Source of the DNA: Myxococcales bacterium | GTDB lineage: Bacteria > Myxococcota > Myxococcia > Myxococcales > Myxococcaceae | Length of the DNA stretch: 64,000 nucleotides | Assembly: GCA_016191815.1 (NCBI GenBank) | Contig: JACPVI010000061.1 | Span: forward strand, 124,001-188,000 | Direction: 5' to 3' | In this document: positions 1 to 64,000 of the stretch, piece by piece | Layout of the letters: the number at the start of each line of letters is the position of its first letter | Numbering within the stretch: the first letter of the stretch is position 1 | Notes under the pieces: generated by a model | Told to the model about the DNA's origin: nothing | What the model saw: the letters and a program-made list of their open reading frames with translations, nothing else | Database searches by the model: none | Translations under genes and position numbers: made by a program

Positions 1-2061
1 GCCCAGGGTGACGAGGCGGGTGCGGAGCGAGCCGCCCAGGCCGCGCTGACCCTGACCGCAGCCGACATGATGAACCACGCGGGTGCCTGGAGCAGCAGTG
101 GAATGACGAAGCTCTTCCGGGGCGACCTGGAGGGCGCCACCGGGTGCTTCCGGAGGGCCCTGAGCGTGGCCTGGAAGAACTCCATCACCCAGGAGTACTG
201 GGTGGTGGCGATTCCGGCCCTCGCCGAGGCGGCGGTGCTCCAGTGTCGCTCCTTGGGCGCCTCGAACCGAGCGGCCTTGGCTCGCGCGCTTCGCCTGTGC
301 CGGTTCGCGCGACTCGTGCCGCTCGTCTATCCGGTCTACGGGCCGATGGCACACCGCGTCTCGGCGATGGCCTACGCCCTCAAGGGAGACCTGCGCCGCT
401 CCCGGCGCCACCTGGAGCGGGCGACGGCCGAGGCCGCCCGGCTGAGAATGCAGCTCGAGGTGGCCAGGATCCACCAGGTCCGGGGTGACCTGCTGCCGGC
501 GAGCGATCCCCGCCGCCAGATGTACTACGAGCTGGCTGGGGCGAACTATCGCCGGCTGGGGGCGCTGGCCCTGCTCAGGAGCCTCCCCGCGGAGCACCAA
601 GAGGTCGACGAGCCCTCTGGCTCGAGCAGCCTCAGCGGAGGGGACGGTGAGTTGCAGACCCCGGGCAGACCTCCCTCCAAGTCGGACCGTAGGAGCGAGC
701 TTTCGCTCGATTGGCTGGTGCAGATCGCCCAGGAGATCGGGAAGCTCGGGGAGCCGACGAAGCTCCAGGAGGAGATTCTCCGCGTGGCGACGGAGCAGAC
801 CGGCGCCCAATCGGGCTGCATCTTCCTCTACAATCCTGAGAAGGAGCCTGACCCGGGGCTGCCCAGGGGACTGACGCGGGTGGCGAGCTACGTGCAGGGC
901 GAGGCGGCCTCGCTCCTGCCGAGCACCAGCGTCCTGGAGCAGGTGCTCCGGACGCGCGACCGCGTCATCGTGGGCGACGCCCAGGAGGATCTCTCCGGAG
1001 CGCGCAGCGTGATGCTCAGCAAGAAGCGCTCGCTTCTTTGCGCCCCCATGGTGGTGGGCAGGCGGATGGTGGGGCTGCTCTACCTCGAGAACAACCTTCT
1101 CTCCCGGGTCTTCTCCGCCCGAGACCTGGAGGCGGTGGGCATTCTCTCGGCGCAGGCGGTGATCGCGCTGGAGAACTCCTCCTATCTGGCCAAGGCCCGC
1201 GAGGCACACCGCAGCGAGTACGCGCTGCGGCGGCTGTTCCAGAGCTACGTGCCGCCAGCGGTGGTGCACGAGGTGCTAAGGCGCAACCACGAGGGCATGC
1301 TCAAGGGTGAGCGGCGGGTGCTCACGGCCCTCTTCGCTGACATTCGCGGGTTCACCGGCCTCTCGGAGGAGCTCGATCCCGAGCAGCTACTGGTCCAGCT
1401 CAACGAGCTGTTCGCCGCGATCAGCGAGGTCATCAATGATTGCCACGGCATCGTGGACAAGTTTATCGGCGACGCGGTGATGGCCCTGTTCGGCGTGCCC
1501 AACTCCCGGGGGAACGACGCACTCAACGCGGTGACCGCGGCGGTGCGGATCCAGCAGGCGGTCCGCAAGATCAACGCCCGGAGCGCCACCGCCGGCCGGC
1601 GGCCGGTGGCCCTGGGGATCGGCGTCAACAGCGGCGAGGCGGTGGTGGGGAACGTGGGCTCCCAGCAGCGGATGGAGTACACCGCCGTGGGCGACACCAT
1701 CAATCTGGCCTCCGGCGTGGAAGCCACCACCTCCACCTACCGCACCGGCATCCTCATCACCGAGCACACCCGCGTCCATCTGGGTGAGGCGTTCGGCGTG
1801 CGGCAGCTCGAGAGCATCCGGGTCGGGGGGCGAGCCAGGCCGGTCAGGCTCTACGAGGTCCTCGGAAGGAGCGAGCAGATGGACCCGGATCAGGCGGCGC
1901 TGCTCGAGACGTTTCAGAGGGGGCTTGGCGCATACGAGCAGGGGGAGTGGCTAAAGGCGGAGTCGGCCTTCGGCGAGGTGATCCGCGCATGCCCGCAAGA
2001 TGGGCCAGCCAGCGTGTTCTTGCAGCGGGTCATCGAGCGACACACGCGGGGGTCCGGCTGA
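1..2061 (+). CDS. C-terminal part of a kinase/TPR/GAF/class III adenylate cyclase signalling protein (5' truncated by window edge)
   Basis: The frame is open from base 1, and residues before the first ATG (67) still align with the full-length paralog at 11203-16482, so the gene begins outside the window. What remains is a TPR-like helical region, a GAF domain (about 720-1200), a class III nucleotide cyclase domain (about 1300-1770) and a short TPR-like tail. Both metal-binding aspartates of the cyclase are visible, in FADIRGF and in FIGDAVMALFG. The Asn-x3-Arg motif that supports catalysis reads NLASG here, with Gly at 1714-1716 in place of the Arg found in the paralog. The family makes cAMP from ATP in the cytoplasm. 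This copy may have low activity or may act as a regulatory partner. Confidence 0.9.
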   Translation, partial: AQGDEAGAERAAQAALTLTAADMMNHAGAWSSSGMTKLFRGDLEGATGCFRRALSVAWKNSITQEYWVVAIPALAEAAVLQCRSLGASNRAALARALRLCRFARLVPLVYPVYGPMAHRVSAMAYALKGDLRRSRRHLERATAEAARLRMQLEVARIHQVRGDLLPASDPRRQMYYELAGANYRRLGALALLRSLPAEHQEVDEPSGSSSLSGGDGELQTPGRPPSKSDRRSELSLDWLVQIAQEIGKLGEPTKLQEEILRVATEQTGAQSGCIFLYNPEKEPDPGLPRGLTRVASYVQGEAASLLPSTSVLEQVLRTRDRVIVGDAQEDLSGARSVMLSKKRSLLCAPMVVGRRMVGLLYLENNLLSRVFSARDLEAVGILSAQAVIALENSSYLAKAREAHRSEYALRRLFQSYVPPAVVHEVLRRNHEGMLKGERRVLTALFADIRGFTGLSEELDPEQLLVQLNELFAAISEVINDCHGIVDKFIGDAVMALFGVPNSRGNDALNAVTAAVRIQQAVRKINARSATAGRRPVALGIGVNSGEAVVGNVGSQQRMEYTAVGDTINLASGVEATTSTYRTGILITEHTRVHLGEAFGVRQLESIRVGGRARPVRLYEVLGRSEQMDPDQAALLETFQRGLGAYEQGEWLKAESAFGEVIRACPQDGPASVFLQRVIERHTRGSG

Positions 2062-2161
2062 GCCGCGCGGGCAGGTCGTTGGCGCGAAGGCCGAGACTCG
2101 CGCGGCGACGCCCGCGGTGCCGAGGCCCAAAGCCCGGGCGAGCCACCCGTCGCCCGCGGAC

Positions 2162-3775
2162 TCATTGCTGGCCAGCCGGGCTCTTAGGGGCGGCGGGGCC
2201 ACGCCGACGGAACCGGCGGGCGGCGGCGTCCACCCGCTCGGCGGTGAGCTTTCCGCTCCCGATCGCCCCGGTGAATCCGCCGCCTGGCTGGGACCATGCG
2301 CCCGCCAAGTACAACCCCCGAACCGGCGTTCGGTTGTCGGGCCGGCGCCTGCCTGTCTGTGCCTCAACCGACGCGGCCCCGTAGACCGCGCCCGCAGGGT
2401 TCAAGGTGTAGCGGGCCATGGTGTGGGGTGTGGCGAGCTCGGCGTGCTCGATGCGGTCGCGGATCCCAGGAATCTCCCGCTCCACCGACCGCAGCATCGC
2501 CTCCATCACCTCCCGCTTTCGGGCCCGGTAGGCTTCCGAGCCTCTGGGTGGCCAGGCGGCGGCCTCGTCGAGCAAGCAGACCGAAGCCACGCTGTGGCCT
2601 TCCGGCGCCAATCTGGAGTCGATCGCCCCATAGTTGGAAAGGTGCCAAATTCGCTCGCCGTAGGGGCTCCGCACCGAGAGCTCCGCGAACCGGCGGAGCT
2701 CGGGCGGCTCCTCCCCTGGGAGGTGGATCAAGAGGTAGGAAGGCATTCCCAGCTCGGCGAGCGAGCCGGAAAGGCCCAGGTAGAGGGCGGTGATGGACGG
2801 CGAGGGAAGGATCGCCTCTACCCGCTCCCGCAGCTCGGGCTCGATCGACTCTTGCGGCAAGAGCTGCAGGAAGGTCTGCTGCGGCGAGGCGTTGGAGATC
2901 ACCCAGCGTGCCGGGAGGAGCCGGCGGGCGCCGGTTCGCAGGTTCCGCGCCTCCACCGCGCAGACGCGCCCGGCCTCCAGCTCGATGCGGGTCGCCTCGT
3001 GGCGAAGCAGGACCTGGCCCCCGTTCCGCACGACCCGCTCCGCCAGTGCCCTCGAGAGCGAGTGCGAGGAGCCCTGCACGTAGGCCGCCCGGCGCAAGTA
3101 GGAGCCAAACCCGAGCGCATAGGCCCGGAGCGGGAGCTGGAAGGGGTCATCGAGGTGATAGCTGGTCTGCATCGCCAGGATCAGCCTGAGCTCCCGTCCC
3201 GTAAAGGACTCCTCCAGCACCTCTCCCAGCGTGCGCGACCACCAACGCTCGCAGTCGGCCAAGGGGTCGGAGCGGGGCCTGCGACCCAAGTGCTCGGCGA
3301 GCACGGCGTGAAGGCGCTCGGAGGGAACCCCCGAACCGCCCGCCAGGCCGCCGCCAAGGCCGGTGAGGCTATAGCCCAGCATGGCCGCGAGGAAGCGTTC
3401 AATGGCGCTCTCCTCCTCGGGGTACTGCGCGCAGAGCATCCGGAGGAGATCGCGGCATCGCGCGGGCAGAGTGACGCGGCGCGCCCCCAGCCGCATGGTG
3501 CAAAGCTCCCCGAGCTCGATCAGCGGCACGTCCTCCTGCAGGCGCAACTCGGAGAACGCGCTCGCCTTGATGTCGAACTCGTCCAGCGGCGCGTCGATCT
3601 CGTGCAGGCTCGCCTCGAAGACGAAGCGGCCACGGCGGAAGGAGGTGGCGTAGCCGCCGGGCACGGTGTGGCGCTCGACCACTACGACCTCGAACCCCCG
3701 CTGGGCCAAGAGCGCTCCGGCGGTCAGTCCGCCAAGCCCGGCTCCGATGACCACCACCGGTTCGCGCGCCTGCAT
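2162..3775 (-). CDS. FAD-dependent oxidoreductase, phytoene desaturase / carotenoid isomerase-like
   Basis: A 537-aa protein from an ATG at 3775. Residues 7-34 form a dinucleotide-binding fold (VIGAGLGGLTAGALLAQRG), followed closely by the GGYATSF stretch seen after the first beta-alpha-beta unit in CrtI/CrtISO-type enzymes. The C-terminus has the matching FAD motif (LYLAGAWSQPGGGFTGA). The family desaturates, saturates or isomerises polyene or retinoid-type lipids using FAD. The open frame extends further upstream, but the Rossmann motif at residue 7 and a divergent gene starting at 3938 favour this start. The substrate cannot be told from sequence. The neighbouring acyl-ACP reductase, FabZ and ACP genes hint at lipid chemistry. 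Confidence 0.85.
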   Translation of the reverse strand: MQAREPVVVIGAGLGGLTAGALLAQRGFEVVVVERHTVPGGYATSFRRGRFVFEASLHEIDAPLDEFDIKASAFSELRLQEDVPLIELGELCTMRLGARRVTLPARCRDLLRMLCAQYPEEESAIERFLAAMLGYSLTGLGGGLAGGSGVPSERLHAVLAEHLGRRPRSDPLADCERWWSRTLGEVLEESFTGRELRLILAMQTSYHLDDPFQLPLRAYALGFGSYLRRAAYVQGSSHSLSRALAERVVRNGGQVLLRHEATRIELEAGRVCAVEARNLRTGARRLLPARWVISNASPQQTFLQLLPQESIEPELRERVEAILPSPSITALYLGLSGSLAELGMPSYLLIHLPGEEPPELRRFAELSVRSPYGERIWHLSNYGAIDSRLAPEGHSVASVCLLDEAAAWPPRGSEAYRARKREVMEAMLRSVEREIPGIRDRIEHAELATPHTMARYTLNPAGAVYGAASVEAQTGRRRPDNRTPVRGLYLAGAWSQPGGGFTGAIGSGKLTAERVDAAARRFRRRGPAAPKSPAGQQ

Positions 3776-3937
3776 GGAACGGGCACCCGAGGGCCCCGGT
3801 GAATCCCAGCACCGCCCGAGGCAGAGCGCAATGACTCCCGGGCCCTCGCCGCCAGAAGGGCGCGATACCCCCCGTCGAACACCGATGCTAGGGTCGGCGC
3901 GAGTGTCGCTTTCGACCTCCGACACGGGAACGAACCA
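3776..3937. promoter_or_regulatory. Divergent intergenic region between oxidoreductase and SDR genes
   Basis: This 162-base gap separates two genes transcribed away from each other, so it must hold both promoters. A weak -10-like GATGCTAGGGT lies near 3884-3894 on the plus strand. No convincing -35, operator or riboswitch was recognised. Confidence 0.35.
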
Positions 3938-5002
3938 ATGCGAGCTTTGGTCACCGGAGCAAGTGGTCACGTCGGCGCCAACCTGTGCCGCGAGCTGCTC
4001 GCGCACGGCCACCAAGTGGCGGCGTTCGTGCGGAAGACGTCGGACCTGCGTGGCCTGGAGTCGCTCGACGTCGAGTACCGCCACGGCGACATCCGCGACG
4101 CGGAGGCCCTGCAGCAGGCGGTCCAGGGCTGCGATCTCGTCTTTCACACCGCCGCCGTCTACGACCTCGGCACTCGGACCACCCGCGCCGAAGAGGTGAC
4201 GGGGCCGGCCCTGGAGGGAACCCGCAACGCCATCGCCGCTGCCGCCAAGGCGGGGGTCAAGCGCGTCGTCTTCACCAGCTCGGTGATGGCGGTGGGTAAC
4301 TCGCGCAGCCCGGAGGTAATCCTCGCCGAGAAGGATTGGAACCAGGAGCAGAACACCCCCTACGAGGTCGCCAAGGTCGAGTCGGAGCGAGAGGCCTACC
4401 GGCTGGCCGAGCAGCACGGCATCGAGCTGGTGGTGACGGTGCCGGCGGGCCTGCTCGGCCCCTATGACTACCGGCTCACCCCTTCCATGGGGCTGTTGTG
4501 CGATCTGATCAACGGAGATGCAGTCCTCGGCTCGGGCGGGGCTCCCTGGGTGGACGCCCGCGACGTCGCCCGCGGCCACCTCCAAGCGGCGAGCAAGGGC
4601 CGCGCCGGAGAGCGCTACATCCTCGCCGGCGAGGGGGCGAGCAACCGCGACTGGATGCGGGAGCTGGGCGAGGCCAGCGGGAGCTCGCCCCGGTACCTGC
4701 CCTTGCCGCGCGCTTTGGCAATTCCGAGCGTGGCCATGCTGAACGGATTCTTGCACCTCCTCGGGAGAACCCCGCAGCTGACCACCCAGTGGGCGCGGGC
4801 GGGGGCGGGGCGCTACTGGTACTACGACTCCTCCAAGGCGGAGCGAGAGCTCGGCTGGACGCGCCGCGAGCGCCGCCAGATGTTTCTCGACTGCGCCCGC
4901 TGGCTCGCCTTCACCGGCCGGCTCAAGCCCAAGATCGCCGGGCCCTTGCTCGCGACCCACCCGCCCGACCCGGAATGGAGCCGCCCTTCGCGCGCCCGAT
5001 AG
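3938..5002 (+). CDS. NAD(P)-dependent epimerase/dehydratase, dihydroflavonol-4-reductase-like extended SDR
   Basis: A 354-aa extended short-chain dehydrogenase. The N-terminal nucleotide-binding motif TGASGHVGANL is at residues 6-16, the TSSVMAVG strand carries the catalytic Ser region, and the active-site pair is Tyr142 and Lys146 in YEVAK. The length fits the family (about 320-360 aa). Such enzymes reduce ketones or aldehydes, or epimerise sugars, with NAD(P)H in the cytoplasm. It converges on the acyl-ACP reductase operon, whose last gene ends at 5019, so an aldehyde or keto-lipid substrate is possible but only an inference. It starts with an ATG after GGAACGAACCA, without a strong ribosome site. 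Confidence 0.85.
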   Translation: MRALVTGASGHVGANLCRELLAHGHQVAAFVRKTSDLRGLESLDVEYRHGDIRDAEALQQAVQGCDLVFHTAAVYDLGTRTTRAEEVTGPALEGTRNAIAAAAKAGVKRVVFTSSVMAVGNSRSPEVILAEKDWNQEQNTPYEVAKVESEREAYRLAEQHGIELVVTVPAGLLGPYDYRLTPSMGLLCDLINGDAVLGSGGAPWVDARDVARGHLQAASKGRAGERYILAGEGASNRDWMRELGEASGSSPRYLPLPRALAIPSVAMLNGFLHLLGRTPQLTTQWARAGAGRYWYYDSSKAERELGWTRRERRQMFLDCARWLAFTGRLKPKIAGPLLATHPPDPEWSRPSRAR

Positions 5003-5011
5003 CTGCGGGTG

Positions 5012-5028
5012 GGGCGCCTCAGGCGCCC
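5012..5028. terminator. Hairpin between convergent genes, possible bidirectional terminator
   Basis: A perfect 7-bp stem (GGGCGCC / GGCGCCC) with a 3-base loop. The loop (5019-5021) is the stop codon of the minus-strand reductase gene. There is no T-run on either side, so intrinsic termination is uncertain. Confidence 0.4.
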
Positions 5029-7193
5029 GCGGGAAGGGAAAACACCAGCCGGCTGCGCTCGCCGCCAGGGGACCTTTCGATGGCTTCGAGCAGCGTCGCC
5101 GCGCCTTGGCCCGCCAGTGGCTCCAGCAGGTGGATGACGGTTGAGATCGCCTTCAATCCCTCGAGTGGCTTCTCCTCGAGGCTGGGCCGGGCCCGCTGCA
5201 CCAGTGCTTTGGCCCCGGCGTCGCCGGTGTGGGGCAGATAGACCAGGAACTTCGCCGGCGAGACCCGGCAGCCGAAGTCGTCGCTGCGAGTGAGCGAGAC
5301 CAGCGCCGAGGTGAACTCCGCCAGCGCCAGCTCCGAGGGCGGCGAGTCGCCCTGCCACTCCAGGCAGATCTCCAGGATGGAGCATTGGAGCTTGTGGCGG
5401 CGAGCCCGGTTGAGCTCGGCGTCCATCCGCGCAATGAATTCCGCAAGCGGCACCAGCCGGGTGTTCCGTCCGGAAGAGATGCGCGCGCCCTGCTGGGCGC
5501 TGCGCACCATGATCGCGGCGTTGCGCGACAGCAGGCTGAGAAGCGCAAGGTCCTGCCCGGTGAAGACTTCTCCTTCGCCGAGCCGGTTCAGCACCTGGAT
5601 GGCGCCTATGGCCCGGCCTATCCCCGGCAAGGGGCTGCAGATCATCGATCGGGTCTGGAAGCCGGTCTGCTTGTCGGCGCTCGAATTGAAGGCGGCGTGC
5701 GCCCGGGCGTTCGAGACGATTTGCCCGATCCCGCCGGAGATCACCTCGCCGACGATGCCGGTGCCAATGGGGACGCTGAAGCGGGCGAGCTGCTCTCCCG
5801 CCGGGCCCACAGAGGCCTCGCAGACGATCCGTTCTCCGTTGGCGTCCACCAGCCACAGCGAGGCCGCCTCCGCCTTGAAGGCCCGCACCATTCGCCGGAG
5901 CAGTTGCCGGAAGAACCCCACCAGGTCCGCGCTGGCGTCGATGGCCTCGGCCAGCTCGTCCAGCATGGTGAGCTGGGCCAGCCGCTGGCGGAATCCGCTC
6001 CGGACCAGCCGCAGCTGGATGTCGGCGTCGCCGATGGGCTCCCCGAAGGAGCGCAGGTGGGCCAGCTTGAAGCCGTGCCTGGCCGCCACGGCGCTCAGCT
6101 TCTGCACCCGCTCGGTGGAGAAGTTGACGATCTCCAGGCCGCGCTCTCGCTCGTTCTCGAGAGCCAGCAGCATCGTCTCTCCGATGCACGCATAGACGAC
6201 GCCGGGCGGCACCCCGTAGTAGGGGTGCATGGTGCGGGCGGTGAAACCGCCGGGAACCTCCACCAGCCCGCCGTCGATCACCAGCACGTCGTCGCGCGCC
6301 GAGGCCACGTCGCGGCTGACGTTGGTGGGCCTGGAGACGTCGCAGACCACCGAGCCGGTCGCGAGGTGGTGCGGGGCCACCAGCGCCTCCGGGCTGCTGG
6401 TGGCGAGCAGCACCACGTTGGCCTCCGAGAGGGCCTCCTGCAGGTCGGTGGTGACGTGCACCTCGCGCCCGGTCTCACGCCGGATCTTCTCCGCCTTCAG
6501 GGCCAGTCTCTCCTTGGTGCGCGCCACCAGGCTCAAGGAGCAATCGACGTTGCGGGCCAGGATTTCCGCGCAGACCCCTCCGATGGAGCCGGTGGCGCCT
6601 ACCACCGCGATGCGGCAGGAGCCGAGGTCGATGCCCATCTTCAGCGCGCCCGCCTGGACGCCTTCCAGCGCCATGGCTGCGGTCAGGCAGTTGCCGGAGG
6701 TGACGGTCAGGGCAAGCTGCTCCTGGAGCTGCATCGGAATGCCCGGCGGGAAAATGGAGGTGTAGCCACCCAGGCCGAGCACCGAGGCGCCCAGCCGCTC
6801 CGCCACGTGCCCCACCTGGACGATGCGCTGGGCCACCACCTTGCCCGGCAGGGTGAAGTGCTGCTCGGGAAGCAGCCAGGTGGAGATGAGGTAGCCCCGG
6901 ATCACGTCCCCGGTGTGGGACCTGATGTCCTCGATCACCGCGGTCACCTGCGGCGGAAGCCAGAGGAGCACCTTCTCCATGAACTCGCGCCGCGCCGGGG
7001 TCAGCTCCGAAGGAGACAGCAGCCAGCGCTCGATCTGTTCGGGCAGCGTCCGGAGGTAGTCCAGGACCTCCGCGGCCTGAGTCCATTGCGGAGCCAGGCT
7101 CTCCAGCTCCTCGTAGCGCTCGCAGAGGAAGGGAACGCAGTGCAGCGCCTCGCGCGGCGTGGCGGCGTTGTAGGCCCACGCAAAGGTCCTCAT
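5019..7193 (-). CDS. Acyl-ACP reductase (AAR-like) fused to GAF and degenerate GGDEF-like domains
   Basis: A 724-aa protein with an ATG at 7193 that shares ATGA with the stop of the upstream fabZ-like gene. Residues 1-380 resemble cyanobacterial long-chain acyl-ACP reductase, which reduces acyl-ACP to fatty aldehyde with NADPH. It has the LGLGGYTSIFPPG segment (138-151), LTVTSGN (162-168), the Rossmann motif VVGATGSIGG (197-206) and Cys336 in VYACIGE, where the family has its acyl-thioester cysteine. Residues about 415-565 look like a GAF domain. Residues about 575-710 follow a GGDEF fold outline (RSDDF...R...F..YLP), but the signature loop reads SPAKF, so cyclase activity is not expected. 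Cyanobacterial AAR is about 340 aa, so the C-terminal half is an added sensory module. The reductase call is good; the chain length and use of the aldehyde are unknown. Confidence 0.8.
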   Translation of the reverse strand: MRTFAWAYNAATPREALHCVPFLCERYEELESLAPQWTQAAEVLDYLRTLPEQIERWLLSPSELTPARREFMEKVLLWLPPQVTAVIEDIRSHTGDVIRGYLISTWLLPEQHFTLPGKVVAQRIVQVGHVAERLGASVLGLGGYTSIFPPGIPMQLQEQLALTVTSGNCLTAAMALEGVQAGALKMGIDLGSCRIAVVGATGSIGGVCAEILARNVDCSLSLVARTKERLALKAEKIRRETGREVHVTTDLQEALSEANVVLLATSSPEALVAPHHLATGSVVCDVSRPTNVSRDVASARDDVLVIDGGLVEVPGGFTARTMHPYYGVPPGVVYACIGETMLLALENERERGLEIVNFSTERVQKLSAVAARHGFKLAHLRSFGEPIGDADIQLRLVRSGFRQRLAQLTMLDELAEAIDASADLVGFFRQLLRRMVRAFKAEAASLWLVDANGERIVCEASVGPAGEQLARFSVPIGTGIVGEVISGGIGQIVSNARAHAAFNSSADKQTGFQTRSMICSPLPGIGRAIGAIQVLNRLGEGEVFTGQDLALLSLLSRNAAIMVRSAQQGARISSGRNTRLVPLAEFIARMDAELNRARRHKLQCSILEICLEWQGDSPPSELALAEFTSALVSLTRSDDFGCRVSPAKFLVYLPHTGDAGAKALVQRARPSLEEKPLEGLKAISTVIHLLEPLAGQGAATLLEAIERSPGGERSRLVFSLPAGA

Positions 7194-7624
7194 GCCGAGC
7201 CCACCTGTCCGAAGGAGAGCCTTCCGGAGGCGACTTCGACTTCGCCGACGCGGCAGACCACCTCGGCGATCGCCGCGGTGCTCACCACCTTGTCGGCTTT
7301 GGCGGTCACCACCAGCTGATCCCCGGGCCGCACGGGAGAGCGGAAACGGAAGCGCTCCACCCGGCCCAAGGCATAGAGGGGCTTGGGCGAGGGGTGGCCC
7401 GCGAGCATCATCAGGCAACAGGCCTGCGCGGCCGCCTCGATCATCAGCACTCCGGGCATGAGCGCCCGCCGGGGAAAGTGACCCTGTACGAAGGGCTCGG
7501 TCCCAGTCACGTTCTTCAGCGCAGTGATTGACTGTCCCGGAACCACTTCCACTGCGCGGTCAATCAGCACGAATGGGTAGGCATGGGGAAGCAGCGCGCA
7601 GATCTGGTCGAAATCGAGGGTCAT
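7190..7624 (-). CDS. fabZ: 3-hydroxyacyl-ACP dehydratase, FabZ-like hotdog protein
   Basis: A 144-aa protein from the ATG at 7624 (MTLDFDQI). Family hallmarks are HAYPFVLIDR with the catalytic His, GHFPRRALMPGVLMIEA with the catalytic Glu, and a following AAQ. It would dehydrate 3-hydroxyacyl-ACP to trans-2-enoyl-ACP. The stop overlaps the start of the acyl-ACP reductase (ATGA), so the two are translationally coupled. An ACP gene lies 204 bp upstream in the same direction. This looks like a dedicated copy for a specialised acyl chain, not the housekeeping fabZ, which usually sits with lpxD/lpxA. An upstream in-frame ATG at 7666 adds 14 residues that look unrelated to the family. Confidence 0.87.
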   Translation of the reverse strand: MTLDFDQICALLPHAYPFVLIDRAVEVVPGQSITALKNVTGTEPFVQGHFPRRALMPGVLMIEAAAQACCLMMLAGHPSPKPLYALGRVERFRFRSPVRPGDQLVVTAKADKVVSTAAIAEVVCRVGEVEVASGRLSFGQVGSA

Positions 7625-7828
7625 CCAGTTGCTCCGGGAGCTTTCAGAGCGTCGGGCATCCGTCAACGACCGATCCCGGCCCCGTCACGCAGGCCGACCC
7701 GAGTGCCGCGGTGAAGAGAACAGCCGAAGTCAACTCTCCGGGCCCGAGGTACTTCACGAAGTTTGCCGCAGCGGCCTCGCCCTCGGCCCGCCCGCACCGG
7801 CGAACCTTTCGCCCACGGCCACCGGCGG

Positions 7829-8083
7829 TCAGCTACCGCGCTGCGCCATGTACTTCTGCGCGACGGTGATCGATTGCCGCAAGCTGGTGAGCTCCTTGAG
7901 GTCGCGCTCCTCGAGCTTCACCTTGAAGGTCTTCTCCACTTTCGCGGCGATCTCCAGCAGCAGCATCGAGTCCAGGTCGAGCTCCTTGATGAAGTGAGCG
8001 TCCATGGTCACCGCCTCGGGCTCGATCTCCGCGGCCTCGGCGATGATTTTTCGCAGTGTGTTGGTGACTTCGTTAGTGTCCAC
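7829..8083 (-). CDS. Acyl carrier protein
   Basis: An 84-aa acidic protein. The GTG start at 8083 is preferred because GGGAGG lies just upstream on the minus strand. The phosphopantetheine attachment motif is LDLDSMLLLE, with Ser in DSM. It would carry the acyl chain as a thioester on the 4'-phosphopantetheine arm. It heads a same-strand set with the FabZ-like dehydratase and the acyl-ACP reductase, so it is probably the dedicated carrier whose acyl group those enzymes process. A longer reading from 8137 adds residues unlike ACP. Confidence 0.9.
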   Translation of the reverse strand: MDTNEVTNTLRKIIAEAAEIEPEAVTMDAHFIKELDLDSMLLLEIAAKVEKTFKVKLEERDLKELTSLRQSITVAQKYMAQRGS

Positions 8084-8277
8084 GGTTCCCTCCCAGGAAC
8101 CGCACCACTCTGTCACCGATCGGCGCGGTCCGTCCACCGTCTTCTGTCGGAGGCGAGACGCTGATCGCCCGCAGGGTCGCTCACCGGCGGGACGGCTCTG
8201 CGTGAGCGGAAAGCAGCCCTCGCGACTTGATGGTAACCTCCAGCCGCCATGAAGCCGACCTTCGAAAGGGACCGATC
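8084..8277. promoter_or_regulatory. Divergent intergenic region upstream of ACP operon and the 8278 gene
   Basis: These 194 bases separate the ACP operon (minus) from the next gene (plus) and should hold both promoters. On the plus strand TTGATGGTAACCTCC (8227-8241) lies about 40 bases ahead of the start at 8278. No clear inverted repeat was found. Confidence 0.35.
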
Positions 8278-8751
8278 ATGGCGGAGCTCCCGCTTCCCAG
8301 ATTCTCGGAGATCATCGCCCGCAGTATCGCCACCGCGACGTTCGTGGACACGGTGGAGCTGCTGTTCAAGGCGCTAGCGGAACGTGCCGACTCCGAGGAG
8401 CTGCGTGAAGTGCTCTACCGCGCCTTCTACGAGCGCGGCAAGCGGCTGGGAGAGAAGGCGCCGCTCGAGCGGCTTGGCTTGAGCTCCGACGCGATGGGCA
8501 TCGCCGTCTTCCCCCACCTCTCGGACGAGGGGATGCAGATCGAGGGCACCATCGTCGAGGCCAGCCCGACCAGGGTCGTGAAGGAAGTCACCAAGTGCCC
8601 GATGCAGCACATTTCCGCCGACCTGTGCCACGCCTATGACGGAATGATGCTGGGGATGGTGGAAGGGATGAACCCCGCCTACAAGTGCTCGCTGCCTCAG
8701 TGCCTCTCTCGAGGCGATTCCGTTTGCCGGGTGGTGGTCGAAAAGAAGTGA
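8278..8751 (+). CDS. Small Cys-containing protein resembling the ATC-hydrolase-like / V4R-like family
   Basis: A 157-aa soluble protein. The start at 8278 has AAAGGGA upstream. The N-terminal half is helical. The C-terminal half carries CPMQHIS, then CSLPQC, then a final GDSVCRVVV. This spaced-cysteine pattern is seen in the L-2-amino-thiazoline-4-carboxylic acid hydrolase-like family (PF14196) and related small-molecule or metal-binding domains. It has no signal peptide or membrane segment. It is divergent from the acyl-ACP reductase operon and could sense a metabolite for it, but that is only context. The family call is tentative. Confidence 0.55.
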   Translation: MAELPLPRFSEIIARSIATATFVDTVELLFKALAERADSEELREVLYRAFYERGKRLGEKAPLERLGLSSDAMGIAVFPHLSDEGMQIEGTIVEASPTRVVKEVTKCPMQHISADLCHAYDGMMLGMVEGMNPAYKCSLPQCLSRGDSVCRVVVEKK

Positions 8752-8757
8752 GCCGGG

Positions 8758-8776
8758 GGTTGAGGTCGCCTCACCG
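8758..8776. terminator. Short hairpin between convergent genes
   Basis: TGAGG-TCG-CCTCA at 8761-8773, slightly extendable on both sides, overlaps the stop codon of the oxidoreductase gene and lies 10 bases after the stop of the plus-strand gene. No T-run follows. It is a weak terminator candidate. Confidence 0.3.
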
Positions 8777-11044
8777 GGGCCGCAGCCGCACGCGGACGTT
8801 CTTGTGGTACGGCGTGGCCGTGAGCGGATCGCAATGTGCGGCGTCCGTGAGCAGGTTGAGCATCGGGCCCGCGGCGCGCCGGCCAGCGTTTCCGTCGGGG
8901 TAGTCATTGCCATACCCGTGTGGGAGCGAGACCACCCCGCGGAGCAGCGTATCGTCGAGCGCTACGCGAACCGGGATTTGGCCGCGCGAGGACTCGCAGA
9001 CGGCCGTGGCTCCTTCCGCTAGTCCGAGTTGCCGCGCGTCTTCGGGGTGGATGCGGAGCGCTCCGTCCCCGTCGGTCTTCCGCCAGCGCGGGTCGCGGAA
9101 GATTTGGTTCGCGTTGTAGGACCGGCGATCTCCGGCGATGAGCGTGAGCGGGAACGCAGCCGCATTCGCGGGCTCCGGCTCGCTTCGCAACGCGCGCAGC
9201 GCATCCAGCATCTCGGGGACGTCGAGGTGGATGCGCCCGTCGGCGTGACGGATCACCCTCCACATCTCGCCATGCTCGTGGGTGCTGATCCGGGCGCCGC
9301 TCGGGCTCCCGAGCAACCGCGCGAACAGGGCTTCGCCCAGCTGGGCGCCGTTTCCGGAGAGCCCTGTGCGCCGCACGGCCTCCGCGTGGCGCGATGCGTA
9401 TTGCTGCGCCGCCGCCCAGAGCGGCGTGGTGGCAGCGGCTCCCTCCGGCAGCACTCGCCCCAGGGTGTCGTAGAGCACGAACGCCGCGTAGGGGCCCAGG
9501 CGGGGGCGGAGCTTGAGCGTGGCCGCCAGGGCCGCCGGAAACAGCCGCCGGCTCAGGCGGGCCACCCCCCGCAAAAGCGGAAAGCCTCCCCGGGGCAGCT
9601 TGCCCATGGCCACGAGGAGTCGCCGATATATCTCGGGTTCCGGCAAGGTCCCCGGGTGGGCTCCGAAGAGAGGGCGGCGCAGCTGGGCGACCTGCGTGGG
9701 GAACTCGAGCTGGAAGAAGGACGTCTCCCATTTCTCGAACTGGGAGGAGGCCGGCAGTACGTAGTGGGCCATCCGGGCGGTCTCGGTGAGGGCCACGTCG
9801 ATCACCACCAGCAACTCCAGCTTCGAGAGGGCGGCGCGGTAGGCCTGGGTGTCGGCGCCCGTGAGGACGACGTTGGCGCTGTCCACCACCAGGGCGCGAA
9901 GGCGGCCGGAGTGCTCGGTGGCGATCTCCGCCGGCAACACGTTGGGCGGGAAGAGCTTGCCGATCTCCCGCACCCCGGTGACGGTCGTCGTCCAGCTCTC
10001 CTTCCCGGCTGCCGGATCGTCGGAGTGGCCCACCAGCGGCACGAAGAAGGTGTGAAAGGTGTTGCACCCGCGCCGGTTGAAGTGGCCGGGGACGAGGAAC
10101 AGCAGCTTCTCGAGGTAGGAGTTCAGGGTGCTGTGCAGGCTCTGCTGCAAGCCCAGGTCTACCCGCACCGAGGCGCTCTTCGCCCTCGCGATCAGGCGGG
10201 CCACTTTCACCACCTCCTCGGTGGCTATCCCCGCGCGCGAGGCGAACTGCTCCACCGGCACCTCGGCCAGCGCGGCTCGGACCGATTCGAAACCGCAGGT
10301 GCGGGCTTGGTGGAAGCTGCGGTCTTCCAGGCCTTCCCGCACCATCACCGAGAGCATCGCCGCCAGGAGGAAGGCATCGGTGCCCGGCCTCAGTTGCAGG
10401 TGGAGGTTGGCGAGCGCGGCGGTCTCGGTGCGGCGAGGATCGATGACCACCAGGGTGCGCGCGGGATCGCGGGAAATCGCGCGCAGCGTCTCGCGGGCGT
10501 TGCGGATGCCGTGGGCCTGCCACGGGTTCGTCCCGATGACCACCACCACCTCGGCGTGCTCGACACCCTCGGTGAGGTGGCAGCTCTGGCGCCCGAAGAG
10601 CCGGCCGTTGACCCAGAAGTCGCCGGTCTTCTCCTGGGCCATCGCGGTGTAGTGGAACCGCGTGCCCAGAGCCTGCACGAGCCCGCGGGCGTATATCCCG
10701 CCCAAGTGGTTTCCCTGGCCTCCGCCCCCGTAGAGGGCGCAGGCACGCGCGCCGTGGCGTGCGCGGATGTCCCGCAGCCGCTCGGCGACCTCCGCGATCG
10801 CCACCTCCCAGGAGACTTCCTCGTAGGAGCCGTCCACCCGGCGCCTGAGAGGCGAGGCGAGCCGGTCGGCGTGGTTCTGGTAGTAGTCGAGGCGGGCGGC
10901 CTTCTGGCACAGGTAGCCCTCGGACAGCGGGTGTGCCCGGTCGCCCCGCACGCGGGTGATGTGCCCGCCGTCCACCTGAACCTCGATCCCGCAGTTGCGG
11001 GAGCAGAGGATGCAAGCGGTGGGAAGCCACTTCGAGCTGCTCAC
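8771..11044 (-). CDS. Molybdopterin-dependent oxidoreductase (DMSO-reductase family) with N-terminal 4Fe-4S motif
   Basis: A 757-aa protein. The GTG at 11044 is chosen because AGGAGG stands six bases before it on the minus strand; the longer reading from 11086 has no such site. The N-terminus has an iron-sulfur motif (CILCSRNC followed by LCQKA) typical of formate dehydrogenase and nitrate reductase relatives. Further blocks fit the bis-MGD fold: VVVIGTNPWQAHGIRNA, VIDPRRTETA and, near the end, SLPHGYG and DPLTATPYHKN. There is no twin-arginine signal, so it is probably cytoplasmic. The substrate and electron partner are not shown by the sequence, and no iron-sulfur or membrane partner subunit is adjacent. 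Confidence 0.85.
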   Translation of the reverse strand: MSSSKWLPTACILCSRNCGIEVQVDGGHITRVRGDRAHPLSEGYLCQKAARLDYYQNHADRLASPLRRRVDGSYEEVSWEVAIAEVAERLRDIRARHGARACALYGGGGQGNHLGGIYARGLVQALGTRFHYTAMAQEKTGDFWVNGRLFGRQSCHLTEGVEHAEVVVVIGTNPWQAHGIRNARETLRAISRDPARTLVVIDPRRTETAALANLHLQLRPGTDAFLLAAMLSVMVREGLEDRSFHQARTCGFESVRAALAEVPVEQFASRAGIATEEVVKVARLIARAKSASVRVDLGLQQSLHSTLNSYLEKLLFLVPGHFNRRGCNTFHTFFVPLVGHSDDPAAGKESWTTTVTGVREIGKLFPPNVLPAEIATEHSGRLRALVVDSANVVLTGADTQAYRAALSKLELLVVIDVALTETARMAHYVLPASSQFEKWETSFFQLEFPTQVAQLRRPLFGAHPGTLPEPEIYRRLLVAMGKLPRGGFPLLRGVARLSRRLFPAALAATLKLRPRLGPYAAFVLYDTLGRVLPEGAAATTPLWAAAQQYASRHAEAVRRTGLSGNGAQLGEALFARLLGSPSGARISTHEHGEMWRVIRHADGRIHLDVPEMLDALRALRSEPEPANAAAFPLTLIAGDRRSYNANQIFRDPRWRKTDGDGALRIHPEDARQLGLAEGATAVCESSRGQIPVRVALDDTLLRGVVSLPHGYGNDYPDGNAGRRAAGPMLNLLTDAAHCDPLTATPYHKNVRVRLRPR

Positions 11045-11202
11045 GGCCGACCTCCTCACCTGTTCGACCGCTCCGCTATCTACCACACGCCACCTTTGAG
11101 CGAATGCCCTCGGGGTCGACCCCTCGGCCGACCGCTTGGCTCCGGTGAAGAACGTCGTCCGGTGCGCTCTCCCCGTAGAGCTTCAATGCGGTTGGATTCG
11201 GA
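11045..11202. promoter_or_regulatory. Divergent intergenic region before the kinase-cyclase gene
   Basis: These 158 bases hold promoters for genes on both sides. Near 11204-11213 GGTGTTACCAT resembles a -10 element only a few bases before the ATG at 11224, which would imply an almost leaderless transcript. No operator was seen. Confidence 0.3.
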
Positions 11203-14200
11203 ATGGTGTTACCATCGCGGGCCATGTCGGTTCCGGCGTCCGCCGCTTTGGAAGCGGCCCTGCCTCCACGGGAGCCGATCGGGGGGCGGTACCTACTCCA
11301 CGAGCAACTGGGGGCGGGGGCGATAGGAGTGGTGTACCGCGGGAGCGATCGGGAGCGGGGCGGGGAGCCGGTCGCAGTCAAGCTCATCGACCTCAGGGCG
11401 TTCGAGGCGCCCGACGACTACGCCCTGCAGTTCCGCCGCCACTCGCGGGCGCTGGCCAACCTTTCCCACCCGAACGTGGTGCGCACCCTGGACTTCGGGA
11501 AGTCCGGGCACCTGCTCTGGCTGGTGATGGAGCACTACCCGTCGGTGACGCTGCGGCGGTTCCTCTCCGAGCGCGGCGCGCTGGAGATTCCACTCGCCCT
11601 GGCGATCGTCGCGGAGACGGCGAAGGCGCTCGAGCACATCCACGGCTTCGGGCTCATCCACGGCGACCTCTCGCCGAACAACATCCTGGTGCGCTTGGAG
11701 GGCGAGCGGCCGCGGATCGCCCTCATCGACTTCGCCCTGGTCGCGCCGGATCAGCTCCTCCTCGAGGCCTCCGCCAACGGGATTGCCGGCACCGCCCACT
11801 ACATCGCTCCCGAGCAGACCGGCGGGGTGGACATGGGCGTCGACGGGAGGGCCGACCTGTACTCGCTGGGAGCCACCTTCTACGAGCTGGTGACGGCCGA
11901 GCGCCCCTTCACCGGGGCGAGCCTGAGCGAGATCCTCCACAAGCACCTGGTGGAGCGCCCCTCGCCCCCCTCCTCGCGGCGCAAGGAGCTTCCGGCCAGC
12001 CTCGACGCGGTGGTGCTCAAGCTGCTCGCCAAAGACCGCGAGGAGCGTTACCAGTCGGCCTCCGGGCTCTTGCACGACCTCTCCGAGGTCCAGGCCGCCC
12101 TCGAGCGGGGCGAGCAAGGGCCGATCGAGATCGGCCGTCAGGACTTCCGCCGCGACCTGAGCGCCCTCAACCAGCTCTACGGCCGCCAGGCGGAGGGTCA
12201 GCTCCTCCGCGAGTGGCTCACCGAGGCGGCCCATGGCCGCGGCGGGTGTTGCTTCCTCTTGGGGTCGCCCGGGGTCGGGAAGACGACCTTGGCGAGGGAC
12301 ATCGCCGAGCAGGCGGTGAAGTCGAACGGAGTCTACCTGGTGGGCAAGTGCGACCCGCTGCTCCAGGAGCAGCCGCTCGCCCCGCTCCAGGCGGCGCTGG
12401 GCACGCTCTTCCGGTCGGTGCTTTCGCGCCAGAAGGACCAGACGCAGCGAATCCTCAAGAGGCTGCGCGAGCAGGTGGGCGAGGTGGGGCAGGCGCTCGC
12501 GGCGCTCATCCCCGAGGCGGCGCAGGTCTTCCCGGGCGCGACCGAGGTGGGGGCGCTCGCCTCGGCGGAGGCCCAGAACATCCGCCTCTTCCTCGCGCTG
12601 GGGCGGGTGCTCAGGGCGGTCGGCGAGGAGGGCCGGCCGCTCTTGCTGCTGCTCGACGACGCCCAGTGGGCGGACTCCACCACCGGGGAGTTCTTGCCCT
12701 ACCTGCAAAGGAACGTCTCCGACGGCCACCTCTTGGTGCTGGTCACCTCCCGGAGCGAAGGCGGCGAAGTGGCCGGTCCCCTCGGGGAGGCGATCCGCTT
12801 CGCCGACGCCACGCGGACCCACGGCGAGGTGCTACACCTCGAGCCGCTCGACCGTCAGACGGTGGGGCTTTTGGTTTCCCGCCTGGTGAACGCCCACGAC
12901 CAGGAGCTGGCGACCCTCACCGACTGGATCTGGCGGCGCGCCAACGGGAACCCGCTCTTCACCAAGGAGGTGTTGAGGCAGCTCATTCGCGAAGGGGCAA
13001 TCTACGCGAGCGACCAGGGCTGGCAGCTCAAGGTGAACATGCTGGAGGGCATCCGGATCCCTCCCACGCTCACCGAGCTGCTGGTCAACAAGCTGGGCAC
13101 TCTTCCGCCGGAGCTCGGAAGCCTGCTCTCCACCGCGGCGGTGCTCGGGAAGGAGTTCTCGGCGGCGGCGCTGGCCCAGCTCACCGAAATGAACCCGGAC
13201 CGCCTGACCGACCTGATCGACCAGGCGACTCGCGAGGGGCTTCTGGAGCGGGCGGCGGGCGGCCACGCCTTCACCAGCGACCAGCTCCGCGACGGGGCCT
13301 ACAACCGGCTCGCCGCCGAGAAACGCGCGGAGACCCACCTCCGCATCGCGAAGATGCTCGAGCCTTTGCGCCGCAAGGGCTCCCTCTTGGACCAGGTCGA
13401 GGTCGCCCACCACTTCATCTTCTCTTTGGACGACGAGCGCGCCGCGGAGCACGCCCTCTTGGCCGGGGAGGCCTGCCTCAAGACGTACGCCAACCGCGAG
13501 GCAGTGCATTACTTCGAGGTGGCCCGGGCCAGGTCCAAGCAAGGGCTCACCCTCGCCGCCGCCGAAAGGCTGGGCGACGCCTACGCGGCCGCCGGCGAGT
13601 TCGCCAAGGCGGTCGAGCAGCACGAGCGGGTCCTCTCGCAGCTCTCCGGCGCGCTCGACCGCGCTCGGGTGATGGACAAGATCTGCAACCTCCTCGACCG
13701 CCAGGGGCGATTCCACGATGCGGCGCGCCTGGGGAACGAAGCGCTGAAGACGCTGGGCGTGAACTCGCCCAAGAGCAGGCTGGGGGTGCTGATCGGCATC
13801 GTGGGGTGGCTGGTGGTGGCGCTCATCGGGGGACGCTGGCCCTGGCTGCTGCCGCGCTTTCGCCGGAAGCGCGAGAAGCGGCTGATCGTGGGGCGCCACC
13901 TCGTGCGGCAGACCCATTCCTACTTCATGATCAACATGGAGCGGTGTACCTACTTCCACCTGCGAGCGCTGGTGCTGCTGCTGCGCCTGGGCCCATGCCG
14001 GGATCTCGCCCGGGTGATGGTGGAGCACGCCTACGTCGTCTGCACCGTCACGCGGATGAGAGGCAGGGCGAAGCGCTTCGCGAAGAACGCGGTGAAGATG
14101 GCTCAGTCGCTCAGGGACGGGGCCATGCAGTCGTACACGCGGGTCATCGAGGCGATGACCTACTACTTCATCGGCGAGCTGGACCGGGCCTTCGAGTTGC

Positions 14201-16482
14201 TCAACGCGTTCAACAAGGTGAACCAAGGCGTGGGCGACCTCTTTTGCCAGATCCTGGCCGACATCCACTTCGGATGGATTCACCGGCTCCGGGGGGACCT
14301 CAGCCAGGCGCGGCTGTACGCGGATCTGGTGCTGGCCAACGGCCAGCTCATCAACGACGACTTTTCGCGGGGAGTGGCCAGGTACATGGACGCCTTGGTC
14401 CGGGCCGCGCAGGGCGACACCCCCGCCGCGGAGGAGGCGGCGCAGGCCGGCCTGGCCCTCACAGCCCCGGACCCGCTCACCCACGCCGCCGCCTGGCGCA
14501 GCAGCGGGGTGGTGAAGCTCTTCCAGGGCGACCTGAGCGCTGCCGCCGAGAGCTTCCGCAAGTCGATGCGCGTGGCCTGGGAGAACTCCATCACCCAGGA
14601 GTACTGGGTCGAGGCCATCTCCGGCCTGGCGGAGGTGGCGGTGCTTCAAAGCCGCACCACCCACCCACCCGAGACGGCGGTCATCGGCCGCGCCCTTCGC
14701 CTGTGTCGGTATGCGCGTTGGGTGCCGCTGCTCTACCCCGCCTATGGGCCGGCAGCCTACCGGGTGAGCGCCATGGCCTACGCCGACAAGGGCGACCAGG
14801 GCCGAGCGCTGCACTTCCTCGAGCGGGCGATCTCCGAGGGCGCCCGGCTCGGGCTGAAGCTGGAGGTGGCGCGAGCGCACCAGCTGTGGGCAGACCTTCT
14901 GCCTGCCGAGGACCCGCGCCGCAAGATGTACTACTCCCTGGCGGGAGCGACCTACCGCCGGCAGGGAGCGGTGGGCCTGCTCCGGAGCCTTCCTCCAGAG
15001 CACCAGGCGGTGGACGACCGCTCCGGCTCCGGCGGCCGGAGCAACCTCGATCGCACCCAGCTCTTCGGAGCCAAGTCGCCGAGTTCCTCGGAGGGTGGCG
15101 GGGTCAAGAAGAGCAGCCTCACCCTCGATCGGCTGGTGCAGATCGCCCAAGAGATTGGCAAGCTGGACGAATCCGAGAAGCTCCAGCGGGAGATCCTCCG
15201 CGTGGCGGCGGAGCAGACCGGCGCCGAGTCGGGCTGCATCTTCCTCTACAACCCGGAGGAGGCCGAGTCGGACCCGGGCCTGCCCAAGGGACTGAGGCGG
15301 GTGGCCAGCTACGCCCAAGGCGAGGCGGCCCCGCCGGTGCCGAGCACCTCCGCCTTGGAGCAGGTCTTGAGAACGCGCAGCCCGGTGGTGGTCGGCGACG
15401 CTCAGGAGGACCTCTCCGGGGCGCGGAGCGTGATGCTGAGCAAGAAGCGCTCGCTGCTGTGCGCGCCGATGGTGGTGGGAGGCCGGCTGGCCGGGCTCAT
15501 CTACCTGGAGAACAACCTCCTCGCGCAGGTCTTCTCCGATTCCGACTTGGAGACGCTGGGGATTCTCTCAGCGCAGGGGGCGATCGCGCTGGAGAACTCC
15601 TCCTACCTCTCCAAGGTCCGAAAGGCGCACCGGAACGAGTACACCCTGCGGCGACTGTTCCAGAGCTATGTCCCGCCCGCGGTGGTGAACGAATTGTTGA
15701 GACGCGGCACCGAGAGCATGCTCAAGGGCGAGCGGCGGCTGGTGACGGTGCTCTTCGCCGACATCCGAGGGTTCACCGGCCTCTCCGAGGAGCTGGAGCC
15801 TGAGCAAGTGCTGGCTCAGCTCAACGAGCTCTTCGCGGCAATCACCGGGGTGATCCACGACTGCCACGGCATCATCGACAAGTTCATCGGCGACGCGGTG
15901 ATGGCGCTCTTCGGCGCCCCCCACTCCCACGGCAACGACGCCCTCAACGCGGTGGCGGCCGGGGTGCGGATCCAGGAGGCGGTAAGGGACATCAACGCCC
16001 GCAACGCGGCGGCCGGGCGGCGGCAGGTGGTGTTGGGAATTGGCATCAACAGCGGGGAGGCGGTGGTGGGGAGCGTGGGTTCCCAGCAGCGGATGGAGTT
16101 CACCGCTATCGGAGACACCGTCAACGTCGCCAGCCGGGTGGAGGCCACCACCGCCGTCTACCGCTCCGGAATCCTGATCACCGAACACACCCGCCAGCAC
16201 CTGGGCCAGGAGTTCGCCCTGCGCCAGCTGGACAGCATCCGAGTCAAAGGGCGGAACAAGCCCGTCAGACTCTTCGAGGTGTGGGGGAAGAGCGAGCAGC
16301 TGACGCCGGACCAGGCGGCGCTGATCACCCAATTCCAGGACGGTTTGACGGCCTACGAGCGTGCGGAGTGGAACGCAGCACGGCTGGCGTTCGAGCAAGT
16401 CATCCGCTCGCGGCCGGACGACGGCCCCGCCCACGTGCTCTTGCAGCGGATTCTCGACCAGCAGCATCGCGACGCCGGATGA
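11203..16482 (+). CDS. Giant signalling protein: Ser/Thr kinase-like, AAA ATPase, TPR, GAF and class III adenylate cyclase
   Basis: A 1759-aa protein (1752 if translated from ATG 11224). Residues about 28-300 are a protein kinase fold with Lys in VAVKLID. The catalytic loop reads HGDLSPNN (Asp155) and the metal loop reads DFA (Asp176), not HRD/DFG, so catalysis may be altered. The ATPase module has Walker A GSPGVGKTT (354-362) and Walker B LLLLLDDAQ near 482. A long TPR-like region follows, with a hydrophobic stretch (IGIVGWLVVALIGG) near residue 866. A GAF domain lies at about 1320-1470. The cyclase at about 1505-1665 has both metal Asp motifs and an intact NVASR. It is a full-length paralog of the truncated gene at 1-2061 and probably links a ligand signal to cAMP. 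A methyltransferase gene follows after 12 bases. Confidence 0.9.
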   Translation: MVLPSRAMSVPASAALEAALPPREPIGGRYLLHEQLGAGAIGVVYRGSDRERGGEPVAVKLIDLRAFEAPDDYALQFRRHSRALANLSHPNVVRTLDFGKSGHLLWLVMEHYPSVTLRRFLSERGALEIPLALAIVAETAKALEHIHGFGLIHGDLSPNNILVRLEGERPRIALIDFALVAPDQLLLEASANGIAGTAHYIAPEQTGGVDMGVDGRADLYSLGATFYELVTAERPFTGASLSEILHKHLVERPSPPSSRRKELPASLDAVVLKLLAKDREERYQSASGLLHDLSEVQAALERGEQGPIEIGRQDFRRDLSALNQLYGRQAEGQLLREWLTEAAHGRGGCCFLLGSPGVGKTTLARDIAEQAVKSNGVYLVGKCDPLLQEQPLAPLQAALGTLFRSVLSRQKDQTQRILKRLREQVGEVGQALAALIPEAAQVFPGATEVGALASAEAQNIRLFLALGRVLRAVGEEGRPLLLLLDDAQWADSTTGEFLPYLQRNVSDGHLLVLVTSRSEGGEVAGPLGEAIRFADATRTHGEVLHLEPLDRQTVGLLVSRLVNAHDQELATLTDWIWRRANGNPLFTKEVLRQLIREGAIYASDQGWQLKVNMLEGIRIPPTLTELLVNKLGTLPPELGSLLSTAAVLGKEFSAAALAQLTEMNPDRLTDLIDQATREGLLERAAGGHAFTSDQLRDGAYNRLAAEKRAETHLRIAKMLEPLRRKGSLLDQVEVAHHFIFSLDDERAAEHALLAGEACLKTYANREAVHYFEVARARSKQGLTLAAAERLGDAYAAAGEFAKAVEQHERVLSQLSGALDRARVMDKICNLLDRQGRFHDAARLGNEALKTLGVNSPKSRLGVLIGIVGWLVVALIGGRWPWLLPRFRRKREKRLIVGRHLVRQTHSYFMINMERCTYFHLRALVLLLRLGPCRDLARVMVEHAYVVCTVTRMRGRAKRFAKNAVKMAQSLRDGAMQSYTRVIEAMTYYFIGELDRAFELLNAFNKVNQGVGDLFCQILADIHFGWIHRLRGDLSQARLYADLVLANGQLINDDFSRGVARYMDALVRAAQGDTPAAEEAAQAGLALTAPDPLTHAAAWRSSGVVKLFQGDLSAAAESFRKSMRVAWENSITQEYWVEAISGLAEVAVLQSRTTHPPETAVIGRALRLCRYARWVPLLYPAYGPAAYRVSAMAYADKGDQGRALHFLERAISEGARLGLKLEVARAHQLWADLLPAEDPRRKMYYSLAGATYRRQGAVGLLRSLPPEHQAVDDRSGSGGRSNLDRTQLFGAKSPSSSEGGGVKKSSLTLDRLVQIAQEIGKLDESEKLQREILRVAAEQTGAESGCIFLYNPEEAESDPGLPKGLRRVASYAQGEAAPPVPSTSALEQVLRTRSPVVVGDAQEDLSGARSVMLSKKRSLLCAPMVVGGRLAGLIYLENNLLAQVFSDSDLETLGILSAQGAIALENSSYLSKVRKAHRNEYTLRRLFQSYVPPAVVNELLRRGTESMLKGERRLVTVLFADIRGFTGLSEELEPEQVLAQLNELFAAITGVIHDCHGIIDKFIGDAVMALFGAPHSHGNDALNAVAAGVRIQEAVRDINARNAAAGRRQVVLGIGINSGEAVVGSVGSQQRMEFTAIGDTVNVASRVEATTAVYRSGILITEHTRQHLGQEFALRQLDSIRVKGRNKPVRLFEVWGKSEQLTPDQAALITQFQDGLTAYERAEWNAARLAFEQVIRSRPDDGPAHVLLQRILDQQHRDAG

Positions 16483-16494
16483 GAGGAATGTCTG

Positions 16495-17181
16495 ATGGAT
16501 CTCCGGCCCATTCCCGAGAAGCTCCAGCGCCTGGCCGACGCTTTCGATCGCTTCGCGCCGCGCTACGACCGCTGGTTCGGGAGGATCCTCGACCGCGCCT
16601 GGGAGGCGACCGCAGCTGCCCTGCCGGTCGAACCTGGGGCGCGCGTCCTCGACCTGTGCACCGGCACCGGCGGCCTGCTGGATCGCTTCGCCGCCCGGGG
16701 GGCCGACGTGGTGGGGGTGGACGTTTCCGAGGGGATGCTGGCCAAGGCCGCCGAGAAGCTGCGGGCTCGCGGCATCGACCCCGAACGCCGGCTGATCCGG
16801 GCCAACGTGGCGGAGGTGAACTTTCCCCCGGAGACCTTTGACTTCGTCACTCTCTCCTTGGGTCTCCACGAGATGCCCACCGCGGTCCGCCGCGAGGCCC
16901 TCTCCCGAATGGCCCGGCTGACCCGGAGGTACCTGCTCCTGTTCGACTACTACCTGCCGGCCTCGCTCCCCGGAAGGGTGCTCCAGGCGCTCTTGGCCCC
17001 CTGGGAGTGGTTCGAGACTCCGAGCTTCTTGCGCCACTACCTTTGGGCCGACCTCCCCCGCGAGCTGAAGGAGCTTGGCCTGGAGGTGGTGGAGGTTCGG
17101 CGGGTCCGGGGCCTCTTCCCGGGGCAAGGGGCCATCTGGATCGCGGAGAAGCGAAAGGCGGCCGAGCCCCATCCGACGTAG
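16495..17181 (+). CDS. Class I SAM-dependent methyltransferase, UbiE/MenG-like
   Basis: A 228-aa cytoplasmic protein. Motif I VLDLCTGTGGLLDRFA binds S-adenosylmethionine, the acidic end of strand 2 reads VVGVDVSEGML, and post-I residues (FDFVTLSLGLHEMP) match the UbiE/COQ5 type. It starts 12 bases after the kinase-cyclase gene with GAGAGGAA upstream of the ATG and is probably co-transcribed with it. The substrate is unknown; small lipophilic or quinone-like acceptors are typical. It ends 3 bases from the convergent gene at 17185. Confidence 0.8.
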   Translation: MDLRPIPEKLQRLADAFDRFAPRYDRWFGRILDRAWEATAAALPVEPGARVLDLCTGTGGLLDRFAARGADVVGVDVSEGMLAKAAEKLRARGIDPERRLIRANVAEVNFPPETFDFVTLSLGLHEMPTAVRREALSRMARLTRRYLLLFDYYLPASLPGRVLQALLAPWEWFETPSFLRHYLWADLPRELKELGLEVVEVRRVRGLFPGQGAIWIAEKRKAAEPHPT

Positions 17182-17184
17182 CGG

Positions 17185-18051
17185 TCAGAGCGGATAGATG
17201 GCCACGAACCGCTCACAGGTGCGGGCCGGGCTGATGCCCTCCACCCGGTGGTCGAAGCAGAGCTTGCCGTCGTGCTCGCAGCAGCGACTGTGCAGCCGGA
17301 ATGGCTCTCGGAACCAGAACGGCAGCTTCACGTCGACCGCGAAGACCGAGGGGACTCCCCTCCGGCAGGCGGCGAAGCGCTGGTAGCGGTCCGGGTGGGC
17401 CTTCCTCAGCTCGGACAGCAATAGCTCCTGGCCTTCCGCGGCGAGCTGGGGCGCGTGGTTCATGAACACCGCCATGTCGGTGAACTCGCACAGGTGGGCA
17501 GCGGCGGTCCGCTCAATCGCGGGCCCGTTGAACCACTCCGCGCCGTGGAGGTGACGCAGCTCGTGCTGGTAGCGCGCCCCGGCGAGGCGGTGGTCTTCCT
17601 CGAACTCGGTCACTCGCTGGGCGATCTTGGGCGAGAGCGGGCCGACGTGGGCCGCCCAGGTCTCCGGGTCGTCGATCTGCACCCCGGACATCGCCACCAG
17701 GGCCCTGGCGAAGCGCTCCTGCACCTTGCGGCCGCAGCGGTAGTAGGTGCACTCGAAGAGGAACTTCCGCTGGTTGTAGAGGGTCCAGCCGTCCAGCTCG
17801 ACGAGCAGGGTGCGGTCGTCGGGGAAGTTGAGGCGCCGGCCGGTCTGTTCGAGCACCACATGGAAGGGCTCGGCCATCACCCGGGTCTCCACCGCCAGCT
17901 CGAGCATCGGCCAGAGATTGCGCCGGCCCCATTCCTCCATGCCCTCGTAGCAGCGGTCGAGCAGCACGTGGGGGAGGACGTGGACGGAGGAGAAGTCCCA
18001 CGCCCTGAGCGAAGTGACGAAGTGGAAGGGCCGGCCGGGGACGGTAGTCAC
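17185..18051 (-). CDS. Conserved-looking protein of unknown function, coupled to a sulfur-carrier protein
   Basis: A 288-aa soluble protein that I do not recognise. The GTG start at 18051 lies directly against the stop of the MoaD/ThiS-like gene (TAG then GTG), so translation is probably coupled. It has several His, Cys and aromatic residues, including CTYYRCGRK, RYQHELRHLHG and CCEHDGKLCFDHR near the C-terminus, which could bind a metal or form an active site. It has no signal peptide, P-loop or membrane segment. By position next to a sulfur-carrier protein, a cysteine desulfurase and an activating enzyme it could be the sulfur acceptor enzyme or its substrate-binding part. That is inference only. 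Confidence 0.65.
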   Translation of the reverse strand: MTTVPGRPFHFVTSLRAWDFSSVHVLPHVLLDRCYEGMEEWGRRNLWPMLELAVETRVMAEPFHVVLEQTGRRLNFPDDRTLLVELDGWTLYNQRKFLFECTYYRCGRKVQERFARALVAMSGVQIDDPETWAAHVGPLSPKIAQRVTEFEEDHRLAGARYQHELRHLHGAEWFNGPAIERTAAAHLCEFTDMAVFMNHAPQLAAEGQELLLSELRKAHPDRYQRFAACRRGVPSVFAVDVKLPFWFREPFRLHSRCCEHDGKLCFDHRVEGISPARTCERFVAIYPL

Positions 18052-18321
18052 CTAGCCTCCCGCGACCGGGACGCCGACGCACAGCTCGACACCGTCGCTG
18101 GCCGGCTCCGAGAGCTTCTCCGCGGCGGTGACCTCGTCGTCCAGGAAGAAGGCCAGGTGGGGGCGCAGCTGCCCGCCCTCATAGAGGCGGTTGCGCAGCG
18201 CCGGGTAGCGGCCGGCGAGGCTCTCCAGGGCCGAGGCCGGAGTGGCCGCCTCGATGGTGAATTCGTTCTCGTAGCCGGTATCGCGTATCAGCGGGCCAAG
18301 CAGCTTGATGTTGATCTTCAT
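18052..18321 (-). CDS. MoaD/ThiS-family sulfur carrier protein ending in Gly-Gly
   Basis: An 89-aa beta-grasp protein from the ATG at 18321 (MKINIKLLG). It ends exactly in VPVAGG. The terminal Gly-Gly is the feature adenylated by a MoeB/ThiF-type enzyme and converted to a thiocarboxylate by a cysteine desulfurase. Both such enzymes are encoded divergently next door (18372 and 19684). The family supplies sulfur for molybdopterin, thiamine or special metabolites. No other thiamine or moco biosynthesis genes are nearby, so a dedicated pathway is likely. The next gene on this strand follows with no gap. Confidence 0.85.
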   Translation of the reverse strand: MKINIKLLGPLIRDTGYENEFTIEAATPASALESLAGRYPALRNRLYEGGQLRPHLAFFLDDEVTAAEKLSEPASDGVELCVGVPVAGG

Positions 18322-18371
18322 CCGCCCCTCGCAGGTGGGCGGCATCTTAGCCCACCCAGGCGCGAGCCCGG
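18322..18371. promoter_or_regulatory. Short divergent promoter region of the sulfur-transfer cluster
   Basis: Only 50 bases separate the two transcription units, which suggests joint control. GAGATGCTACC at 18396-18406 resembles a -10 element and would favour a start of the desulfurase downstream of 18372. Confidence 0.35.
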
Positions 18372-19691
18372 ATGCCATTGGCGGGAGCCGTTGGTGAGAT
18401 GCTACCTTCCCCCTGCGAGTTTGACCGCTTGGGCCTGACCTACCTGGACAACCACGCCACGACTCCCCTCGACCCTCGGGTCGCCCGGGAGATGGCGCCC
18501 TACCTCGCGGACGAGTTCGGCAACGCCTCCTCCAAGCACGCTCTCGGCATGAGGGCGGCGGCGGCGGTGGAGCGCGCCCGGGAGCAGCTGGCCTCTCTTC
18601 TCGGAGCGAGCCCCAAGGAGGTCGTCTTCACCAGCGGCGCCACCGAATCCAACAACCTGGTGCTCAAGGGAATCGCCGAGGCTTCGCGCGGACAGCGCGA
18701 CCACATCGTCACCGTCCGGACCGAGCACAAGGCCATCCTCGACGCCTGCAAATATTTGGAGAAGACCCGCGAGCAGCAGCTCAGAATGCTTCGCCCGCTC
18801 GGGCTCGCTCCCTCAGCCCTGGAAGGGCTCGAGCCTCAGCTTGCCGGGGCGCGGGTGACATACCTGGAGGTGGGCCGAGACGGCCGGATCGACCTGGGCC
18901 GCTTGCGCGAGGCGATCTCCCAGCGGACTTGCCTGGTCAGCGTGATGCTGGCGAACAACGAGATCGGAGTGCTCCAGCCAATCGCGGAGATCGGCCGGCT
19001 GTGCCGGGAGAAGGGCGTGCCCTTCCACACCGACGCGGCGCAGGGGCTGGGCAGGGTGGAGCTCGACGTGAAGGCGGCCGGGGTGGACTTCGTGTCGATC
19101 AGCGGCCACAAGATGTACGGCCCCAAGGGGGTCGGGGCGCTCTACGTGCGCGACGGGGCGAAGCTGCCTTCCTGCCAGATTCACGGCGGCGGCCATGAGC
19201 GGGGAGTCCGCTCCGGCACCCTGAACGTAGCGGGCGTGGTGGGGCTGGGCGCGGCGGCGGAGCTGTCTGGGCTCGAGCTGAAGTCCGAGGCGCCGCGGCT
19301 GCTCCAACTCCGCGAGAGGTTGACCTCCCGCCTGGAGGGCTCGGTGGAGGGGATCGTCTTCAACGGCGACCTCCGGCACCGGCTCCCCGGGAGCCTGAGC
19401 CTCACCGTCCCGCTGGTCGATTCCGAGAAGGTGATGGAGGAGCTGCCGGGGACGGCAATCTCGTCGGGAGCGGCCTGCTCCTCGCAGTCGCTCGAGACCT
19501 CGCACGTCCTCAGGGCGATCGGCGTCGGGCAGGAGGCCGCCCGCTGCACCCTGCGCATCGGCATCGGCAGGTTCAACACCGAGGAGGAAGTGGAGCGCTT
19601 CGCCCAAGAGCTGCTCTTGGCGATCGAGCGAGTGCGCAGGAGGCTGTCGGGCATGCCCCGCCGGCCGCGAGAAGAGGCCCGCGATGGATGA
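18372..19691 (+). CDS. Cysteine desulfurase, IscS/NifS class
   Basis: A 439-aa (or 430 aa from ATG 18399) PLP enzyme. Family blocks are YLDNHATTPLDPRV, EVVFTSGATESNN and SISGHKMYGPKG with the PLP lysine Lys247. The active-site Cys369 lies in SGAACSSQSLETSHVL, the loop that takes sulfur from cysteine as a persulfide. The loop is of the extended IscS kind. An insertion of about 30 residues after EHKAILDAC is longer than in classic IscS. It overlaps the MoeB/ThiF-like gene by 8 bases. It probably feeds sulfur to the MoaD-like carrier instead of, or besides, general Fe-S assembly, since no iscU follows. Confidence 0.9.
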   Translation: MPLAGAVGEMLPSPCEFDRLGLTYLDNHATTPLDPRVAREMAPYLADEFGNASSKHALGMRAAAAVERAREQLASLLGASPKEVVFTSGATESNNLVLKGIAEASRGQRDHIVTVRTEHKAILDACKYLEKTREQQLRMLRPLGLAPSALEGLEPQLAGARVTYLEVGRDGRIDLGRLREAISQRTCLVSVMLANNEIGVLQPIAEIGRLCREKGVPFHTDAAQGLGRVELDVKAAGVDFVSISGHKMYGPKGVGALYVRDGAKLPSCQIHGGGHERGVRSGTLNVAGVVGLGAAAELSGLELKSEAPRLLQLRERLTSRLEGSVEGIVFNGDLRHRLPGSLSLTVPLVDSEKVMEELPGTAISSGAACSSQSLETSHVLRAIGVGQEAARCTLRIGIGRFNTEEEVERFAQELLLAIERVRRRLSGMPRRPREEARDG

Positions 19692-20511
19692 AAGGAAGCT
19701 CCGGCACGCCCGCCAGCTCCAGATGCCGGAGATCGGCCAGGAGGGACAGGAGCGCATCCGCGCCTCCCGCGTGCTGGTGATCGGCTGCGGCGGCCTCGGG
19801 GCTCCGGTGGTGCAGTACCTGGCGGCGGCCGGCCCCGGCTCGCTCACCCTGGTGGATGACGACATCGTAGAAGTCACCAACCTCAACCGGCAGGTGTTGC
19901 ACCGGTCTGCCGACATCGGCCGCCGCAAGGTGGAGCGCGCCCAGGAGTGGGTGAAGTCGCTCGACCCATCCCTGGAGGTCCGGGCGATCGAGGAGCGGCT
20001 CGGGGTGGAGAACGCGAGGGAGATCATCTCCGACCACCAGTTGGTCGTCGACTGCACCGACGGGCTCACCACCAAGTACCTGCTCAACGACGCCTGCGTG
20101 CTCGAGGATCGCCCGCTGGTGCACGGGGCGGCGGTGGGCCTGAGCGGCCAGGTGTTGGTGGTGAGGGGCCGGAACGGGCCCTGCCTGCGCTGCATCTACC
20201 CGCGGATACCCGCCCGGGGCGAGGTTCCCTCCTGCCAGGAGGCGGGGGTTTTGGGAAGCACCACCGGGGTGGTGGGCGCCTTCATGGCCAGCGAGGCCTT
20301 GAAGGTGCTGGCGGGAGTGCGCGCGGCTCCTGCAAAGCTGTGGTCGTTCGATCTGCTCACGCCGCAGATCCGAGGGTTTTCGGTGCCCAAGCGCACCGAC
20401 TGCGCCGCCTGCGGCGAGAGCCCCAAAGTGGACGCCCGCTGCCGCGAGGACTACGAGGCGGCCGCGAGCTGCGAGCGGCCGGAGCCGCGGGCCGCCGGCA
20501 CCCGGACTTGA
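19684..20511 (+). CDS. MoeB/ThiF-family sulfur-carrier adenylyltransferase
   Basis: A 275-aa E1-like enzyme. The nucleotide-binding motif is VIGCGGLGAPV (about residues 33-43), with the arginine motif NLNRQVLH. Two Cys pairs for structural zinc are present (CLRC and CAAC). It would adenylate the C-terminal glycine of the MoaD/ThiS-like protein at 18052. The ATG lies inside the end of the desulfurase gene, so the two form one operon. It has no C-terminal rhodanese domain, so the sulfur must come from a partner, consistent with the desulfurase next to it. Confidence 0.9.
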   Translation: MDERKLRHARQLQMPEIGQEGQERIRASRVLVIGCGGLGAPVVQYLAAAGPGSLTLVDDDIVEVTNLNRQVLHRSADIGRRKVERAQEWVKSLDPSLEVRAIEERLGVENAREIISDHQLVVDCTDGLTTKYLLNDACVLEDRPLVHGAAVGLSGQVLVVRGRNGPCLRCIYPRIPARGEVPSCQEAGVLGSTTGVVGAFMASEALKVLAGVRAAPAKLWSFDLLTPQIRGFSVPKRTDCAACGESPKVDARCREDYEAAASCERPEPRAAGTRT

Positions 20512-20531
20512 GGCGGTGGGAGGCGGCCCCG

Positions 20532-20942
20532 TCAGGCTGCCTCGAACCAGTTCTCGACCTCGAGGAGCGGCACGCGCTCGAAGTGCCGGACGTTTCTCGT
20601 CACCAAAGCGAGCCGATGGGCGAGGGCGACGGCGGCGATGAGCGTGTCCTCCAGACCAATCGGGACTCCGCGCTTGACCAGCTCGGCAAGAAGGTCGCCT
20701 GCCTGCTCCGCCTCGCCTGGGCCGAACCCGAGGACCCGGACACGTGAGAGCACCTCCTCCTCGAGCCGCGCCCAGAACTTTCGCCGATCGGGCCGGCGCG
20801 CCGCCCCGTAGCGGAGCTCCATGACCGTGATGCTCGTGGTGAAGAGCTCGTCGGCCGGCGCCTCGGCGAGTCGCGCCATCAACACCGCGCTGGGCTCGCG
20901 CTTGATGACCTCCGAGAGAACGTTCGTGTCGAGGAGATACAT
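20532..20942 (-). CDS. vapC: PIN-domain toxin (VapC-type ribonuclease)
   Basis: A 136-aa protein. The acidic residues of the PIN active site are visible: Asp in LLDTNVLSE at the start, Glu in VMELRYGAARR, and Asp in GLEDTLIAA, with a late TRNVRHF strand. These nucleases cut RNA with Mg2+ when freed from their antitoxin. The ATG at 20942 is one base after the stop of the Phd-type antitoxin, the usual order. It appears complete and intact. Confidence 0.9.
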   Translation of the reverse strand: MYLLDTNVLSEVIKREPSAVLMARLAEAPADELFTTSITVMELRYGAARRPDRRKFWARLEEEVLSRVRVLGFGPGEAEQAGDLLAELVKRGVPIGLEDTLIAAVALAHRLALVTRNVRHFERVPLLEVENWFEAA

Positions 20943-20943
20943 G

Positions 20944-21216
20944 CTATTTGGCCGTCACCAGCCGCGGGCGGTGCTTCCCGCGAGCTTCCACGAGCCGAGC
21001 GATCTCCACGAAGAACCGGTCGTCCTTGTCCAGCCACCCCTTCGCATCCGCCAGCCGCGGGCGCATGACCTCCTCCCCTGCCGGGACCAGCCGCGCCATC
21101 GGGCGACCACGTCGCACGATGGTGATCCGCTCCTTCCCGTAGGCCACCCGGCCAAGCAGGTGCGAGAACTGGCGCTTCGCGTCCGCGACGCTGACCTCCG
21201 CTTCGCGTTTCTTCAC
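20944..21216 (-). CDS. Phd/YefM-type antitoxin
   Basis: A 90-aa protein with a GTG start at 21216 and AGGGGAAG just upstream. The N-terminus (VSVADAKRQFSHLLGRV...ITIVRRGRPMARLVP) is the classic Phd/YefM DNA-binding fold. The C-terminal part, rich in basic and acidic residues, would wrap the PIN toxin encoded one base downstream. Antitoxins of this type repress their own operon, and a perfect inverted repeat lies at 21231-21249. Confidence 0.87.
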   Translation of the reverse strand: MKKREAEVSVADAKRQFSHLLGRVAYGKERITIVRRGRPMARLVPAGEEVMRPRLADAKGWLDKDDRFFVEIARLVEARGKHRPRLVTAK

Positions 21217-21230
21217 CGTCTTCCCCTTGA

Positions 21231-21249
21231 AATGGTCTTTTTGACCATT
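21231..21249. promoter_or_regulatory. Operator palindrome of the Phd/VapC-type operon
   Basis: AATGGTC - TTTTT - GACCATT: perfect 7-bp arms with a 5-base spacer, ending 15 bases before the antitoxin start codon (21216). Its AT-rich character stands out from the surroundings. Position and symmetry fit autoregulation by the antitoxin dimer. Confidence 0.7.
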
Positions 21250-21338
21250 ATGGCCCTGCTGACCTGATTCGGCAAGCTCCCAGTTGCGGGCGAGGCGCCG
21301 GGAGAAGCACCGGCGGCCAGCCGCCGAGGGTGGGGCGG

Positions 21339-21728
21339 TCAGAAGATTAGCCTGGCGAGGGCCGCCTGCTTCACCTGGTCCCAGCGCGAGCCGGTCCTCG
21401 GCCAGCGGAAGCGCTTGCCGCGCTCGTCGGTCAAGCGCTTGCCGGTGTAGAGCGCCTTGGCCACCGCCACCGCGTGCCCCACCGCCTGCTCGCGGCTCCG
21501 GCCCCAGATTTCATGGGGCCCGAAGCCGAGCTGGGGCAGCGCGAGCTTGGCGTACCAGGCGGCGCGCAGCTTCCTCGGCGCGTAGACGGTCACCGAGTGG
21601 CTCACGTAGCGCCGGAGAGTCTCCGCCACCAAAAAGCTCGCCTGGTACACCACCGCACGGCTCAGCCGCGCGGTGGTGCGCGAGCTGGACCCTCGGCTCC
21701 GCTTGGCGCTGCTCCTCGGCCGGATCAT
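21339..21728 (-). CDS. Basic hypothetical protein downstream of EttA
   Basis: A 129-aa strongly basic protein starting 25 bases after the ettA stop on the same strand, probably in its operon. The first 25 residues are a Ser/Arg/Lys-rich tail. The rest (LRRYVSHSVTVYAPRKL, EIWGRSREQAVGHAVAVAKALYTG) reads like a folded helical domain. I do not recognise the family. The downstream limit and absence of membrane segments suggest a small nucleic-acid-associated or cytoplasmic protein, but this is a guess. Confidence 0.5.
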   Translation of the reverse strand: MIRPRSSAKRSRGSSSRTTARLSRAVVYQASFLVAETLRRYVSHSVTVYAPRKLRAAWYAKLALPQLGFGPHEIWGRSREQAVGHAVAVAKALYTGKRLTDERGKRFRWPRTGSRWDQVKQAALARLIF

Positions 21729-21753
21729 CGCCTTCCTCCTTCTGCGGCGTAGG

Positions 21754-23427
<1,674 letters not shown>

Positions 23428-23587
23428 GGTCGAGAGTCGAGGGTTGAGTGTCTAGTGTCACCCGTCGAGCCGCGTCCAGCGGCAAGGGCGTTCAGTGCCC
23501 TTCGCGGACGGCCCGCGGCGCCGGTCCGACCAACGACTTGCCTAAGGCGAGCATTCCGGCGGACGCTTGGGCCCCGGAGGTGCCACC

Positions 23588-24139
23588 GTGCGCTCGCACT
23601 GCTCCCTCGTCCTTCTGGCCGGTTTGCCGCTGGCGGCCCTCGCCCAGCCCAAGCTCCGCGCGCCGCCGCCGGAGTTCGTCGAGATGGAGGTGAAGGACCT
23701 CATCGCGGTCGACGGCTCCTCCAACGCGGTCCTGCTCTCTCCCAGAGGCGAGGAAATCGTCGTCCCCATCTTCATCGGCGACGCCGAGGCCACCGCCATC
23801 AGGCTCCGCCTCGACCGCCAGATGCCTCCCCGCCCGCTCACCCATGACCTGCTCGAGACGATGATCAGAAACCTCGGGGGGAGGATCACCAAGATCCAGA
23901 TCGACGACCTCAAGGACAACGTCTATCTCGGCCGCATCCACCTCACCCAGGGCGAGCGCACCCTGGAGATCGACGCCCGGCCCTCCGATTCCATCGCCCT
24001 CGCCCTCGGCATGCGCGCTCCCATCTATGCAGCTCGGAAGGTGATCGACCAGGCCGGAGTCGACCGGCGCGAGCTGGAGCGCAGCCGAAGACGCCCCGGA
24101 CGGCCGCGGTCGGAGGAGCCGCCGAAGTCGGAGCTGTGA
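23588..24139 (+). CDS. Bifunctional nuclease (BFN, DUF151) domain protein with signal peptide
   Basis: A 183-aa protein from the GTG at 23588. The first 20 residues (VRSHCSLVLLAGLPLAALAQ) form a signal peptide with an Ala-x-Ala-like cleavage site. The mature part is a BFN domain, recognised by VLLSPRGEEIVVPIFIGDAEA, AIRLRLDR, HDLLETMIRNLGG and RPSDSIALALGMRAPIY. Plant relatives have nuclease activity; in bacteria the role is unclear. Export is unusual for this family, and the acidic/basic tail after residue 160 is extra. Confidence 0.8.
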   Translation: MRSHCSLVLLAGLPLAALAQPKLRAPPPEFVEMEVKDLIAVDGSSNAVLLSPRGEEIVVPIFIGDAEATAIRLRLDRQMPPRPLTHDLLETMIRNLGGRITKIQIDDLKDNVYLGRIHLTQGERTLEIDARPSDSIALALGMRAPIYAARKVIDQAGVDRRELERSRRRPGRPRSEEPPKSEL

Positions 24140-24174
24140 AGACGGTCGAGCGTCGAGGCTCGGCCCTCGACTCC

Positions 24175-24873
24175 CTAGCGCCCTCGATCCCTCTCCGCGT
24201 TCTCGCCCTTGAGCGGCACGAACCGCACCGGGATGCTCCGCTCGGTGAGACTGGTGCCGTCCGCTTTCTTGGTCACCACCAGCAATTCCGTGTCGTCGCC
24301 CTCTCCCACCGGGATGACCAGCTTTCCCCCGGGCCCAAGCTGCTCGACCAGCGGAGGCGGTACCTTCGCCGCGCCCGCCGACACCACCACCCCATCGAAC
24401 GGCGCCCGCTCCGGCCACCCCAGATAGCCGTCCCCTGCCTTCACCTTCACGTTCCGGTAGCCCAGCCGGGCCAGCACCGAGCTGGACCGCTCCGCCAAAG
24501 GCTCGACGATCTCCACGCTCGCCACCTGCGCGCATAGCTCCGCCAAGAGCGCCGTCTGGTACCCCGAACCCGTCCCCACCTCCAAGACCCGGCAGCCAGG
24601 CTTGAGCTCCATCGATTGAATCATCAGCGCGATCAACGACGGCTGGCTCGTCGTCTGCTCGAAGCCGATCGGCAGAGGGCGGTCCGCCATCTCCTCGCGC
24701 TTGGTGGAGTCGAGCAGGAAGTCCGCCCGCCGCACCTTCTCCATCGCCTGGATGATCCGCTCGTCGCGGATGCCCTGTCGCTCCAAGACCGGCCTCCAAG
24801 AGCGCCCCGGCACCTCCGCGGCGCGGCTGTGACAGGCGACCAACGCAACCGCCACGCACGCCAGCACACGCAT
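24175..24873 (-). CDS. pcm: Protein-L-isoaspartate O-methyltransferase, predicted lipoprotein form
   Basis: A 232-aa protein from the ATG at 24873. Residues 1-14 are a lipoprotein signal with lipobox LVAC (cysteine at residue 14), so it is probably anchored facing the periplasm. The enzyme part has the pre-motif LPIGFEQTTSQPSLIALM, SAM motif I VLEVGTGSGYQTALLAEL and GDGYLGWPERAPFDGV. PIMT repairs isoaspartyl residues in aged proteins using SAM. Because SAM is cytoplasmic, a periplasmic anchor is odd and worth checking. It is divergent from the beta-helix lipoprotein at 24997. Confidence 0.87.
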   Translation of the reverse strand: MRVLACVAVALVACHSRAAEVPGRSWRPVLERQGIRDERIIQAMEKVRRADFLLDSTKREEMADRPLPIGFEQTTSQPSLIALMIQSMELKPGCRVLEVGTGSGYQTALLAELCAQVASVEIVEPLAERSSSVLARLGYRNVKVKAGDGYLGWPERAPFDGVVVSAGAAKVPPPLVEQLGPGGKLVIPVGEGDDTELLVVTKKADGTSLTERSIPVRFVPLKGENAERDRGR

Positions 24874-24996
24874 CGCGACGGCCAGGCTACCACCTCCTGC
24901 CCCCTTCTCCGACACCCCCTCTTGCCCAGCGCCACCCGAAGGGCCAGGCTCCTGCACTCGGAACCGTCTGCCGGGTTCTACTTTCGAGGAGCCCCT
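24874..24996. promoter_or_regulatory. Divergent promoter region between pcm and a beta-helix lipoprotein gene
   Basis: A 123-base gap between divergent genes. A good ribosome site GAGGAG (24986-24991) sits five bases before the TTG start at 24997. No clear palindrome was seen. Confidence 0.4.
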
Positions 24997-26223
24997 TTGC
25001 CTCGCCGCCCCCAGTCGCTTCGAGCCATCACCTGGACCCCCCAGGCAGTCCTCGTACTGCTCGCCGGGTGCGGCTCCCTCTCCTCCCGGGTGCCGGGCCC
25101 TCCGGCGGGGCTCGTCTGCAATCGGGTGCTGCTCGCCCGGGCCGACGCCGCGAGCCTCGGCTCGGCCCTCGGGCGCGCCCAGGCCGGCGACTGCGTGGTC
25201 GCTGAGGGCGGCACCTACCAGGGTGCTTTCAGCGTGCCCGCCGACGTTAGCCTGGCCGCCGACGAGGGCGCGGTGGTGCAACTCGTGGGAGACCAGGCCG
25301 ACGCCCCGGCGCTGCACGTCTCGGGCGGACGCCGCTCCACCATTCGCAGCGTGCGGATTGTCTCCGCCGCCGGCGTGGGCATCGTCATCGACCCCGGCCC
25401 CGCCCAGTTGGTCGACGTGTCGGTGCAGCGCGCCTCCAAGAGCGCCCTGCTCGCCTCTTGCGCGGGGGCAAGCTGCCGCGAGCAAGACGCCGAGAGCACC
25501 CTCAAGGAGTGTTTCCTCACCGAGAGCGGCATCGGCCTGTGGGCCGCCGGCGCCCGGGTGCGGGTGGAAGGTGGGCGCGTCGGCGACTGCCGCTCCACCT
25601 CGCTCACCACCGGCCACGGCGTCATCGCCAGCCATGGCGCCGCGCTCACCTTGGTCGGCACCCTGGTGGAGGCGAACGCCGACGTGGGGATTCTCCTCGA
25701 CGGCCAAGCCACCACCGCGGTGCTGGAAGGCGCCCAGGTCTCGAGGAACCAGGGCCGCGGGGTGTGGGCCCAGGGGCTTCGCGGAAGCGTCGAGGCGCCC
25801 GCGCTTCACGTCCGCGGCCAGTCCGCGCTCGAGCAGAACCGGCTGGTGGGACTGGGCGCCCGCGACTCGCATGGAATCGTCGCGGAAGACAGCACCGTCC
25901 AGAGCACCGTCGCGGTGAAGGTGCCGGTCAGCCTGGGGAACCTGGAAGACGTCGGCGACGGGATCGGCCTTTTCGCCGGCTCCGGCAAGGCGGTGCTTCG
26001 CAACGTCACCTTGCGGGAGAACGCCAGGGCCCAGATGCTGGTGGACGAGGGCGGCAGCGACATCTCACTGCAGTCCGGCGCGATCGAGGAGGGGCCAACG
26101 GGCAAGTACAAGCTGGTGGTGCAGCGCACCACCGTTCAGGTGGCCGCTCCCGCCGCCCTATTGCAAGACCCCGGGCGCGAGCTGCCGGTGAGCGCGTCGG
26201 CACTTCCCATCGCGCAGCGGTGA
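24997..26223 (+). CDS. Right-handed parallel beta-helix lipoprotein
   Basis: A 408-aa protein. The TTG at 24997 is chosen because GAGGAG lies five bases upstream and it gives a signal peptide with lipobox LAGC (LVLLAGCGS). After a Cys-containing linker the sequence breaks into repeats of about 22-25 residues rich in Gly, Val and Ala with Asn/Asp turns (GIGLWAAGARVRVEGG, GVIASHGAALTLVG, DVGILLDGQATTAVL), typical of pectate-lyase-like beta-helices. Such surface proteins bind or cleave polysaccharides or serve as scaffolds. No catalytic set was recognised. It is followed at once by a related gene (26421). Confidence 0.75.
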   Translation: MPRRPQSLRAITWTPQAVLVLLAGCGSLSSRVPGPPAGLVCNRVLLARADAASLGSALGRAQAGDCVVAEGGTYQGAFSVPADVSLAADEGAVVQLVGDQADAPALHVSGGRRSTIRSVRIVSAAGVGIVIDPGPAQLVDVSVQRASKSALLASCAGASCREQDAESTLKECFLTESGIGLWAAGARVRVEGGRVGDCRSTSLTTGHGVIASHGAALTLVGTLVEANADVGILLDGQATTAVLEGAQVSRNQGRGVWAQGLRGSVEAPALHVRGQSALEQNRLVGLGARDSHGIVAEDSTVQSTVAVKVPVSLGNLEDVGDGIGLFAGSGKAVLRNVTLRENARAQMLVDEGGSDISLQSGAIEEGPTGKYKLVVQRTTVQVAAPAALLQDPGRELPVSASALPIAQR

Positions 26224-26420
26224 TGCGCCCGGCACCCGAAAGGCCTGGCCGCCAGCTCAGGACCGAATCGAGCCGGAGCCGCTTCGCGTCCGCCCCGCGC
26301 CTGCGAGCGCCCGGACGGCTCGATTGCCGGCGTGCGGGTGGAGCGAAGCGGCGTCGAGGGGCCGCGTGCGACTTCGCCCGGGCCAAACCGGAGCCGCCGC
26401 TCAGGCGGAGAGCCACACCC
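26224..26420. other. Spacer between two beta-helix lipoprotein genes
   Basis: About 200 bases are open in the frame of the next gene from the ATG at 26223 but read as an Arg-rich stretch unlike a signal peptide. The next gene more likely starts at TTG 26421. No operator or terminator was recognised. Confidence 0.4.
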
Positions 26421-28355
26421 TTGCGGGCTGTCGGCGCAACGCTCGCCGGCGTCCTGCTCGCGGGCTGTGGCCCTACGCCGCCGCCGCCCCCGGAGGCCTC
26501 GCCGGACAATGGGCCAAGCCTCTCCTGCCGAGCAGGCTTCGCCCCCGCCGCAGATGGAGCACAGTGTGAGCCCATCCTCCCAGGCCAGGGCTGCCCGGCG
26601 GGGACGATGCCGCTCCTCGGCGACAGCCGCTGCCTGGAGGTCGGCTGGCTGGCCTGCCCGCCTGGTTTCTCCAGGGAGCAATCGGGCTGGGGCTGCCAGG
26701 AGCAGCTCCCCACCGCCACCTGCGCGAGCGCGACCCGAGAGGAGCTAGGCAGTGCAAGCTGCGTCCCTTTGGGCGACTGCTCCGCGCCGTTCCCTCCGGC
26801 GGGAGCCACCCACCTGGTCGACGACAGCTACACCCAGGAGGACGCGACCCACTTCCGCACCGTCGGGGCGGCGCTCCGGGCCGCGCCCGCCGGCGCGCTC
26901 ATCGCCATCGAGCAAGGGACCTACCCGGAGGACCTCGTGGTCTCCCGTACGGTGAAGCTGGTCGGCCGCTGCGCGGCGAAGGTCCGCGTGGTGGCGCCGC
27001 CCAACGGGTACACCGGCCTCACCGTCAACGCCCAAGGCGTCGAGGCGCAGGGCCTCACCCTGGCCAATCACTGGTGGGGCGTGGACGTGCGGGGCGGAGC
27101 TTCGCTCACTCTCTCTCAGACCGTGGTGGAGGGCTCCTTGGACAACGGCGTGATGGTGGGAGACCCGGGCAGCCGCCTGAGGCTCACCGGCTCGGTGGTG
27201 CGCGGCACCAAGCCCTACCAGTCGCCGTCCGGCTTCGGGGTGCTGGTGGTGAAGGGCGCCTCGCTGGAGATGGACACCACCTCGGTGGCGGCCAACCGCG
27301 GCGCGGGCCTCTACGTGTCGGAGCCGGGGACCACCGCCTCGGTCAGCCGCTCGGTGGTGCGGGACACCCAGGTCGACCTCGATGGCTTGTTCGGGTACGG
27401 CATCACCGTGACCAGGGGCGCCAAGCTGTCGCTCGCCTCGTCGGCGGTTCTGACGAGCCACCGGGCCGGCCTCAACCTCCAGCACGCGGGCACCAGCGCC
27501 GTCGTGTCGGAGACGGTGGTCCGCGGCACCCTCCCCGACAACCGCCGCGCATACGGGGTGGGCATCTCGGTGGTGGGCGGGGCCAAGCTCGAGCTGTCCC
27601 GCTCCCAGCTCACCGAGACCGCCGGGCCGGGAATCGTCACCGTGGATCTCGGCACCGACGCAAAGCTGCGCGACTCGGTGATGCTGGACAACTTGGTCGA
27701 CCGCGAGGGCTTCTTCGGCGACGGGGCCTACGCCTTCGGCGGATCGAAGCTCTCCCTCGATCGCTGCGCCCTGGTGCGCAACCACAGCGCCGGAGTCTTC
27801 GCCGGTGACGCGAACACGGTGCTCACCCTCACCCGCAGCTTGATCCGTGACAGCCGAAACACCCCCCAGCCGGAGGCCACCATGGGGATGGGCGCGGCGG
27901 CGCTCGGCGGAGCGACCGTCCGACTCTTCGAGTCCGCGGTGGTGGACAACCTCCACAGCGCGGTCTTCCTCCTCTACGGCGGCAAGGCGGAGGCGACCGG
28001 CTCGCTGCTGCTCGACACCAGGCCGGTGGGCGCGGAGAAGCTGCTTGGCCACGGCGTCTTCTTGCAAGAGGGCTCGAGCGCGGACTTGACCAGCACCGTG
28101 GTGCAGGGGAGCGAGGGCATCGGGCTGGTGGCCTCGGACTCCGCCGCTGCCCTGCGCGCTTGCTACCTGGGCTTCAACGAGGTGGGCGTGCACGTGCAGG
28201 ATGGCTCTACTCTCTCGGAGCTGGACGTGGTGCCCGCCTCGGTCGCCCCGCGAGAGGTGGCGGTCTCCTCCGACACGGTGTTCGCCGGAAACCGGGTGCG
28301 GGTGGGCAGCGGCACCCTGGCCCTCCCTCCCCCGCCCAACTTCGGAAACCGCTGA
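26421..28355 (+). CDS. Large right-handed beta-helix lipoprotein with Cys-rich N-terminal domain
   Basis: A 644-aa protein from the TTG at 26421, which yields a signal peptide with lipobox LAGC (VLLAGCGPT); an ATG at 26223 would put 66 Arg-rich residues before it. A Pro stretch follows, then a Cys-rich segment (CRAGFAP..., GQGCPAG, CPPGFSREQSGWGC, PTATCASA). From about residue 130 the protein is a long beta-helix of right-handed coils (DUF1565/NosD-like opening: FRTVGAALRAAP...IEQGTYPEDLVV). It is a paralog in architecture of the preceding gene and may bind surface or matrix polysaccharide. No enzymatic residues were identified. Confidence 0.75.
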   Translation: MRAVGATLAGVLLAGCGPTPPPPPEASPDNGPSLSCRAGFAPAADGAQCEPILPGQGCPAGTMPLLGDSRCLEVGWLACPPGFSREQSGWGCQEQLPTATCASATREELGSASCVPLGDCSAPFPPAGATHLVDDSYTQEDATHFRTVGAALRAAPAGALIAIEQGTYPEDLVVSRTVKLVGRCAAKVRVVAPPNGYTGLTVNAQGVEAQGLTLANHWWGVDVRGGASLTLSQTVVEGSLDNGVMVGDPGSRLRLTGSVVRGTKPYQSPSGFGVLVVKGASLEMDTTSVAANRGAGLYVSEPGTTASVSRSVVRDTQVDLDGLFGYGITVTRGAKLSLASSAVLTSHRAGLNLQHAGTSAVVSETVVRGTLPDNRRAYGVGISVVGGAKLELSRSQLTETAGPGIVTVDLGTDAKLRDSVMLDNLVDREGFFGDGAYAFGGSKLSLDRCALVRNHSAGVFAGDANTVLTLTRSLIRDSRNTPQPEATMGMGAAALGGATVRLFESAVVDNLHSAVFLLYGGKAEATGSLLLDTRPVGAEKLLGHGVFLQEGSSADLTSTVVQGSEGIGLVASDSAAALRACYLGFNEVGVHVQDGSTLSELDVVPASVAPREVAVSSDTVFAGNRVRVGSGTLALPPPPNFGNR

Positions 28356-28364
28356 GGCGGAGCT

Positions 28365-28622
28365 TCACTCGCACCCTGCCTCTTTCGTCTCCCGGACGAA
28401 GAAGGTGTACACCGCGCAATCCGCCTCGGAGGGCGGCAAAGGCGGAGGGACCTGGTTCCGCACCGGTGGGATGAGCCGCAAGTAGGCGATCAGCGCGCGC
28501 AGGTCCTCCTCGTCGAGGTTGGAGAGCAAGTCCCAGGTCATCCCCTGCCAGTGGAGCGCCCTCCCATCTCGAGAGATGCCGCTGCGGACGGCGCGGGAAA
28601 TCTCGGCGTCGCTCCAGCCCGG
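28365..28622 (-). pseudogene. C-terminal remnant of a c-type cytochrome
   Basis: Reading the minus strand from about 28622 to the stop at 28365-28367 gives the typical end of a monohaem or dihaem cytochrome c: GWSDAEISRAVRSGISRDGR, then WQGMTWDLLSNLDEEDLRAL, then YLRLIPPVRNQ. The Met in GMTWD is the probable haem axial ligand. The CxxCH half is missing: upstream the frame runs into sequence that belongs to the end of the PAS-PilZ gene. No start codon gives a complete domain. It is a truncated gene left at a junction near 28622. Confidence 0.65.
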
Positions 28623-28632
28623 CTTCGACGCG

Positions 28633-30171
28633 CTACGTCCGCCGCCGCGAGGCCCCGGCCGCGCGGGTACGCGAGCGAGAGCTGGGGGCGGACGTTCGAC
28701 TCGGAGCCAGGTGCTTGGCCTTGGCGCCCACGAAGCTCACCACGGCTTGCTGATGCCGCTGGGGCAGCTCCACGAACTTGATGCCCATGCCCGGCGGTGC
28801 GCCCCCGGACGCCGGCAGTTGCCACACGACCACTCCCCTTGCCCGAAGGCGCCTGCGGGTTTCCGGCAGCACCCACTCCAGGGAAATCTCGGAGGCAATC
28901 GGCACGCCTACGTCCGCATGCACAAAGACGCCACCTCGGCCAAGGTTTTGCACGGTCGCCTCGCCTCGCTTGCCCCCGGCTTGATAGCGCGCCGGGGCTT
29001 CAAGCAGCACCCGAAGGAACCGGCGCTTCTCCACGTCCTCGAGGCGCTCGCTCCCAGCGGCCGGTGCCAGATCCTTGCTCCAGGCAGCCAGGACACTCGG
29101 GTCTCCCTGCCGCACTTGTGCCGTCACGTCGACGAGAATCTCCACCACCTTGTCCGCCTTGCCGTCGGCCCCGAGCACGGGGCCGGCCGTCCGGTGGACG
29201 TACACTTCCTCGCCGCGCCTGTTCTTCACCAGCGACACCTGCTGCTCAACCTTCCCGCTGATGAAGGAGCGCGTGACCGGACACCCCGCTGGCCCCGGGC
29301 TTCCGAAGACGTCGAAGGCGTTGCGCCCCGTCACTTCCTCGTCGGTCCACTCGCAGACGTTCTCCACCAGCCGGTTGCCGAGCAGGATGGTGCCGTCCCT
29401 GGCGAACAGGAGGCATGCGGCGGGAGTGGCGTCAAACGTCATCTTGAGGGTGGCGCATTGCTGCCGCAGCTCCTCCTCGAGGCGCCCGCGCTCGGTGACA
29501 TCGTGGGCCACCGCCTGGATGCCGATGGCCCGCCCCAGCTCGTCATCGATGCGGGTGAGCCCCAGCTCCACGACGCGCACCGAGCCATCCCTGACCACCA
29601 GCGGGAAGGTGGCGCCGTGCGCCTCGCCGGCCTTGTAGACGGCCGCGGCCGCACCCACGAGCTGTGGCCTGCGGTCCGGCGGGAGGAGGTCGAAGAAGCT
29701 GCGCTGCAGAAGCTCGCCTTCCGAGAAGCCGGTGATGGCGCAGAGGCGGCGGTTGACGTCCTGAAACCGCCCCTGCACGTCCATGGTGAAGATGGCGTCG
29801 TTGACCCTGTCCAGGATGGCCTTGTACCCGCGCTCCTTCGATGCCGCCACGCGGTGAGCCGCCAGCACGCCCGTCATCAGCAGCTCCGAGAGCGTCTCGC
29901 GGTCATTTTCCAGCAGAAGCTGGTGCACCCTCTCCGCAGGCACTCCCCGGGCCACCTCGAAGACGAACGCCGCGTCGACGGACAGCACCCGGGCCAGGTC
30001 CTCCAGTTCGCCGATGCGGGGCACCTGCCGCCGCCCGTGCCGGAGCGCGTTGAAGCTCTTCCACTCCATCGCCCACCGGCGGGCCACCTCCCGGTCCGAC
30101 ACCCCGTCGCCGAGGCGGAGGCGGATGAAGCGGTAGATGTTCTGGCAGAGGCTCTTGGCTTCAAACTCCAT
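28633..30171 (-). CDS. HTH-PAS-PAS-PilZ signalling protein
   Basis: A 512-aa protein. Residues 1-75 resemble an XRE-type helix-turn-helix (VSDREVARRWAMEWKSFNALRHG...IGELEDLARVL). Two PAS domains follow (about 115-235, with AIFTMDVQGRFQDVNRRLC, and about 240-355). The C-terminal region, about 375-475, is PilZ-like: RRFLRV supplies the RxxxR motif and NLGRGGVFV replaces the usual (D/N)xSxxG with Gly for Ser. PilZ binds cyclic di-GMP, so this could join DNA binding with redox or ligand sensing and c-di-GMP. The last 40 residues are an Arg/Ser-rich tail next to the cytochrome remnant, so the true end may have been altered. Confidence 0.8.
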   Translation of the reverse strand: MEFEAKSLCQNIYRFIRLRLGDGVSDREVARRWAMEWKSFNALRHGRRQVPRIGELEDLARVLSVDAAFVFEVARGVPAERVHQLLLENDRETLSELLMTGVLAAHRVAASKERGYKAILDRVNDAIFTMDVQGRFQDVNRRLCAITGFSEGELLQRSFFDLLPPDRRPQLVGAAAAVYKAGEAHGATFPLVVRDGSVRVVELGLTRIDDELGRAIGIQAVAHDVTERGRLEEELRQQCATLKMTFDATPAACLLFARDGTILLGNRLVENVCEWTDEEVTGRNAFDVFGSPGPAGCPVTRSFISGKVEQQVSLVKNRRGEEVYVHRTAGPVLGADGKADKVVEILVDVTAQVRQGDPSVLAAWSKDLAPAAGSERLEDVEKRRFLRVLLEAPARYQAGGKRGEATVQNLGRGGVFVHADVGVPIASEISLEWVLPETRRRLRARGVVVWQLPASGGAPPGMGIKFVELPQRHQQAVVSFVGAKAKHLAPSRTSAPSSRSRTRAAGASRRRT

Positions 30172-30925
30172 CGCCCACTCCCTGTCTCGGCCGGAAAACC
30201 CTCCCCTGAGGCCCTCCGACGCTCGCCCAGCCTACAGCAGCGGCGCTCGCCCGGGCGTCCTCCCCCGCCAAGCGGGTGGTGGCACGGCGACGCCAGGGGC
30301 CTGGTAGCATGAACGGGCCCTTGCGCCCGCCGCCACAGCCACCGCCGAGCACGTGCCCCAATTGCAGCGACGATTCCTGGTCTCGAGCCCGCCGCCGCTT
30401 TGGGGAGAGACTCCTTGCCAGCAGGCGAGGCGCCGGCGCCGGCGCGAGATTCGAACAGCTAGCCACCGTCCGCCACGCGCAGTCCTCTCTCGCGTCGCTG
30501 GACCGGCGGCGAGGTGCGGGCTGCTGCGCCATGGGCCTTCCGGTGCCCCCCGCTTGGACCTCCTGGCGCAGGAAGCTTGCGCGCGCGGGCACAGCGCCCT
30601 CTTGGCGAGGAATGCCGCGGAGGCTGCCGCGATGGCAAGTGGAGGTCCAGGGAAACCGAGGAGGATGGAGCGACGGAAAGCTCCGGGGGCGCGCCTTGAT
30701 CCGCATGCTCGACTGGTGTTAGTCGAACACCACATCACCTGCCGCGACCGCATCGAGCGCGGTCTGCCGAGCGGAGGCCCAATGCAACTCGTCGACAGCG
30801 CTGCCGCAACCAGCCGCGATGCCGCGGCCATGACCGTTGCCGCGCCAGTACATCAAGCTCGCGGCTGACCGCCTCATCGCGGGCGTGAACGCCGAGCAGT
30901 GTGTAACCCAAGCCAGGAGGAAGTC
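30172..30925. other. Gene-poor stretch of about 750 bases
   Basis: No gene is well supported. A possible short start lies at ATG 30309, whose first residues include TCPNCSDDSWSRARRRFGER. This resembles the first half of a zinc-ribbon, but the expected second Cys pair is absent in frame and may be lost by a frameshift. On the minus strand the end of a reading at 30719 (SARQTALDAVAAGDVVFD) looks protein-like but has no recognisable start. The region is probably decayed coding DNA. Confidence 0.4.
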
Positions 30926-31141
30926 GTGGAGACCAAACGAAGCAAAGTTGTCACCGTTCAGCCAAGGGTGGCCATTTCGGCAGCGGCAGTCACCGCGGAG
31001 AACGCGAGGGCCGAGGGCCCCACGCATGAGGAGATTGCCCGGCGCGCCTACGAGCTCTTCCTGGCCCGTGGATGCCGGGATGGGCACCAGGATGACGACT
31101 GGTACCAGGCTGAGCGCGAGCTTCGCCTTGGCAGCCAGTAG
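30926..31141 (+). CDS. DUF2934 family small protein
   Basis: A 71-aa protein with a GTG start at 30926 and a perfect AGGAGG five bases before it. The C-terminal half (HEEIARRAYELFLARGC, DGHQDDDWYQAERELR) is a clear match to the DUF2934 motif: Tyr-Glu-Leu, then Gly-x-x-Asp-Gly, then Trp...Ala-Glu. The function of this family is unknown. It stands alone in a region of decayed genes but looks intact. Confidence 0.75.
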   Translation: METKRSKVVTVQPRVAISAAAVTAENARAEGPTHEEIARRAYELFLARGCRDGHQDDDWYQAERELRLGSQ

Positions 31142-31273
31142 CCTCCGGCTGGCGGCACCTCGCGAGGGCGCCTGCGGTGGGCCGCGCCGGTGGAGTGCAC
31201 CGGGCCGACTGCCGAGCTCGGCCGCCGCGCGCGGGCGCGCCTCGTCGGCTCGGCCCGGGGGTCGGGTTTTCGC

Positions 31274-31786
31274 ATGCCGGAAACGCTTCTGAGCTACGCC
31301 CAGAGATTCCTCGCCGGGGGCGGCGCCGACGTCAAGCCGCCCTCGCCGGTGCTCGTATGGGAGGCGCCTCCGGCAGAGGACTTGGACGACGACGAGCAGA
31401 TGCTCACGACCGCTGGGCACCGCCTCGACCGGCCTCGGGCCGGCCAGGCGCTCGTCTTCGAGATCCAGAAGCGAGGGGAGAAATCGAATCCGTTCCTGGA
31501 CTCCATCACCGTGGGGCGGACTACCAACAACGACGTCCTCATCGACGACCACAGCGTCTCGCGCTTTCACGCGTACTTCAAAAAGGACAACCAGAGCGGC
31601 CTGTGGAAGCTCGTGGACGCCAGCAGCAGCAACGGAACGTGGGTCGGGCCGCTGAAGTTGCGGCCCGGGGTCGCGGAGATGGTGCGCGATCTCCTCATGC
31701 TCCGCTTCGGCGACGTCGAGGTGCGGTTCATGCTGCCGGAGAGCTTCACGGCCATGCTCAGGGATCTGATGACGGCTCCTCGCTGA
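31274..31786 (+). CDS. FHA domain protein
   Basis: A 170-aa protein from ATG 31274. After an N-terminal region of about 65 residues comes a forkhead-associated domain with all key features: ITVGRTTNNDV (Gly-Arg), HSVSRFHAYF (Ser-Arg-x-His) and ASSSNGTWV (Asn-Gly-Thr). FHA domains bind phosphothreonine peptides, so it probably reads out one of the Ser/Thr kinases of this genome. No enzyme domain is attached. A longer reading from 31190 is possible but unlike the family. Confidence 0.82.
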   Translation: MPETLLSYAQRFLAGGGADVKPPSPVLVWEAPPAEDLDDDEQMLTTAGHRLDRPRAGQALVFEIQKRGEKSNPFLDSITVGRTTNNDVLIDDHSVSRFHAYFKKDNQSGLWKLVDASSSNGTWVGPLKLRPGVAEMVRDLLMLRFGDVEVRFMLPESFTAMLRDLMTAPR

Positions 31787-32079
31787 TGCTGTGCGCTGGA
31801 CCGCTCGCCTTTCCACACGGGCCGTCGCCTGCCTACCGCAGACAACTCGTGGCGCCACCAGCGCTGCGAGGAGCCGCACCGTCTACCCCGGCGACGGGCC
31901 GAGGCCCGTGGCATCAACGTCGCATGAGAGCAAGCTTCAGGCGGGCGGGGCTTCCGGCAACCAGGGGGCGGATAGATCGAGCTCGATGAAGGTTTTCGGG
32001 GAGAGCTCCAGATGCGGGCTCTACAGAAGAACCCTTGGGTGAGGCGAAGAGGTTGCCTCTTCGTCGGCCAGGTGGTCCG

Positions 32080-32490
32080 CGAGGGCGAGCGGCGGGGTGA
32101 AGAGGGGTGAAGAGCCCTTTGGCGCGCAAGCACCGTTCAGCCTCCTCGGGCTCCTCGACGAGCTCCACGGGGGCCATGGTGCCTCCGCAATTCGAGCAGC
32201 GCAGAGCGTCGACAGAAAAGACCCGCAAGAGAAGGTCAGCCCAGGGGACTCTTGTGGGGGCGGAGCCGGGGACAACCTTCCTGCGGTGAGGTGAGCCGGC
32301 GGCCAGGACGCCGATTTCGCGCTGGGCGCAAACCGAGGAGCCGGCAGAATAGCCGCGAGCCGGGCAAGGAGCTCCATGGGCGAGAAGACGAGTGCCGTCC
32401 GGCCATGCTGTCGGCCAGCCTGAGCCGATAGACGACGGCGCCGTCATCGCGCACAGAGAAGTGCTGGAGGCTGAAGCGGCGTCGACCAAA
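32080..32490 (-). pseudogene. Frameshifted remnant of an IS91-type transposase (C-terminal part)
   Basis: Three minus-strand frames carry consecutive pieces of one protein: first FSLQHFSVRDDGAVVYRLRL, then LVFSPMELLARLAAILPAPR in a second frame, then GVLAAGSPHRRK and VPWADLLLRVFSVDALRC with SNCGGTM in a third. In order they match the end of Y1/IS91-family transposases (RYHGVLAP block, then the W..LL.RVF and Cys-x2-Cys block). At least two frameshifts and loss of the N-terminal catalytic part mean it is inactive. It marks an old mobile-element insertion. Confidence 0.65.
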
Positions 32491-32595
32491 GCATGGGCGT
32501 CTACGCGGAGGTCAGCTGGCACCGCGGCGGCAACCAGATGCCGGTTCGGTGGGCACAGGACTACGACCGGGGCCGCGAGTTCCTTGGGCTCGCTG

Positions 32596-32805
32596 ATGAT
32601 GAAGTTCGAGGGGGGCGCCTGGCGCTACATCTCGCCCGAGGAGCTGACGGATCTTCGCGCGGCGCTGAGGCAGGTGCCGAACGGCCCGGGGAGTCGCGAT
32701 GCGGGCGACTTCTACTCGGCGGTGATGCGCTACTCGATCATCGACCAGGTGAATGCGGCGGCGAACGACTCGACCGACAAGTCGCGCGGGTGGGTGCCCG
32801 GGTAG
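32596..32805 (+). CDS. Possible small protein or fragment, unknown
   Basis: An open frame of 69 codons from ATG 32596 whose sequence (GAWRYISPEELTDLRAALRQ, DAGDFYSAVMRYSIIDQVNA) has a plausible folded, acidic composition, unlike the Arg/Pro-rich shadows around it. No family was recognised and no ribosome site is clear. It may be the end of a larger decayed gene. Confidence 0.3.
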   Translation: MMKFEGGAWRYISPEELTDLRAALRQVPNGPGSRDAGDFYSAVMRYSIIDQVNAAANDSTDKSRGWVPG

Positions 32806-33093
32806 GCCCGCTTCAGGGCGGCTCCAGGCCGAGGTGCAACATCGCGGACCTTTCTCGGTTCGACCCCCACCTGTGGGTGGCAGTCGACCCACACGAGATC
32901 CCCCGCCGGAACTGCGGCGGCTCCGGGCTACGCGTCGCCATTGTCCATCCAGTCGAGCTGTCCCGTCGCGAGATCCTCCAGGAGCCCGTGCGCGGCCGGG
33001 TGCTTCCGGTCGGCGGCGTAGGCTTCGGCCAGGGCGCGTTCCAGCGCTTCCAGTCGTTCTTGCCGTCGCCCACGGAGTGGTCCGCTGGGCCTC

Positions 33094-33480
33094 CTACTGC
33101 TCTCGACCCAAGACGTTGTGAAGTCGCCAGCGGGCAGCAGCCAGGCTGATTCCATAGTCCTCGGCCAGTCGCTGCGGGTCGCTCGCGTATTCGGGCACGA
33201 TCTCACTCGGGGCGAGCAGTTCCGCGGCAAATGCCCCGGCTCGCCGAGTCTCCAGAACTCTGGAGTGGTCGCCATAGGCCGCCCCCCACGCCTTTCCCCG
33301 TGCGTCAAACAGTAGTCGGCCGAACGCGGTCGCGAGCGCGACACGGCGCGCGGCCATGCCATGAACGGCCTTGTCAACGATCACTGGGGCTGGCTGGGGC
33401 AGATTCATCGCTCCGGCCAAGACCGTAGCCGACTTCGATAACCCGAACCAACTCCTGCGCGGCATTCGTCGGTCAGTCAA
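33094..33480 (-). pseudogene. ImmA/IrrE-like C-terminal fragment lacking the zinc motif
   Basis: The frame encodes RRVALATAFGRLLFD, then ETRRAGAFAAELLAPSEIV and YGISLAAARWRLHN, matching the ImmA/IrrE metallopeptidase pattern (AHELGHLL ... AxxFAAxLL). Where the family has His-Glu-x-x-His the sequence reads ATAFGR, so it cannot bind zinc normally. It may start at ATG 33408. Protein-like sequence continues downstream in another frame (QERLEALERALAEAYAADRK, ending near 32929), suggesting a frameshift or a small following gene. ImmA/IrrE proteins cleave phage or stress repressors. This copy is probably dead. Confidence 0.45.
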
Positions 33481-33608
33481 AGACGGCCCCCCTCAACCAG
33501 GTTCGGGACCGGGAGCGGGTGCGTTCGCGGGGACGGGGTCGGGGGGTGGGGTGCGGAGCTGGGTGAGAACGCCCACCCGCTCCCCGCGCTTGCGATCTGG
33601 TCAAGTTA

Positions 33609-33623
33609 GTCACATGATGTGAC
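33609..33623. promoter_or_regulatory. Operator palindrome directly before a toxin-antitoxin pair
   Basis: GTCACAT-G-ATGTGAC: perfect 7-bp arms around a single base, ending one base before the antitoxin ATG at 33625. It is AT-richer than its surroundings and overlaps the presumed promoter, implying autorepression and a leaderless or near-leaderless message. Confidence 0.65.
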
Positions 33624-33624
33624 C

Positions 33625-33906
33625 ATGAAGACCGCGAAGATCGCCGAGCTCAAGGCGCACCTCAGCCAGTACCTGAAGCTGGTGAAGAAGGGTCAGAGGG
33701 TGCTGGTCCTGGAGCGGAACGCGCCGGTGGCCGAGCTCGTGCCCTACAGGCCTCCTCCCAAGGTGGTGTTCGCGCGGCTCGCCGCGGAGGGGAAGTGCAA
33801 GCTCGGCGCGCAGAACCTTGCCGCGCTGACCTTCACTCCCTTGGAAAGACCGCTCACCGCCCGCGAGGTCGATGCGGTGGTTTCGGCAGTCAAGGGCGAC
33901 CGTTGA
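33625..33906 (+). CDS. Phd/YefM-type antitoxin
   Basis: A 93-aa protein. The N-terminus (KIAELKAHLSQYLKLVKKG, VLVLERNAPVAELVPY) is a Phd/YefM-like DNA-binding fold; the rest should bind the toxin. A GTG six bases upstream (33619) is an alternative start inside the operator. The stop overlaps the start of the PIN toxin (TTGA at 33903-33906). The palindrome at 33609-33623 is its likely operator. Confidence 0.82.
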   Translation: MKTAKIAELKAHLSQYLKLVKKGQRVLVLERNAPVAELVPYRPPPKVVFARLAAEGKCKLGAQNLAALTFTPLERPLTAREVDAVVSAVKGDR

Positions 33907-34328
33907 GCGCCATCTACGTTGACCTTCGCGCGGCAGCTCGAATCCTGTTGCGCGAACCAGGCGTCGTTGCGCCCGCCGAGAAGGCGATCGTCACATCGTC
34001 TACTGTGCTGGAGATCGAGATCCAGCGAATGCTGGAACGGCTACGCGTTTCCGGCGCACTGAGGGAGGCGAGCTACGCCGCGAAGAGGCGCGAGTCGCGC
34101 GCCCTGCTGGGCGCGATGCACCTTTTCCCTCTGGGCGACGAGGTGCTGGAGCTGGCGCGAAACGAATACCCTTTCCCGGTGCTCGCGCTCGACTCCCTGC
34201 ACATCGCAACTGCTCAGCTGGTGGCGCGCGAGGCCGGGGACCTCGAGTTCTGGACACACGATGCCGGCGTCGCCGCCGCGGCCCTGCATCGCGGCCTGAC
34301 CGTACAAGGGGTCGAGCCGCACGCTTGA
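33903..34328 (+). CDS. PIN-domain toxin
   Basis: A 141-aa protein starting at TTG 33903, overlapping the antitoxin stop. PIN acidic residues are seen in IYVDLRAAARIL (Asp), STVLEIEIQRML (Glu), LALDSLHIATAQL (Asp) and FWTHDAGVAAAA (Asp). The usual Thr/Ser after the first Asp is replaced by Leu, a variation seen in some PIN proteins. It should be an RNA-cutting toxin held by the upstream Phd-type antitoxin. It looks intact although the neighbourhood upstream is full of decayed genes. Confidence 0.78.
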   Translation: MSAIYVDLRAAARILLREPGVVAPAEKAIVTSSTVLEIEIQRMLERLRVSGALREASYAAKRRESRALLGAMHLFPLGDEVLELARNEYPFPVLALDSLHIATAQLVAREAGDLEFWTHDAGVAAAALHRGLTVQGVEPHA

Positions 34329-34404
34329 GGTCTGGCTTGAGTCTCGGTGAGGCACCAGACACTCCGCTTGCCTGAAAGAGGCGAGCTGGGAGAAAGATAC
34401 CGCC

Positions 34405-34800
34405 GTGAAGGCGCGACAGGTGCTCACCATCCTGGCGGTGGAGGAGCTGACCCGCTCGGCGGAGTTCTACACCCGTGGCTTCGGCTGGGAGAAGGCCGTC
34501 GACACTTCTACCTACGTGGAGTTCGCCTTGCCGGATGGCCTGCGGCTCGGCCTCTACCAGCGCGAAGGCTTCGGGCGGAACACCGGCAAGCATCCGGCCC
34601 GCATTCCCGCCGGCGAGCTGGCGCCGACCGAGCTGTACTTCCACGTCGAGGAGCTGGAAGCGGCCATCGACCGGCTGAGGCGCGCCGGCGCCCGCGAGTT
34701 GAGCCCGCTCTCTCCGAGAGATTGGGGCGACGAAGCGGCCTACTTCGCCGACCCCGAGGGAAACGTGGTGGTGCTCGCCCGCCCACTGCCCCAAGCCTGA
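34405..34800 (+). CDS. VOC/glyoxalase-bleomycin-resistance family protein
   Basis: A 131-aa protein with a GTG start at 34405. It has two beta-alpha-beta-beta-beta halves: VLTILAVEELTRSAEFYTRGFG and, after the middle, TELYFHVEELEAAIDRLRRAGA with GDEAAYFADPEGNVVVLA, the usual PDGxxxxL-type ending of the fold. Members bind metals or toxins such as bleomycin, or act as glyoxalases or dioxygenases. It lies 17 bases before the enoyl-CoA hydratase gene and is probably co-transcribed with it. Confidence 0.83.
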   Translation: MKARQVLTILAVEELTRSAEFYTRGFGWEKAVDTSTYVEFALPDGLRLGLYQREGFGRNTGKHPARIPAGELAPTELYFHVEELEAAIDRLRRAGARELSPLSPRDWGDEAAYFADPEGNVVVLARPLPQA

Positions 34801-34817
34801 GCGCAGAGGAGGAACCG

Positions 34818-35555
34818 ATGGCCTACGCAGAAATCCTCGCCGAGGTGTCCGATCGGGTGGGCACCGTCACCCTCAACCGTCCGGCGAAGAAGAACGCGCT
34901 CTCCATCCGCCTGCGCGACGAGGTGACCGCCTGCCTGGAGGCCTGGCGGGACTCGCCGGAGGTCTCGGCGGTGATCTTCCGGGGCGCCGGGGGAACCTTC
35001 TCGTCCGGGTTCGACCGCACCGAGCTGCTCTCGGCCGACAAGGAGGTCCAGCGCGAGGTGTACCGCTCCTCCCGGTCGTACCACCTCGCGGTGATGTCCT
35101 TCCCCAAACCCACCATCGCCGCCCTCGAGGGCTTCGCGCTCGGGGGAGGCTTCGACCTCGCGGTGCTCTGCGATGTCCGCCTCGCGGCGGAGAGCGCGGT
35201 GTTCGGCCACCCCGAGGTGAAGTTCGGCGGCCCGCCACTGGTGAGCCCGCTGCGCCGCATCGTGGGCGAGGGGTGGGCACGCGACCTGTGCCTGAGCGGC
35301 CGGCGCATCGACTCCGCCACCGCGTTCCGGATCGGCCTGGTGACGCACTTGGTGAGCTCCGCTGAGCTGTACCCGCGCGCCCTCGCGGTGGCGAGGGAAA
35401 TCCTCGAGGCGCCCGCCTTGGCCCTCGCGCTCACCAAGCGCTTCTTCCTCGAGGGCCAGGGCGCCTCGATGGAGGAATGCTTCGCGCGCGAGCATGATCG
35501 CACCTTCGAGCTTTCCTATGGCCTCCCCCCGCTGCCCCCTCCGAGCGGCCGCTGA
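34818..35555 (+). CDS. Enoyl-CoA hydratase/isomerase family protein
   Basis: A 245-aa crotonase-fold protein with AGGAGGAA eight bases before the ATG. Oxyanion-hole segments are FRGAGGTFSSGFDRTE and ALEGFALGGGFDLA. The first catalytic Glu of hydratases (in GGGxE) is Asp here, while the second Glu is kept in GHPEVKFG. Only the second acid is needed by enoyl-CoA isomerases and other crotonase enzymes, so it may not be a classical hydratase. Its substrate should be an acyl-CoA. It follows the VOC gene in one transcription unit. Confidence 0.85.
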   Translation: MAYAEILAEVSDRVGTVTLNRPAKKNALSIRLRDEVTACLEAWRDSPEVSAVIFRGAGGTFSSGFDRTELLSADKEVQREVYRSSRSYHLAVMSFPKPTIAALEGFALGGGFDLAVLCDVRLAAESAVFGHPEVKFGGPPLVSPLRRIVGEGWARDLCLSGRRIDSATAFRIGLVTHLVSSAELYPRALAVAREILEAPALALALTKRFFLEGQGASMEECFAREHDRTFELSYGLPPLPPPSGR

Positions 35556-35622
35556 GCTCGTGGCTGGACGTCCGTGGATCTGGGACTGAACGGCGAGGCG
35601 GATCTGCTCTATCCTCCACCCC

Positions 35623-37143
35623 GTGGCAGTCGAGTTCGGCCGATATCAGCTCCTCAAGAAGATCGCCTCCGGGGGGATGGGGCAGATTTTCCTCGCCCGG
35701 GCGGCGGGCGAGCGCGGGTTCGAGAAGCTCCTGGTCATCAAACGCATCCTCCCGCACCTGCTCGAGGACGAAGAGTTCTTCACCATGTTCTTCGACGAGG
35801 CGCGCGTCTCCGCCCGCCTCAATCACCCCAACATCGTGCAGATCTTCGACCTGGGCGAGGTGGAGGGCTCTCACTTCCTGGCGATGGAGTACGTGCCCGG
35901 CGAGGACCTGCGCAGGCTGGACAAGCTCCTCCGCTCGATGGAGCAGAGCATCCCCTTGGGCCTGGCTTGCCGGATCATCGCCGACGCCGCGGCCGGGCTG
36001 GACTACGCCCACAAGGCGCGCGACTCGCAGGGACAGCCACTGGGCATCGTCCACCGCGACGTCTCGCCGCAGAACATCCTGGTCGGCTTCGACGGAGGGG
36101 TGAAGCTCATCGACTTCGGCGTGGCCAAGGCCGCCGGGAGGGGCCAGCAAACCGCCACCGGCATCCTCAAGGGCAAGTACGCCTACATGTCCCCGGAGCA
36201 GGTCGACGGCCTGGAGATAGACCACCGCTCGGACATCTTCGCCCTGGGCATCGTCTTCTGGGAGATTCTCACCGCCAAGCGCCTCTTCAAGGGCGAGTCC
36301 GACCTCACCACCATGCGGCTGGTGAAGGACTGCTCGGTGCCGCCCCCCTCCCGGGTGTCGAGCGAGCTGCCGCCGGCGATCGACGAAATCATCCTCAAGG
36401 CCTTGGCGCGGAACCGGGACCAGCGCTACCCCGACGCGATGGCCTTCCGGCTCGCCATCGAGGAGTTTTCCCTGGAGCAGAAGCAGCCCTCCAGCTCCGC
36501 CCACCTGGTGGCCTTCCTCCGCGAGCTGTACGCCGACCGGATTGCCGAGGAGGCAGACGTCGCCTCGATGGATCAGCTCCAGCCGGACGAGCAGCTGGAC
36601 CCCACCGGCACGCCTTCCCGAAGCTCCACGATGCGGGTGGACCGGGCGGCCCCTAAGGCCTCGGCCAAGCCTGGGGGGACGGTCAGCCTCTCTCCGGCCC
36701 ACAGGCGCCGCCTCCCCTGGGCGCTGATCGCCGTCGCGGTGGTGCTGGCGGTGGGCGCAGGCCTGGCGCTCCCCAGATTGCTCCCCGCCAAGCCGTCGAC
36801 CGAGCCAATGCCGCCCGCCTCCGCGCTGCCGCCTCCACCTTCGCCCAACCCGCCCGCATCCGTGTCGGAGCCGCCAAGGCCTCCTCCCCCAGCGCCGATC
36901 GCCATCAAGCTGCTCTCCGAGCCGTTGGGCGCCGCGGTGGAGATAGACGGCAAGCCGCTGGGCACCACCCCTTTGGACTACGCTTTGGACGCCGCGGGTG
37001 GAACCAGGATGGCCCTCTTCACCAAGGAAGGCTTCGAGCCCGCCCAGGCGGCGGTGTCCGCCCAGGTGGCCCCCGAGCTGTCCGTGCAGCTCAAGCGAAA
37101 GCCAAAGGGGAAAAAGCCGCTGGGAATCAAGACCGGCCGCTGA
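35623..37143 (+). CDS. Ser/Thr protein kinase with transmembrane segment and C-terminal PEGA domain
   Basis: A 506-aa protein from GTG 35623. The kinase domain (residues about 7-280) is complete: GGMGQIFLA loop, VIK lysine, HRD with Asp146, DFG with Asp164, and MSPEQ/SDIFALG. A Ser/Pro-rich linker is followed by a membrane helix (WALIAVAVVLAVGAGLA, about 366-385), a Pro-rich stretch and a PEGA domain (about 425-495). PEGA domains occur outside the membrane, so a signal at the cell surface may control the cytoplasmic kinase. It could phosphorylate targets read by the FHA protein in this window. It lies 67 bases after the enoyl-CoA hydratase-like gene. Confidence 0.93.
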   Translation: MAVEFGRYQLLKKIASGGMGQIFLARAAGERGFEKLLVIKRILPHLLEDEEFFTMFFDEARVSARLNHPNIVQIFDLGEVEGSHFLAMEYVPGEDLRRLDKLLRSMEQSIPLGLACRIIADAAAGLDYAHKARDSQGQPLGIVHRDVSPQNILVGFDGGVKLIDFGVAKAAGRGQQTATGILKGKYAYMSPEQVDGLEIDHRSDIFALGIVFWEILTAKRLFKGESDLTTMRLVKDCSVPPPSRVSSELPPAIDEIILKALARNRDQRYPDAMAFRLAIEEFSLEQKQPSSSAHLVAFLRELYADRIAEEADVASMDQLQPDEQLDPTGTPSRSSTMRVDRAAPKASAKPGGTVSLSPAHRRRLPWALIAVAVVLAVGAGLALPRLLPAKPSTEPMPPASALPPPPSPNPPASVSEPPRPPPPAPIAIKLLSEPLGAAVEIDGKPLGTTPLDYALDAAGGTRMALFTKEGFEPAQAAVSAQVAPELSVQLKRKPKGKKPLGIKTGR

Positions 37144-37287
37144 TGGTGGACAGCGAGCCAATCGGAAGTCGGACAGCCGACGTTTCGGGCGGCAATCGTT
37201 GACCGGGTGAACTTCCTTCGTACTCGGGATTGTCGCCGCCCCTTCCGGCCGAGAGCATTGGCGCGTCGCGCCTGAAGAAGGCGGAGA

Positions 37288-38799
37288 ATGCAATTGGACG
37301 CCCGTACCAGCCCGAAGGGTGCGGCCCCGCTGGCGGTGCTGCTGGCGGGGCTGGCCGAGCCCGAGCGTCGCGCGGAGGCATCGCGCGAGCTGGCGGCGGC
37401 GCTCGGCGCCCGGCAGCTCTTCCTGCTGGTGAGGGACGCGGGCCAGGAAGAGCTGGTGCCGGCCCCGGGAATGGACCGGGCACCGGAGCCGCTGGTCCAG
37501 CTCGCTTGTCGGGCTTCGCGCGAGGGTGAAGGCTTGAACGCCCCCGGGGGAGCAGTGGCCCTTTCCTCCGGGGAGGATGCGGTGCTGGTGGCGGTGGGCG
37601 GAGAGCCGCAGCGGCTGGAGGAAGTCAGACAACTCCTCCCGGCGCTGGCGGTGGCGCTCCGGGCGGAGCAGCGCGAGAGGCGAGTCCTCGCGGAGCTTGT
37701 CGCCGCCGAGCGAAAGAAGGAACAGTTTCTGGCCACCCTCGCCCATGAGCTGCGCAACCCGCTCGCCCCGCTGGCCACCGCGCTGCACCTCATTCGCCTC
37801 CGCCGGGAGAATCCAGACGCCTTGGAGGGCGCCCTGGAGGTAGCCACTCGCCAGAGCCACCGGCTGGCGCGGCTGGTGGACGACTTGGTGGACGTCTCCC
37901 GGCTCACCCGCGGGAAGGTGGAGCTGCGAAAGGCGACCATCGAATTGGGCCAGGTGCTCTCGCGCTCGGTGGAGGCAGTGAGGGCTCAGCTCGAGGCGAG
38001 GCAGCATCGGCTCCGGCTATCGCTCCCCGAGGGCCCGCTGTGGGTGAGCGCGGATCCCGTTCGGCTCGAACAGGTGTTCGTCAACCTCTTGGACAACGCC
38101 GTCAAGTACACCGAGCCGGGGGGGCGAATCTGGGTGAGCGCGGAACGGGTGGAAGGCCGTTCAGCGGTGCGGGTGAGGGACAGCGGCATGGGGATTCCGG
38201 CGGAGCTGCTCCCCCACCTCTTCGACCTCTTCACCCAGGCGGACCGGCCTCCGGACCGCGCTCCCGGGGGACTGGGCATCGGTCTCACCCTGGTGCGCTC
38301 CCTGGTGGAGCTGCATGGCGGGAGTGTTCAGGCCGAGAGCGCCGGCCTTGGACAAGGGGCGGCCTTCACCGTCTGGCTCCCCTGCTTGCCCGAGAAAGAG
38401 GCGCCTTCCGAGCCCACGCCCGGCACCCCGCCGCTCACCCCTGTCGGCCGGAGGGTCCTGGTGGTGGACGACAACGAAGATGCGGCGGAGACTTTGGCCG
38501 AGCTGCTCCAGTCCTGGGGGCACGCCACCAGGGTGGCCTTCGACGGAACCTCGGCGGTGAGGCTGGTCGAGCACTTCCGGCCGGAGGTGGTGTTCCTGGA
38601 CATCGGGCTGCCCGGGATGAGCGGCTACGAGGTGGCGGTGCGCATCAGGCAGGGAGAAGGGGCGCACCACCCCAGGCTGGTGGCGCTCACCGGCTATGGG
38701 CAGGACGCGGACCGGCGGCGCTCGAAGGAAGCGGGCTTCGACCTACACCTGGTGAAGCCGGTGGACATCGAAACGCTGGAGCGGACACTGGGCGAGTGA
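37288..38799 (+). CDS. Hybrid sensor histidine kinase with C-terminal receiver domain
   Basis: A 503-aa protein. A GAF-like N-terminal sensor (residues 1-130) leads to a HisKA domain with His153 in LAHELRNPLAP and an HATPase_c domain (LLDNAVKYT, VRDSGMGIP, GGLGIGLTLV). Residues about 385-503 form a receiver with phospho-acceptor Asp438 in VFLDIGLPGMSG and the Lys in LVKPVD. No membrane segment was seen, so it is probably cytoplasmic. It is followed after 12 bases by a TonB-dependent receptor, suggesting a joint operon and perhaps control of uptake. Confidence 0.93.
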   Translation: MQLDARTSPKGAAPLAVLLAGLAEPERRAEASRELAAALGARQLFLLVRDAGQEELVPAPGMDRAPEPLVQLACRASREGEGLNAPGGAVALSSGEDAVLVAVGGEPQRLEEVRQLLPALAVALRAEQRERRVLAELVAAERKKEQFLATLAHELRNPLAPLATALHLIRLRRENPDALEGALEVATRQSHRLARLVDDLVDVSRLTRGKVELRKATIELGQVLSRSVEAVRAQLEARQHRLRLSLPEGPLWVSADPVRLEQVFVNLLDNAVKYTEPGGRIWVSAERVEGRSAVRVRDSGMGIPAELLPHLFDLFTQADRPPDRAPGGLGIGLTLVRSLVELHGGSVQAESAGLGQGAAFTVWLPCLPEKEAPSEPTPGTPPLTPVGRRVLVVDDNEDAAETLAELLQSWGHATRVAFDGTSAVRLVEHFRPEVVFLDIGLPGMSGYEVAVRIRQGEGAHHPRLVALTGYGQDADRRRSKEAGFDLHLVKPVDIETLERTLGE

Positions 38800-38811
38800 A
38801 ATAGTCCCCCC

Positions 38812-41673
38812 GTGCGCGGCAAACTGGGGGTGCTCCTCGCCGGCAGCCTTGCTGCGTCGGTGGCGCTGGCCGACAACACCGCCGACGAGGCCGACATCGC
38901 CTTTAGGCTGGGCAACGAGGACTATTCTAAGCGCGACTACGACGGGGCGCTCTCGCACTACTTCCTCTCCTACCGGCTGGTGGCCAACCAGAACGTCCTC
39001 TTCAACATCGCCCGCTGCTTCGAGGCCCTGGACCGCTTCGACGAGGCCTACCGCTACTACAACGATCTCTCCTCGATGAGCCTGGAGGGGGAGGACCGCC
39101 GCGAGGTGAGCCAGGCGCTCGCCCGCATCCGCCCCAAGGTGGCCCTGCTCAAGGTGGTGACCGAGCCTCCCGGGGCGGACGTCTTCGTCGACCGCGAGGA
39201 TTTGGGCTCGCGCGGCCGCTCCCCGCAAGCCTTGGCCCTGCCTCCGGGGCGCCACAAGGTAGTGGTGAGGCTTTCGGGACACCACTCCGCCGAGGCCTTC
39301 GCGGTCCTCTCCAAGGGAAGGGAGACGGTGCAGCGCTTCGCCCTTCCGCTCGTCGTGGGAAAAGTGGATTTCACCGGAGCTCCGGAGGGAGCCGCCATCC
39401 GGGAAGGCGCGGAGGGGCCGGTGCTGGGAAAGGTGCCGGCGAGCCTGTCCTTCCCTCCGGGGAAGCGGCTGTTCCACGTGGGGGCGGAGGGATTCCTTCC
39501 CTCGCAGCACCTGGTGGAGGTGAAGGCGGAGGGGACGGTGGAGCTGCCGGTGAAGCTCGAGGCCCGGCCGCCGGCGAGTGGGAAGGTCATCGTCACCGCC
39601 AACCGGGAGAGCGCGCTGGTGAAGGTGGACGGCAGGGAGGCCGGCTTCACCCCCACGGTGCTCTTGCTCCCGGTGGGCGAGCACACCCTGGAGGTGTCGA
39701 TGAAGGAGCTGCGCCCTGTCAGCCGCCAGCTCGTGGTGGAGGCGGACAGCGAACAAAAAATCTACGCCGAATTGCGCTATGCGCCTCCGGAGGTGCAGGC
39801 GGCGAGCAAGTCGGTCTCTTCGGCGGACGAGGCGCCCGCCTCCATCACCGTCATCAGCTCGGAGGAGCTGCGGGCCTTCGGCTTCCACACCCTGGCCGAG
39901 GCGCTCTCCTCGGTGCGGGGCCTCTTCGTCACCGACGACCGCGTCTACACCCGGCTGGGCATCCGCGGCTTCTCCCCGCCGGGCGACTACAACACCCGGG
40001 TGCTCATCCTCTGGGATGGACACTCGATGAACGACATCTGGGCCGGCCAGGGCTACGCGGGGAGAGACCTCTCGGCCGACCTGGACGAGGTGGAGCGAAT
40101 CGAGGTGGTGCGTGGCCCTGGCTCGGCGCTCTACGGCACCGGGGCCTTCTTCGCGGTGATCAACGTGGTCCCACGGCAGCACCTCTTTGGGAAAAACGGC
40201 GAGGCCAGGGCCGGGGCGGGAGCGCTCTCCTCCTTCCGCGGGCACCTTGCGGGCGGGCCCTCCGGCGAGAGGATGGGCGCGCTCTTCTCTGCGGGCGCCT
40301 ACCGGGCGGCGGGGGCGGAGAACACCGACCTCCTCGGCCTGGGCCGGGCATACGGCCTCGATCAGGAGCGGGCCTACTCTGGAACGGCGCGGGCGAAGCT
40401 TGGCGGGCTGACCCTGTTCGCCCAAGTCAACCACCGGGAGAAGGAAATCCCCACCGCACCCTTCGGCACCGTGCTGGGAGCCTCGGGCACGAGCGTGCAG
40501 GACCAGCGGGGCTTCGCCGAGGCCCGCTACGAGGCTTTTCTGGGCAGCCACGCGCTCACCTTGAGGGGCTATTACGACGCCTCCCGGTACGTTGGAGGGT
40601 GGGTGTACCCCGGTGAGTCCGAGGAGGACCCTCCGGTCCGGCACACCGATTCCGGCCAGGCGGACTGGGTCGGCTCCGAGGCGCGGCTTCGGCTTCGGCT
40701 CTCTCCCTCCAACCACCTCACCGCGGGAGTGGAGTCGCAGCTCCACTTGCGGGTGGACCAGCAGGTGTTCGGCGGCGCCGATGCCGGTCCCTTGGAGACC
40801 AGGCGGCGGACTTTGGTGTCGGCCTACCTGCTCGATGAGTGGCGGCTCCACCCGCGGCTATTGATTTCGGCCGGGCTGCGGCTGGACAAGGTGCTGGACC
40901 TCGCGGAGCTGCCCATCACTCCCAGGCTCGGGGTGGTGGCGCGGCCGTATGAGCGGGGGCTGACCAAGCTGGTGGCCGGCACCGCCTTTCGGGCGCCCAA
41001 CGTCTACGAGCTGTACTACGGGGACAACAACGTCACCCAGCGGCCGGCGCTGCGGCTCTCGCCGGAGACGATCGCCACCTTCGAGCTGGAGCACGCCCAC
41101 GAGCTGTCCGACGAGCTGACGGTGGCGGTGGCCGGCTACCACAACCGCATCCAGGGGTTGGTGGTGCTGCTTCCGGACCCTTCGGGAGAGCTTTCCTGCG
41201 GCGCCACGGAGAACACCGAGGTGTGCCAGGTCAACCAGAACGCCTCGGGAGTCATCGGCGTCTACGGCGCGGAGGCGGAGGTGCGCTGGCAGGCCGGGCG
41301 GTTCGCGATGATGGACGCCAGCTATTCCTTCGTGCGCATCGTCGCTGACGAGACCGGGTCCTTCCCGGCGCCGGCGCACCTCTTCGGCGCGAGGCTCCTC
41401 ATGCCGATTGGAGAGAGCGGGATGCGGGTGGCGGTGCAGGCCAACTATCAGAGCCGGCAGGTCCCTCTTGGGGAGGACCCCTGGGAGTCGTCCACCGAGG
41501 CCTTGATTCTCTCCCTGGCGCTCTCGGGAGATGCCGGGCCGCTCCGCTACCACGCCTCGGTGCGGAACCTGCTCGACGCGCGCTGGGCCATCCCCACCGT
41601 CGAGGAGGGCGAGCAGCGGCTCATCCCCCAGTACGGGCGCGCCTTCTCGCTGGAGCTGTCGGCGCGGTTCTGA
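38812..41673 (+). CDS. TonB-dependent receptor with N-terminal TPR and PEGA repeats
   Basis: A 953-aa outer-membrane protein with a GTG start and signal peptide (KLGVLLAGSLAASVALA). Residues about 25-110 are TPR-like (RLGNEDYSKRDYDGALSHY). Three PEGA-like repeats follow to about 330 (PPGADVFVDRE, APEGAAIREG, RESALVKVDG). Then comes a plug domain (ITVISSEELRAFGFHTLAEAL, ERIEVVRGPGSALYGTGAF) and a 22-strand-type barrel ending in a C-terminal Phe. Plain receptors lack the TPR/PEGA part, which would extend into the periplasm. The substrate is unknown. It is probably in an operon with the hybrid histidine kinase. Confidence 0.88.
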   Translation: MRGKLGVLLAGSLAASVALADNTADEADIAFRLGNEDYSKRDYDGALSHYFLSYRLVANQNVLFNIARCFEALDRFDEAYRYYNDLSSMSLEGEDRREVSQALARIRPKVALLKVVTEPPGADVFVDREDLGSRGRSPQALALPPGRHKVVVRLSGHHSAEAFAVLSKGRETVQRFALPLVVGKVDFTGAPEGAAIREGAEGPVLGKVPASLSFPPGKRLFHVGAEGFLPSQHLVEVKAEGTVELPVKLEARPPASGKVIVTANRESALVKVDGREAGFTPTVLLLPVGEHTLEVSMKELRPVSRQLVVEADSEQKIYAELRYAPPEVQAASKSVSSADEAPASITVISSEELRAFGFHTLAEALSSVRGLFVTDDRVYTRLGIRGFSPPGDYNTRVLILWDGHSMNDIWAGQGYAGRDLSADLDEVERIEVVRGPGSALYGTGAFFAVINVVPRQHLFGKNGEARAGAGALSSFRGHLAGGPSGERMGALFSAGAYRAAGAENTDLLGLGRAYGLDQERAYSGTARAKLGGLTLFAQVNHREKEIPTAPFGTVLGASGTSVQDQRGFAEARYEAFLGSHALTLRGYYDASRYVGGWVYPGESEEDPPVRHTDSGQADWVGSEARLRLRLSPSNHLTAGVESQLHLRVDQQVFGGADAGPLETRRRTLVSAYLLDEWRLHPRLLISAGLRLDKVLDLAELPITPRLGVVARPYERGLTKLVAGTAFRAPNVYELYYGDNNVTQRPALRLSPETIATFELEHAHELSDELTVAVAGYHNRIQGLVVLLPDPSGELSCGATENTEVCQVNQNASGVIGVYGAEAEVRWQAGRFAMMDASYSFVRIVADETGSFPAPAHLFGARLLMPIGESGMRVAVQANYQSRQVPLGEDPWESSTEALILSLALSGDAGPLRYHASVRNLLDARWAIPTVEEGEQRLIPQYGRAFSLELSARF

Positions 41674-41721
41674 CGCGGAGCTCGAGCCAGCGGGCGGTAC
41701 GCCAACTGCTGCCCCAACCGC

Positions 41722-42060
41722 TCACAGGCGAAGCAGGATTCGCAGCGCGTCTTCGACCTCCCGCATGGTGGCGGGAGAAACAACTCCCCATCGGCGGACG
41801 AGGCGCTGTTTGGAGATCGAACGTATGGCCTCGCACAGGGCAGCGCTTGGAACCTTCACCCCTCCTTCGGGTGGCGAGAGCCGCACGTGTGAAGGGATTG
41901 GGCGGAGCGTGGAGGTCAACGGCACGACGATGGCCAGGTCCGCTGGCCCCGCGTTGAATGCGTCCTCCGACAGTACCAGCACGGGCCGCTGCCCAGCTTG
42001 TTCGTGGCCGCGGGTAGGGTTGAGATCGGCCAGCCAGATCTCACCGCGCGCTGGCGTCAC
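41722..42060 (-). CDS. mazF: MazF/PemK-type toxin (endoribonuclease)
   Basis: A 112-aa protein with a GTG start at 42060 overlapping the antitoxin stop (GTGA). MazF signatures are RGEIWLADLNPTRGHEQAG, RPVLVLSEDAFN, VVPLTSTLR and CEAIRSISKQRL. The conserved Arg in the RP block and the Ser/Thr of PLT are present. It cuts mRNA at short sequence sites when not neutralised by its antitoxin. It appears intact and expressed with its antitoxin. Confidence 0.92.
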   Translation of the reverse strand: MTPARGEIWLADLNPTRGHEQAGQRPVLVLSEDAFNAGPADLAIVVPLTSTLRPIPSHVRLSPPEGGVKVPSAALCEAIRSISKQRLVRRWGVVSPATMREVEDALRILLRL

Positions 42061-42347
42061 CGCCGAGCGCCCCGCCGGACCCGCGGTCCGCGTTCAAAGG
42101 TTTCGGCTTCCAGCCCATCGGCCACGGTCTGCTCGAGACTGCCCAGCTCTCGCTCGTACGCCCGCAAGGCCTTCTCGTCCTTCCGAAGCTCGGCGTAGCC
42201 GGCATTTATCCGCTCGATGAATCGACTCCGTCGATACGCCTCGACGGCCTTGGCGAGAATGGCGGGCATCGCCTCGTCCTCTTGCCGCGCGATTTCGCGC
42301 AGCGTGCTCAGCGTGGACTGCTCGATGCGTACGGTTGCCTGGCCCAT
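42057..42347 (-). CDS. Antitoxin of the MazF-type pair
   Basis: A 96-aa protein from ATG 42347 (MGQATVRIEQSTLSTLREIA), with a ribbon-helix-helix-like N-terminus and a long charged helix (ELRKDEKALRAYERELGSLEQ) that would bind the toxin. It ends inside the toxin start codon. It is not MazE-like at the N-terminus but resembles antitoxins of MazF relatives that use RHH folds. An inverted repeat directly upstream (42350-42370) is its likely operator. Confidence 0.8.
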   Translation of the reverse strand: MGQATVRIEQSTLSTLREIARQEDEAMPAILAKAVEAYRRSRFIERINAGYAELRKDEKALRAYERELGSLEQTVADGLEAETFERGPRVRRGARR

Positions 42348-42349
42348 TC

Positions 42350-42370
42350 TGTATACCTTATCTGTAAACA
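42350..42370. promoter_or_regulatory. Operator-like inverted repeat of the MazF-type operon
   Basis: TGTATAC - seven bases - GTAAACA: imperfect arms (TGTWTAC pattern, one mismatch) lying two bases upstream of the antitoxin start. The segment 42340-42385 is conspicuously AT-rich, fitting a promoter plus operator; the message would be nearly leaderless. Confidence 0.55.
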
Positions 42371-42577
42371 TATTAAGTGGTGCATTTGGGTTACGCAAGC
42401 CCACCGAAACCAATGGGCGCGAACGCCGCCGAAGAAGATCGGCCGCTTGCCCTCGGCGGCCGGTGCTATGCTTCCTAAGGCATTATGAGTCAGCGCGAGG
42501 GGACTTGGCCCCGGTGACCGCTGCGGCAACCGGCTTCACTGGAGAGCGCGGTGCCACCGCCAACCCCCGAGGGAACG

Positions 42578-43075
42578 ATGCCGAATACCCTCTGCTACTA
42601 CCACCTGCTCGACGCTCGAGGCGACCCCGAGCGATTGACGGAGCTGTCCATGAAGCTCCTCCTGCAGGACGCCCGCGGGCTTCCGTTCGGTGTCCTTGGT
42701 GACACTGAGCGCCTGGCCGAGCTGGCGGGGCGCCGTGCGCTCGGTAGCGAGCGGCTCGACGCCCGTCTCGCCGATGGCGAGCGGCTGTCTCTCCGCGCTG
42801 TCTTCGCGTCATACAGAATGGTGAGACGGCTCGCCCTACTTGATGGGCAGGCGGCGTTCGTCTTCCGCGGCCCGGAGTGCCGCGGAGAGATTCACGTCTT
42901 CTATGTCCACGCCACCGCCAACGCCATTGGGCGGCCTGGAGCCTCGCAGCTTCGCAGGGCCCTGGAAGAACTTCTCGGCGAGCGGGCAGCATTCTGTCTG
43001 CGGCCGCGCTCCTTCAACGATGCCTTACTCGTCCAAACGAAAGGCGAGCCGGTCGAGGCTTGGCGCAGCGTTTGA
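42578..43075 (+). CDS. Hypothetical protein, first gene of a putative defence-type group
   Basis: A 165-aa protein from ATG 42578 with GAGGGA upstream. The sequence is balanced and folded-looking (CYYHLLDARGDPERLTEL, GQAAFVFRGPECRGEIHVFYVHATA) with a helix-rich C-terminus. No known family was recognised and there is no signal or membrane segment. It overlaps the ArdC-like gene by 56 bases and lies between the MazF-type pair and the 489-aa gene, in a region with lower GC than the chromosome backbone. Confidence 0.55.
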   Translation: MPNTLCYYHLLDARGDPERLTELSMKLLLQDARGLPFGVLGDTERLAELAGRRALGSERLDARLADGERLSLRAVFASYRMVRRLALLDGQAAFVFRGPECRGEIHVFYVHATANAIGRPGASQLRRALEELLGERAAFCLRPRSFNDALLVQTKGEPVEAWRSV

Positions 43076-43721
43076 GGCGCCCGCCCCCAAGGGGGTCGCA
43101 CGGGCTTCGGCCAGAGAGCTGCTGCGAAAGCGGCGTCAGCTCGATGGCTGGGTCGCGGAGCTTGCCAGCCAGACGGACGAGGTCCGCCGAACCGAGGCTT
43201 TCCGCCGCTGGTTCGGAGCGACCGCCCGACTCTGGCGTTACTCGTTCTTCAACCAGTGGCTCATCTCCGAGCAGATGCCGTCGGCCACCAGCGTCGCAGG
43301 CCGGGCGGAGTGGGCGCGGCTTGGGCGCAGCGTCGCTCCGGGCGCAGCGGAGCGCCAGGCGACGTTGCTCCACGAGATCGCCCTCGAGCTTCTGCACCCG
43401 CCTGGAGATCGCTCGGGGCCGTTCAACCTGGGAATCAGGGCAGTGCGGACCCGGCTCGAGGCCGAGGCGGACGCCGTCGCATGGGTTGTGTGCAAGGCCA
43501 CGAGCCAGCCGTGTCCACCGTCTCCCGAGTATGTCGCGTGGCACGGCGCGACGGGGAAGGTGCTGCTGCGCTCGATGAAGCGGATTGCCGGCGCCGCGCG
43601 CGCCATCCTTCATGCGATGGAGGGAAAGCGCATCGAGGCTCGGATTCCGGACCTGGAGGGCCGAAGGCGGGCAGGGCGCGTCGCCGCGGTGCGCGCCCGG
43701 TCGTCGCTGCTGGGCTCTTGA
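43020..43721 (+). CDS. Compact ArdC-like protein with internal deletion and altered zinc motif
   Basis: A 233-aa protein. The N-terminal part resembles the ssDNA-binding ArdC domain: LWRYSFFNQWLISEQMPSAT, then VAGRAEWARLGRSV. In ArdC relatives about 80 residues (KGE.GI...) follow before the peptidase part; here the sequence passes almost directly to TLLHEIALELLHP. The zinc site HEIAH has Leu (codon 43383-43385) for the second His. The rest fits: TRLEAEADAVAWVVC, SPEYVAWHG. ArdC proteins protect incoming plasmids from restriction. This form is either decayed or a reduced non-catalytic version. It overlaps the upstream gene. Confidence 0.6.
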   Translation: MPYSSKRKASRSRLGAAFEAPAPKGVARASARELLRKRRQLDGWVAELASQTDEVRRTEAFRRWFGATARLWRYSFFNQWLISEQMPSATSVAGRAEWARLGRSVAPGAAERQATLLHEIALELLHPPGDRSGPFNLGIRAVRTRLEAEADAVAWVVCKATSQPCPPSPEYVAWHGATGKVLLRSMKRIAGAARAILHAMEGKRIEARIPDLEGRRRAGRVAAVRARSSLLGS

Positions 43722-43845
43722 GCCCACAGAGCATGCTCAAGGACCAGGGGGGTTCGGGCCTGCAGGCGCCATCGCGGACCAGTCGCTGGCCCCTATTCTC
43801 CAGAGCCTAACGGTCTGGCAGAGTCAGTGTTTGGAGGGGTTCGCC

Positions 43846-45315
43846 ATGCTGGATAGGTCGGAAGCCCCGCAAGGCTGGCTCGTCTCGTTGCGGACGGACA
43901 ATGAACGCGGCAGCTGGGGCGACCTCAACCACTTTCTCAGCGATGTGACGAACTGTCCGAAACGGGAGGGCAGGTACGTTGTTGCGACTACGTGGGCCGG
44001 GAGGCACAACGTCCGGTTGGGTGTCCGGCCGCGTCCCGGGGACGGCATCGGTTTCTACTTTTCGTCGCGTTCCCGCACGCCGAGTGGGCCAGGCATCTAC
44101 GCCTTCGGAGAGCTTCGGAGGTGCCGCGAGGACGACGCCACCTCACAGACGCTCACCGTCGCCATTGACGAGGAGGCCCTGGGTCGGAATGTCGTGAACC
44201 CACTCCTACGCAGCAGGCACTCAGGCCTCTTCGAGCGCATCGGCATTCGACAGGGCCCAGTATTCGCGTGGTACCACGTCAAGCCCGATCTCTGGTGCCG
44301 CTTGCAACGCCTCGCCCTTGCCAAGGGCACGCTGGACCCCTGCGGGCTCTGGTCAACCCGGCACACCGGCGCGGCACGGGTGGAGAAGCTCTCCGTCGAG
44401 TGGCTTGCTTCGCATGGGGACGCGGTGGACCTCGTGTGGGTGTTGGCGGCATTCTGGGATGAGGAATTCCTGAGCACCTTCCTCCGGAGCCTTCCGAAGC
44501 CAATCTTCCGGCAGGGCTCGCTCTACTTCGAGCCGAAAATACAGATTCAGTTTTCGTTTGATGGGCTGCATTGCCCTCCCGAGTACAACGAGGCGCTGGG
44601 TCAACAACTGGAAGCTCGGCAAATCCACCCGCATCTTGAGCCTGGGAGGGCTATCCGTTCGTACAGCGTCAAACGCGCGCTCGGCATCGGCGACGACTCG
44701 GAGGGCCATGAGCGGGTCCCGGTCCACATCCGACCCCACTCAATAGAGACCTGCTTTGGGTATTGGGTCCCGGAGGCGTACCGGAGGGATCTCGAGGCGG
44801 CCATCGGTCGGGCGGGCGAATGCAAACGCGCCCGGCTGAACCAGATCCGCGACAGGCTCCACGAAAAGCCGCGTGGCGAGCTGCTGCTCAGGTACGAGGA
44901 GATGCTGCGCAGCGTGGAGAGCCTCGTTCGCGAGTTCGAGGCCCGGTTGCCGCGCGGGCTCAAGCCTTGGAATCGGCCGGACCCAGCGGATGCTCGCCGT
45001 GGATACGAAGTCTATCTCAAGCGACTGGATGCCAAGCTGAGCGACGAGGACTTCATGGATCGAGCGTCCAGGAAGCTCACGGACACTCCGATGCCGGAGA
45101 TCTGGGCGGATCCACTGGCTGCAGCTGAGTTCACCGACTCGTTCTTCGAATACGCCGAATGGGCGCTGGCCCAGAGTAGCTCCGGGGCTCTGCCTCTAAT
45201 CGTGCGCCAACTCCGACAAGAGGCGGGCTGGGGTGTGAACGACGACCAACAAGCTCTCCTGGAGAAGCTCAAGGCCCGCATCTCGAAGGGCTGGGACGAA
45301 GAAAGGGACTGGTGA
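43846..45315 (+). CDS. Hypothetical 489-aa protein with EVE/PUA-like N-terminal region
   Basis: The start at 43846 has GGAGGGG seven bases upstream. The first 120 residues (GWLVSLRTDNERGSWGDLNHFL, then RPRPGDGIGFYFSSRS and GIYAFGELRRC) follow the outline of EVE/PUA-like domains, which bind modified bases and are common in restriction-type defence proteins. The middle is unlike known families to my eye, and the last 150 residues are charged helices, probably coiled coil. It has no ATPase, nuclease or signal motif. Codon use is less GC-rich than in neighbours. Function is unknown; a modified-DNA sensor is a hypothesis from the fold outline and context only. Confidence 0.55.
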   Translation: MLDRSEAPQGWLVSLRTDNERGSWGDLNHFLSDVTNCPKREGRYVVATTWAGRHNVRLGVRPRPGDGIGFYFSSRSRTPSGPGIYAFGELRRCREDDATSQTLTVAIDEEALGRNVVNPLLRSRHSGLFERIGIRQGPVFAWYHVKPDLWCRLQRLALAKGTLDPCGLWSTRHTGAARVEKLSVEWLASHGDAVDLVWVLAAFWDEEFLSTFLRSLPKPIFRQGSLYFEPKIQIQFSFDGLHCPPEYNEALGQQLEARQIHPHLEPGRAIRSYSVKRALGIGDDSEGHERVPVHIRPHSIETCFGYWVPEAYRRDLEAAIGRAGECKRARLNQIRDRLHEKPRGELLLRYEEMLRSVESLVREFEARLPRGLKPWNRPDPADARRGYEVYLKRLDAKLSDEDFMDRASRKLTDTPMPEIWADPLAAAEFTDSFFEYAEWALAQSSSGALPLIVRQLRQEAGWGVNDDQQALLEKLKARISKGWDEERDW

Positions 45316-45449
45316 GCCTCGATTGGCGTGCAGCGCGCACCCTGCGGCTCGATAGTGCCCTTGGGCCCATGTGCCCAGCCCTGTGGCGCTGGTGCGACCT
45401 CCCGCGTGGCACTCGAGAGCCGGCCGGGGTTCGCGGTCGATTCTGAACG

Positions 45450-45647
45450 TCAGACCCGGCTGGTCGGGTCTTCCATGTCGATCTTCCCCTGGGAGGGCCC
45501 CAAGGGGATCGCGCACTGGTTGCACATCCAGAAGCTGATCACCATCCCGTTGGCGCCGTTGGAGGTGAACGTCGCCCCGGGCACCGCCGGCCCCTCCACC
45601 CGCTTGCACGCGATGCACTTGGTCGGCTTCGCCTTCTTCTCTGACAT
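45450..45647 (-). CDS. Small Cys-pair protein downstream of a cell-wall hydrolase
   Basis: A 65-aa protein with two Cys-x2-Cys pairs (TKCIACKRV and WMCNQCAIP), probably a zinc knuckle. It follows the peptidoglycan hydrolase gene by nine bases on the same strand. Lys-rich start, no signal peptide. The function is unknown. A hairpin (45452-45471) covers its stop codon. Confidence 0.65.
   Translation of the reverse strand: MSEKKAKPTKCIACKRVEGPAVPGATFTSNGANGMVISFWMCNQCAIPLGPSQGKIDMEDPTSRV
45452..45471 (-). terminator. Hairpin at the end of the hydrolase operon
   Basis: AGACCCG - GCTGGT - CGGGTCT: perfect 7-bp arms and a 6-base loop, overlapping the final codons and stop of the 65-aa gene. No T-run follows on the minus strand, so it may stabilise the 3' end rather than terminate on its own. 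Confidence 0.4.
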
Positions 45648-45656
45648 GGGCGAACT

Positions 45657-47051
45657 CTATCCGATCGCGACTTGATAGCCGCCGTTCGGGTTGGAACGGA
45701 TGAAGTGCGCCATCTGCTCCGGCGTCACGGTGCGCACGTTCTGGTCGGCGGGGTCCCGCACGATGAAGTTTCCCTGCGCGTCCAGCCCCGCCACCGCCAC
45801 GTAGTGGCCCGAGGTGCGCGATTCGTTCTGGTGCGGAGGCATCGCGAAGTAGTCGCCGTTCGCCACCACCATCTTCCCCGCCCGGAGCTGCTCGGCCATC
45901 CACTCCACCTGGGGGCCGGGGCCGCGCGTCTCCGCGCCCTTGCCCATCGCCTGGGCCATCGCCGCGATGCCGTTCACCCCGGTGCCGTTGGCGCCGGTGC
46001 CGCCGATCCGCCCCAGGTGGTTGATCAGCTCGGCGTCGGTCATCCCCGCGCCGTACCCGAACGCCCTCGCCAGCATCGCCATCGAGGTGGGACCGCAGTT
46101 GGCCGGTCCGTTGGAGTAGCCGCGCTCGGCTCCCGCCGGCCGATACTGGCTGATGAAGGGCACCTGGCTGCCGTCCACCTGGCCGCGATCGCCCACCTCC
46201 TCCACCTGCTGCGCCGGGCTCAGGTCCACCGGGTCCGGAAGCTGCGCCGGCGGCGAATAGGTGCTCTGGGCCGCGCCGGCCACTCCCGGCAACTTGAGCG
46301 TGTCGCCCGCGTAGATGAGGTTCGGGTCCTTGATCTGCGGGTTCATCGAGACGATCTGATTGATGATGTCCCAGTGCGAGCCCTGCATCCCCTGGGCTTT
46401 CAAGCGCGAGGCGATTCCCCACAAGGTGTCCCCGGACTGGATGCGGTAGCTGCCTCCGTCCACCGGCTGGCTGGCCGGGGCGTCGTCCGGCCTGGGAGGC
46501 GCCTGGCTGGGGACGTCGTTGTCCGGCACCGGCCCGTCCGCCGAGGGCGTCTGCCCGTTGGGGAATAGCTCAGCGATGTGGCCCTGGATGAGCTTCTGGT
46601 AGTTGTAGCCGGCCGAGTCGTTCATCGCCCCGCGGCCGCGGTGCCACTCCCGCGCCGCCGCGAAGCCGTCGCCGTGGGTCCTCGTCAGCTCGCCGATGGT
46701 CTTGGCCAGAAACTCCACCTGAAGCTCCGGCGGAATGGTGCGCGCGCCGGAGCCGCGGCCGACGTCCACTCCGGACCACTGCTCGAAGGAAGGCAGCAGC
46801 CCGTTGTCATCGAGACCGATCAGCCCGTGCCCGGTGCCGTCTTGGTGCACTCCGTAGTTCTTGAAGCCCGACTCCTGGGCGATGATCCCCGCGAGGATCT
46901 TCGGATCCGCCCCGTACTTCTCCGCGTACTTCTGGAGGTACGGCCAAAGCTGCTCCAAGGAGAGCTGCGCGTCCCGCCCCTGCGGCAAGGACTGCACCGG
47001 GGCTGCTTGCTGGCTCTGCGGGCGAGAAGTAACGGCGCCGATGCGGCTCAT
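45657..47051 (-). CDS. Multidomain peptidoglycan hydrolase: lytic-transglycosylase-like, LysM and C39-like peptidase
   Basis: A 464-aa protein from ATG 47051 with GGGAG upstream. Residues about 30-175 resemble a transglycosylase SLT/goose-lysozyme fold (AGIIAQESGFKNYG, the Glu as likely acid; HGLIGLDDNG). A LysM domain follows (YRIQSGDTLWGIASRL, NLIYAGDTLKLP). The C-terminal 160 residues are C39-like: Cys in GPANCGPTSMAML, His in SGHYVAVAGLD and Asp in FIVRDPA. No classical signal peptide is seen; such proteins can be exported by other routes, for example spore coat or secretion-system cargo. It is divergent from queE. Confidence 0.83.
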   Translation of the reverse strand: MSRIGAVTSRPQSQQAAPVQSLPQGRDAQLSLEQLWPYLQKYAEKYGADPKILAGIIAQESGFKNYGVHQDGTGHGLIGLDDNGLLPSFEQWSGVDVGRGSGARTIPPELQVEFLAKTIGELTRTHGDGFAAAREWHRGRGAMNDSAGYNYQKLIQGHIAELFPNGQTPSADGPVPDNDVPSQAPPRPDDAPASQPVDGGSYRIQSGDTLWGIASRLKAQGMQGSHWDIINQIVSMNPQIKDPNLIYAGDTLKLPGVAGAAQSTYSPPAQLPDPVDLSPAQQVEEVGDRGQVDGSQVPFISQYRPAGAERGYSNGPANCGPTSMAMLARAFGYGAGMTDAELINHLGRIGGTGANGTGVNGIAAMAQAMGKGAETRGPGPQVEWMAEQLRAGKMVVANGDYFAMPPHQNESRTSGHYVAVAGLDAQGNFIVRDPADQNVRTVTPEQMAHFIRSNPNGGYQVAIG

Positions 47052-47175
47052 GAGTGCTCCCGGGCAGGCGGCCCCCTTGTCAAATGCCGCCTGTCTCGAT
47101 TTTCGCCCAGGCCGAGAAACAGTTGCCGAAGAATCTTGCCAGCAAATCAGCGGAGTTGGGGTTAAGGAGCGCCCG
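47052..47175. promoter_or_regulatory. Divergent promoter region between the hydrolase gene and queE
   Basis: A 124-base gap. AAGGAG lies seven bases before the queE ATG. No preQ1 riboswitch-like stem or clear -35/-10 pair was recognised. Confidence 0.35.
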
Positions 47176-47823
47176 ATGAGCTCGGTGGTGGTGAGCGAGG
47201 TCTTCCTCTCCTTGCAAGGCGAGTCCACGAACCAGGGAAAGCTCTGCGCCTTCGTCAGGCTGACCGGCTGCAACCTCAGATGTCGCTGGTGCGACACCGA
47301 GTACGCCTTCACCGGCGGGGAGCGGATGGAAGTGGGCGAGGTGGTGGCGAAGGTGAAGGCGCTCGGGGTGCCGATGGTGGAGGTGACCGGCGGCGAGCCC
47401 TTGCTGCAGCCAGGGGTCTACCCGCTCATGCGGGCGCTGTTGGCCTTGGGCCTCACGGTGCTCTTGGAGACCTCGGGCTCGATCGACGTGCGGGAGGTTC
47501 CTGCCGGGGTGCGGAAGATAGTGGACCTCAAGGCGCCCTCTTCGGGCGAGTGCGAGCGAAACGACTTTCGGGTGCTGGACTCGATGGGAGCCGGCGACGA
47601 ATTGAAGCTGGTGCTCGGCTCCCGCGAGGACTACGAGTGGTGCAAGCGGACCCTCCTCGAGCGCGGGCTGCTCGGGCGGCCGTTCGAGGTGCTGCTCTCG
47701 GCGGTCCACGGCGAGCTGCCGCCGGACCAGCTGGCCTCGTGGATCATCGAGGACAAGCTGCCGGTGCGGCTGCAGCTTCAGCAGCACAAGCTTCTGTGGC
47801 CCGAGCGGAGCCGAGGGGTGTGA
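47176..47823 (+). CDS. queE: 7-carboxy-7-deazaguanine synthase QueE (radical SAM)
   Basis: A 215-aa protein from ATG 47176 with AAGGAG upstream. The N-terminus SEVFLSLQGEST is typical of QueE, followed by the radical-SAM cluster motif GCNLRCRWCD (CxxxCxxC) and the TGGEP box (VTGGEPLLQPG). It converts 6-carboxytetrahydropterin to 7-carboxy-7-deazaguanine in the queuosine/7-deazaguanine pathway, in the cytoplasm with a [4Fe-4S] cluster, SAM and Mg2+. Other que genes are not adjacent. The length is normal. Confidence 0.93.
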   Translation: MSSVVVSEVFLSLQGESTNQGKLCAFVRLTGCNLRCRWCDTEYAFTGGERMEVGEVVAKVKALGVPMVEVTGGEPLLQPGVYPLMRALLALGLTVLLETSGSIDVREVPAGVRKIVDLKAPSSGECERNDFRVLDSMGAGDELKLVLGSREDYEWCKRTLLERGLLGRPFEVLLSAVHGELPPDQLASWIIEDKLPVRLQLQQHKLLWPERSRGV

Positions 47824-47908
47824 GGAGCACGCGCCTCGAGCTCAGGTGACTCGAGGAGCCGGGGCTGACCGGCGGCGGAACAGCCGGGCGATCTGCTAGG
47901 AAGCGGCC

Positions 47909-49909
47909 GTGCGACTGGGCTGCCTCCAGCTCTTCCTCTTGCTCGCGCTCGGTGGGTGCGGGCCGAGGCCTCCCTCGAACCTGCCGCCGCTGGAGCTGTT
48001 GCCTGGCTGCCAGCCCCTGCTGGCCGGGCACGACTGCCACCTGCCCTTCCCGTCCGACTTCTTCCGCACGGAGGACGCGCTGCTTCCCTCCGGCTTCCGG
48101 ATCGCCGCCCGCGGAGCGGCCAAGCCCCGCACCTCCACCGGACTCAACGCCGACGTCACCGACTGGCGGCCGGCGGACGGCTTCTCGAGCCTCCCCACCT
48201 TGGTGGCGGTGTTGCCGAGCGCGGTTTCTCCGGCGGGGCTGGTCGGAGTGCTGGATGCCCCCGAGGCCAGCCTTGGACCCGATAGCCCCGTGCTCCTCCT
48301 GGAGGCCGAGACCAACTCGCCCCTGCCTCACTTCACCGACCTCGATCCGCGGGCGACCGAGCCCACCCGACAGGCGATCGTCATCCACCCCATCGTCCGG
48401 CTCGAGGCGAGGACCCGATACGTGGTGGGCATCCACGGCCTCCGGCAGCCGGACGGCGAGTTGGCTCCGGCTCCGGAAGGTTTTCGGCGGCTGCGCGACC
48501 GGCAGTCGGCCGGCGACCCTGCCCTCAAGTCGCTGCAAGCCCGCTTCGACGAGCAAGTCTTCCCGGTGCTGGAGGCGGCGGGGCTGCAGCGGAGCCAGCT
48601 CCAGCTGGCCTGGGACTTCACCACCGGGAGCGAGGAGCACGTCTTGGGCGACATGCTCCGGGTTCGCGAGCTGGCGCTGGCCGCGCTCGCCTCCAGTCCG
48701 CCCAAGGTGAAAGTCGAGTCGGTGGAGGAGGCCCCTGAGCCAGGAGTGTGGAGACTGGTCCGGGGCACGGTGGAGGCGCCGCTCTTTCTGGATGATCCGG
48801 GCTCCGGCGGACGACTGATCCGCGGTGGGGACGGCCGGGTGGAGCAAAGCGGCACCGCCGCGGTCCCCTTCCTCGCGCTCGTCCCGGTGGCGGTTCGAGA
48901 TCAGTTCGGCCCCGGCCGCCCGCTCGCCTACGGTCACGGCTTCTTCGGCGGCAGGGACGAAATCGAGGGCAACGACAGCGTCACCGCCATCGCCAACCGC
49001 CTCGGCGCGGTGGTGTTCTCCATCGACTGGTGGGGGATGTCGCGGGTGGACCTGCTCGCGCTGGCCGACGCGGCGCTGGCCCGGCCGTTCGAGGTCGCCG
49101 CGTTCACCGACCGGGTCCATCAGGCGATGGCCAACTGGCTGGCGATGACCTCCGCCATCCGAGGCCCACTCCGGGAAGAGCCGGCCTTCCGGCGGCCGGC
49201 GAGCCCGGGCGCTCCCGGGGTCTCCACCGACGCGAGCGGCCAGAGCAACGCGGGCCATACGTTGCTGGAGCCTGGGGCCCCCTACTTCCTCGGCATCAGC
49301 CAGGGACACATCCTCGGCGGGACTCTCGCCGCGCTCAATCCCGACTTCCGCCGCATCTGCCTGAACGTGGGCGGCGCCGGATTGACCCACATGATGTTTC
49401 GCGCGCGGCCGTTCGTGGACCTCGTCTCCATCCTGGAGAAGGGGAACAAGGACCCTCTGGAGCAGCAGAAGTTCGCCGCCACCTTGCAGGTCCACCTGGA
49501 CCGGATTGACCCGGGCTTCTGGGCCTCGCGGGTGCTCGCCGAGCCGCTGCCGGGAAGCCCTTCTGACCGCCGCCTGCTCCTGCAGGTTGGCCTGGGCGAC
49601 ACCGAAGTCCCCAACCTCGGCAGCTTCCTCCATGCGCGGCTCCTCGGGGTGCCCGTGCTCACGCCCAGCCCCTCACAGGTGTACGGGCTTTACGAGGTGC
49701 CGTCTCCGCACCAGGGCTCGGCGATGGAGCTGTTCGACTTCGGCATCGACCTCGACGCGGCCTACCGCAGCGCCTGGCCTCCGGAGAGTGAGAACCCGGT
49801 GCACGAGGGAGTGCGCCGCCTCGACGCCGCCATCGAGCAGATGGACCTCTTCTTCCGGCCCGAGGGGAGAATCGTCCGCACCTGCGCAGGGGTGTGCGAT
49901 CCTGGCTGA
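47909..49909 (+). CDS. Large lipoprotein with alpha/beta-hydrolase-like features
   Basis: A 666-aa protein with a GTG start and lipoprotein signal (LGCLQLFLLLALGGCG, lipobox LGGC). The sequence contains a hydrolase-type nucleophile elbow GISQGHILGG, a region PLAYGHGFFGG reminiscent of the oxyanion strand, and a late His (YEVPSPHQGSAM) that could complete a triad. Its length and N-terminal half do not fit a simple lipase, so it may be an outer-membrane esterase or lipase with an extra domain. It probably stands in its own unit after queE. The function is inferred from motif shapes only. Confidence 0.7.
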   Translation: MRLGCLQLFLLLALGGCGPRPPSNLPPLELLPGCQPLLAGHDCHLPFPSDFFRTEDALLPSGFRIAARGAAKPRTSTGLNADVTDWRPADGFSSLPTLVAVLPSAVSPAGLVGVLDAPEASLGPDSPVLLLEAETNSPLPHFTDLDPRATEPTRQAIVIHPIVRLEARTRYVVGIHGLRQPDGELAPAPEGFRRLRDRQSAGDPALKSLQARFDEQVFPVLEAAGLQRSQLQLAWDFTTGSEEHVLGDMLRVRELALAALASSPPKVKVESVEEAPEPGVWRLVRGTVEAPLFLDDPGSGGRLIRGGDGRVEQSGTAAVPFLALVPVAVRDQFGPGRPLAYGHGFFGGRDEIEGNDSVTAIANRLGAVVFSIDWWGMSRVDLLALADAALARPFEVAAFTDRVHQAMANWLAMTSAIRGPLREEPAFRRPASPGAPGVSTDASGQSNAGHTLLEPGAPYFLGISQGHILGGTLAALNPDFRRICLNVGGAGLTHMMFRARPFVDLVSILEKGNKDPLEQQKFAATLQVHLDRIDPGFWASRVLAEPLPGSPSDRRLLLQVGLGDTEVPNLGSFLHARLLGVPVLTPSPSQVYGLYEVPSPHQGSAMELFDFGIDLDAAYRSAWPPESENPVHEGVRRLDAAIEQMDLFFRPEGRIVRTCAGVCDPG

Positions 49910-49982
49910 GCGCGCGCTGCCAACCCCCTCAGCGCCGCCATTGCCGCTGGGCGCGGCGCCCTCATCGCACTACATTCTCGCC

Positions 49983-50603
49983 ATGCCCGATCTGATTCCC
50001 AAAGCGCCCGTCAGCGACGAATCACTGATGGACCACATCGTCGTGCTGCACGATGTGCCCTGGGAGACGTACGAGGCAGTCCTGGCTGCGCGCGGCGACA
50101 AGTCTGCTCCGCGCATCAATTACCTGGAGGGGGAGCTCGAAATCATGAGCCCATCGATTTTTCACGAAAAGATCGGGCGAATGATCGACGCGCTGCTGCG
50201 AGTCTGGGCCGACGTGATGGATGCGAGCCTCAATTCCTTCGGCTCCTGGACCATCAAGATGCGCCGCCACAAGCGCGGAGCCGAGGCAGACAATTGCTAC
50301 CTCCTGGGAAGAGACGAAGACGACCGCCCCGCCAGACCCGATCTTGCCATCGAGGTCGAGTGGACCCCCGGCGGCGTCGAAAAGCTGGAGGTCTGGCGCG
50401 TGCTTGGGGTGCCGGAGATCTGGTTCTGGCGGAGGGGCTCTTTCGAAGTCTTTGTACTCCGCGACGCCGAGTACCACGCAGTGAAGCGCAGCGTGCTCCT
50501 TCCCGAGCTGGACGTGCGCCTGCTGGCCAAGTTCGTGCGCCGGAAGGACCAGATCCAAGCGCTACGTGAATACCGAGCCGCGCTTCGCCGGCGTAGGCAT
50601 TGA
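49983..50603 (+). CDS. Uma2-family (DUF820) putative endonuclease
   Basis: A 206-aa protein from ATG 49983. Uma2 hallmarks are INYLEGELEIMSPS near the N-terminus, HEKIGRMIDALLRVW and PDLAIEVEWTPG, the last being the PD-(D/E)xK-like active site with Glu residues, then VLGVPEIWFW. Family members are widespread in cyanobacteria and myxobacteria and are predicted Mg2+-dependent nucleases of unknown target. No partner gene is coupled. It appears complete. Confidence 0.85.
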   Translation: MPDLIPKAPVSDESLMDHIVVLHDVPWETYEAVLAARGDKSAPRINYLEGELEIMSPSIFHEKIGRMIDALLRVWADVMDASLNSFGSWTIKMRRHKRGAEADNCYLLGRDEDDRPARPDLAIEVEWTPGGVEKLEVWRVLGVPEIWFWRRGSFEVFVLRDAEYHAVKRSVLLPELDVRLLAKFVRRKDQIQALREYRAALRRRRH

Positions 50604-50666
50604 CCGCGCTGTCGCTCACTCACACGCGGGGGTGCAGCATCTTCCAGTGCGACCTTGCGGAAGAGG

Positions 50667-51134
50667 CTACCGGATGGCGAGCGACATCAACCCCAGGAAC
50701 GCCGAAATCGCCGCCATCACCACGTCCGCCCATCCCAAGTACACCGCCGCGTCCGCGTAGATTCTCCCCTTCCTGGCCGCCTCGCCGGTGCGCACCTTGG
50801 CGCGCTCCTGGTAGCCCATCACCATTCCGGCCACCCCTGGTGCGTAGGCCGGCATCACGAAGAGCGGTCCCCCCTTCACCTCGGTGGCCAAGAGGACGGC
50901 GGCGGCGACGAGCCCGTAGAAGCCGAGCACCGCGGAGGCCGTGGCGAGCGCCACCGCCACCAGCGAGCGCCGCGACTCCGGCCGGAGCACCACCTTGAGG
51001 CAGTCCTCGCAGTAGGGCTCGTCCGCGTGGAGCTGGATGCACTCTCCACAGAGGAAGCCGCCACACCTTCGGCACAGCTCCACCGCCGCATCCGAGGGAT
51101 GGCGCGCACAGCGCCCGGTGACGGGTACCGCCAT
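50667..51134 (-). CDS. Membrane protein with N-terminal B-box-like zinc motif
   Basis: A 155-aa protein. The N-terminus has a zinc-binding B-box-like pattern (CARHPSDAAVELCRRCGGFLCGECI, with later CEDCL). Three hydrophobic segments follow (LVAVALATASAVLGFYGLVAAAVLL near the centre, two more at the end). It is the last gene of a three-gene set with 51138 and 51383, separated from the previous stop by three bases. The function is unknown; the Cys-rich head would be cytoplasmic. Confidence 0.75.
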   Translation of the reverse strand: MAVPVTGRCARHPSDAAVELCRRCGGFLCGECIQLHADEPYCEDCLKVVLRPESRRSLVAVALATASAVLGFYGLVAAAVLLATEVKGGPLFVMPAYAPGVAGMVMGYQERAKVRTGEAARKGRIYADAAVYLGWADVVMAAISAFLGLMSLAIR

Positions 51135-51137
51135 CTC

Positions 51138-51386
51138 CTACCGGCTCGCGGCGAGCGGCGCGGCCAAGCCCTTGAGCACCACCCCCAGCACGAAGGCGCC
51201 TAGCCAGCCGGCGAGGATGAGCCCTTTGTACCGATGCTCGAACTGGGTGAAGCCGTAGTAGACGTTGTAGCAAGGGATGCAGAGCACCATGAAGCCGGTG
51301 CCCACGCTCCGGCGGAAGGCGTGGATGAGCACGAAGGCGTAGCAGACCACCGCCAAGAGCAGGCTCAACAGTGCCAGCACCGTCAC
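51138..51386 (-). CDS. Small membrane protein in the DUF2752 operon
   Basis: An 82-aa protein with GTG start at 51386 that overlaps the stop of the DUF2752 gene (GTGA). Two or three hydrophobic segments (VLALLSLLLAVVCYAFVLIH, FMVLCIPCYNVYYGF, GWLGAFVLGVVLKG). It has no known motif. It is probably an integral inner-membrane protein made together with its neighbours. Confidence 0.7.
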   Translation of the reverse strand: MTVLALLSLLLAVVCYAFVLIHAFRRSVGTGFMVLCIPCYNVYYGFTQFEHRYKGLILAGWLGAFVLGVVLKGLAAPLAASR

Positions 51387-51820
51387 GGAAACACCTCGCC
51401 CCGAACCAGGAAGGCGGCGAACCGCAGCATCCCGAAGCCCAAGAAGGCCGCCAGCGAAACCCCGTAGGCCCTTCCCACCGCGCTCCCGCGGGCGGCGAGC
51501 CAACGCTCAGCGCTCTCCCGCATTCGGTCCGGGAGCAGCGCCGACGCCCCCAGCGCCAGGAAGAGCGGATAGAGGAGCAGCGCGAACGGGTTGGCCCCGG
51601 CGGCGGTGGCCAAGTCCCCTTGGGAGAGGGCGATGAAGGCCCTGGTCATCCCGCAGCCCGGGCAAGGAAGGCCGGTGACCGAGTGCAGCCAGCAGAGGTC
51701 CACCCCCACTCCGGAGAAAGGCAGCACCAGCGAGGAGGCGATGGCGAAGAGTGCCAAGTAGCGCGTGCGCTGGTCGGTGAGCGCTCCCAGCCACCACTCG
51801 AGTCTCCGCCGCCCAGGCAC
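51383..51820 (-). CDS. DUF2752 membrane protein
   Basis: A 145-aa protein. The GTG at 51820 is chosen because GGGAG sits five bases upstream, giving a compact protein; a longer reading from 51883 is less likely. The family motif is CWLHSVTGLPCPGCGMTRAF, with Cys pairs and a Pro-Gly-Cys core, followed by GDLATAAGANPFAL. Three hydrophobic segments are visible. DUF2752 proteins are of unknown function; the Cys motif suggests metal or redox binding at the membrane. It is coupled to two more membrane genes. Confidence 0.85.
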   Translation of the reverse strand: MPGRRRLEWWLGALTDQRTRYLALFAIASSLVLPFSGVGVDLCWLHSVTGLPCPGCGMTRAFIALSQGDLATAAGANPFALLLYPLFLALGASALLPDRMRESAERWLAARGSAVGRAYGVSLAAFLGFGMLRFAAFLVRGEVFP

Positions 51821-51908
51821 GTTTTCTCCCTCGCGAAGGGCGTCGCATACTAGGGAGTCATATTTCACCGCGTCAACGCGCATCGCGCTGGCGCCGCCGG
51901 AGGACACC

Positions 51909-52232
51909 TTGGCCACTTTCAAGAGGCTGCTCGCATTCCTGCTGGGAGGGGCGATTCTGGGTGCGGTGGTGGCGTCGCTCGTCGCCCCGGGGCTGATCAG
52001 CTGGTACAACACCCCGGGGGCGATGGTGCCGCCCGGCTTCGACCTCTCCCCCTTCGCCCGGCAGGTGACCAACGCGCTGCTTCGGGCCCAGCTCATCGGC
52101 GCGGGGGTGGGGGCGGCCGCCGCGGCGGCCCTGGCGGTGTTCGTGTTCCGGGCCAAGAAGAAGGCTGAGGCGCCGCTTCCGGCCACGCCCGCCCCGGTCA
52201 AGGCGGCGCAGCCGGCGGATCCGCCGATGTGA
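51909..52232 (+). CDS. Small two-helix membrane protein
   Basis: A 107-aa protein from TTG 51909 with GGAGG upstream. Two hydrophobic segments (LAFLLGGAILGAVVASLVAPG and IGAGVGAAAAAALAVFVF) surround a short loop. A Lys/Ala/Pro-rich tail ends the protein. No family was recognised. It is convergent with the heavy-metal-binding gene, seven bases away. Confidence 0.6.
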   Translation: MATFKRLLAFLLGGAILGAVVASLVAPGLISWYNTPGAMVPPGFDLSPFARQVTNALLRAQLIGAGVGAAAAAALAVFVFRAKKKAEAPLPATPAPVKAAQPADPPM

Positions 52233-52239
52233 GCGGGCG

Positions 52240-52506
52240 CTACTTCTTCAGCTTGAAGCCGGCCGTGGCGACCGCCTTCTCCAGTTGCTCGGCCTTCACC
52301 TTGGCGTCGTCGTAGGTGACTTCGGTGGTGCCCTTGCCGAGGTCGGTCTTCACCGATTTCACCCCGGTGACCTTCTTCAGCTCGGCCTCGGTCTTGTCCG
52401 AGCAGCCGCCGCAGTGCCAGCCCTCCACCTTGAGGGTGGTGGTGACTTCCTTGGCGAGCGCCGCGGTGGACAGCGACAGGGCGAGGGCGATGACCAGCTT
52501 CTTCAT
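52240..52506 (-). CDS. Secreted heavy-metal-associated (HMA) domain protein
   Basis: An 88-aa protein with a signal peptide (KKLVIALALSLSTAALA) and an HMA fold with CxxC in GWHCGGCSDKTEAEL. It would bind Cu(I) or Zn(II) in the periplasm and could hand it to a P-type ATPase or oxidase. Such stand-alone periplasmic metallochaperones are related to MerP. It is followed upstream on the same strand by a thioredoxin-like gene after 22 bases. Confidence 0.88.
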   Translation of the reverse strand: MKKLVIALALSLSTAALAKEVTTTLKVEGWHCGGCSDKTEAELKKVTGVKSVKTDLGKGTTEVTYDDAKVKAEQLEKAVATAGFKLKK

Positions 52507-52528
52507 GACTCCTCCAGTTGGCTCCGGC

Positions 52529-53044
52529 TCACTCGCCGGCAGGTTTGACCGCTGCCTTGGGCAAGAGCGAGCCCAGAAGCGCTCGCTCCTTTCGGGGGGA
52601 AATCGTGCCGAGGACGGATGATGCCACCTTCCCGCCCGGGAGAATCCCGAAAGTCGCCGGGAGGGAGCCGGACCAACGCTGCTCGAGCAGGGCCGACACC
52701 TCGGACGGCTGGACCTCGGGGTCGAGCTGTGCGTGGCGGCCGACCTCCAGAGCTCCCAGCTTGGCGAGGAGCGCCCGCGCGGCCTCCTCCTTGGCGAAGC
52801 CGTCCAGGTTGATCATCAGGACCGCGATTCCCTTCTCCTTCGCACGATGGGCGAGCCTCACCTGCCGGGGCAGCTCCTCCCTGCAGGGCGCGCACCAGAG
52901 TGCCCAGAAGTGGACGATGAGCGGGCTCGAGCTCGGCCGGAGGGAAAAAGCGAGCGAGCGGGCGTCGCCCAGGCGCTCGAGCTTTCCTGCCTGGGCCGCG
53001 GCGGCGGAGAGCGAGGCGGCGAGGACGGCGGCGGAGAGCGTCAC
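52529..53044 (-). CDS. TlpA-like periplasmic thioredoxin
   Basis: A 171-aa protein with GTG start at 53044 overlapping the stop of the GIY-YIG gene (GTGA). A signal peptide (LSAAVLAASLSAAAAQAG) precedes a thioredoxin fold with WCAPCREELP active site and, after it, the cis-Pro region SLPATFGIL. Cys residues in WCAPC would reduce disulfides, for example of cytochrome c or metal-binding proteins such as the HMA protein encoded next. Confidence 0.88.
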   Translation of the reverse strand: MTLSAAVLAASLSAAAAQAGKLERLGDARSLAFSLRPSSSPLIVHFWALWCAPCREELPRQVRLAHRAKEKGIAVLMINLDGFAKEEAARALLAKLGALEVGRHAQLDPEVQPSEVSALLEQRWSGSLPATFGILPGGKVASSVLGTISPRKERALLGSLLPKAAVKPAGE

Positions 53045-53346
53045 GGCGAGTAGGTAGCTCGAGGCCGGGTTTCGTTACGCAGGCGCAGGCGGGAACGGCC
53101 CAACAGCTCGAGCTTGCGGGAGCGGCTGAGTTGCTTGATGGCCGCCTCGCGGCGGAGAGCGTCGCCTCTTCCCTCCGCCGCCATCCGGAACACCAGCGAG
53201 AGCGGCCGGCGCGAGCGGGTGTAGGCCGCTCCCTTGCCCTCCCGGTGCCGGCGCAACCGCCGCTCCAGGTCGTTCGTGCAGCCGGTGTACAAGGAGCCGT
53301 CGCCGCACCTGAGGATGTACACCGTCCAGCCGCTCTTCCTTGGCAT
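53041..53346 (-). CDS. GIY-YIG domain protein (UPF0213/YhbQ-like)
   Basis: A 101-aa protein. The GIY-YIG core is VYILRCGDGSLYTGCTNDLERRLRRHREG, with the family's GKGA and the Arg/Tyr residues. The C-terminal part is basic. UPF0213 members are single-domain putative nucleases of unclear target. It overlaps the thioredoxin gene by four bases. Confidence 0.87.
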   Translation of the reverse strand: MPRKSGWTVYILRCGDGSLYTGCTNDLERRLRRHREGKGAAYTRSRRPLSLVFRMAAEGRGDALRREAAIKQLSRSRKLELLGRSRLRLRNETRPRATYSP

Positions 53347-53449
53347 CCGTCGAGGCCTACTCTCCCTCCTCGGGCGGGAGCAGGGAAGGGCGGCCGAGCA
53401 GCTCGCGGATTACCCTCCGGCGCTCGGTCGTGGTAGCAGTCCTGGGCCT

Positions 53450-54436
53450 ATGACTGCCCGCGCGCTATTGGCCCTCCCTCTCTTCGCCCTGACCCTCGCC
53501 TCCTGCGGGGACAAGCCCGGCTTCGCCCAGGTCAACTTCCGCCACAACAAGGACGGCAAGGGGACGAAGGTGGCGAGCTTCGGAGGCGACTTCATCGCCG
53601 CGGAGGAGCTGAAGCAGCGCTTCGCCGAGATGAGCCAGTACGCCCGGGCCCGCTACCAGACGGTGGAGCAGCGCAAGGAGTTCGTGGAGGGGATGGTCCG
53701 CTTCGAGCTGTTGGCCCAGGAGGCCGTGCGCCGCGGGATGGCCAACGACCCCGAGGTGGTGGAGCAGGCGAAGAGGGTGATGGTCCAGCAGCTCCTCCGA
53801 AAGGAGCTGGAGGAAAAGCCCACCCCGGTCCCGGAAGCGGAAGTCTCCCGCTACTACGAGAAGCACCGCGCGGACTACGTGAAGCCGGAGATGGTCCGGT
53901 TGGCCCACGTCTTCCTCACTGACAAGGACAAGGCCGCCCAAGTCCTGGAGAAGGCCAAGGCCTTGCAGCCGATGGACTACCAGGGCTTCGCCCAGCTGGT
54001 GCGGGAGCACTCCGAGGAGGCCCGCACCAAGCCGCTCGAGGGCGACATGCGCTTTCTCTCCCTCGAGGAGCTCTCCAGCCAGTACGGCCCCGAGGTGGCG
54101 CAGGCGGCCCAGAAGCTCACCCAGGTGGGCCAGCTCGCCGAGGAGCCGGTGCAGACCTCCAAAGGCTTCCACGTGCTCAAGCTCCAGGGGAGGCAGGCGG
54201 CGCTCAACCTCTCCTTGGAGCAGGTGAGGACCCAGGTGCAGCAGATCCTCCTCCACGAGCGGAAGATGCAGAATTACCAGGCGCTGCTCGACTCGCTCAA
54301 GAAGTCGCAGGGCTACCAGGTGGACGAGCAGGCGCTCTCGCGCATCGAGGTGGACCTCAAGGCCCCCGCGGTGGAGGCCAAGGGGCCACAGGTGGGCTTC
54401 GTCCCCGCGCCCAACCAGGCGGCAGTTGCCCAGTGA
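53450..54436 (+). CDS. Lipoprotein peptidyl-prolyl isomerase-like chaperone (SurA/parvulin-like)
   Basis: A 328-aa protein from ATG 53450. Signal peptide with lipobox LASC (LTLASCGDK). A helical chaperone part (QRKEFVEGMVRFELLAQEA) is followed by a parvulin-like region with VRLAHVFL, FAQLVREHSEE, MRFLSL and GFHVLKL. It should assist folding of envelope proteins in the periplasm. It overlaps the next PPIase gene (GTGA), so three such genes are translationally coupled or close together. Confidence 0.85.
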   Translation: MTARALLALPLFALTLASCGDKPGFAQVNFRHNKDGKGTKVASFGGDFIAAEELKQRFAEMSQYARARYQTVEQRKEFVEGMVRFELLAQEAVRRGMANDPEVVEQAKRVMVQQLLRKELEEKPTPVPEAEVSRYYEKHRADYVKPEMVRLAHVFLTDKDKAAQVLEKAKALQPMDYQGFAQLVREHSEEARTKPLEGDMRFLSLEELSSQYGPEVAQAAQKLTQVGQLAEEPVQTSKGFHVLKLQGRQAALNLSLEQVRTQVQQILLHERKMQNYQALLDSLKKSQGYQVDEQALSRIEVDLKAPAVEAKGPQVGFVPAPNQAAVAQ

Positions 54437-55416
54437 GGGCGCCCTGGACAGCCGCGCTCGCCGCGCTCGCCCTGGCCGGCCTGGGCTGCCCGGAGCAGGC
54501 CAAGCCTCAGCAGGACCCCAACGTGGTGGCCACCATCAACGGAGAGGTGGTGCCCCGGAGCGACTTCGAGCGCGAGCTCTCGCGCGAGCTGAACGCCCTG
54601 GGCGGGACTCACGCCCGGACCCCGGAGGAGATCGAGCCCTTCAAGCGGGCGCTGTTGGACACGCTGGTGGAGCGGACGGTGCTGCTCCAGGCCGCCAGGG
54701 CGGCCAACGTCGCCGCTACTCCGGAGGAGGTGGACCGGCGGGTGCTAAGGCTGGGGGCGGACTACCCGGCGGAGAGCTTCGAGGAGGCGATGGCCCAGGG
54801 GCAGACCTCCCTCACCGAGCTCAAGCGGAAGACCGCCCAGCTCATCGCCATCGAGAAGCTGTTCGAGGAGCACGTCTACCCGCGGGTGGCGGTGACCGAG
54901 GATGAGATCCGCCGCTACTACGAGGCCCACGCGGAAGAGCTGCAGGAGCCCGAGCAGGTGCACGCGGCGCAGATAGTGGTGAAGGGGCTGGACGACGCCC
55001 GGCGGGTCCAGTCGCTCCTGCGCTCGGGGAAGAAGTTCCCCGACCTGGCCCGCCGCTACTCGCTCTCCCCCGAGGCCAAGCTGGGCGGAGATTTGGGCTT
55101 CTTCGCCCGCGGGGTGATGCCTCCCCAGTTCGACGAGGTGGTCTTCCGGCTTTCGGTCAACCAGGTTTCCGACGTGGTGACCACCGACTACGGCTTCCAC
55201 CTGTTCAAGGTGCTGGAGCGAAAACCGGCGAGGAAGCGCGAGCTGCCCGAGGCGCGGCGCGAGGTGGAGGAGAAGGTGCTCCAGGAGAAGCGCGCGCGGG
55301 CCCAGGAGGAGTACGTCCGGGCGCTCAAGGAGAAGGCGGACATCCGGGTGAACGAGCAGGTGCTCTTGGCGGTGACCGGGAAGGTGCGCCCCGGCTCGGC
55401 GGCGCCCGAGCCCTGA
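54433..55416 (+). CDS. Lipoprotein peptidyl-prolyl cis-trans isomerase (PpiC type)
   Basis: A 327-aa protein with GTG start 54433 inside the end of the previous gene. The signal peptide ends in lipobox AGLGC. The SurA-type N-terminal helices (TINGEVVPRSDFERELSREL) precede a parvulin domain: VHAAQIVVKG, FPDLARRYSLSPEAKLGGDLGFF, FDEVVFRL and GFHLFKV. It should catalyse Pro isomerisation and chaperone outer-membrane proteins. The third relative starts 10 bases downstream. Confidence 0.9.
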   Translation: MRAPWTAALAALALAGLGCPEQAKPQQDPNVVATINGEVVPRSDFERELSRELNALGGTHARTPEEIEPFKRALLDTLVERTVLLQAARAANVAATPEEVDRRVLRLGADYPAESFEEAMAQGQTSLTELKRKTAQLIAIEKLFEEHVYPRVAVTEDEIRRYYEAHAEELQEPEQVHAAQIVVKGLDDARRVQSLLRSGKKFPDLARRYSLSPEAKLGGDLGFFARGVMPPQFDEVVFRLSVNQVSDVVTTDYGFHLFKVLERKPARKRELPEARREVEEKVLQEKRARAQEEYVRALKEKADIRVNEQVLLAVTGKVRPGSAAPEP

Positions 55417-55426
55417 AGGAGGAGTG

Positions 55427-56389
55427 ATGAGCAGAATCTCGATCTGGGTGGCCCTCTTGCTGGCCACCACCGCCCGGGCGGAGCTGGTGGACCGGGTGGC
55501 GGCGATGGTGAACAGCGACCTCGTGGCCCTCTCCGAGGTGGAGCAGCGGGCGGCGCCCGAGCTGGCGAGGGTCAACTCGGAGCGGGACCCGGAGAAGCGC
55601 GGCCAAAAGCGCTGCGAGGCCCTGAAGCGCGGGCTGGATCAGCTCATCGGGGAGAAGCTGCTCGAGGCCGCCTTGCGTGAGCTGAACATCGACGTGTCGG
55701 ATCAGGAAGTGGAGATGGGCATCGAGGACGTGCGAAAGCAGAACAACCTCGACGCCGAGCAGTTCGAGAACCTCCTCCGCACCGAGGGCTACTCCATGGA
55801 CAGCTACCGCCAGTTCATGCGCAAGCACCTCGCCAAGCTCAAGCTCATCAACCTCAAGGTGCGCAGCAAGGTGAAGGTCTCCGACGAGGACTTGCGCGCG
55901 GAGTACGCCCGCTACTCCCGCATGGAGTCGGAGGATCCGGAGATCCACGCCCGCCACATCCTGGTGCAGCTGCCCAAGGCCGCCACCCCCGAGCAGCTGG
56001 AGGAGGCGCGGAAGAAGGCCCAATCCCTCGCCGAGGAGGCCAGAATGGACGGGGTGGACTTCGCCGAGCTGGCCAAGAAGAAGAGCGAAGGGCCCTCGGC
56101 CGCCGACGGCGGGGACCTGGGCTTCTTCCGCCGCGGGGTGATGGTGGCCGAGTTCGAGAAGGCCGCCTTCGGGCTCAAGGTGGGGGGGGTGTCGGAGCCG
56201 GTCCGCACCAAGTTCGGCTGGCACGTCATCAAGGTGGAGGAGCGCCGCGCCGTCGCCCCGCGCGCCTTCGAGGAGATGAAGGAGGAGCTGAAGGACCGGC
56301 TCCTCCGCTCCCAGCTCGAGAAGTACACCGAGCAGTACGTGCAGGAGCTGAGGCAGGCCGCGGCGGTCGAGGTGAAAATCTGCACGTGA
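55427..56389 (+). CDS. SurA-like periplasmic peptidyl-prolyl isomerase
   Basis: A 320-aa protein from ATG 55427 with AAGGAGGAG ahead. A Sec signal peptide (SIWVALLLATTARA) leads to VDRVAAMVNSDLVALSEVE, the SurA start, and one parvulin domain: IHARHILVQLPK, FAELAKKKSEGPSAADGGDLGFF, FGWHVIKVEE. It should escort unfolded outer-membrane proteins through the periplasm. It overlaps pdxA (GTGA), recalling the surA-pdxA order seen in many proteobacteria. Confidence 0.93.
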   Translation: MSRISIWVALLLATTARAELVDRVAAMVNSDLVALSEVEQRAAPELARVNSERDPEKRGQKRCEALKRGLDQLIGEKLLEAALRELNIDVSDQEVEMGIEDVRKQNNLDAEQFENLLRTEGYSMDSYRQFMRKHLAKLKLINLKVRSKVKVSDEDLRAEYARYSRMESEDPEIHARHILVQLPKAATPEQLEEARKKAQSLAEEARMDGVDFAELAKKKSEGPSAADGGDLGFFRRGVMVAEFEKAAFGLKVGGVSEPVRTKFGWHVIKVEERRAVAPRAFEEMKEELKDRLLRSQLEKYTEQYVQELRQAAAVEVKICT

Positions 56390-57369
56390 GGCGGCGAGTC
56401 GGCCTGCCTGTGGTGGGCATCTCCGCCGGGGACCCTTCCGGGGTGGGGCCGGAGGTCTTGGCGAAGGCGCTTGCCTCTCCCAAAGTCCGCCGCGCGCTGG
56501 TGCCGCTGGTGTTCGGCGACGCCTCTCTCGCCAAGGCGCTGGGAGCGGTGGAGGCTTGGGGGCCGTCGTCGCCGCGCCCTTCCTCCGCGGCCTTCTTCGC
56601 GGTCAGCCATCTGGCGAAGAGGGACCGGAGGCCGGGGCATCCAACTCGGGCCGGCGGATGGGCCCAGTTGGACTACGCGCGGGAGGCGATCTCAGCCGCC
56701 AGGCGATGGTTGGTGGACGCCCTCTGCACCGCGCCGGTCTCGAAGGAAGCCATCACCCGCGCCGGGGTGCGCTTCTTGGGGCACACCGAGCTGTTGGCCA
56801 CCTCGTTCGGGTGCCGGACGCTGATGTTGATGGCGGGGCCGAGGTTGAAGGTGGCACTGGCCACCAACCACCTTCCCCTGGCGGAGGTGAGCGGTGCGCT
56901 CTCGGTGGCGCACCTCGCCGAGCAACTGCTGCTCCTCTCCCATGGCCTCTCCGCGCTGGTTGGCCGCAAGCCCCGCATCGCGGTGTGCGCGCTGAATCCC
57001 CACGCGGGAGAGGGAGGACTCCTGGGCCGGGAGGAGTTGACCATCATCTCCCCCGCCATCCGCAAGGCGCGGCGCCGGGGAGTGGACTGCCGCGGCCCCT
57101 TCTCCGCCGACGGCCTGTTCGCCCTCGCGGGCGAAGGGCGCTTCCCCTACGACGCGGCGCTGGCGATGTTCCACGACCAAGGGCTGGTGGCGGCCAAGGC
57201 GCTCGACTTCCGGCTCACCGTCAACGTCACCCTTGGGCTGCCCTTGCCGCGCACCTCGCCGGACCACGGCGTGGCCTACGACATCGCCGGGAAGGGGCGG
57301 GCGGACTGGGCCTCGATGGAGCAGGCTCTCCTCATGGCGGCGAAGCTGGCCCACCGCTGGCCTTCCTGA
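56386..57369 (+). CDS. pdxA: 4-hydroxythreonine-4-phosphate dehydrogenase PdxA
   Basis: A 327-aa cytoplasmic enzyme, the usual length. Motifs: VGISAGDPSGVGPEV at the start, GHTELLA with a zinc-binding His, LNPHAGEGGLLGREE with the second His, FHDQGLVAAKAL with the third, and RTSPDHGVAYDIAGKG near the end. It oxidises 4-phosphohydroxy-L-threonine with NAD(P) in pyridoxal phosphate biosynthesis. The GTG start overlaps the SurA-like stop. Confidence 0.95.
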   Translation: MRRRVGLPVVGISAGDPSGVGPEVLAKALASPKVRRALVPLVFGDASLAKALGAVEAWGPSSPRPSSAAFFAVSHLAKRDRRPGHPTRAGGWAQLDYAREAISAARRWLVDALCTAPVSKEAITRAGVRFLGHTELLATSFGCRTLMLMAGPRLKVALATNHLPLAEVSGALSVAHLAEQLLLLSHGLSALVGRKPRIAVCALNPHAGEGGLLGREELTIISPAIRKARRRGVDCRGPFSADGLFALAGEGRFPYDAALAMFHDQGLVAAKALDFRLTVNVTLGLPLPRTSPDHGVAYDIAGKGRADWASMEQALLMAAKLAHRWPS

Positions 57370-57518
57370 CGCGTCGCGCCGGGGCGCGGCCAGCGCAACC
57401 GGTGCGCCTTGGGTGGACTGAACGCAAAGCTGGCGCCGGTACAATCCTGTAACTGGCCGTGGCGAGGGCGGCACGGTTTGTGATCTGCCCTGGCGACTAC
57501 GGAAGGGAAGCGGGGGAG

Positions 57519-57803
57519 ATGACGAAGCTGTACGAGCAAGCCCGGAGCGCCTTGCTTTCGCGGCGGGAGTCGCTGACGCGGCAAGCGCGGCATGCAGCCG
57601 GGGCGGAGGGGAGCACCGCCGGCGAGGACCAAGAGCTAGGCGACATCGACGCCGCCCTGGCCAGGTTGGACGCGGGCACCTACGGCACCTGTCAGTCCTG
57701 CGGAAGCTCGGTCGGAACCCAGAGGCTCCGGGCGGTGCCGGAGACGGTGTACTGCTCCGGCTGCCTGTTGCAGCACGCCCTCGCAGGTGGCCGAAGGGAC
57801 TGA
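57519..57803 (+). CDS. DksA/TraR-family zinc-finger protein
   Basis: A 94-aa protein from ATG 57519 with GGGGGAG just ahead. An N-terminal helical hairpin precedes the DksA/TraR zinc finger: GTYGTCQSCGSSV, with a second Cys pair in VYCSGCLLQ. The DDE/DxxA tip typical of DksA is not evident in the short coiled coil, so it may bind RNA polymerase differently or act elsewhere. A longer reading from 57459 is less likely. Confidence 0.85.
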   Translation: MTKLYEQARSALLSRRESLTRQARHAAGAEGSTAGEDQELGDIDAALARLDAGTYGTCQSCGSSVGTQRLRAVPETVYCSGCLLQHALAGGRRD

Positions 57804-57850
57804 ACACCGCGCCCGTCATTCCGCGCGGCCTCGGCTTGGCGGCGGTGTCT

Positions 57851-58189
57851 TCAACTTGGCCTGCTGAGGCCGAGATGGAGGTAGAGCGCTTCATCCAGCA
57901 ACCGGAGGACGTCCCCGGCGACGCGGCCGGCGCGGCTCGCCACCCGGCTTCGGTCGTAGGTCATCACCATCGAGGCGTTCGCCACGCGAGCATCATCGAG
58001 GGTGGAGCGAGGGCGGCGGAGGTCGACCATGTACGCCCTGCGGGCGCGCTCCGGCGTGTAGCGCTGGGTAGGGACGACCGTCAGCGCCTGACCGAACCGA
58101 TTGGCGATGTCGTTCGACACCACCACGCAGGTTCGAGTCTTTCTTGTCCAGTTGGCCAACCTCGATCTCCGACAACAGCGCGCGCGCAT
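57851..58189 (-). pseudogene. MazF-type toxin remnant lacking its N-terminus
   Basis: From about 58155 the minus-strand frame encodes TRTCVVVSNDIANRFGQALTVVPT and later LLDEALYLHLGL, clearly a MazF-like protein. The first 15-20 residues of the fold (the RGEVW block) are missing; instead the frame is joined to the end of the antitoxin in another frame (see 57993-58370). Translation from the nominal start at 58189 gives unrelated residues. The toxin is therefore probably inactive. Confidence 0.6.
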
Positions 58190-58370
58190 CGGAGCGGCCG
58201 GCGGCGTAGTCCGCGGCGAGCCGCCGGTTGCGCTCGGCTGTCTCTTCGCGGGCGAGTGCTCCGCTCAAGAGCTTCCTGGCGTAGGCGGCCTGAGGTTGGC
58301 GGAGCCTTTTAGCGTGTCGTACTAGGCTAGAAAACGTGTCATCATCGAGTGTCAGATTCAACCTGGGCAT
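57993..58370 (-). pseudogene. Antitoxin of the MazF-type remnant, fused out of frame to the toxin region
   Basis: From ATG 58370 the first 65-70 residues (MPRLNLTLDDDTFSSLVRHA, AAYARKLLSGALAREE, ADYAAGRSDARALLSEIE) are a normal ribbon-helix-helix-like antitoxin. After VGQLDKK the frame enters the toxin coding sequence out of frame and gives a Pro/Arg-rich tail to 57993. A small deletion has removed the antitoxin stop and the toxin start. The antitoxin part could still be functional. Confidence 0.6.
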
Positions 58371-58429
58371 GACACCATGCTAGGTGCCTTCTCGTTCCGC
58401 AGCAACGCTCGGGGGTGAGCGGGGAGCCC

Positions 58430-58993
58430 TCAGCCAGTCCAGCCGTCTGCCGGGCCGGACGCGATCTGCTCGAGCTGGCGCCGGTTCAACGGCTCGAAGA
58501 ACGGCTCGCGGAGCAGTCGCCCAAGCGGTTTCTTCCCGAGGCACCACAGCTGGCGCATGTCCTCGAAGTCGCCCAGGACGGCGGCAGTTTTGACCTCCGG
58601 GTCCGTGCGGTAGAGGTCGTTCAGGTTGTGGACCAGGGCGTCGATTCCTTCCAGCTCCCAGCGCTCGGAGGTGCCCTCGAAGGAGACCACGAGCTCCATC
58701 GGAGAGTCGCCGCGCGCGTCGAAGACCTTGAGGCGCGTCGCCGTGCCGCCGAGAGCGTAGGTGAGCGGGCCCACCAGCTCGTCGGGCCGGACGTCCAGCG
58801 CGACCGAGAGTCCGCCCTCGAGCGCGCCCTGGTGGCAAAGGCGCAGCAGCTCGCCCTGGAGCTCCGCGGCGGAGAATCGGAGCGGAGCCGCGCGGGGGAC
58901 GAAGTCGAGCTTGTCTTTCTCGAGCAGGCCCAGCTCGCCGATTCGCGCGGCCAGCGCGGACCGGATTGCCTCGCCCTTCTTGGCGCGGGCCAC
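58430..58993 (-). CDS. Hypothetical protein coupled to the LigD-polymerase-like gene
   Basis: A 187-aa protein with GTG start at 58993, overlapping the upstream stop (TAGTG). The sequence (FVPRAAPLRFSAAELQGELL, ATRLKVFDARGDSPMELVVSFEGT, VHNLNDLYRTDPEVKTAAVLGDFE) is folded-looking, soluble and acidic-basic balanced. I do not recognise it. Its coupling to a polymerase-like gene hints at DNA end joining, but nothing in the sequence shows this. Confidence 0.6.
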   Translation of the reverse strand: MARAKKGEAIRSALAARIGELGLLEKDKLDFVPRAAPLRFSAAELQGELLRLCHQGALEGGLSVALDVRPDELVGPLTYALGGTATRLKVFDARGDSPMELVVSFEGTSERWELEGIDALVHNLNDLYRTDPEVKTAAVLGDFEDMRQLWCLGKKPLGRLLREPFFEPLNRRQLEQIASGPADGWTG

Positions 58994-59670
58994 TAGCGCC
59001 TCCTTCGGGACGGCCGCACCCTTGGTGGCTCTCCCGGCTGCCTGGCGAAGTGGGGAGGCCAGGGCGCCTCGCCCAGCCCTTCCCGCTCGTGGCGGGCGGC
59101 GATCTCGAGCAGCCCCTCCAGGCTGAAGGAGGCCTCGTCGATGGAGGCGGAGGGGTCGCCTCCCTGGCGGAACCGCGCGGGCACGGTGGAGATGGTGAGG
59201 TCGGCGAGTTCCACGGTGAGCACCTCTTCCCAGGCGTAGATGTGAATGCCGCGCGAGCCGGAGGTCTTCGGGTAGCTGATCAGACCGTGTTGGGACAGCT
59301 CCTCTCGGACCAAGAGAGCGACTTCGCGGACGGCGGCGAAGGGCAGGCCGGGAGTCGGATCCAGGTCGACCCTCAACTCGTCGGCGGTGCGCCCGGAGGG
59401 GAAGGTGAGCCGGACTGTCTGGAGCCAATCTGGCCTCGGCTCGGGGGCTCGCTTCTGGAAGAAGAAGTGGCCGGCGGCGCCCTCGGGGTATCGCTTGAGG
59501 GCCATCGGGCGGCCGCGGACGCCGCGGAGCGCTCCGTCGGAGACCTCGAGGTAGTAGCGGACCAAGTCGAGCTTCGTGATGCCTCGCTCTGGGAAGAAGA
59601 GTTTGCCCGGGTTGGTGATGCGAAGGAGCCGGCCGGAGACGGCCAGCTCGACCTCGGTGGCCCTGGGCAT
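58993..59670 (-). CDS. LigD polymerase (NHEJ primase-polymerase)-like protein with two internal deletions
   Basis: A 225-aa protein. The start (ITNPGKLFFPERGITKLDLVRYY) and the end (WPPHFARQPGEPPRVRPSRRR) match stand-alone LigD polymerase proteins of 300 aa or more. TADELRVDLDP joins two blocks that are usually separated by about 40 residues (the W..N...HPW region), and SGSRGIHIYAWEEV lacks about 70 residues that contain the third catalytic Asp (the VDxxQNA block). The first two aspartates (VDLDP) remain. Both gaps are in frame, so a stable but non-catalytic protein, or decay, is possible. No Ku or ligase gene is nearby. Confidence 0.7.
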   Translation of the reverse strand: MPRATEVELAVSGRLLRITNPGKLFFPERGITKLDLVRYYLEVSDGALRGVRGRPMALKRYPEGAAGHFFFQKRAPEPRPDWLQTVRLTFPSGRTADELRVDLDPTPGLPFAAVREVALLVREELSQHGLISYPKTSGSRGIHIYAWEEVLTVELADLTISTVPARFRQGGDPSASIDEASFSLEGLLEIAARHEREGLGEAPWPPHFARQPGEPPRVRPSRRRR

Positions 59671-59850
59671 CGGAGGCTGGAACGGTATTCACCTCGGGCC
59701 GGGAGTGGAGGCCTCCGGGGGCCAAAGCGTCGGAAAAGGGAAGCTGGCGCCGCGAGGGTTCCTTCGAGTGCAGAGCCATTCTCTGCCATGCTTCAGTTGC
59801 AGCGGGCATGCATCCCAGCGGGGGAAGCTTTCGCCCGGAGGAGGAGCTGG
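59671..59850. promoter_or_regulatory. Divergent region between ligD-like and periplasmic protein genes
   Basis: A 180-base gap. GGAGGAGGAG lies four bases before the start at 59851. No other site was recognised. Confidence 0.35.
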
Positions 59851-60324
59851 ATGCGGACTCGCGCGATCGTCCTGTGGCTTGGTCTCGTACTGATGTCACA
59901 CCCTCCCGCGTGGGCGCAAGGGAAGGAGTCGGCCTCCTCGAGGTTGGCTCTGGTGATCGCACCGCTGCGGGATGCGGGACAGGCGAATCCGTCGCTCTCG
60001 AGCAAGCTCACCGATGCGGTCGAGTCCGAGCTGTCCGCGCGCGCGGCGTTCGAGGTGAGGCGTCAAGGCGCCGCGCCGAGGGGAGCGGCGGATGCCACTC
60101 CGGCGGCCCGCGCGCTCCTGGTGGGATCTCACCTCACGCTGGGCGGCACCACTGCGCTCAGTCTGTCGGTGGTCCAAGTGAAGAACGGGAAGGTGCTCTT
60201 CTCGGCCACGCTGAAGCTTCCGGGAGCAGCAGGCGCGGATGCCGACCAGCTTGGGAAGATGGTTGGCACGGCGCTGGCGAACCACATCGAGGGCATCGAG
60301 CGCGCGGTGAAGAAGGCGCGGTGA
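59851..60324 (+). CDS. Secreted hypothetical protein
   Basis: A 157-aa protein from ATG 59851 with a signal peptide (AIVLWLGLVLMSHPPAWAQ). The mature part (LALVIAPLRDAGQANPSLSSKL, then TDAVESELSARAAFEVRRQG) resembles the N-terminal part of bacterial proteins that raise envelope components by summing activities (a fold shared with CsgG/LpoB-like and TolB-like proteins). A weak beta-alpha pattern continues to the end. It is followed by the PEGA protein at 60493, whose start has a similar outline. Confidence 0.6.
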   Translation: MRTRAIVLWLGLVLMSHPPAWAQGKESASSRLALVIAPLRDAGQANPSLSSKLTDAVESELSARAAFEVRRQGAAPRGAADATPAARALLVGSHLTLGGTTALSLSVVQVKNGKVLFSATLKLPGAAGADADQLGKMVGTALANHIEGIERAVKKAR

Positions 60325-60492
60325 AGGGGGAGGAGGGTGAGCCGGGGCCCGCGCCGTTGCCTGTTTCGATGCCGCTCACTGGATGGGAAGCAAGTCCCGC
60401 CGCAGATGGACGGAGCGACATTGAAGCGGCTTGTGCCGGCTCGGGGCATCCATCATGCTCTGGTGGCTCGAGCGCAGCCTTGAGGGGGCCTC

Positions 60493-61935
60493 ATGGAGTG
60501 CGTTGGCTGGCGACTTGCCCTGGTTATTTCCTGCCTGCTTTCTGGCCAAGGGCGTGCGGGGGATGCGGTCATCGCGGTGGGGGCCTGCGCGGACGGGTCA
60601 GCGGGCGCCTTCACGCGGGAGCTTCGGGCGGCGGTGGCGCGGGCGCCGGGGGCGAAGGTGTTGTCGGAGGAGGAGACGGTCGCCGCGCTGGGGGGAGTGC
60701 CGCGGGGCTCGATGGCGGACGTGCAGCGGCTGATCGCCAGTGCGAGGTTCGACCTCTACGACCAGGGCGCGTTCGACCGGGCGGAGCGGGCGCTGAAGGC
60801 GGCGCTGGATGACTTGTGGTTGCTGCCTCCGAGCGAGGCGCGCTGGGAGGACTTGCGGGAGGTGCAGACCTTCCTGGCGAAGGTGTACTTGAAGCTGGAG
60901 CGCCCGCGGGAGGCGGAGCAGCAGTTGGGGCGGGTGTACCGGGTGGAGCCGGACTACGGGCCGGATCCGAACACTCATCCGCCATCCTTCCGGGCCTTCG
61001 CGGCGTCGGTGCGGGAGCGGGTGGTGGCGGAGGCGATCCGCAATCTCTCGGTGGGGACGCGACCGGCGGGGCTACCGGTGTACGTGGAGGGGCGGCTGGT
61101 GGGGAGCTCTCCGGTAAACCTGCGGGTGTCGGCGGGGGAGTATCGGGTGGAGGCGCTCTTCGCGGGCGGCAGGGGGATGGCGAGGATGGTGGGGGTTTCG
61201 GTTGGAGGGGCGAGCGTGGAGTTGGAGGAGGGATTCGAGGGGGCGATCCATCCGCACAAGGGTCCGTGTCTGGCGACGGGGAATGAGCGGGAGGCGCGGT
61301 TGGCGGCGCTGATCAGGCTTGCGGGGTTACTGAAGGCGGAGCGGATGGTGTCGGCGCGGCTGGAGGAGCCAAGGCCGAGCGAGCGCTATCTGGTGGTGTC
61401 GCTCTTGGAGGCGGTCACCGGGCAGGAGACGCGGGAGGCGAAGGTGAAGGTGTTGCCGGTGGGAGTGCCGGTGGGGGGAATCGCGAGGCTGGCGGAGTTC
61501 ATCGCCACCGGGGAGGCGTCGGAGCCGGTGGAGGCCATTCGCGGGGCGGTGAAGGTGGAGCCTCGGGTGGAGGCTCCGGCTGCGGTGGTGAAGGCGGAGC
61601 CGGAGCCGGGGCTTCGGCCGACGGGACTGGTGGTGGGGGGCGCGGGAGCGGCGGGGCTATTGGCGTCGGGGTATTTCTTCTTGCAGGCGAGCGGGGCTGC
61701 GGCGGAGCAGGGGCGGATTTGCAGCCGGACGAGCTGTGGGGACCGGGTGGCGGAGTACGAGCGGCTGGAGGCAGTGCGGTCGGCGAACAACACGCTGGGG
61801 TTGATTTCGGGAGTGGCCGGGTTGGTGACGATGGGAGTTGGGGTGTACCTGGCGTTGCCGGAGGAGCCGGCGAAGGAGGCGGCGGCCAAGGTGGTGGCGG
61901 GTCCGGGAGGTGTTGGGGCGCGGCTTCGATTTTGA
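60493..61935 (+). CDS. Periplasmic PEGA-domain protein with C-terminal membrane helices
   Basis: A 480-aa protein with a signal peptide (RLALVISCLLSGQGRA). An alpha/beta N-terminal part, TPR-like helices (RFDLYDQGAFDRAERALKAAL, LERPREAEQQLGRVY) and a PEGA domain (TRPAGLPVYVEGRLVGSSP) precede a variable region and two hydrophobic segments near the end (GLVVGGAGAAGLLASGYFFL, GLISGVAGLVTMGVGVYL). It is typical of myxobacterial envelope proteins of unknown role. Codons end overwhelmingly in G, giving a strong G bias on this strand from 60.5 to 62.4 kb. Confidence 0.75.
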   Translation: MECVGWRLALVISCLLSGQGRAGDAVIAVGACADGSAGAFTRELRAAVARAPGAKVLSEEETVAALGGVPRGSMADVQRLIASARFDLYDQGAFDRAERALKAALDDLWLLPPSEARWEDLREVQTFLAKVYLKLERPREAEQQLGRVYRVEPDYGPDPNTHPPSFRAFAASVRERVVAEAIRNLSVGTRPAGLPVYVEGRLVGSSPVNLRVSAGEYRVEALFAGGRGMARMVGVSVGGASVELEEGFEGAIHPHKGPCLATGNEREARLAALIRLAGLLKAERMVSARLEEPRPSERYLVVSLLEAVTGQETREAKVKVLPVGVPVGGIARLAEFIATGEASEPVEAIRGAVKVEPRVEAPAAVVKAEPEPGLRPTGLVVGGAGAAGLLASGYFFLQASGAAAEQGRICSRTSCGDRVAEYERLEAVRSANNTLGLISGVAGLVTMGVGVYLALPEEPAKEAAAKVVAGPGGVGARLRF

Positions 61936-61952
61936 GGCAGAGGAGAAGCGCG

Positions 61953-63437
61953 GTGCGCGGGTCACTGGCGATAGCTGTGGGGGGACTGGTCTGGCTCTTC
62001 GGGTGCCGGGAGTATCCGGAGCGGTGCACGAGCGACGAGCAGTGCACGGCGATGAACGGTGGGGTGGCGCACTACTGCCATGCGGCGCTGAAGGTGTGTT
62101 TCCGGTCGGGCGGAGAGGACGGGGGGCGAGATGGAGGAGGCGATGCCGGCGCGGATGCGGGGGATGGGTGTGAGGTGAAGGCATGTGCGGCGGGGCAGCG
62201 GTGCATGGCGGGGCAGTGCATTTGCGATGGGCGGTCGTGTCCGGGGAGTTGCTGTGTGGGGAGCGCGTGCGCGGCGCCGTCGGTACAGTTCTGTGGTTCG
62301 GATGGGGGGACGTGCGGCACATGCGACCCGGCGAAGGCGAGTGCCTGTGCAGCGGGAGAATGCCGGTGTGGTGACGAGCCGGCGTGCGGGGCGGGCTCGT
62401 ATTGCGTGGCGAACGAGTGCTCGCGCTTCTGGCGCGACGCCGGGACGATGGTCATCCCGCGCGCCGAGCACACGGCCACTCTACTTCTTGACGGCACAGT
62501 CCTCGTGGTGGGTGGGCTACCGGGTGCCATTGGCTCCAACACGGAGATCTTTCTCCCCGACTCCGGCCTCTTCATCTCCACCGGTGCGATGGCGCCGGTT
62601 TTCCGCGCCGGGCATTCGGCGACACTGTTGCCGAACGGACGTGTACTAGCCGCGGGAGGCTTGGTGTATCCACCCAGCGGTCCCACCACCAGCGCAGAGA
62701 TCTATGACCCTTCGCTGAAAGCTTGGGCCGACGCGGGGCAGATGTCCGCTCGTCGTGCGGCCCATCGAGCTGTCCTCCTTCAGGACGGGACGGTACTGAT
62801 CCTTGGCGGTGACAACGGAAACGGCAATTCGATCGCCGACGCAGAATTGTATTACCCGGACTCAGGAGTGTTTTCGGCGGTCGGATCCATGCTGGTCGAT
62901 CGCGCGTGGTTCACGGCAACACGGCTCGCCAACGGAAATGTCTTGGTCGCCGGAGGAAGAAGCGCCGATGGTGGCTCGCCAAGGAGAAGCGAAAAATACG
63001 ACGTGCCAAGCAAGCGCTTCGACGGAGCAGCGAACCTGAATGTCCCGAGAGCATTCCATGCGGCGACAAGACTCATCGACGGGCGAGTGCTTGTTTGTGG
63101 CGGCGCGAATGCTGGGGGGCTCAAAAGTGCTGAGGTGTTTGATCCATCGACTGGAACCTGGGACCTAGTGGGTGCAATGAACGTCCCTCGGATGGGGCAC
63201 ACCGCCGTCCTGCTCCTCAGCGGACTTGTCTTGGTAGCCGGCGGGAGCGATGGGGTTGGAAGCCCACTGACCAGCGTCGAACTGTTCGATCCAGATGCAG
63301 GAACTTGGACTATGATCTCGTCACTTGAGGTCGCCCGGTCCCGGCACACAGGCACTCTGCTGCCAAGCGGCGAGGTGCTTGTGATAGGAGGCCAGGTCAC
63401 TTCTGTCGCCCAAACTCCCAGTGCCGAGCGGTATTGA
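61953..63437 (+). CDS. Cys-rich and kelch-repeat lipoprotein
   Basis: A 494-aa protein from GTG 61953 with GAGGAGA upstream. A lipoprotein signal (VRGSLAIAVGGLVWLFGC) is followed by a Cys-rich region with repeated Cys patterns (CSCCVG-like blocks, VQFCGSDGGTCGTCDP). From about residue 165 there are six kelch-type repeats (HTATLLLDGTVLVVGG, HSATLLPNGRVLAAGG, HTAVLLLSGLVLVAGG) forming a beta-propeller. Such proteins bind surface or matrix partners. Base composition changes at about 62,410, at the domain border: G-ending codons before, mixed and AT-richer codons after. Confidence 0.85.
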   Translation: MRGSLAIAVGGLVWLFGCREYPERCTSDEQCTAMNGGVAHYCHAALKVCFRSGGEDGGRDGGGDAGADAGDGCEVKACAAGQRCMAGQCICDGRSCPGSCCVGSACAAPSVQFCGSDGGTCGTCDPAKASACAAGECRCGDEPACGAGSYCVANECSRFWRDAGTMVIPRAEHTATLLLDGTVLVVGGLPGAIGSNTEIFLPDSGLFISTGAMAPVFRAGHSATLLPNGRVLAAGGLVYPPSGPTTSAEIYDPSLKAWADAGQMSARRAAHRAVLLQDGTVLILGGDNGNGNSIADAELYYPDSGVFSAVGSMLVDRAWFTATRLANGNVLVAGGRSADGGSPRRSEKYDVPSKRFDGAANLNVPRAFHAATRLIDGRVLVCGGANAGGLKSAEVFDPSTGTWDLVGAMNVPRMGHTAVLLLSGLVLVAGGSDGVGSPLTSVELFDPDAGTWTMISSLEVARSRHTGTLLPSGEVLVIGGQVTSVAQTPSAERY

Positions 63438-63465
63438 CGCCAGCGCTAGGCGCCCGAGCACGGAG

Positions 63466-64000
63466 CTATTGGCACTGACCAGCGACGCACAACTTGACCT
63501 GTAACGTGCAGAAGTCGCACTCCGCTCCGTTCAGGCCGCAATAGTCGTTGCTGGATGGCGACTGGCAGATCATCCCCAACAGACAGCAACCCAGGGGACA
63601 TGTCGACGGCCCGCAGAGCCCGAACCCACCGTCCAGGTTGAACCCTCCGTCCCCTCCGCTGCTGCCGCCGTCGAAGTAGCAGACGCCATCCTGACAGGTC
63701 TCCTGCCCCTGGCAGCTCACGCAGCTCGCTCCACCCTTCCCGCACTGCACGTCCGTCGGCGGAACCACGCACGTATTCCCCGCGCAACACCCGTTCTGAC
63801 AGTTGCTCGGCCCGCACGCCCCTCCCGTGCACGCCCCCGCGGAGCACGCCTCCCCGATCGCCGTGTTGCAGGCCTTGCACAACCCTCCATCCGCCCCGCA
63901 AGCCGTGTTCGCCGTGCCCTGCAAACAATTCCCCACCGCGTCCACGCACCCCGCGCACCCCGCGCTCGTACACGCCTGCTGCTGGCACGATTGCCCCGAC
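63466..64000 (-). CDS. Cys-rich secreted-type protein (5' part outside the window)
   Basis: The minus-strand frame is open to the window edge and the upstream residues (SGQSCQQQACTSAGCAGC) continue the pattern, so the start lies beyond 64000. It is a series of Cys-rich repeats (CGADGGLCKACN, CQNGCCAGNTC, CGKGGASCVSC) with Gly/Asp-rich spacers, related in style to the Cys-rich part of the kelch lipoprotein on the other strand. It ends in CVAGQCQ. It is probably disulfide-bonded outside the cell; function unknown. Confidence 0.8.
   Translation of the reverse strand, partial: SGQSCQQQACTSAGCAGCVDAVGNCLQGTANTACGADGGLCKACNTAIGEACSAGACTGGACGPSNCQNGCCAGNTCVVPPTDVQCGKGGASCVSCQGQETCQDGVCYFDGGSSGGDGGFNLDGGFGLCGPSTCPLGCCLLGMICQSPSSNDYCGLNGAECDFCTLQVKLCVAGQCQ

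Follow-up and report, generated by a model that had tools for sequence, protein, structure and literature searches.

Why would a thioester reductase share one polypeptide with a GAF domain and a degenerate GGDEF domain, and could a ligand bound there control its output? The gene that raises this question lies in the window, the whole 64,000-nucleotide stretch analysed, on a contig of 275 kb; the Myxococcota genome measures 6.77 Mb and is 98.8% complete.

Architecture of the fusion protein

The gene starts with an ATG at 7193 and its stop codon ends at 5019; there are no internal stops, and the stop-to-stop frame spans 846 aa. The frame and coordinates of the original prediction were correct, and the single open frame rules out a frameshift product. 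The encoded 724-aa protein combines an AAR-fold (acyl-ACP reductase) thioester reductase with a GAF domain and a degenerate GGDEF fold:

5019..7193, minus strand: AAR–GAF–degenerate GGDEF fusion, 724 aa (one uninterrupted frame; Pfam and NCBIfam matches)
6009..7193, minus strand: AAR/PigE-like NADPH-dependent thioester reductase domain, residues 1-395 approximately (profile, PDB and structure matches)
6579..6599, minus strand: GATGSIG dinucleotide loop, residues 199-205 (alignment)
6186..6188, minus strand: Cys336, equivalent of SeAAR Cys294, the acyl-enzyme nucleophile (alignment)
5505..5927, minus strand: GAF domain, residues 423-563 (PF01590, model and structure matches)
5049..5471, minus strand: degenerate GGDEF domain, residues about 575-715 (profile, alignment and model)
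5277..5288, minus strand: R636-S-D-D639, predicted RxxD of a c-di-GMP inhibition site (in register in the alignment)
5247..5261, minus strand: SPAKF, residues 645-649, in place of GGDEF (alignment)
5193..5195, minus strand: R667 in the following helix, third predicted inhibition-site residue (alignment)

Profile searches, PDB matches and structure models bore out the predicted domains, namely an AAR-like N-terminal half, a GAF domain and a GGDEF-like fold. These domain calls stood, while the accompanying view of the reductases as mainly stand-alone cyanobacterial enzymes did not, and the c-di-GMP inhibition-site residues in the dead GGDEF had been overlooked.

The reductase half

Judged by its profile matches, the reductase falls within the superfamily that includes cyanobacterial AAR and PigE/TamH, below the curated cut-off of both. 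TIGR04058 (AcACP_reductase) matched residues 79-376 with an E-value of 1.2e-31 and 110.3 bits, short of its cut-off of 449.7 bits, and the PigE model NF053554 matched residues 87-437 with an E-value of 3.6e-46 and a score of 157.9, short of its cut-off of 850. Sequence matches in the PDB included Synechococcus elongatus AAR (6jzq, E 1e-23) and the PigE entry 4ppm. The two halves were folded separately; the AlphaFold model of residues 1-400 (pLDDT 82, pTM 0.83, first 46 residues poor) matched best to 6jzy, AAR with NADPH and stearoyl (E 1.7e-21, TM 0.77), and second to the carmabin TAD domain, with nothing after that above E 1e-7. Another NAD(P)-binding family was rejected for this half, as the matches to AAR and the carmabin domain surpass those to other Rossmann enzymes by ten orders of magnitude; neither the profiles nor the structure search pointed to one.

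The predicted sequence markers were all present: the LGLGGYTSI segment begins at residue 139, the Rossmann motif GATGSIGG at residue 199, and Cys336 aligns with SeAAR Cys294. Cys336 and the GATGSIG loop are invariant among relatives in the alignment, and the AAR fold, a GxxGxxG loop and an acyl-accepting Cys place the protein within the broad AAR/PigE/TamH superfamily. The roles of the nucleophile Cys and of the NADPH-phosphate arginines are established in SeAAR (PMC7089970); two of these three arginines are kept (the equivalents of SeAAR R189 and R193), and the third, SeAAR R314, is replaced by Val356. A reductase role is supported by the sequence and fold match to AAR, the GATGSIG loop, Cys336 and the two retained arginines, and the fusion protein very probably reduces a carrier-bound thioester.

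The GAF and degenerate GGDEF half

PF01590 matched residues 423-561 above its cut-off (E 8.4e-12), and the domain resembles cyclic-nucleotide-binding GAFs, cAMP-bound Lcd1 among them. Its motif at residues 536-549 reads NR...F...DL, as in cAMP-binding Lcd1; three of the five positions of NKxnFx3DE are exact, and the final Glu of NKFDE is absent. Against the C-terminal part, PF00990 reached 18.8 bits, under its 23.8 cut-off. In the model of the last 140 residues the order of helices and strands fits the GGDEF fold, and the C-terminal half aligns with stand-alone Myxococcota GAF-GGDEF proteins that have an intact RYGGDEF, including an intact GAF-GGDEF protein in the same genome (27% identity to this half, E 1e-21). 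The GAF profile, this alignment and the model give no sign of a known unrelated domain.

SPAKF, proposed earlier as the signature loop, occupies the exact GGDEF position of relatives, and the DxDxFKxxND segment is changed and shortened. Cyclase activity is not expected because of these two alterations, and an active diguanylate cyclase was rejected on both of them together with the PF00990 score. R636xxD639 starts nine residues ahead of SPAKF, which is the RxxD-to-GGDEF spacing in relatives and in WspR, and R667 lies at the position of PleD R390. Only 19 of 58 columns conserved in relatives are kept and 39 are lost; the predicted inhibition site retains three positions of three, the cyclase motif none of ten. 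The chance of keeping all three is about 0.03 and the Fisher value is 0.0035, both counted for one sequence from one genome and after the motif was noticed. By alignment, the C-terminal half derives from GAF-diguanylate cyclases, with the active site lost and the predicted c-di-GMP inhibition site kept in register. The putative ligand site is likely not the GAF alone, as the dead GGDEF appears to keep c-di-GMP inhibition-site residues in the manner of PelD.

Relatives and distribution

GTDB was scanned with two short patterns, which yielded at least 80 loci and may miss rare fusions. AAR-fold relatives occurred in Chloroflexota, Pseudomonadota, Actinomycetota, Myxococcota and others, and the description of these reductases as mainly stand-alone cyanobacterial enzymes had to be abandoned: relatives span several phyla, and aminotransferase fusions are published and were seen here as well. 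The closest relatives among the matches listed are stand-alone proteins of Anaerolineae, Armatimonadota and Eremiobacterota (L069-L091; 38-44% identity), along with a small number from other groups; among remoter ones the fusion partners are aminotransferases, an adenylation-ACP-aminotransferase chain or other domains. In a quick tree the window's reductase had a long branch and sat close to the base of the set, so its exact placement is unsure.

None of the at least 80 GTDB loci listed has a C-terminal extension that would accommodate GAF and GGDEF domains, and no other match spanned both halves in 195 Myxococcota genomes. The AAR model matches nowhere else in the host genome, no plasmid record covered 80% of the query, and in the literature searched no paper named an acyl-ACP reductase together with a GAF domain; the fusions published for this reductase have transaminases as partners. 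The parts are known and their combination is unreported in that literature: an AAR/PigE superfamily member coupled to a PelD-like module, in one genome so far.

Other arrangements were noted among the relatives. One protein (L158:4053-8768, genome G048) carries AMP-binding, PP-binding and class III aminotransferase domains with an AAR-like C-terminus and resembles a one-protein carboxylate-to-amine converter. A possible fusion (L157:4308-7610, genome G192) is an open frame with DUF3419 that shares its stretch with an AAR-like domain match. A 300-aa protein starting VVSVSLGSS and lacking Pfam matches has its gene beside AAR-like ones (L069, L070, L071, L093 and the Anaeromyxobacter-like L010-L013); in several Myxococcota this domain is fused ahead of the AAR domain, and it is a likely partner.

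Gene neighbourhood

Two genes lie directly upstream of the fusion gene on the same strand:

7190..7624, minus strand: FabZ-like 3-hydroxyacyl-ACP dehydratase (profile; GHFP...MPGVLxIE segment)
7829..8083, minus strand: acyl carrier protein (ACP) with a DSM phosphopantetheine serine and a GTG start (profile)

The TGA of fabZ overlaps the ATG of the fusion gene (ATGA), and the three genes appear to form an ACP-FabZ-AAR operon. Elsewhere in the genome lie a single further FabA/FabZ-type gene and several more PP-binding domains, so the neighbouring pair are extra copies. Carrier and dehydratase roles are supported by this position directly upstream, the ATGA overlap and the extra-copy status. No linked aminotransferase adjoins the fusion gene. 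ADO (PF11266) had no match in the genome, with a positive Synechococcus control, which rules out the cyanobacterial alkane pathway.

The flanking region encodes a related pair of proteins that have GAF and nucleotide-cyclase domains (67-2061 and 11203-16482); the latter, of 1759 aa, also has kinase and AAA domains and is TOMM kinase/cyclase-like. Divergent from the ACP gene, 8227-8751 on the plus strand encodes a V4R / ATC-hydrolase-like protein, both Pfam scores being below cut-off; its kinship with the V4R gene found in Anaerolineae was unsupported at E 1e-5.

In 12 of the Anaerolineae loci listed, the AAR gene is followed by one for a receiver-degenerate-GGDEF protein; the next gene encodes a multi-GAF protein in 11 of the 12, and in L075 this multi-GAF protein is a histidine kinase. 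Ahead of the AAR gene, several loci have genes for hexapeptide, V4R, hydrolase, small-GTPase and DUF4388 proteins. The degenerate GGDEFs here are without RxxD, so the clusters support a link between the reductase and degenerate GGDEF and GAF modules, not c-di-GMP as such. The cluster as a whole (L072-L091; for example L075:3648-16903) comprises DUF4388, a Ras-like small GTPase, an alpha/beta hydrolase, V4R, a hexapeptide protein, the AAR-like reductase, the receiver-degenerate GGDEF and a giant protein combining a HisKA domain with some ten GAF domains; it looks like an undescribed signalling-metabolic locus.

Proposed mechanism and alternatives

From directly established features (the domain identities, the catalytic and inhibition-site residues, the loss of the cyclase motif and the gene layout) we infer substrate, product, ligand and control of the fusion protein. 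We hypothesize, with confidence evenly divided, that it is an NADPH-dependent acyl- or enoyl-ACP reductase carrying its own nucleotide-binding regulatory module, possibly gated by c-di-GMP. The neighbouring ACP would carry the acyl chain, and the neighbouring FabZ would dehydrate 3-hydroxyacyl-ACP to 2-enoyl-ACP. Cys336 would accept the saturated or 2-enoyl group as a thioester, which NADPH would reduce to release an aldehyde, possibly a 2-alkenal; the nearest precedent for an enoyl substrate is PigE acting on a 2-octenoyl thioester. The GAF–degenerate GGDEF half would make no c-di-GMP; binding of c-di-GMP to the retained inhibition site is expected, with a cyclic mononucleotide possibly bound in the GAF domain. 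Ligand binding could rotate the GAF against the GGDEF, as seen in PelD (PMC8461298), and the changed dimer geometry or active-site access could switch the reductase.

A regulatory role is supported by the cyclic-nucleotide-like GAF, the contrast between intact inhibition site and lost cyclase motif, and the likeness to PelD; the Anaerolineae AAR genes adjoining degenerate-GGDEF and multi-GAF genes support the regulatory link. Counted against a gated reductase are the single genome, the change of R314 to Val356, the incomplete NKFDE, the Anaerolineae GGDEFs without RxxD and the separate modelling of the halves. Control by some ligand is plausible and could fall either way, and c-di-GMP as that ligand is a tentative suggestion. 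Equally tentative is the complete scheme, in which an aldehyde-forming reductase would be switched directly by c-di-GMP, perhaps with a cyclic mononucleotide, through an attached PelD-like receptor, and a second messenger would set the output of an ACP-FabZ-reductase line.

The reductase may instead work free of ligand control, beside a C-terminal half that is a dimerisation scaffold or a decaying diguanylate cyclase remnant acquired in a chance fusion. The heavy loss of conserved GGDEF columns, the confinement of the fusion to one genome in both the Myxococcota and GTDB searches, and the common occurrence of dimerisation in GAF and GGDEF domains speak for this; against it stand a frame that is still open, a GAF well over its cut-off, fair model confidence for both C-terminal domains and an inhibition site that survives although the cyclase motif is gone. 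We regard it as a serious minority possibility.

Slightly less likely is sensing by the GAF alone (of cAMP, cGMP or another small molecule), with the degenerate GGDEF as a linker or, like FimX, a GTP binder. The motif shared with Lcd1, a cAMP-activated GAF-GGDEF protein (PMC8846402), and the guanylate-cyclase-domain protein encoded nearby at 11203-16482 favour this reading, but it would leave the inhibition site kept without reason. The gaps in NKFDE also weigh against it, and NR..F..DL motifs are frequent in GAFs of unknown ligand too. Very improbable is a reductase domain that is no longer a real enzyme and instead senses acyl-ACP, signalling by way of the C-terminal half: the Anaerolineae AAR gene does sit among signalling genes (V4R, small GTPase, receiver-degenerate GGDEF, multi-GAF kinase), but here the nucleophile and dinucleotide loop are kept, output activity is lost from the C-terminal half, and the operon adds ACP and FabZ, both metabolic proteins.

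If the gated-reductase reading is true, a reductase joined to a dead cyclase with a retained c-di-GMP site would link a second messenger directly to lipid-derived aldehydes, reactive compounds that may call for tight control, and would offer a self-contained case of a metabolic enzyme under a PelD-like receptor. The Anaerolineae clusters suggest that association of such reductases with GGDEF-like and GAF modules may extend beyond this single fusion.

Comparison with known systems

With cyanobacterial AAR (TIGR04058; S. elongatus, PDB 6JZQ-6JZZ) the fusion protein shares the fold, the GATGxIG loop, the nucleophile Cys and the R189 and R193 equivalents; it differs in its ~30% identity, far under the equivalog cut-off, the replaced R314, the genome without ADO and the added GAF–degenerate GGDEF half. 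The stand-alone Anaerolineae, Armatimonadota and Eremiobacterota proteins are closest among the matches listed but unfused. PigE (prodigiosin) and TamH (tambjamine) likewise join an AAR-like reductase to a second domain and use carrier-bound enoyl or acyl chains (PMC8341465, PMC9594044). Their partner is a class III aminotransferase, whereas the fusion protein has no such domain by Pfam and carries the GAF–degenerate GGDEF module instead.

PelD of Pseudomonas aeruginosa shares the succession of GAF and degenerate GGDEF and binds c-di-GMP via RxxD and one further Arg (PMC8461298), residues with predicted counterparts here. PelD was not among the PDB matches listed, so the comparison rests on motifs and published features. 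PelD has transmembrane helices and serves polysaccharide export, whereas the N-terminal half of the fusion is a soluble AAR-fold domain without such helices; the fusion is therefore not classed as a PelD and is compared with it in working only. Lcd1-type and myxobacterial GAF-GGDEF cyclases (L160:2456-3508, L048, L049 and others) align along the length of the C-terminal half at 24-28% identity, and the GAF motif of the fusion reads as that of Lcd1 does; compared with these cyclases, the fusion has lost the cyclase motif and gained a reductase.

Follow-up and report, generated by a model that had tools for sequence, protein, structure and literature searches.

A four-gene sulfur-carrier cassette with a family-unassigned putative partner protein in a Myxococcales bacterium

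Four genes spanning positions 17185-20511 of the window (the whole 64,000-nucleotide stretch of Myxococcales bacterium DNA analyzed here) bring together a sulfur carrier, a cysteine desulfurase, a MoeB/ThiF-like enzyme, and a 288-aa protein of no assigned family, with the carrier and 288-aa genes on the minus strand and the other two, divergently, on the plus strand. We put the probability at about 50% that they form a cassette dedicated to sulfur transfer, where sulfur from cysteine would reach the carrier as a thiocarboxylate that is then used or processed by the 288-aa protein. Should the latter indeed be the client, the four genes would be a self-contained unit of source, activator, carrier, and client, and the 288-aa protein a new enzyme that accepts sulfur or processes the carrier, offering a handle on a novel thio-product; should it not be, the locus is another instance of carrier-gene duplication in the large genomes of myxobacteria.

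IscS-type desulfurases hold cysteine sulfur as a persulfide, and MoeB/ThiF-type E1 enzymes adenylate the terminal glycine of a carrier for thiocarboxylate formation. Based on this known chemistry of the two families, the cassette desulfurase would form a persulfide with cysteine-derived sulfur, adenylation of the C-terminal glycine of the carrier would fall to the MoeB-like enzyme, and sulfur transfer would yield the carrier thiocarboxylate. The co-translated 288-aa protein would be the dedicated client, either a sulfur-accepting enzyme acting on a small molecule or a metal-binding processor of the carrier, a role that we infer solely from its position (gene coupling) and its Cys/His-rich sequence. 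A preliminary description of this DNA had proposed a sulfur-carrier cassette that may serve an undescribed thio-compound. The cassette portion of that proposal holds in that three of the proteins match known families; as for the product, no biosynthetic genes for a thio-compound or recognizable end product adjoin the four genes, and the cassette may feed sulfur into a novel product.

Layout and recognizable components

The features of the cassette are as follows:

17185..18051, minus strand: 288-aa protein, family unassigned, GTG start (open reading frame, coding statistics, no family or PDB match)
18052..18321, minus strand: MoaD/ThiS/SAMP-like sulfur carrier, 89 aa, C-terminus ...VAGG (profiles, PDB match, alignment)
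18052..18066, minus strand: 3′ end of the carrier gene, Gly-Gly codons and stop GGAGGCTAG, holding GGGAGG (sequence; putative function)
18322..18371, no strand: divergent intergenic region, 50 bp, or 77 bp with ATG 18399 as the desulfurase start
18372..19691, plus strand: IscS/NifS-type (class V) cysteine desulfurase (Pfam, NCBIfam; 58% identity to the other IscS of the genome)
19684..20511, plus strand: MoeB/ThiF-like E1 adenylyltransferase, 275 aa (Pfam, NCBIfam, nearest PDB structures)

Open frames were found for all four genes where the preliminary description had placed them, with secure desulfurase and ThiF-family profiles, and the start of the MoeB-like gene overlaps the end of the desulfurase gene by 8 bases. 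The same description had the two gene pairs separated by a 50-base divergent promoter; the gap is real (50 bp from the desulfurase start at 18372, 77 bp from that at 18399), and no sigma-70-like consensus was seen in the region.

The carrier frame as listed encodes 108 aa; translation more likely begins at the ATG at 18321, which gives 89 aa and is closely preceded by GAGGGG. As had been claimed, the protein ends exactly in Gly-Gly (...GVPVAGG), in alignment with the Gly-Gly ends of the other carriers in the genome. With the Pfam beta-grasp profile PF02597, the carrier reached 17 bits, short of the 22.5 cut-off, and is weakly ThiS-like by this measure; better matches came from the NCBIfam SAMP1 model (the best of its models; E 5e-7, 30 bits versus a cut-off of 60), the NCBIfam MoaD model (E 2e-4, below cut-off), and the structure of a Thermus 'MoaD related protein' (1v8c, E 3e-7). 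Judged by these matches, the carrier is probably a divergent member of the MoaD/ThiS family.

The desulfurase matched PF00266 (E 1e-80, 272 bits) and the NCBIfam IscS models (E 1e-128 or better, all below the model cut-offs). It displays the class V PLP fold, the PLP lysine (in the segment SISGHKMYGPKG), and the catalytic-cysteine loop (SSGAACSS) of the IscS/NifS enzymes, and shares only 58% identity with the housekeeping IscS of the same genome (contig C74), which counts in favor of a dedicated cassette. Its matches to DndA/SspA were weak, and weaker in kind than those to IscS, and no other phosphorothioation gene lies beside it, so a role in phosphorothioation was rejected.

The E1 likewise has the ThiF-family profile (PF00899, E 1.5e-77, 260 bits), a GxGGxG nucleotide motif (GCGGLG), and paired CxxC cysteines (CLRC and CAAC), and is devoid of a rhodanese domain. 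Pfam and NCBIfam place it with MoeB, ThiF, and UbaA (SAMP-activating enzyme model, E 4e-73, below cut-off), and the nearest solved structures are E. coli ThiF and MoeB. That the desulfurase, E1, and carrier are all present, compactly arranged, and retain their key motifs argues for the cassette reading, and pairing an E1 lacking a rhodanese domain with an IscS-type enzyme fits, by analogy, the E. coli MoeB scheme.

The 288-aa protein

Given that long antisense frames are common in a G+C-rich genome, we compared coding statistics across the 288-aa region using the codon usage of eleven window genes, including the two plus-strand cassette genes. The 288-aa frame scored 0.50 bits per codon, compared to −1.41 to −0.07 for the other five frames, with the overlapping antisense frame of 327 codons at −0.16. 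The GTG start is the base directly after the carrier stop codon, and GGGAGG, located at the Gly-Gly codons of the carrier 4 bases before this GTG, can act as a ribosome-binding site, whereby the two genes appear translationally coupled. In all likelihood, the 288-aa frame is a genuine gene that is co-translated with that of the carrier. Neighboring genes in a compact genome may adjoin by chance, which counts against the client role.

The protein was indeed as unrecognizable as originally described: Pfam returned no family at E up to 10 for the whole protein or its pieces, NCBIfam none beyond E 0.05, PHROGs and PADLOC none, and PDB sequence searches chance matches only; hence, no known unrelated family was found for it among those searched. 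A single-sequence AlphaFold2 model reached a pLDDT of 35.6 and was unusable. In composition, the protein stands apart from the fourteen other window proteins compared, with 15 His and 9 Cys (8.3% together, versus 1.7–5.1%), several of which are clustered at the C-terminus (H254, C257, C258, H260, C265, H268, and C279).

It also contains HELRH at residues 163–167 with a glutamate 22 residues further on (Glu189), an arrangement reminiscent of zincins. This motif would fit a second reading, a ubiquitin-like conjugation system of the SAMP/Urm1 type, in which the E1 would conjugate the carrier to proteins, from which the 288-aa protein, as a zincin-like peptidase, would remove or trim it, in the place usually held by a JAB peptidase. 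The SAMP matches of the carrier and E1 described above, both below cut-off, are consistent with such a system, as are the many carrier/E1 operons with a JAB peptidase covered in the passages of Iyer et al. 2006 (PMC1779556) drawn on here. However, residue shuffles of this His-rich protein yielded HExxH in 5.9% of cases and, when a Glu at a suitable distance was also required, in 5.4%, such that HELRH, expected by chance in 5–6% of shuffles, is a lead only. In addition, the protein matches no peptidase family in Pfam or PDB sequence, no homologues were found in which conservation of the motif could show, and a dedicated desulfurase points to sulfur delivery instead; we therefore regard conjugation as quite improbable. 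Somewhat less doubtful, though still unlikely, is that a new enzyme family begins with the 288-aa protein, which would take sulfur from the thiocarboxylate of its own carrier, or process the carrier in a zincin-like manner, towards an undescribed thio-compound or protein modification.

Other sulfur-transfer genes and known systems

Beyond the cassette, the genome encodes three other carriers: on contig C22, a ThiS whose gene overlaps that of ThiG; on C45, a SAMP1/CysO-like carrier in the vicinity of a JAB protein and a cysteine synthase; and on C53, a MoaD-MoaE fusion. The cassette carrier is thus, by sequence, the fourth in the genome, and the possibility that it is the sole MoaD, needed for molybdenum cofactor, does not hold. 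A rhodanese-MoeB (C81), a NifS-like protein (C75), and MnmA (C34) are also encoded, in addition to the housekeeping IscS. With separate carriers for thiamine, molybdopterin, and cysteine, plus the rhodanese-MoeB, IscS, and MnmA, the cassette set is additional. Two specific pathways were considered and rejected: tRNA 2-thiolation, already covered by MnmA, and the HcyS/HcyD homocysteine-forming system, given that HcyD (HcyBio, PF01837) had no match in the genome.

Redundancy of this kind bears on another reading, one we hold possible but less probable than a dedicated cassette, namely that the four-gene set is an accessory or backup to one of the ordinary pathways, those of cysteine, molybdopterin, or tRNA thiolation, and the 288-aa gene an unrelated neighboring orphan. 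The lack of relatives of the 288-aa protein is what would be expected of a lineage-specific orphan, and a molybdopterin-dependent oxidoreductase is encoded 6 kb away. The latter also qualifies the earlier claim that no thiamine or molybdopterin genes are nearby, which stands for molybdopterin biosynthesis genes, none of which lie near, but overlooks this enzyme (8771-11086, minus strand, with an Fe4S4 domain). Against a backup role, the genome already holds complete sets for cysteine, molybdopterin, and tRNA thiolation, a private desulfurase would be unusual for a backup, and the tight coupling of the 288-aa and carrier genes speaks against accident.

Like the CysO/CysM/JAB cluster on contig C45, the cassette has a MoaD-like carrier ending in Gly-Gly, an E1-like enzyme, and a coupled partner gene; however, it has a cysteine desulfurase and the 288-aa protein where the cluster has a cysteine synthase and a JAB peptidase, neither of which is found among the cassette neighbors, and the two carriers share 28% identity. 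The E. coli IscS-MoeB-MoaD route shares the IscS-type desulfurase, a MoeB without rhodanese, and a MoaD-like carrier, whereas the cassette adjoins no MoaE or other molybdenum cofactor gene, and a MoaD-MoaE fusion is encoded elsewhere in the genome. The carrier and E1 resemble the SAMP1/UbaA and Urm1/Uba4 modifiers in sequence, below curated cut-offs. In the thioquinolobactin/PDTC systems, according to the passages of PMC1779556 considered, a core of carrier, E1-rhodanese, JAB, and AMP ligase is described, with the carrier and E1 thought to form a thiocarboxylate for a secondary metabolite; the window contains no rhodanese domain, JAB, or AMP ligase. The same passages describe carrier/E1 operons with a JAB peptidase, cysteine synthase, or genes for siderophores or sulfate assimilation; a grouping of carrier, desulfurase, and E1 with anything like the 288-aa protein is absent from these passages, in a paper that predates most genomes.

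Occurrence and genomic surroundings

Among 195 genomes of the phylum, the 288-aa protein is present only in its own, and no relative was found in plasmids, phages, or viral contigs. A weak tblastn-level match in one genome (G083, E 0.006) fell in a frame with a stop, outside any predicted gene, and was dismissed as chance. A peptide-pattern scan of ~85,000 GTDB species with the 288-aa protein, which reaches close relatives only, gave no relative, and a second scan with carrier and E1 segments gave two distant E1 matches only. The pair of carrier and 288-aa genes was thus seen in no second genome across the phylum genomes, plasmids, phages, and pattern scans, and the four-gene arrangement is a singleton so far. 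Consequently, conservation, the main test of the link between the carrier and the 288-aa protein, is missing.

The individual components do have relatives, and the placement of these relatives favors the backup reading. The nearest carriers in the phylum (34–42% identity) all belong to cysteine-synthase/JAB clusters or ThiS/BNR-like pairs, and the nearest E1s (49–55% identity, family f25 in genomes G183-G186) adjoin FHA and histidine-kinase genes, a setting shared by the cysteine cluster of this genome; beside these E1s there is no carrier, desulfurase, or 288-aa gene. No phylum desulfurase matched the cassette copy better than E 1e-140, meaning that no orthologue was seen closer than approximately the genome's own IscS. 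A plasmid match in Streptomyces clavuligerus (33%) was without annotation.

A final reading, which we consider very unlikely, is that the cassette provides the sulfur of a small thio-metabolite whose biosynthesis is encoded in another part of the genome or by the acyl-carrier/oxidoreductase genes at ~2–9 kb of the window. One protein each of acyl-carrier type, with GAF/Shikimate_DH domains, resembling amine oxidases, and weakly resembling ATC hydrolase is encoded at 2162-8751. Separate supply is known for the sulfur carriers of natural-product pathways, as in the sharing of MoeZ and CysO, which provides a precedent. However, several kilobases and unrelated signaling genes intervene, and the arrangement was seen in one genome only.

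Within that region, the protein at 8227-8751 (plus strand) weakly matches PF14196 (L-2-amino-thiazoline-4-carboxylate hydrolase), below cut-off, and its gene is divergent to that of the acyl-carrier-type protein at 7829-8137 (minus strand); a GAF/Shikimate_DH protein (5019-7418) and an amine-oxidase-like protein (2162-4960) are encoded near this pair. Further along, a 1759-aa protein (11203-16482, plus strand) resembles, to judge from its sequence by eye, a serine/threonine kinase; its large middle is ATPase/TPR-like, another part is GAF-like, and the C-terminal domain looks like an adenylate cyclase. On its other side, the cassette directly adjoins a PIN-domain toxin and Phd/YefM antitoxin pair (20532-21216, minus strand).

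Across the myxobacteria, CysO-type clusters (L039, which is the C45 cluster of this genome, G000:C45, and L044, L049, L054, and L056) recur beside FHA/histidine kinase genes. Clusters of this set also adjoin genes resembling adenylylsulfate kinase and LarE/asparagine synthase, and a second, truncated E1 is often present.
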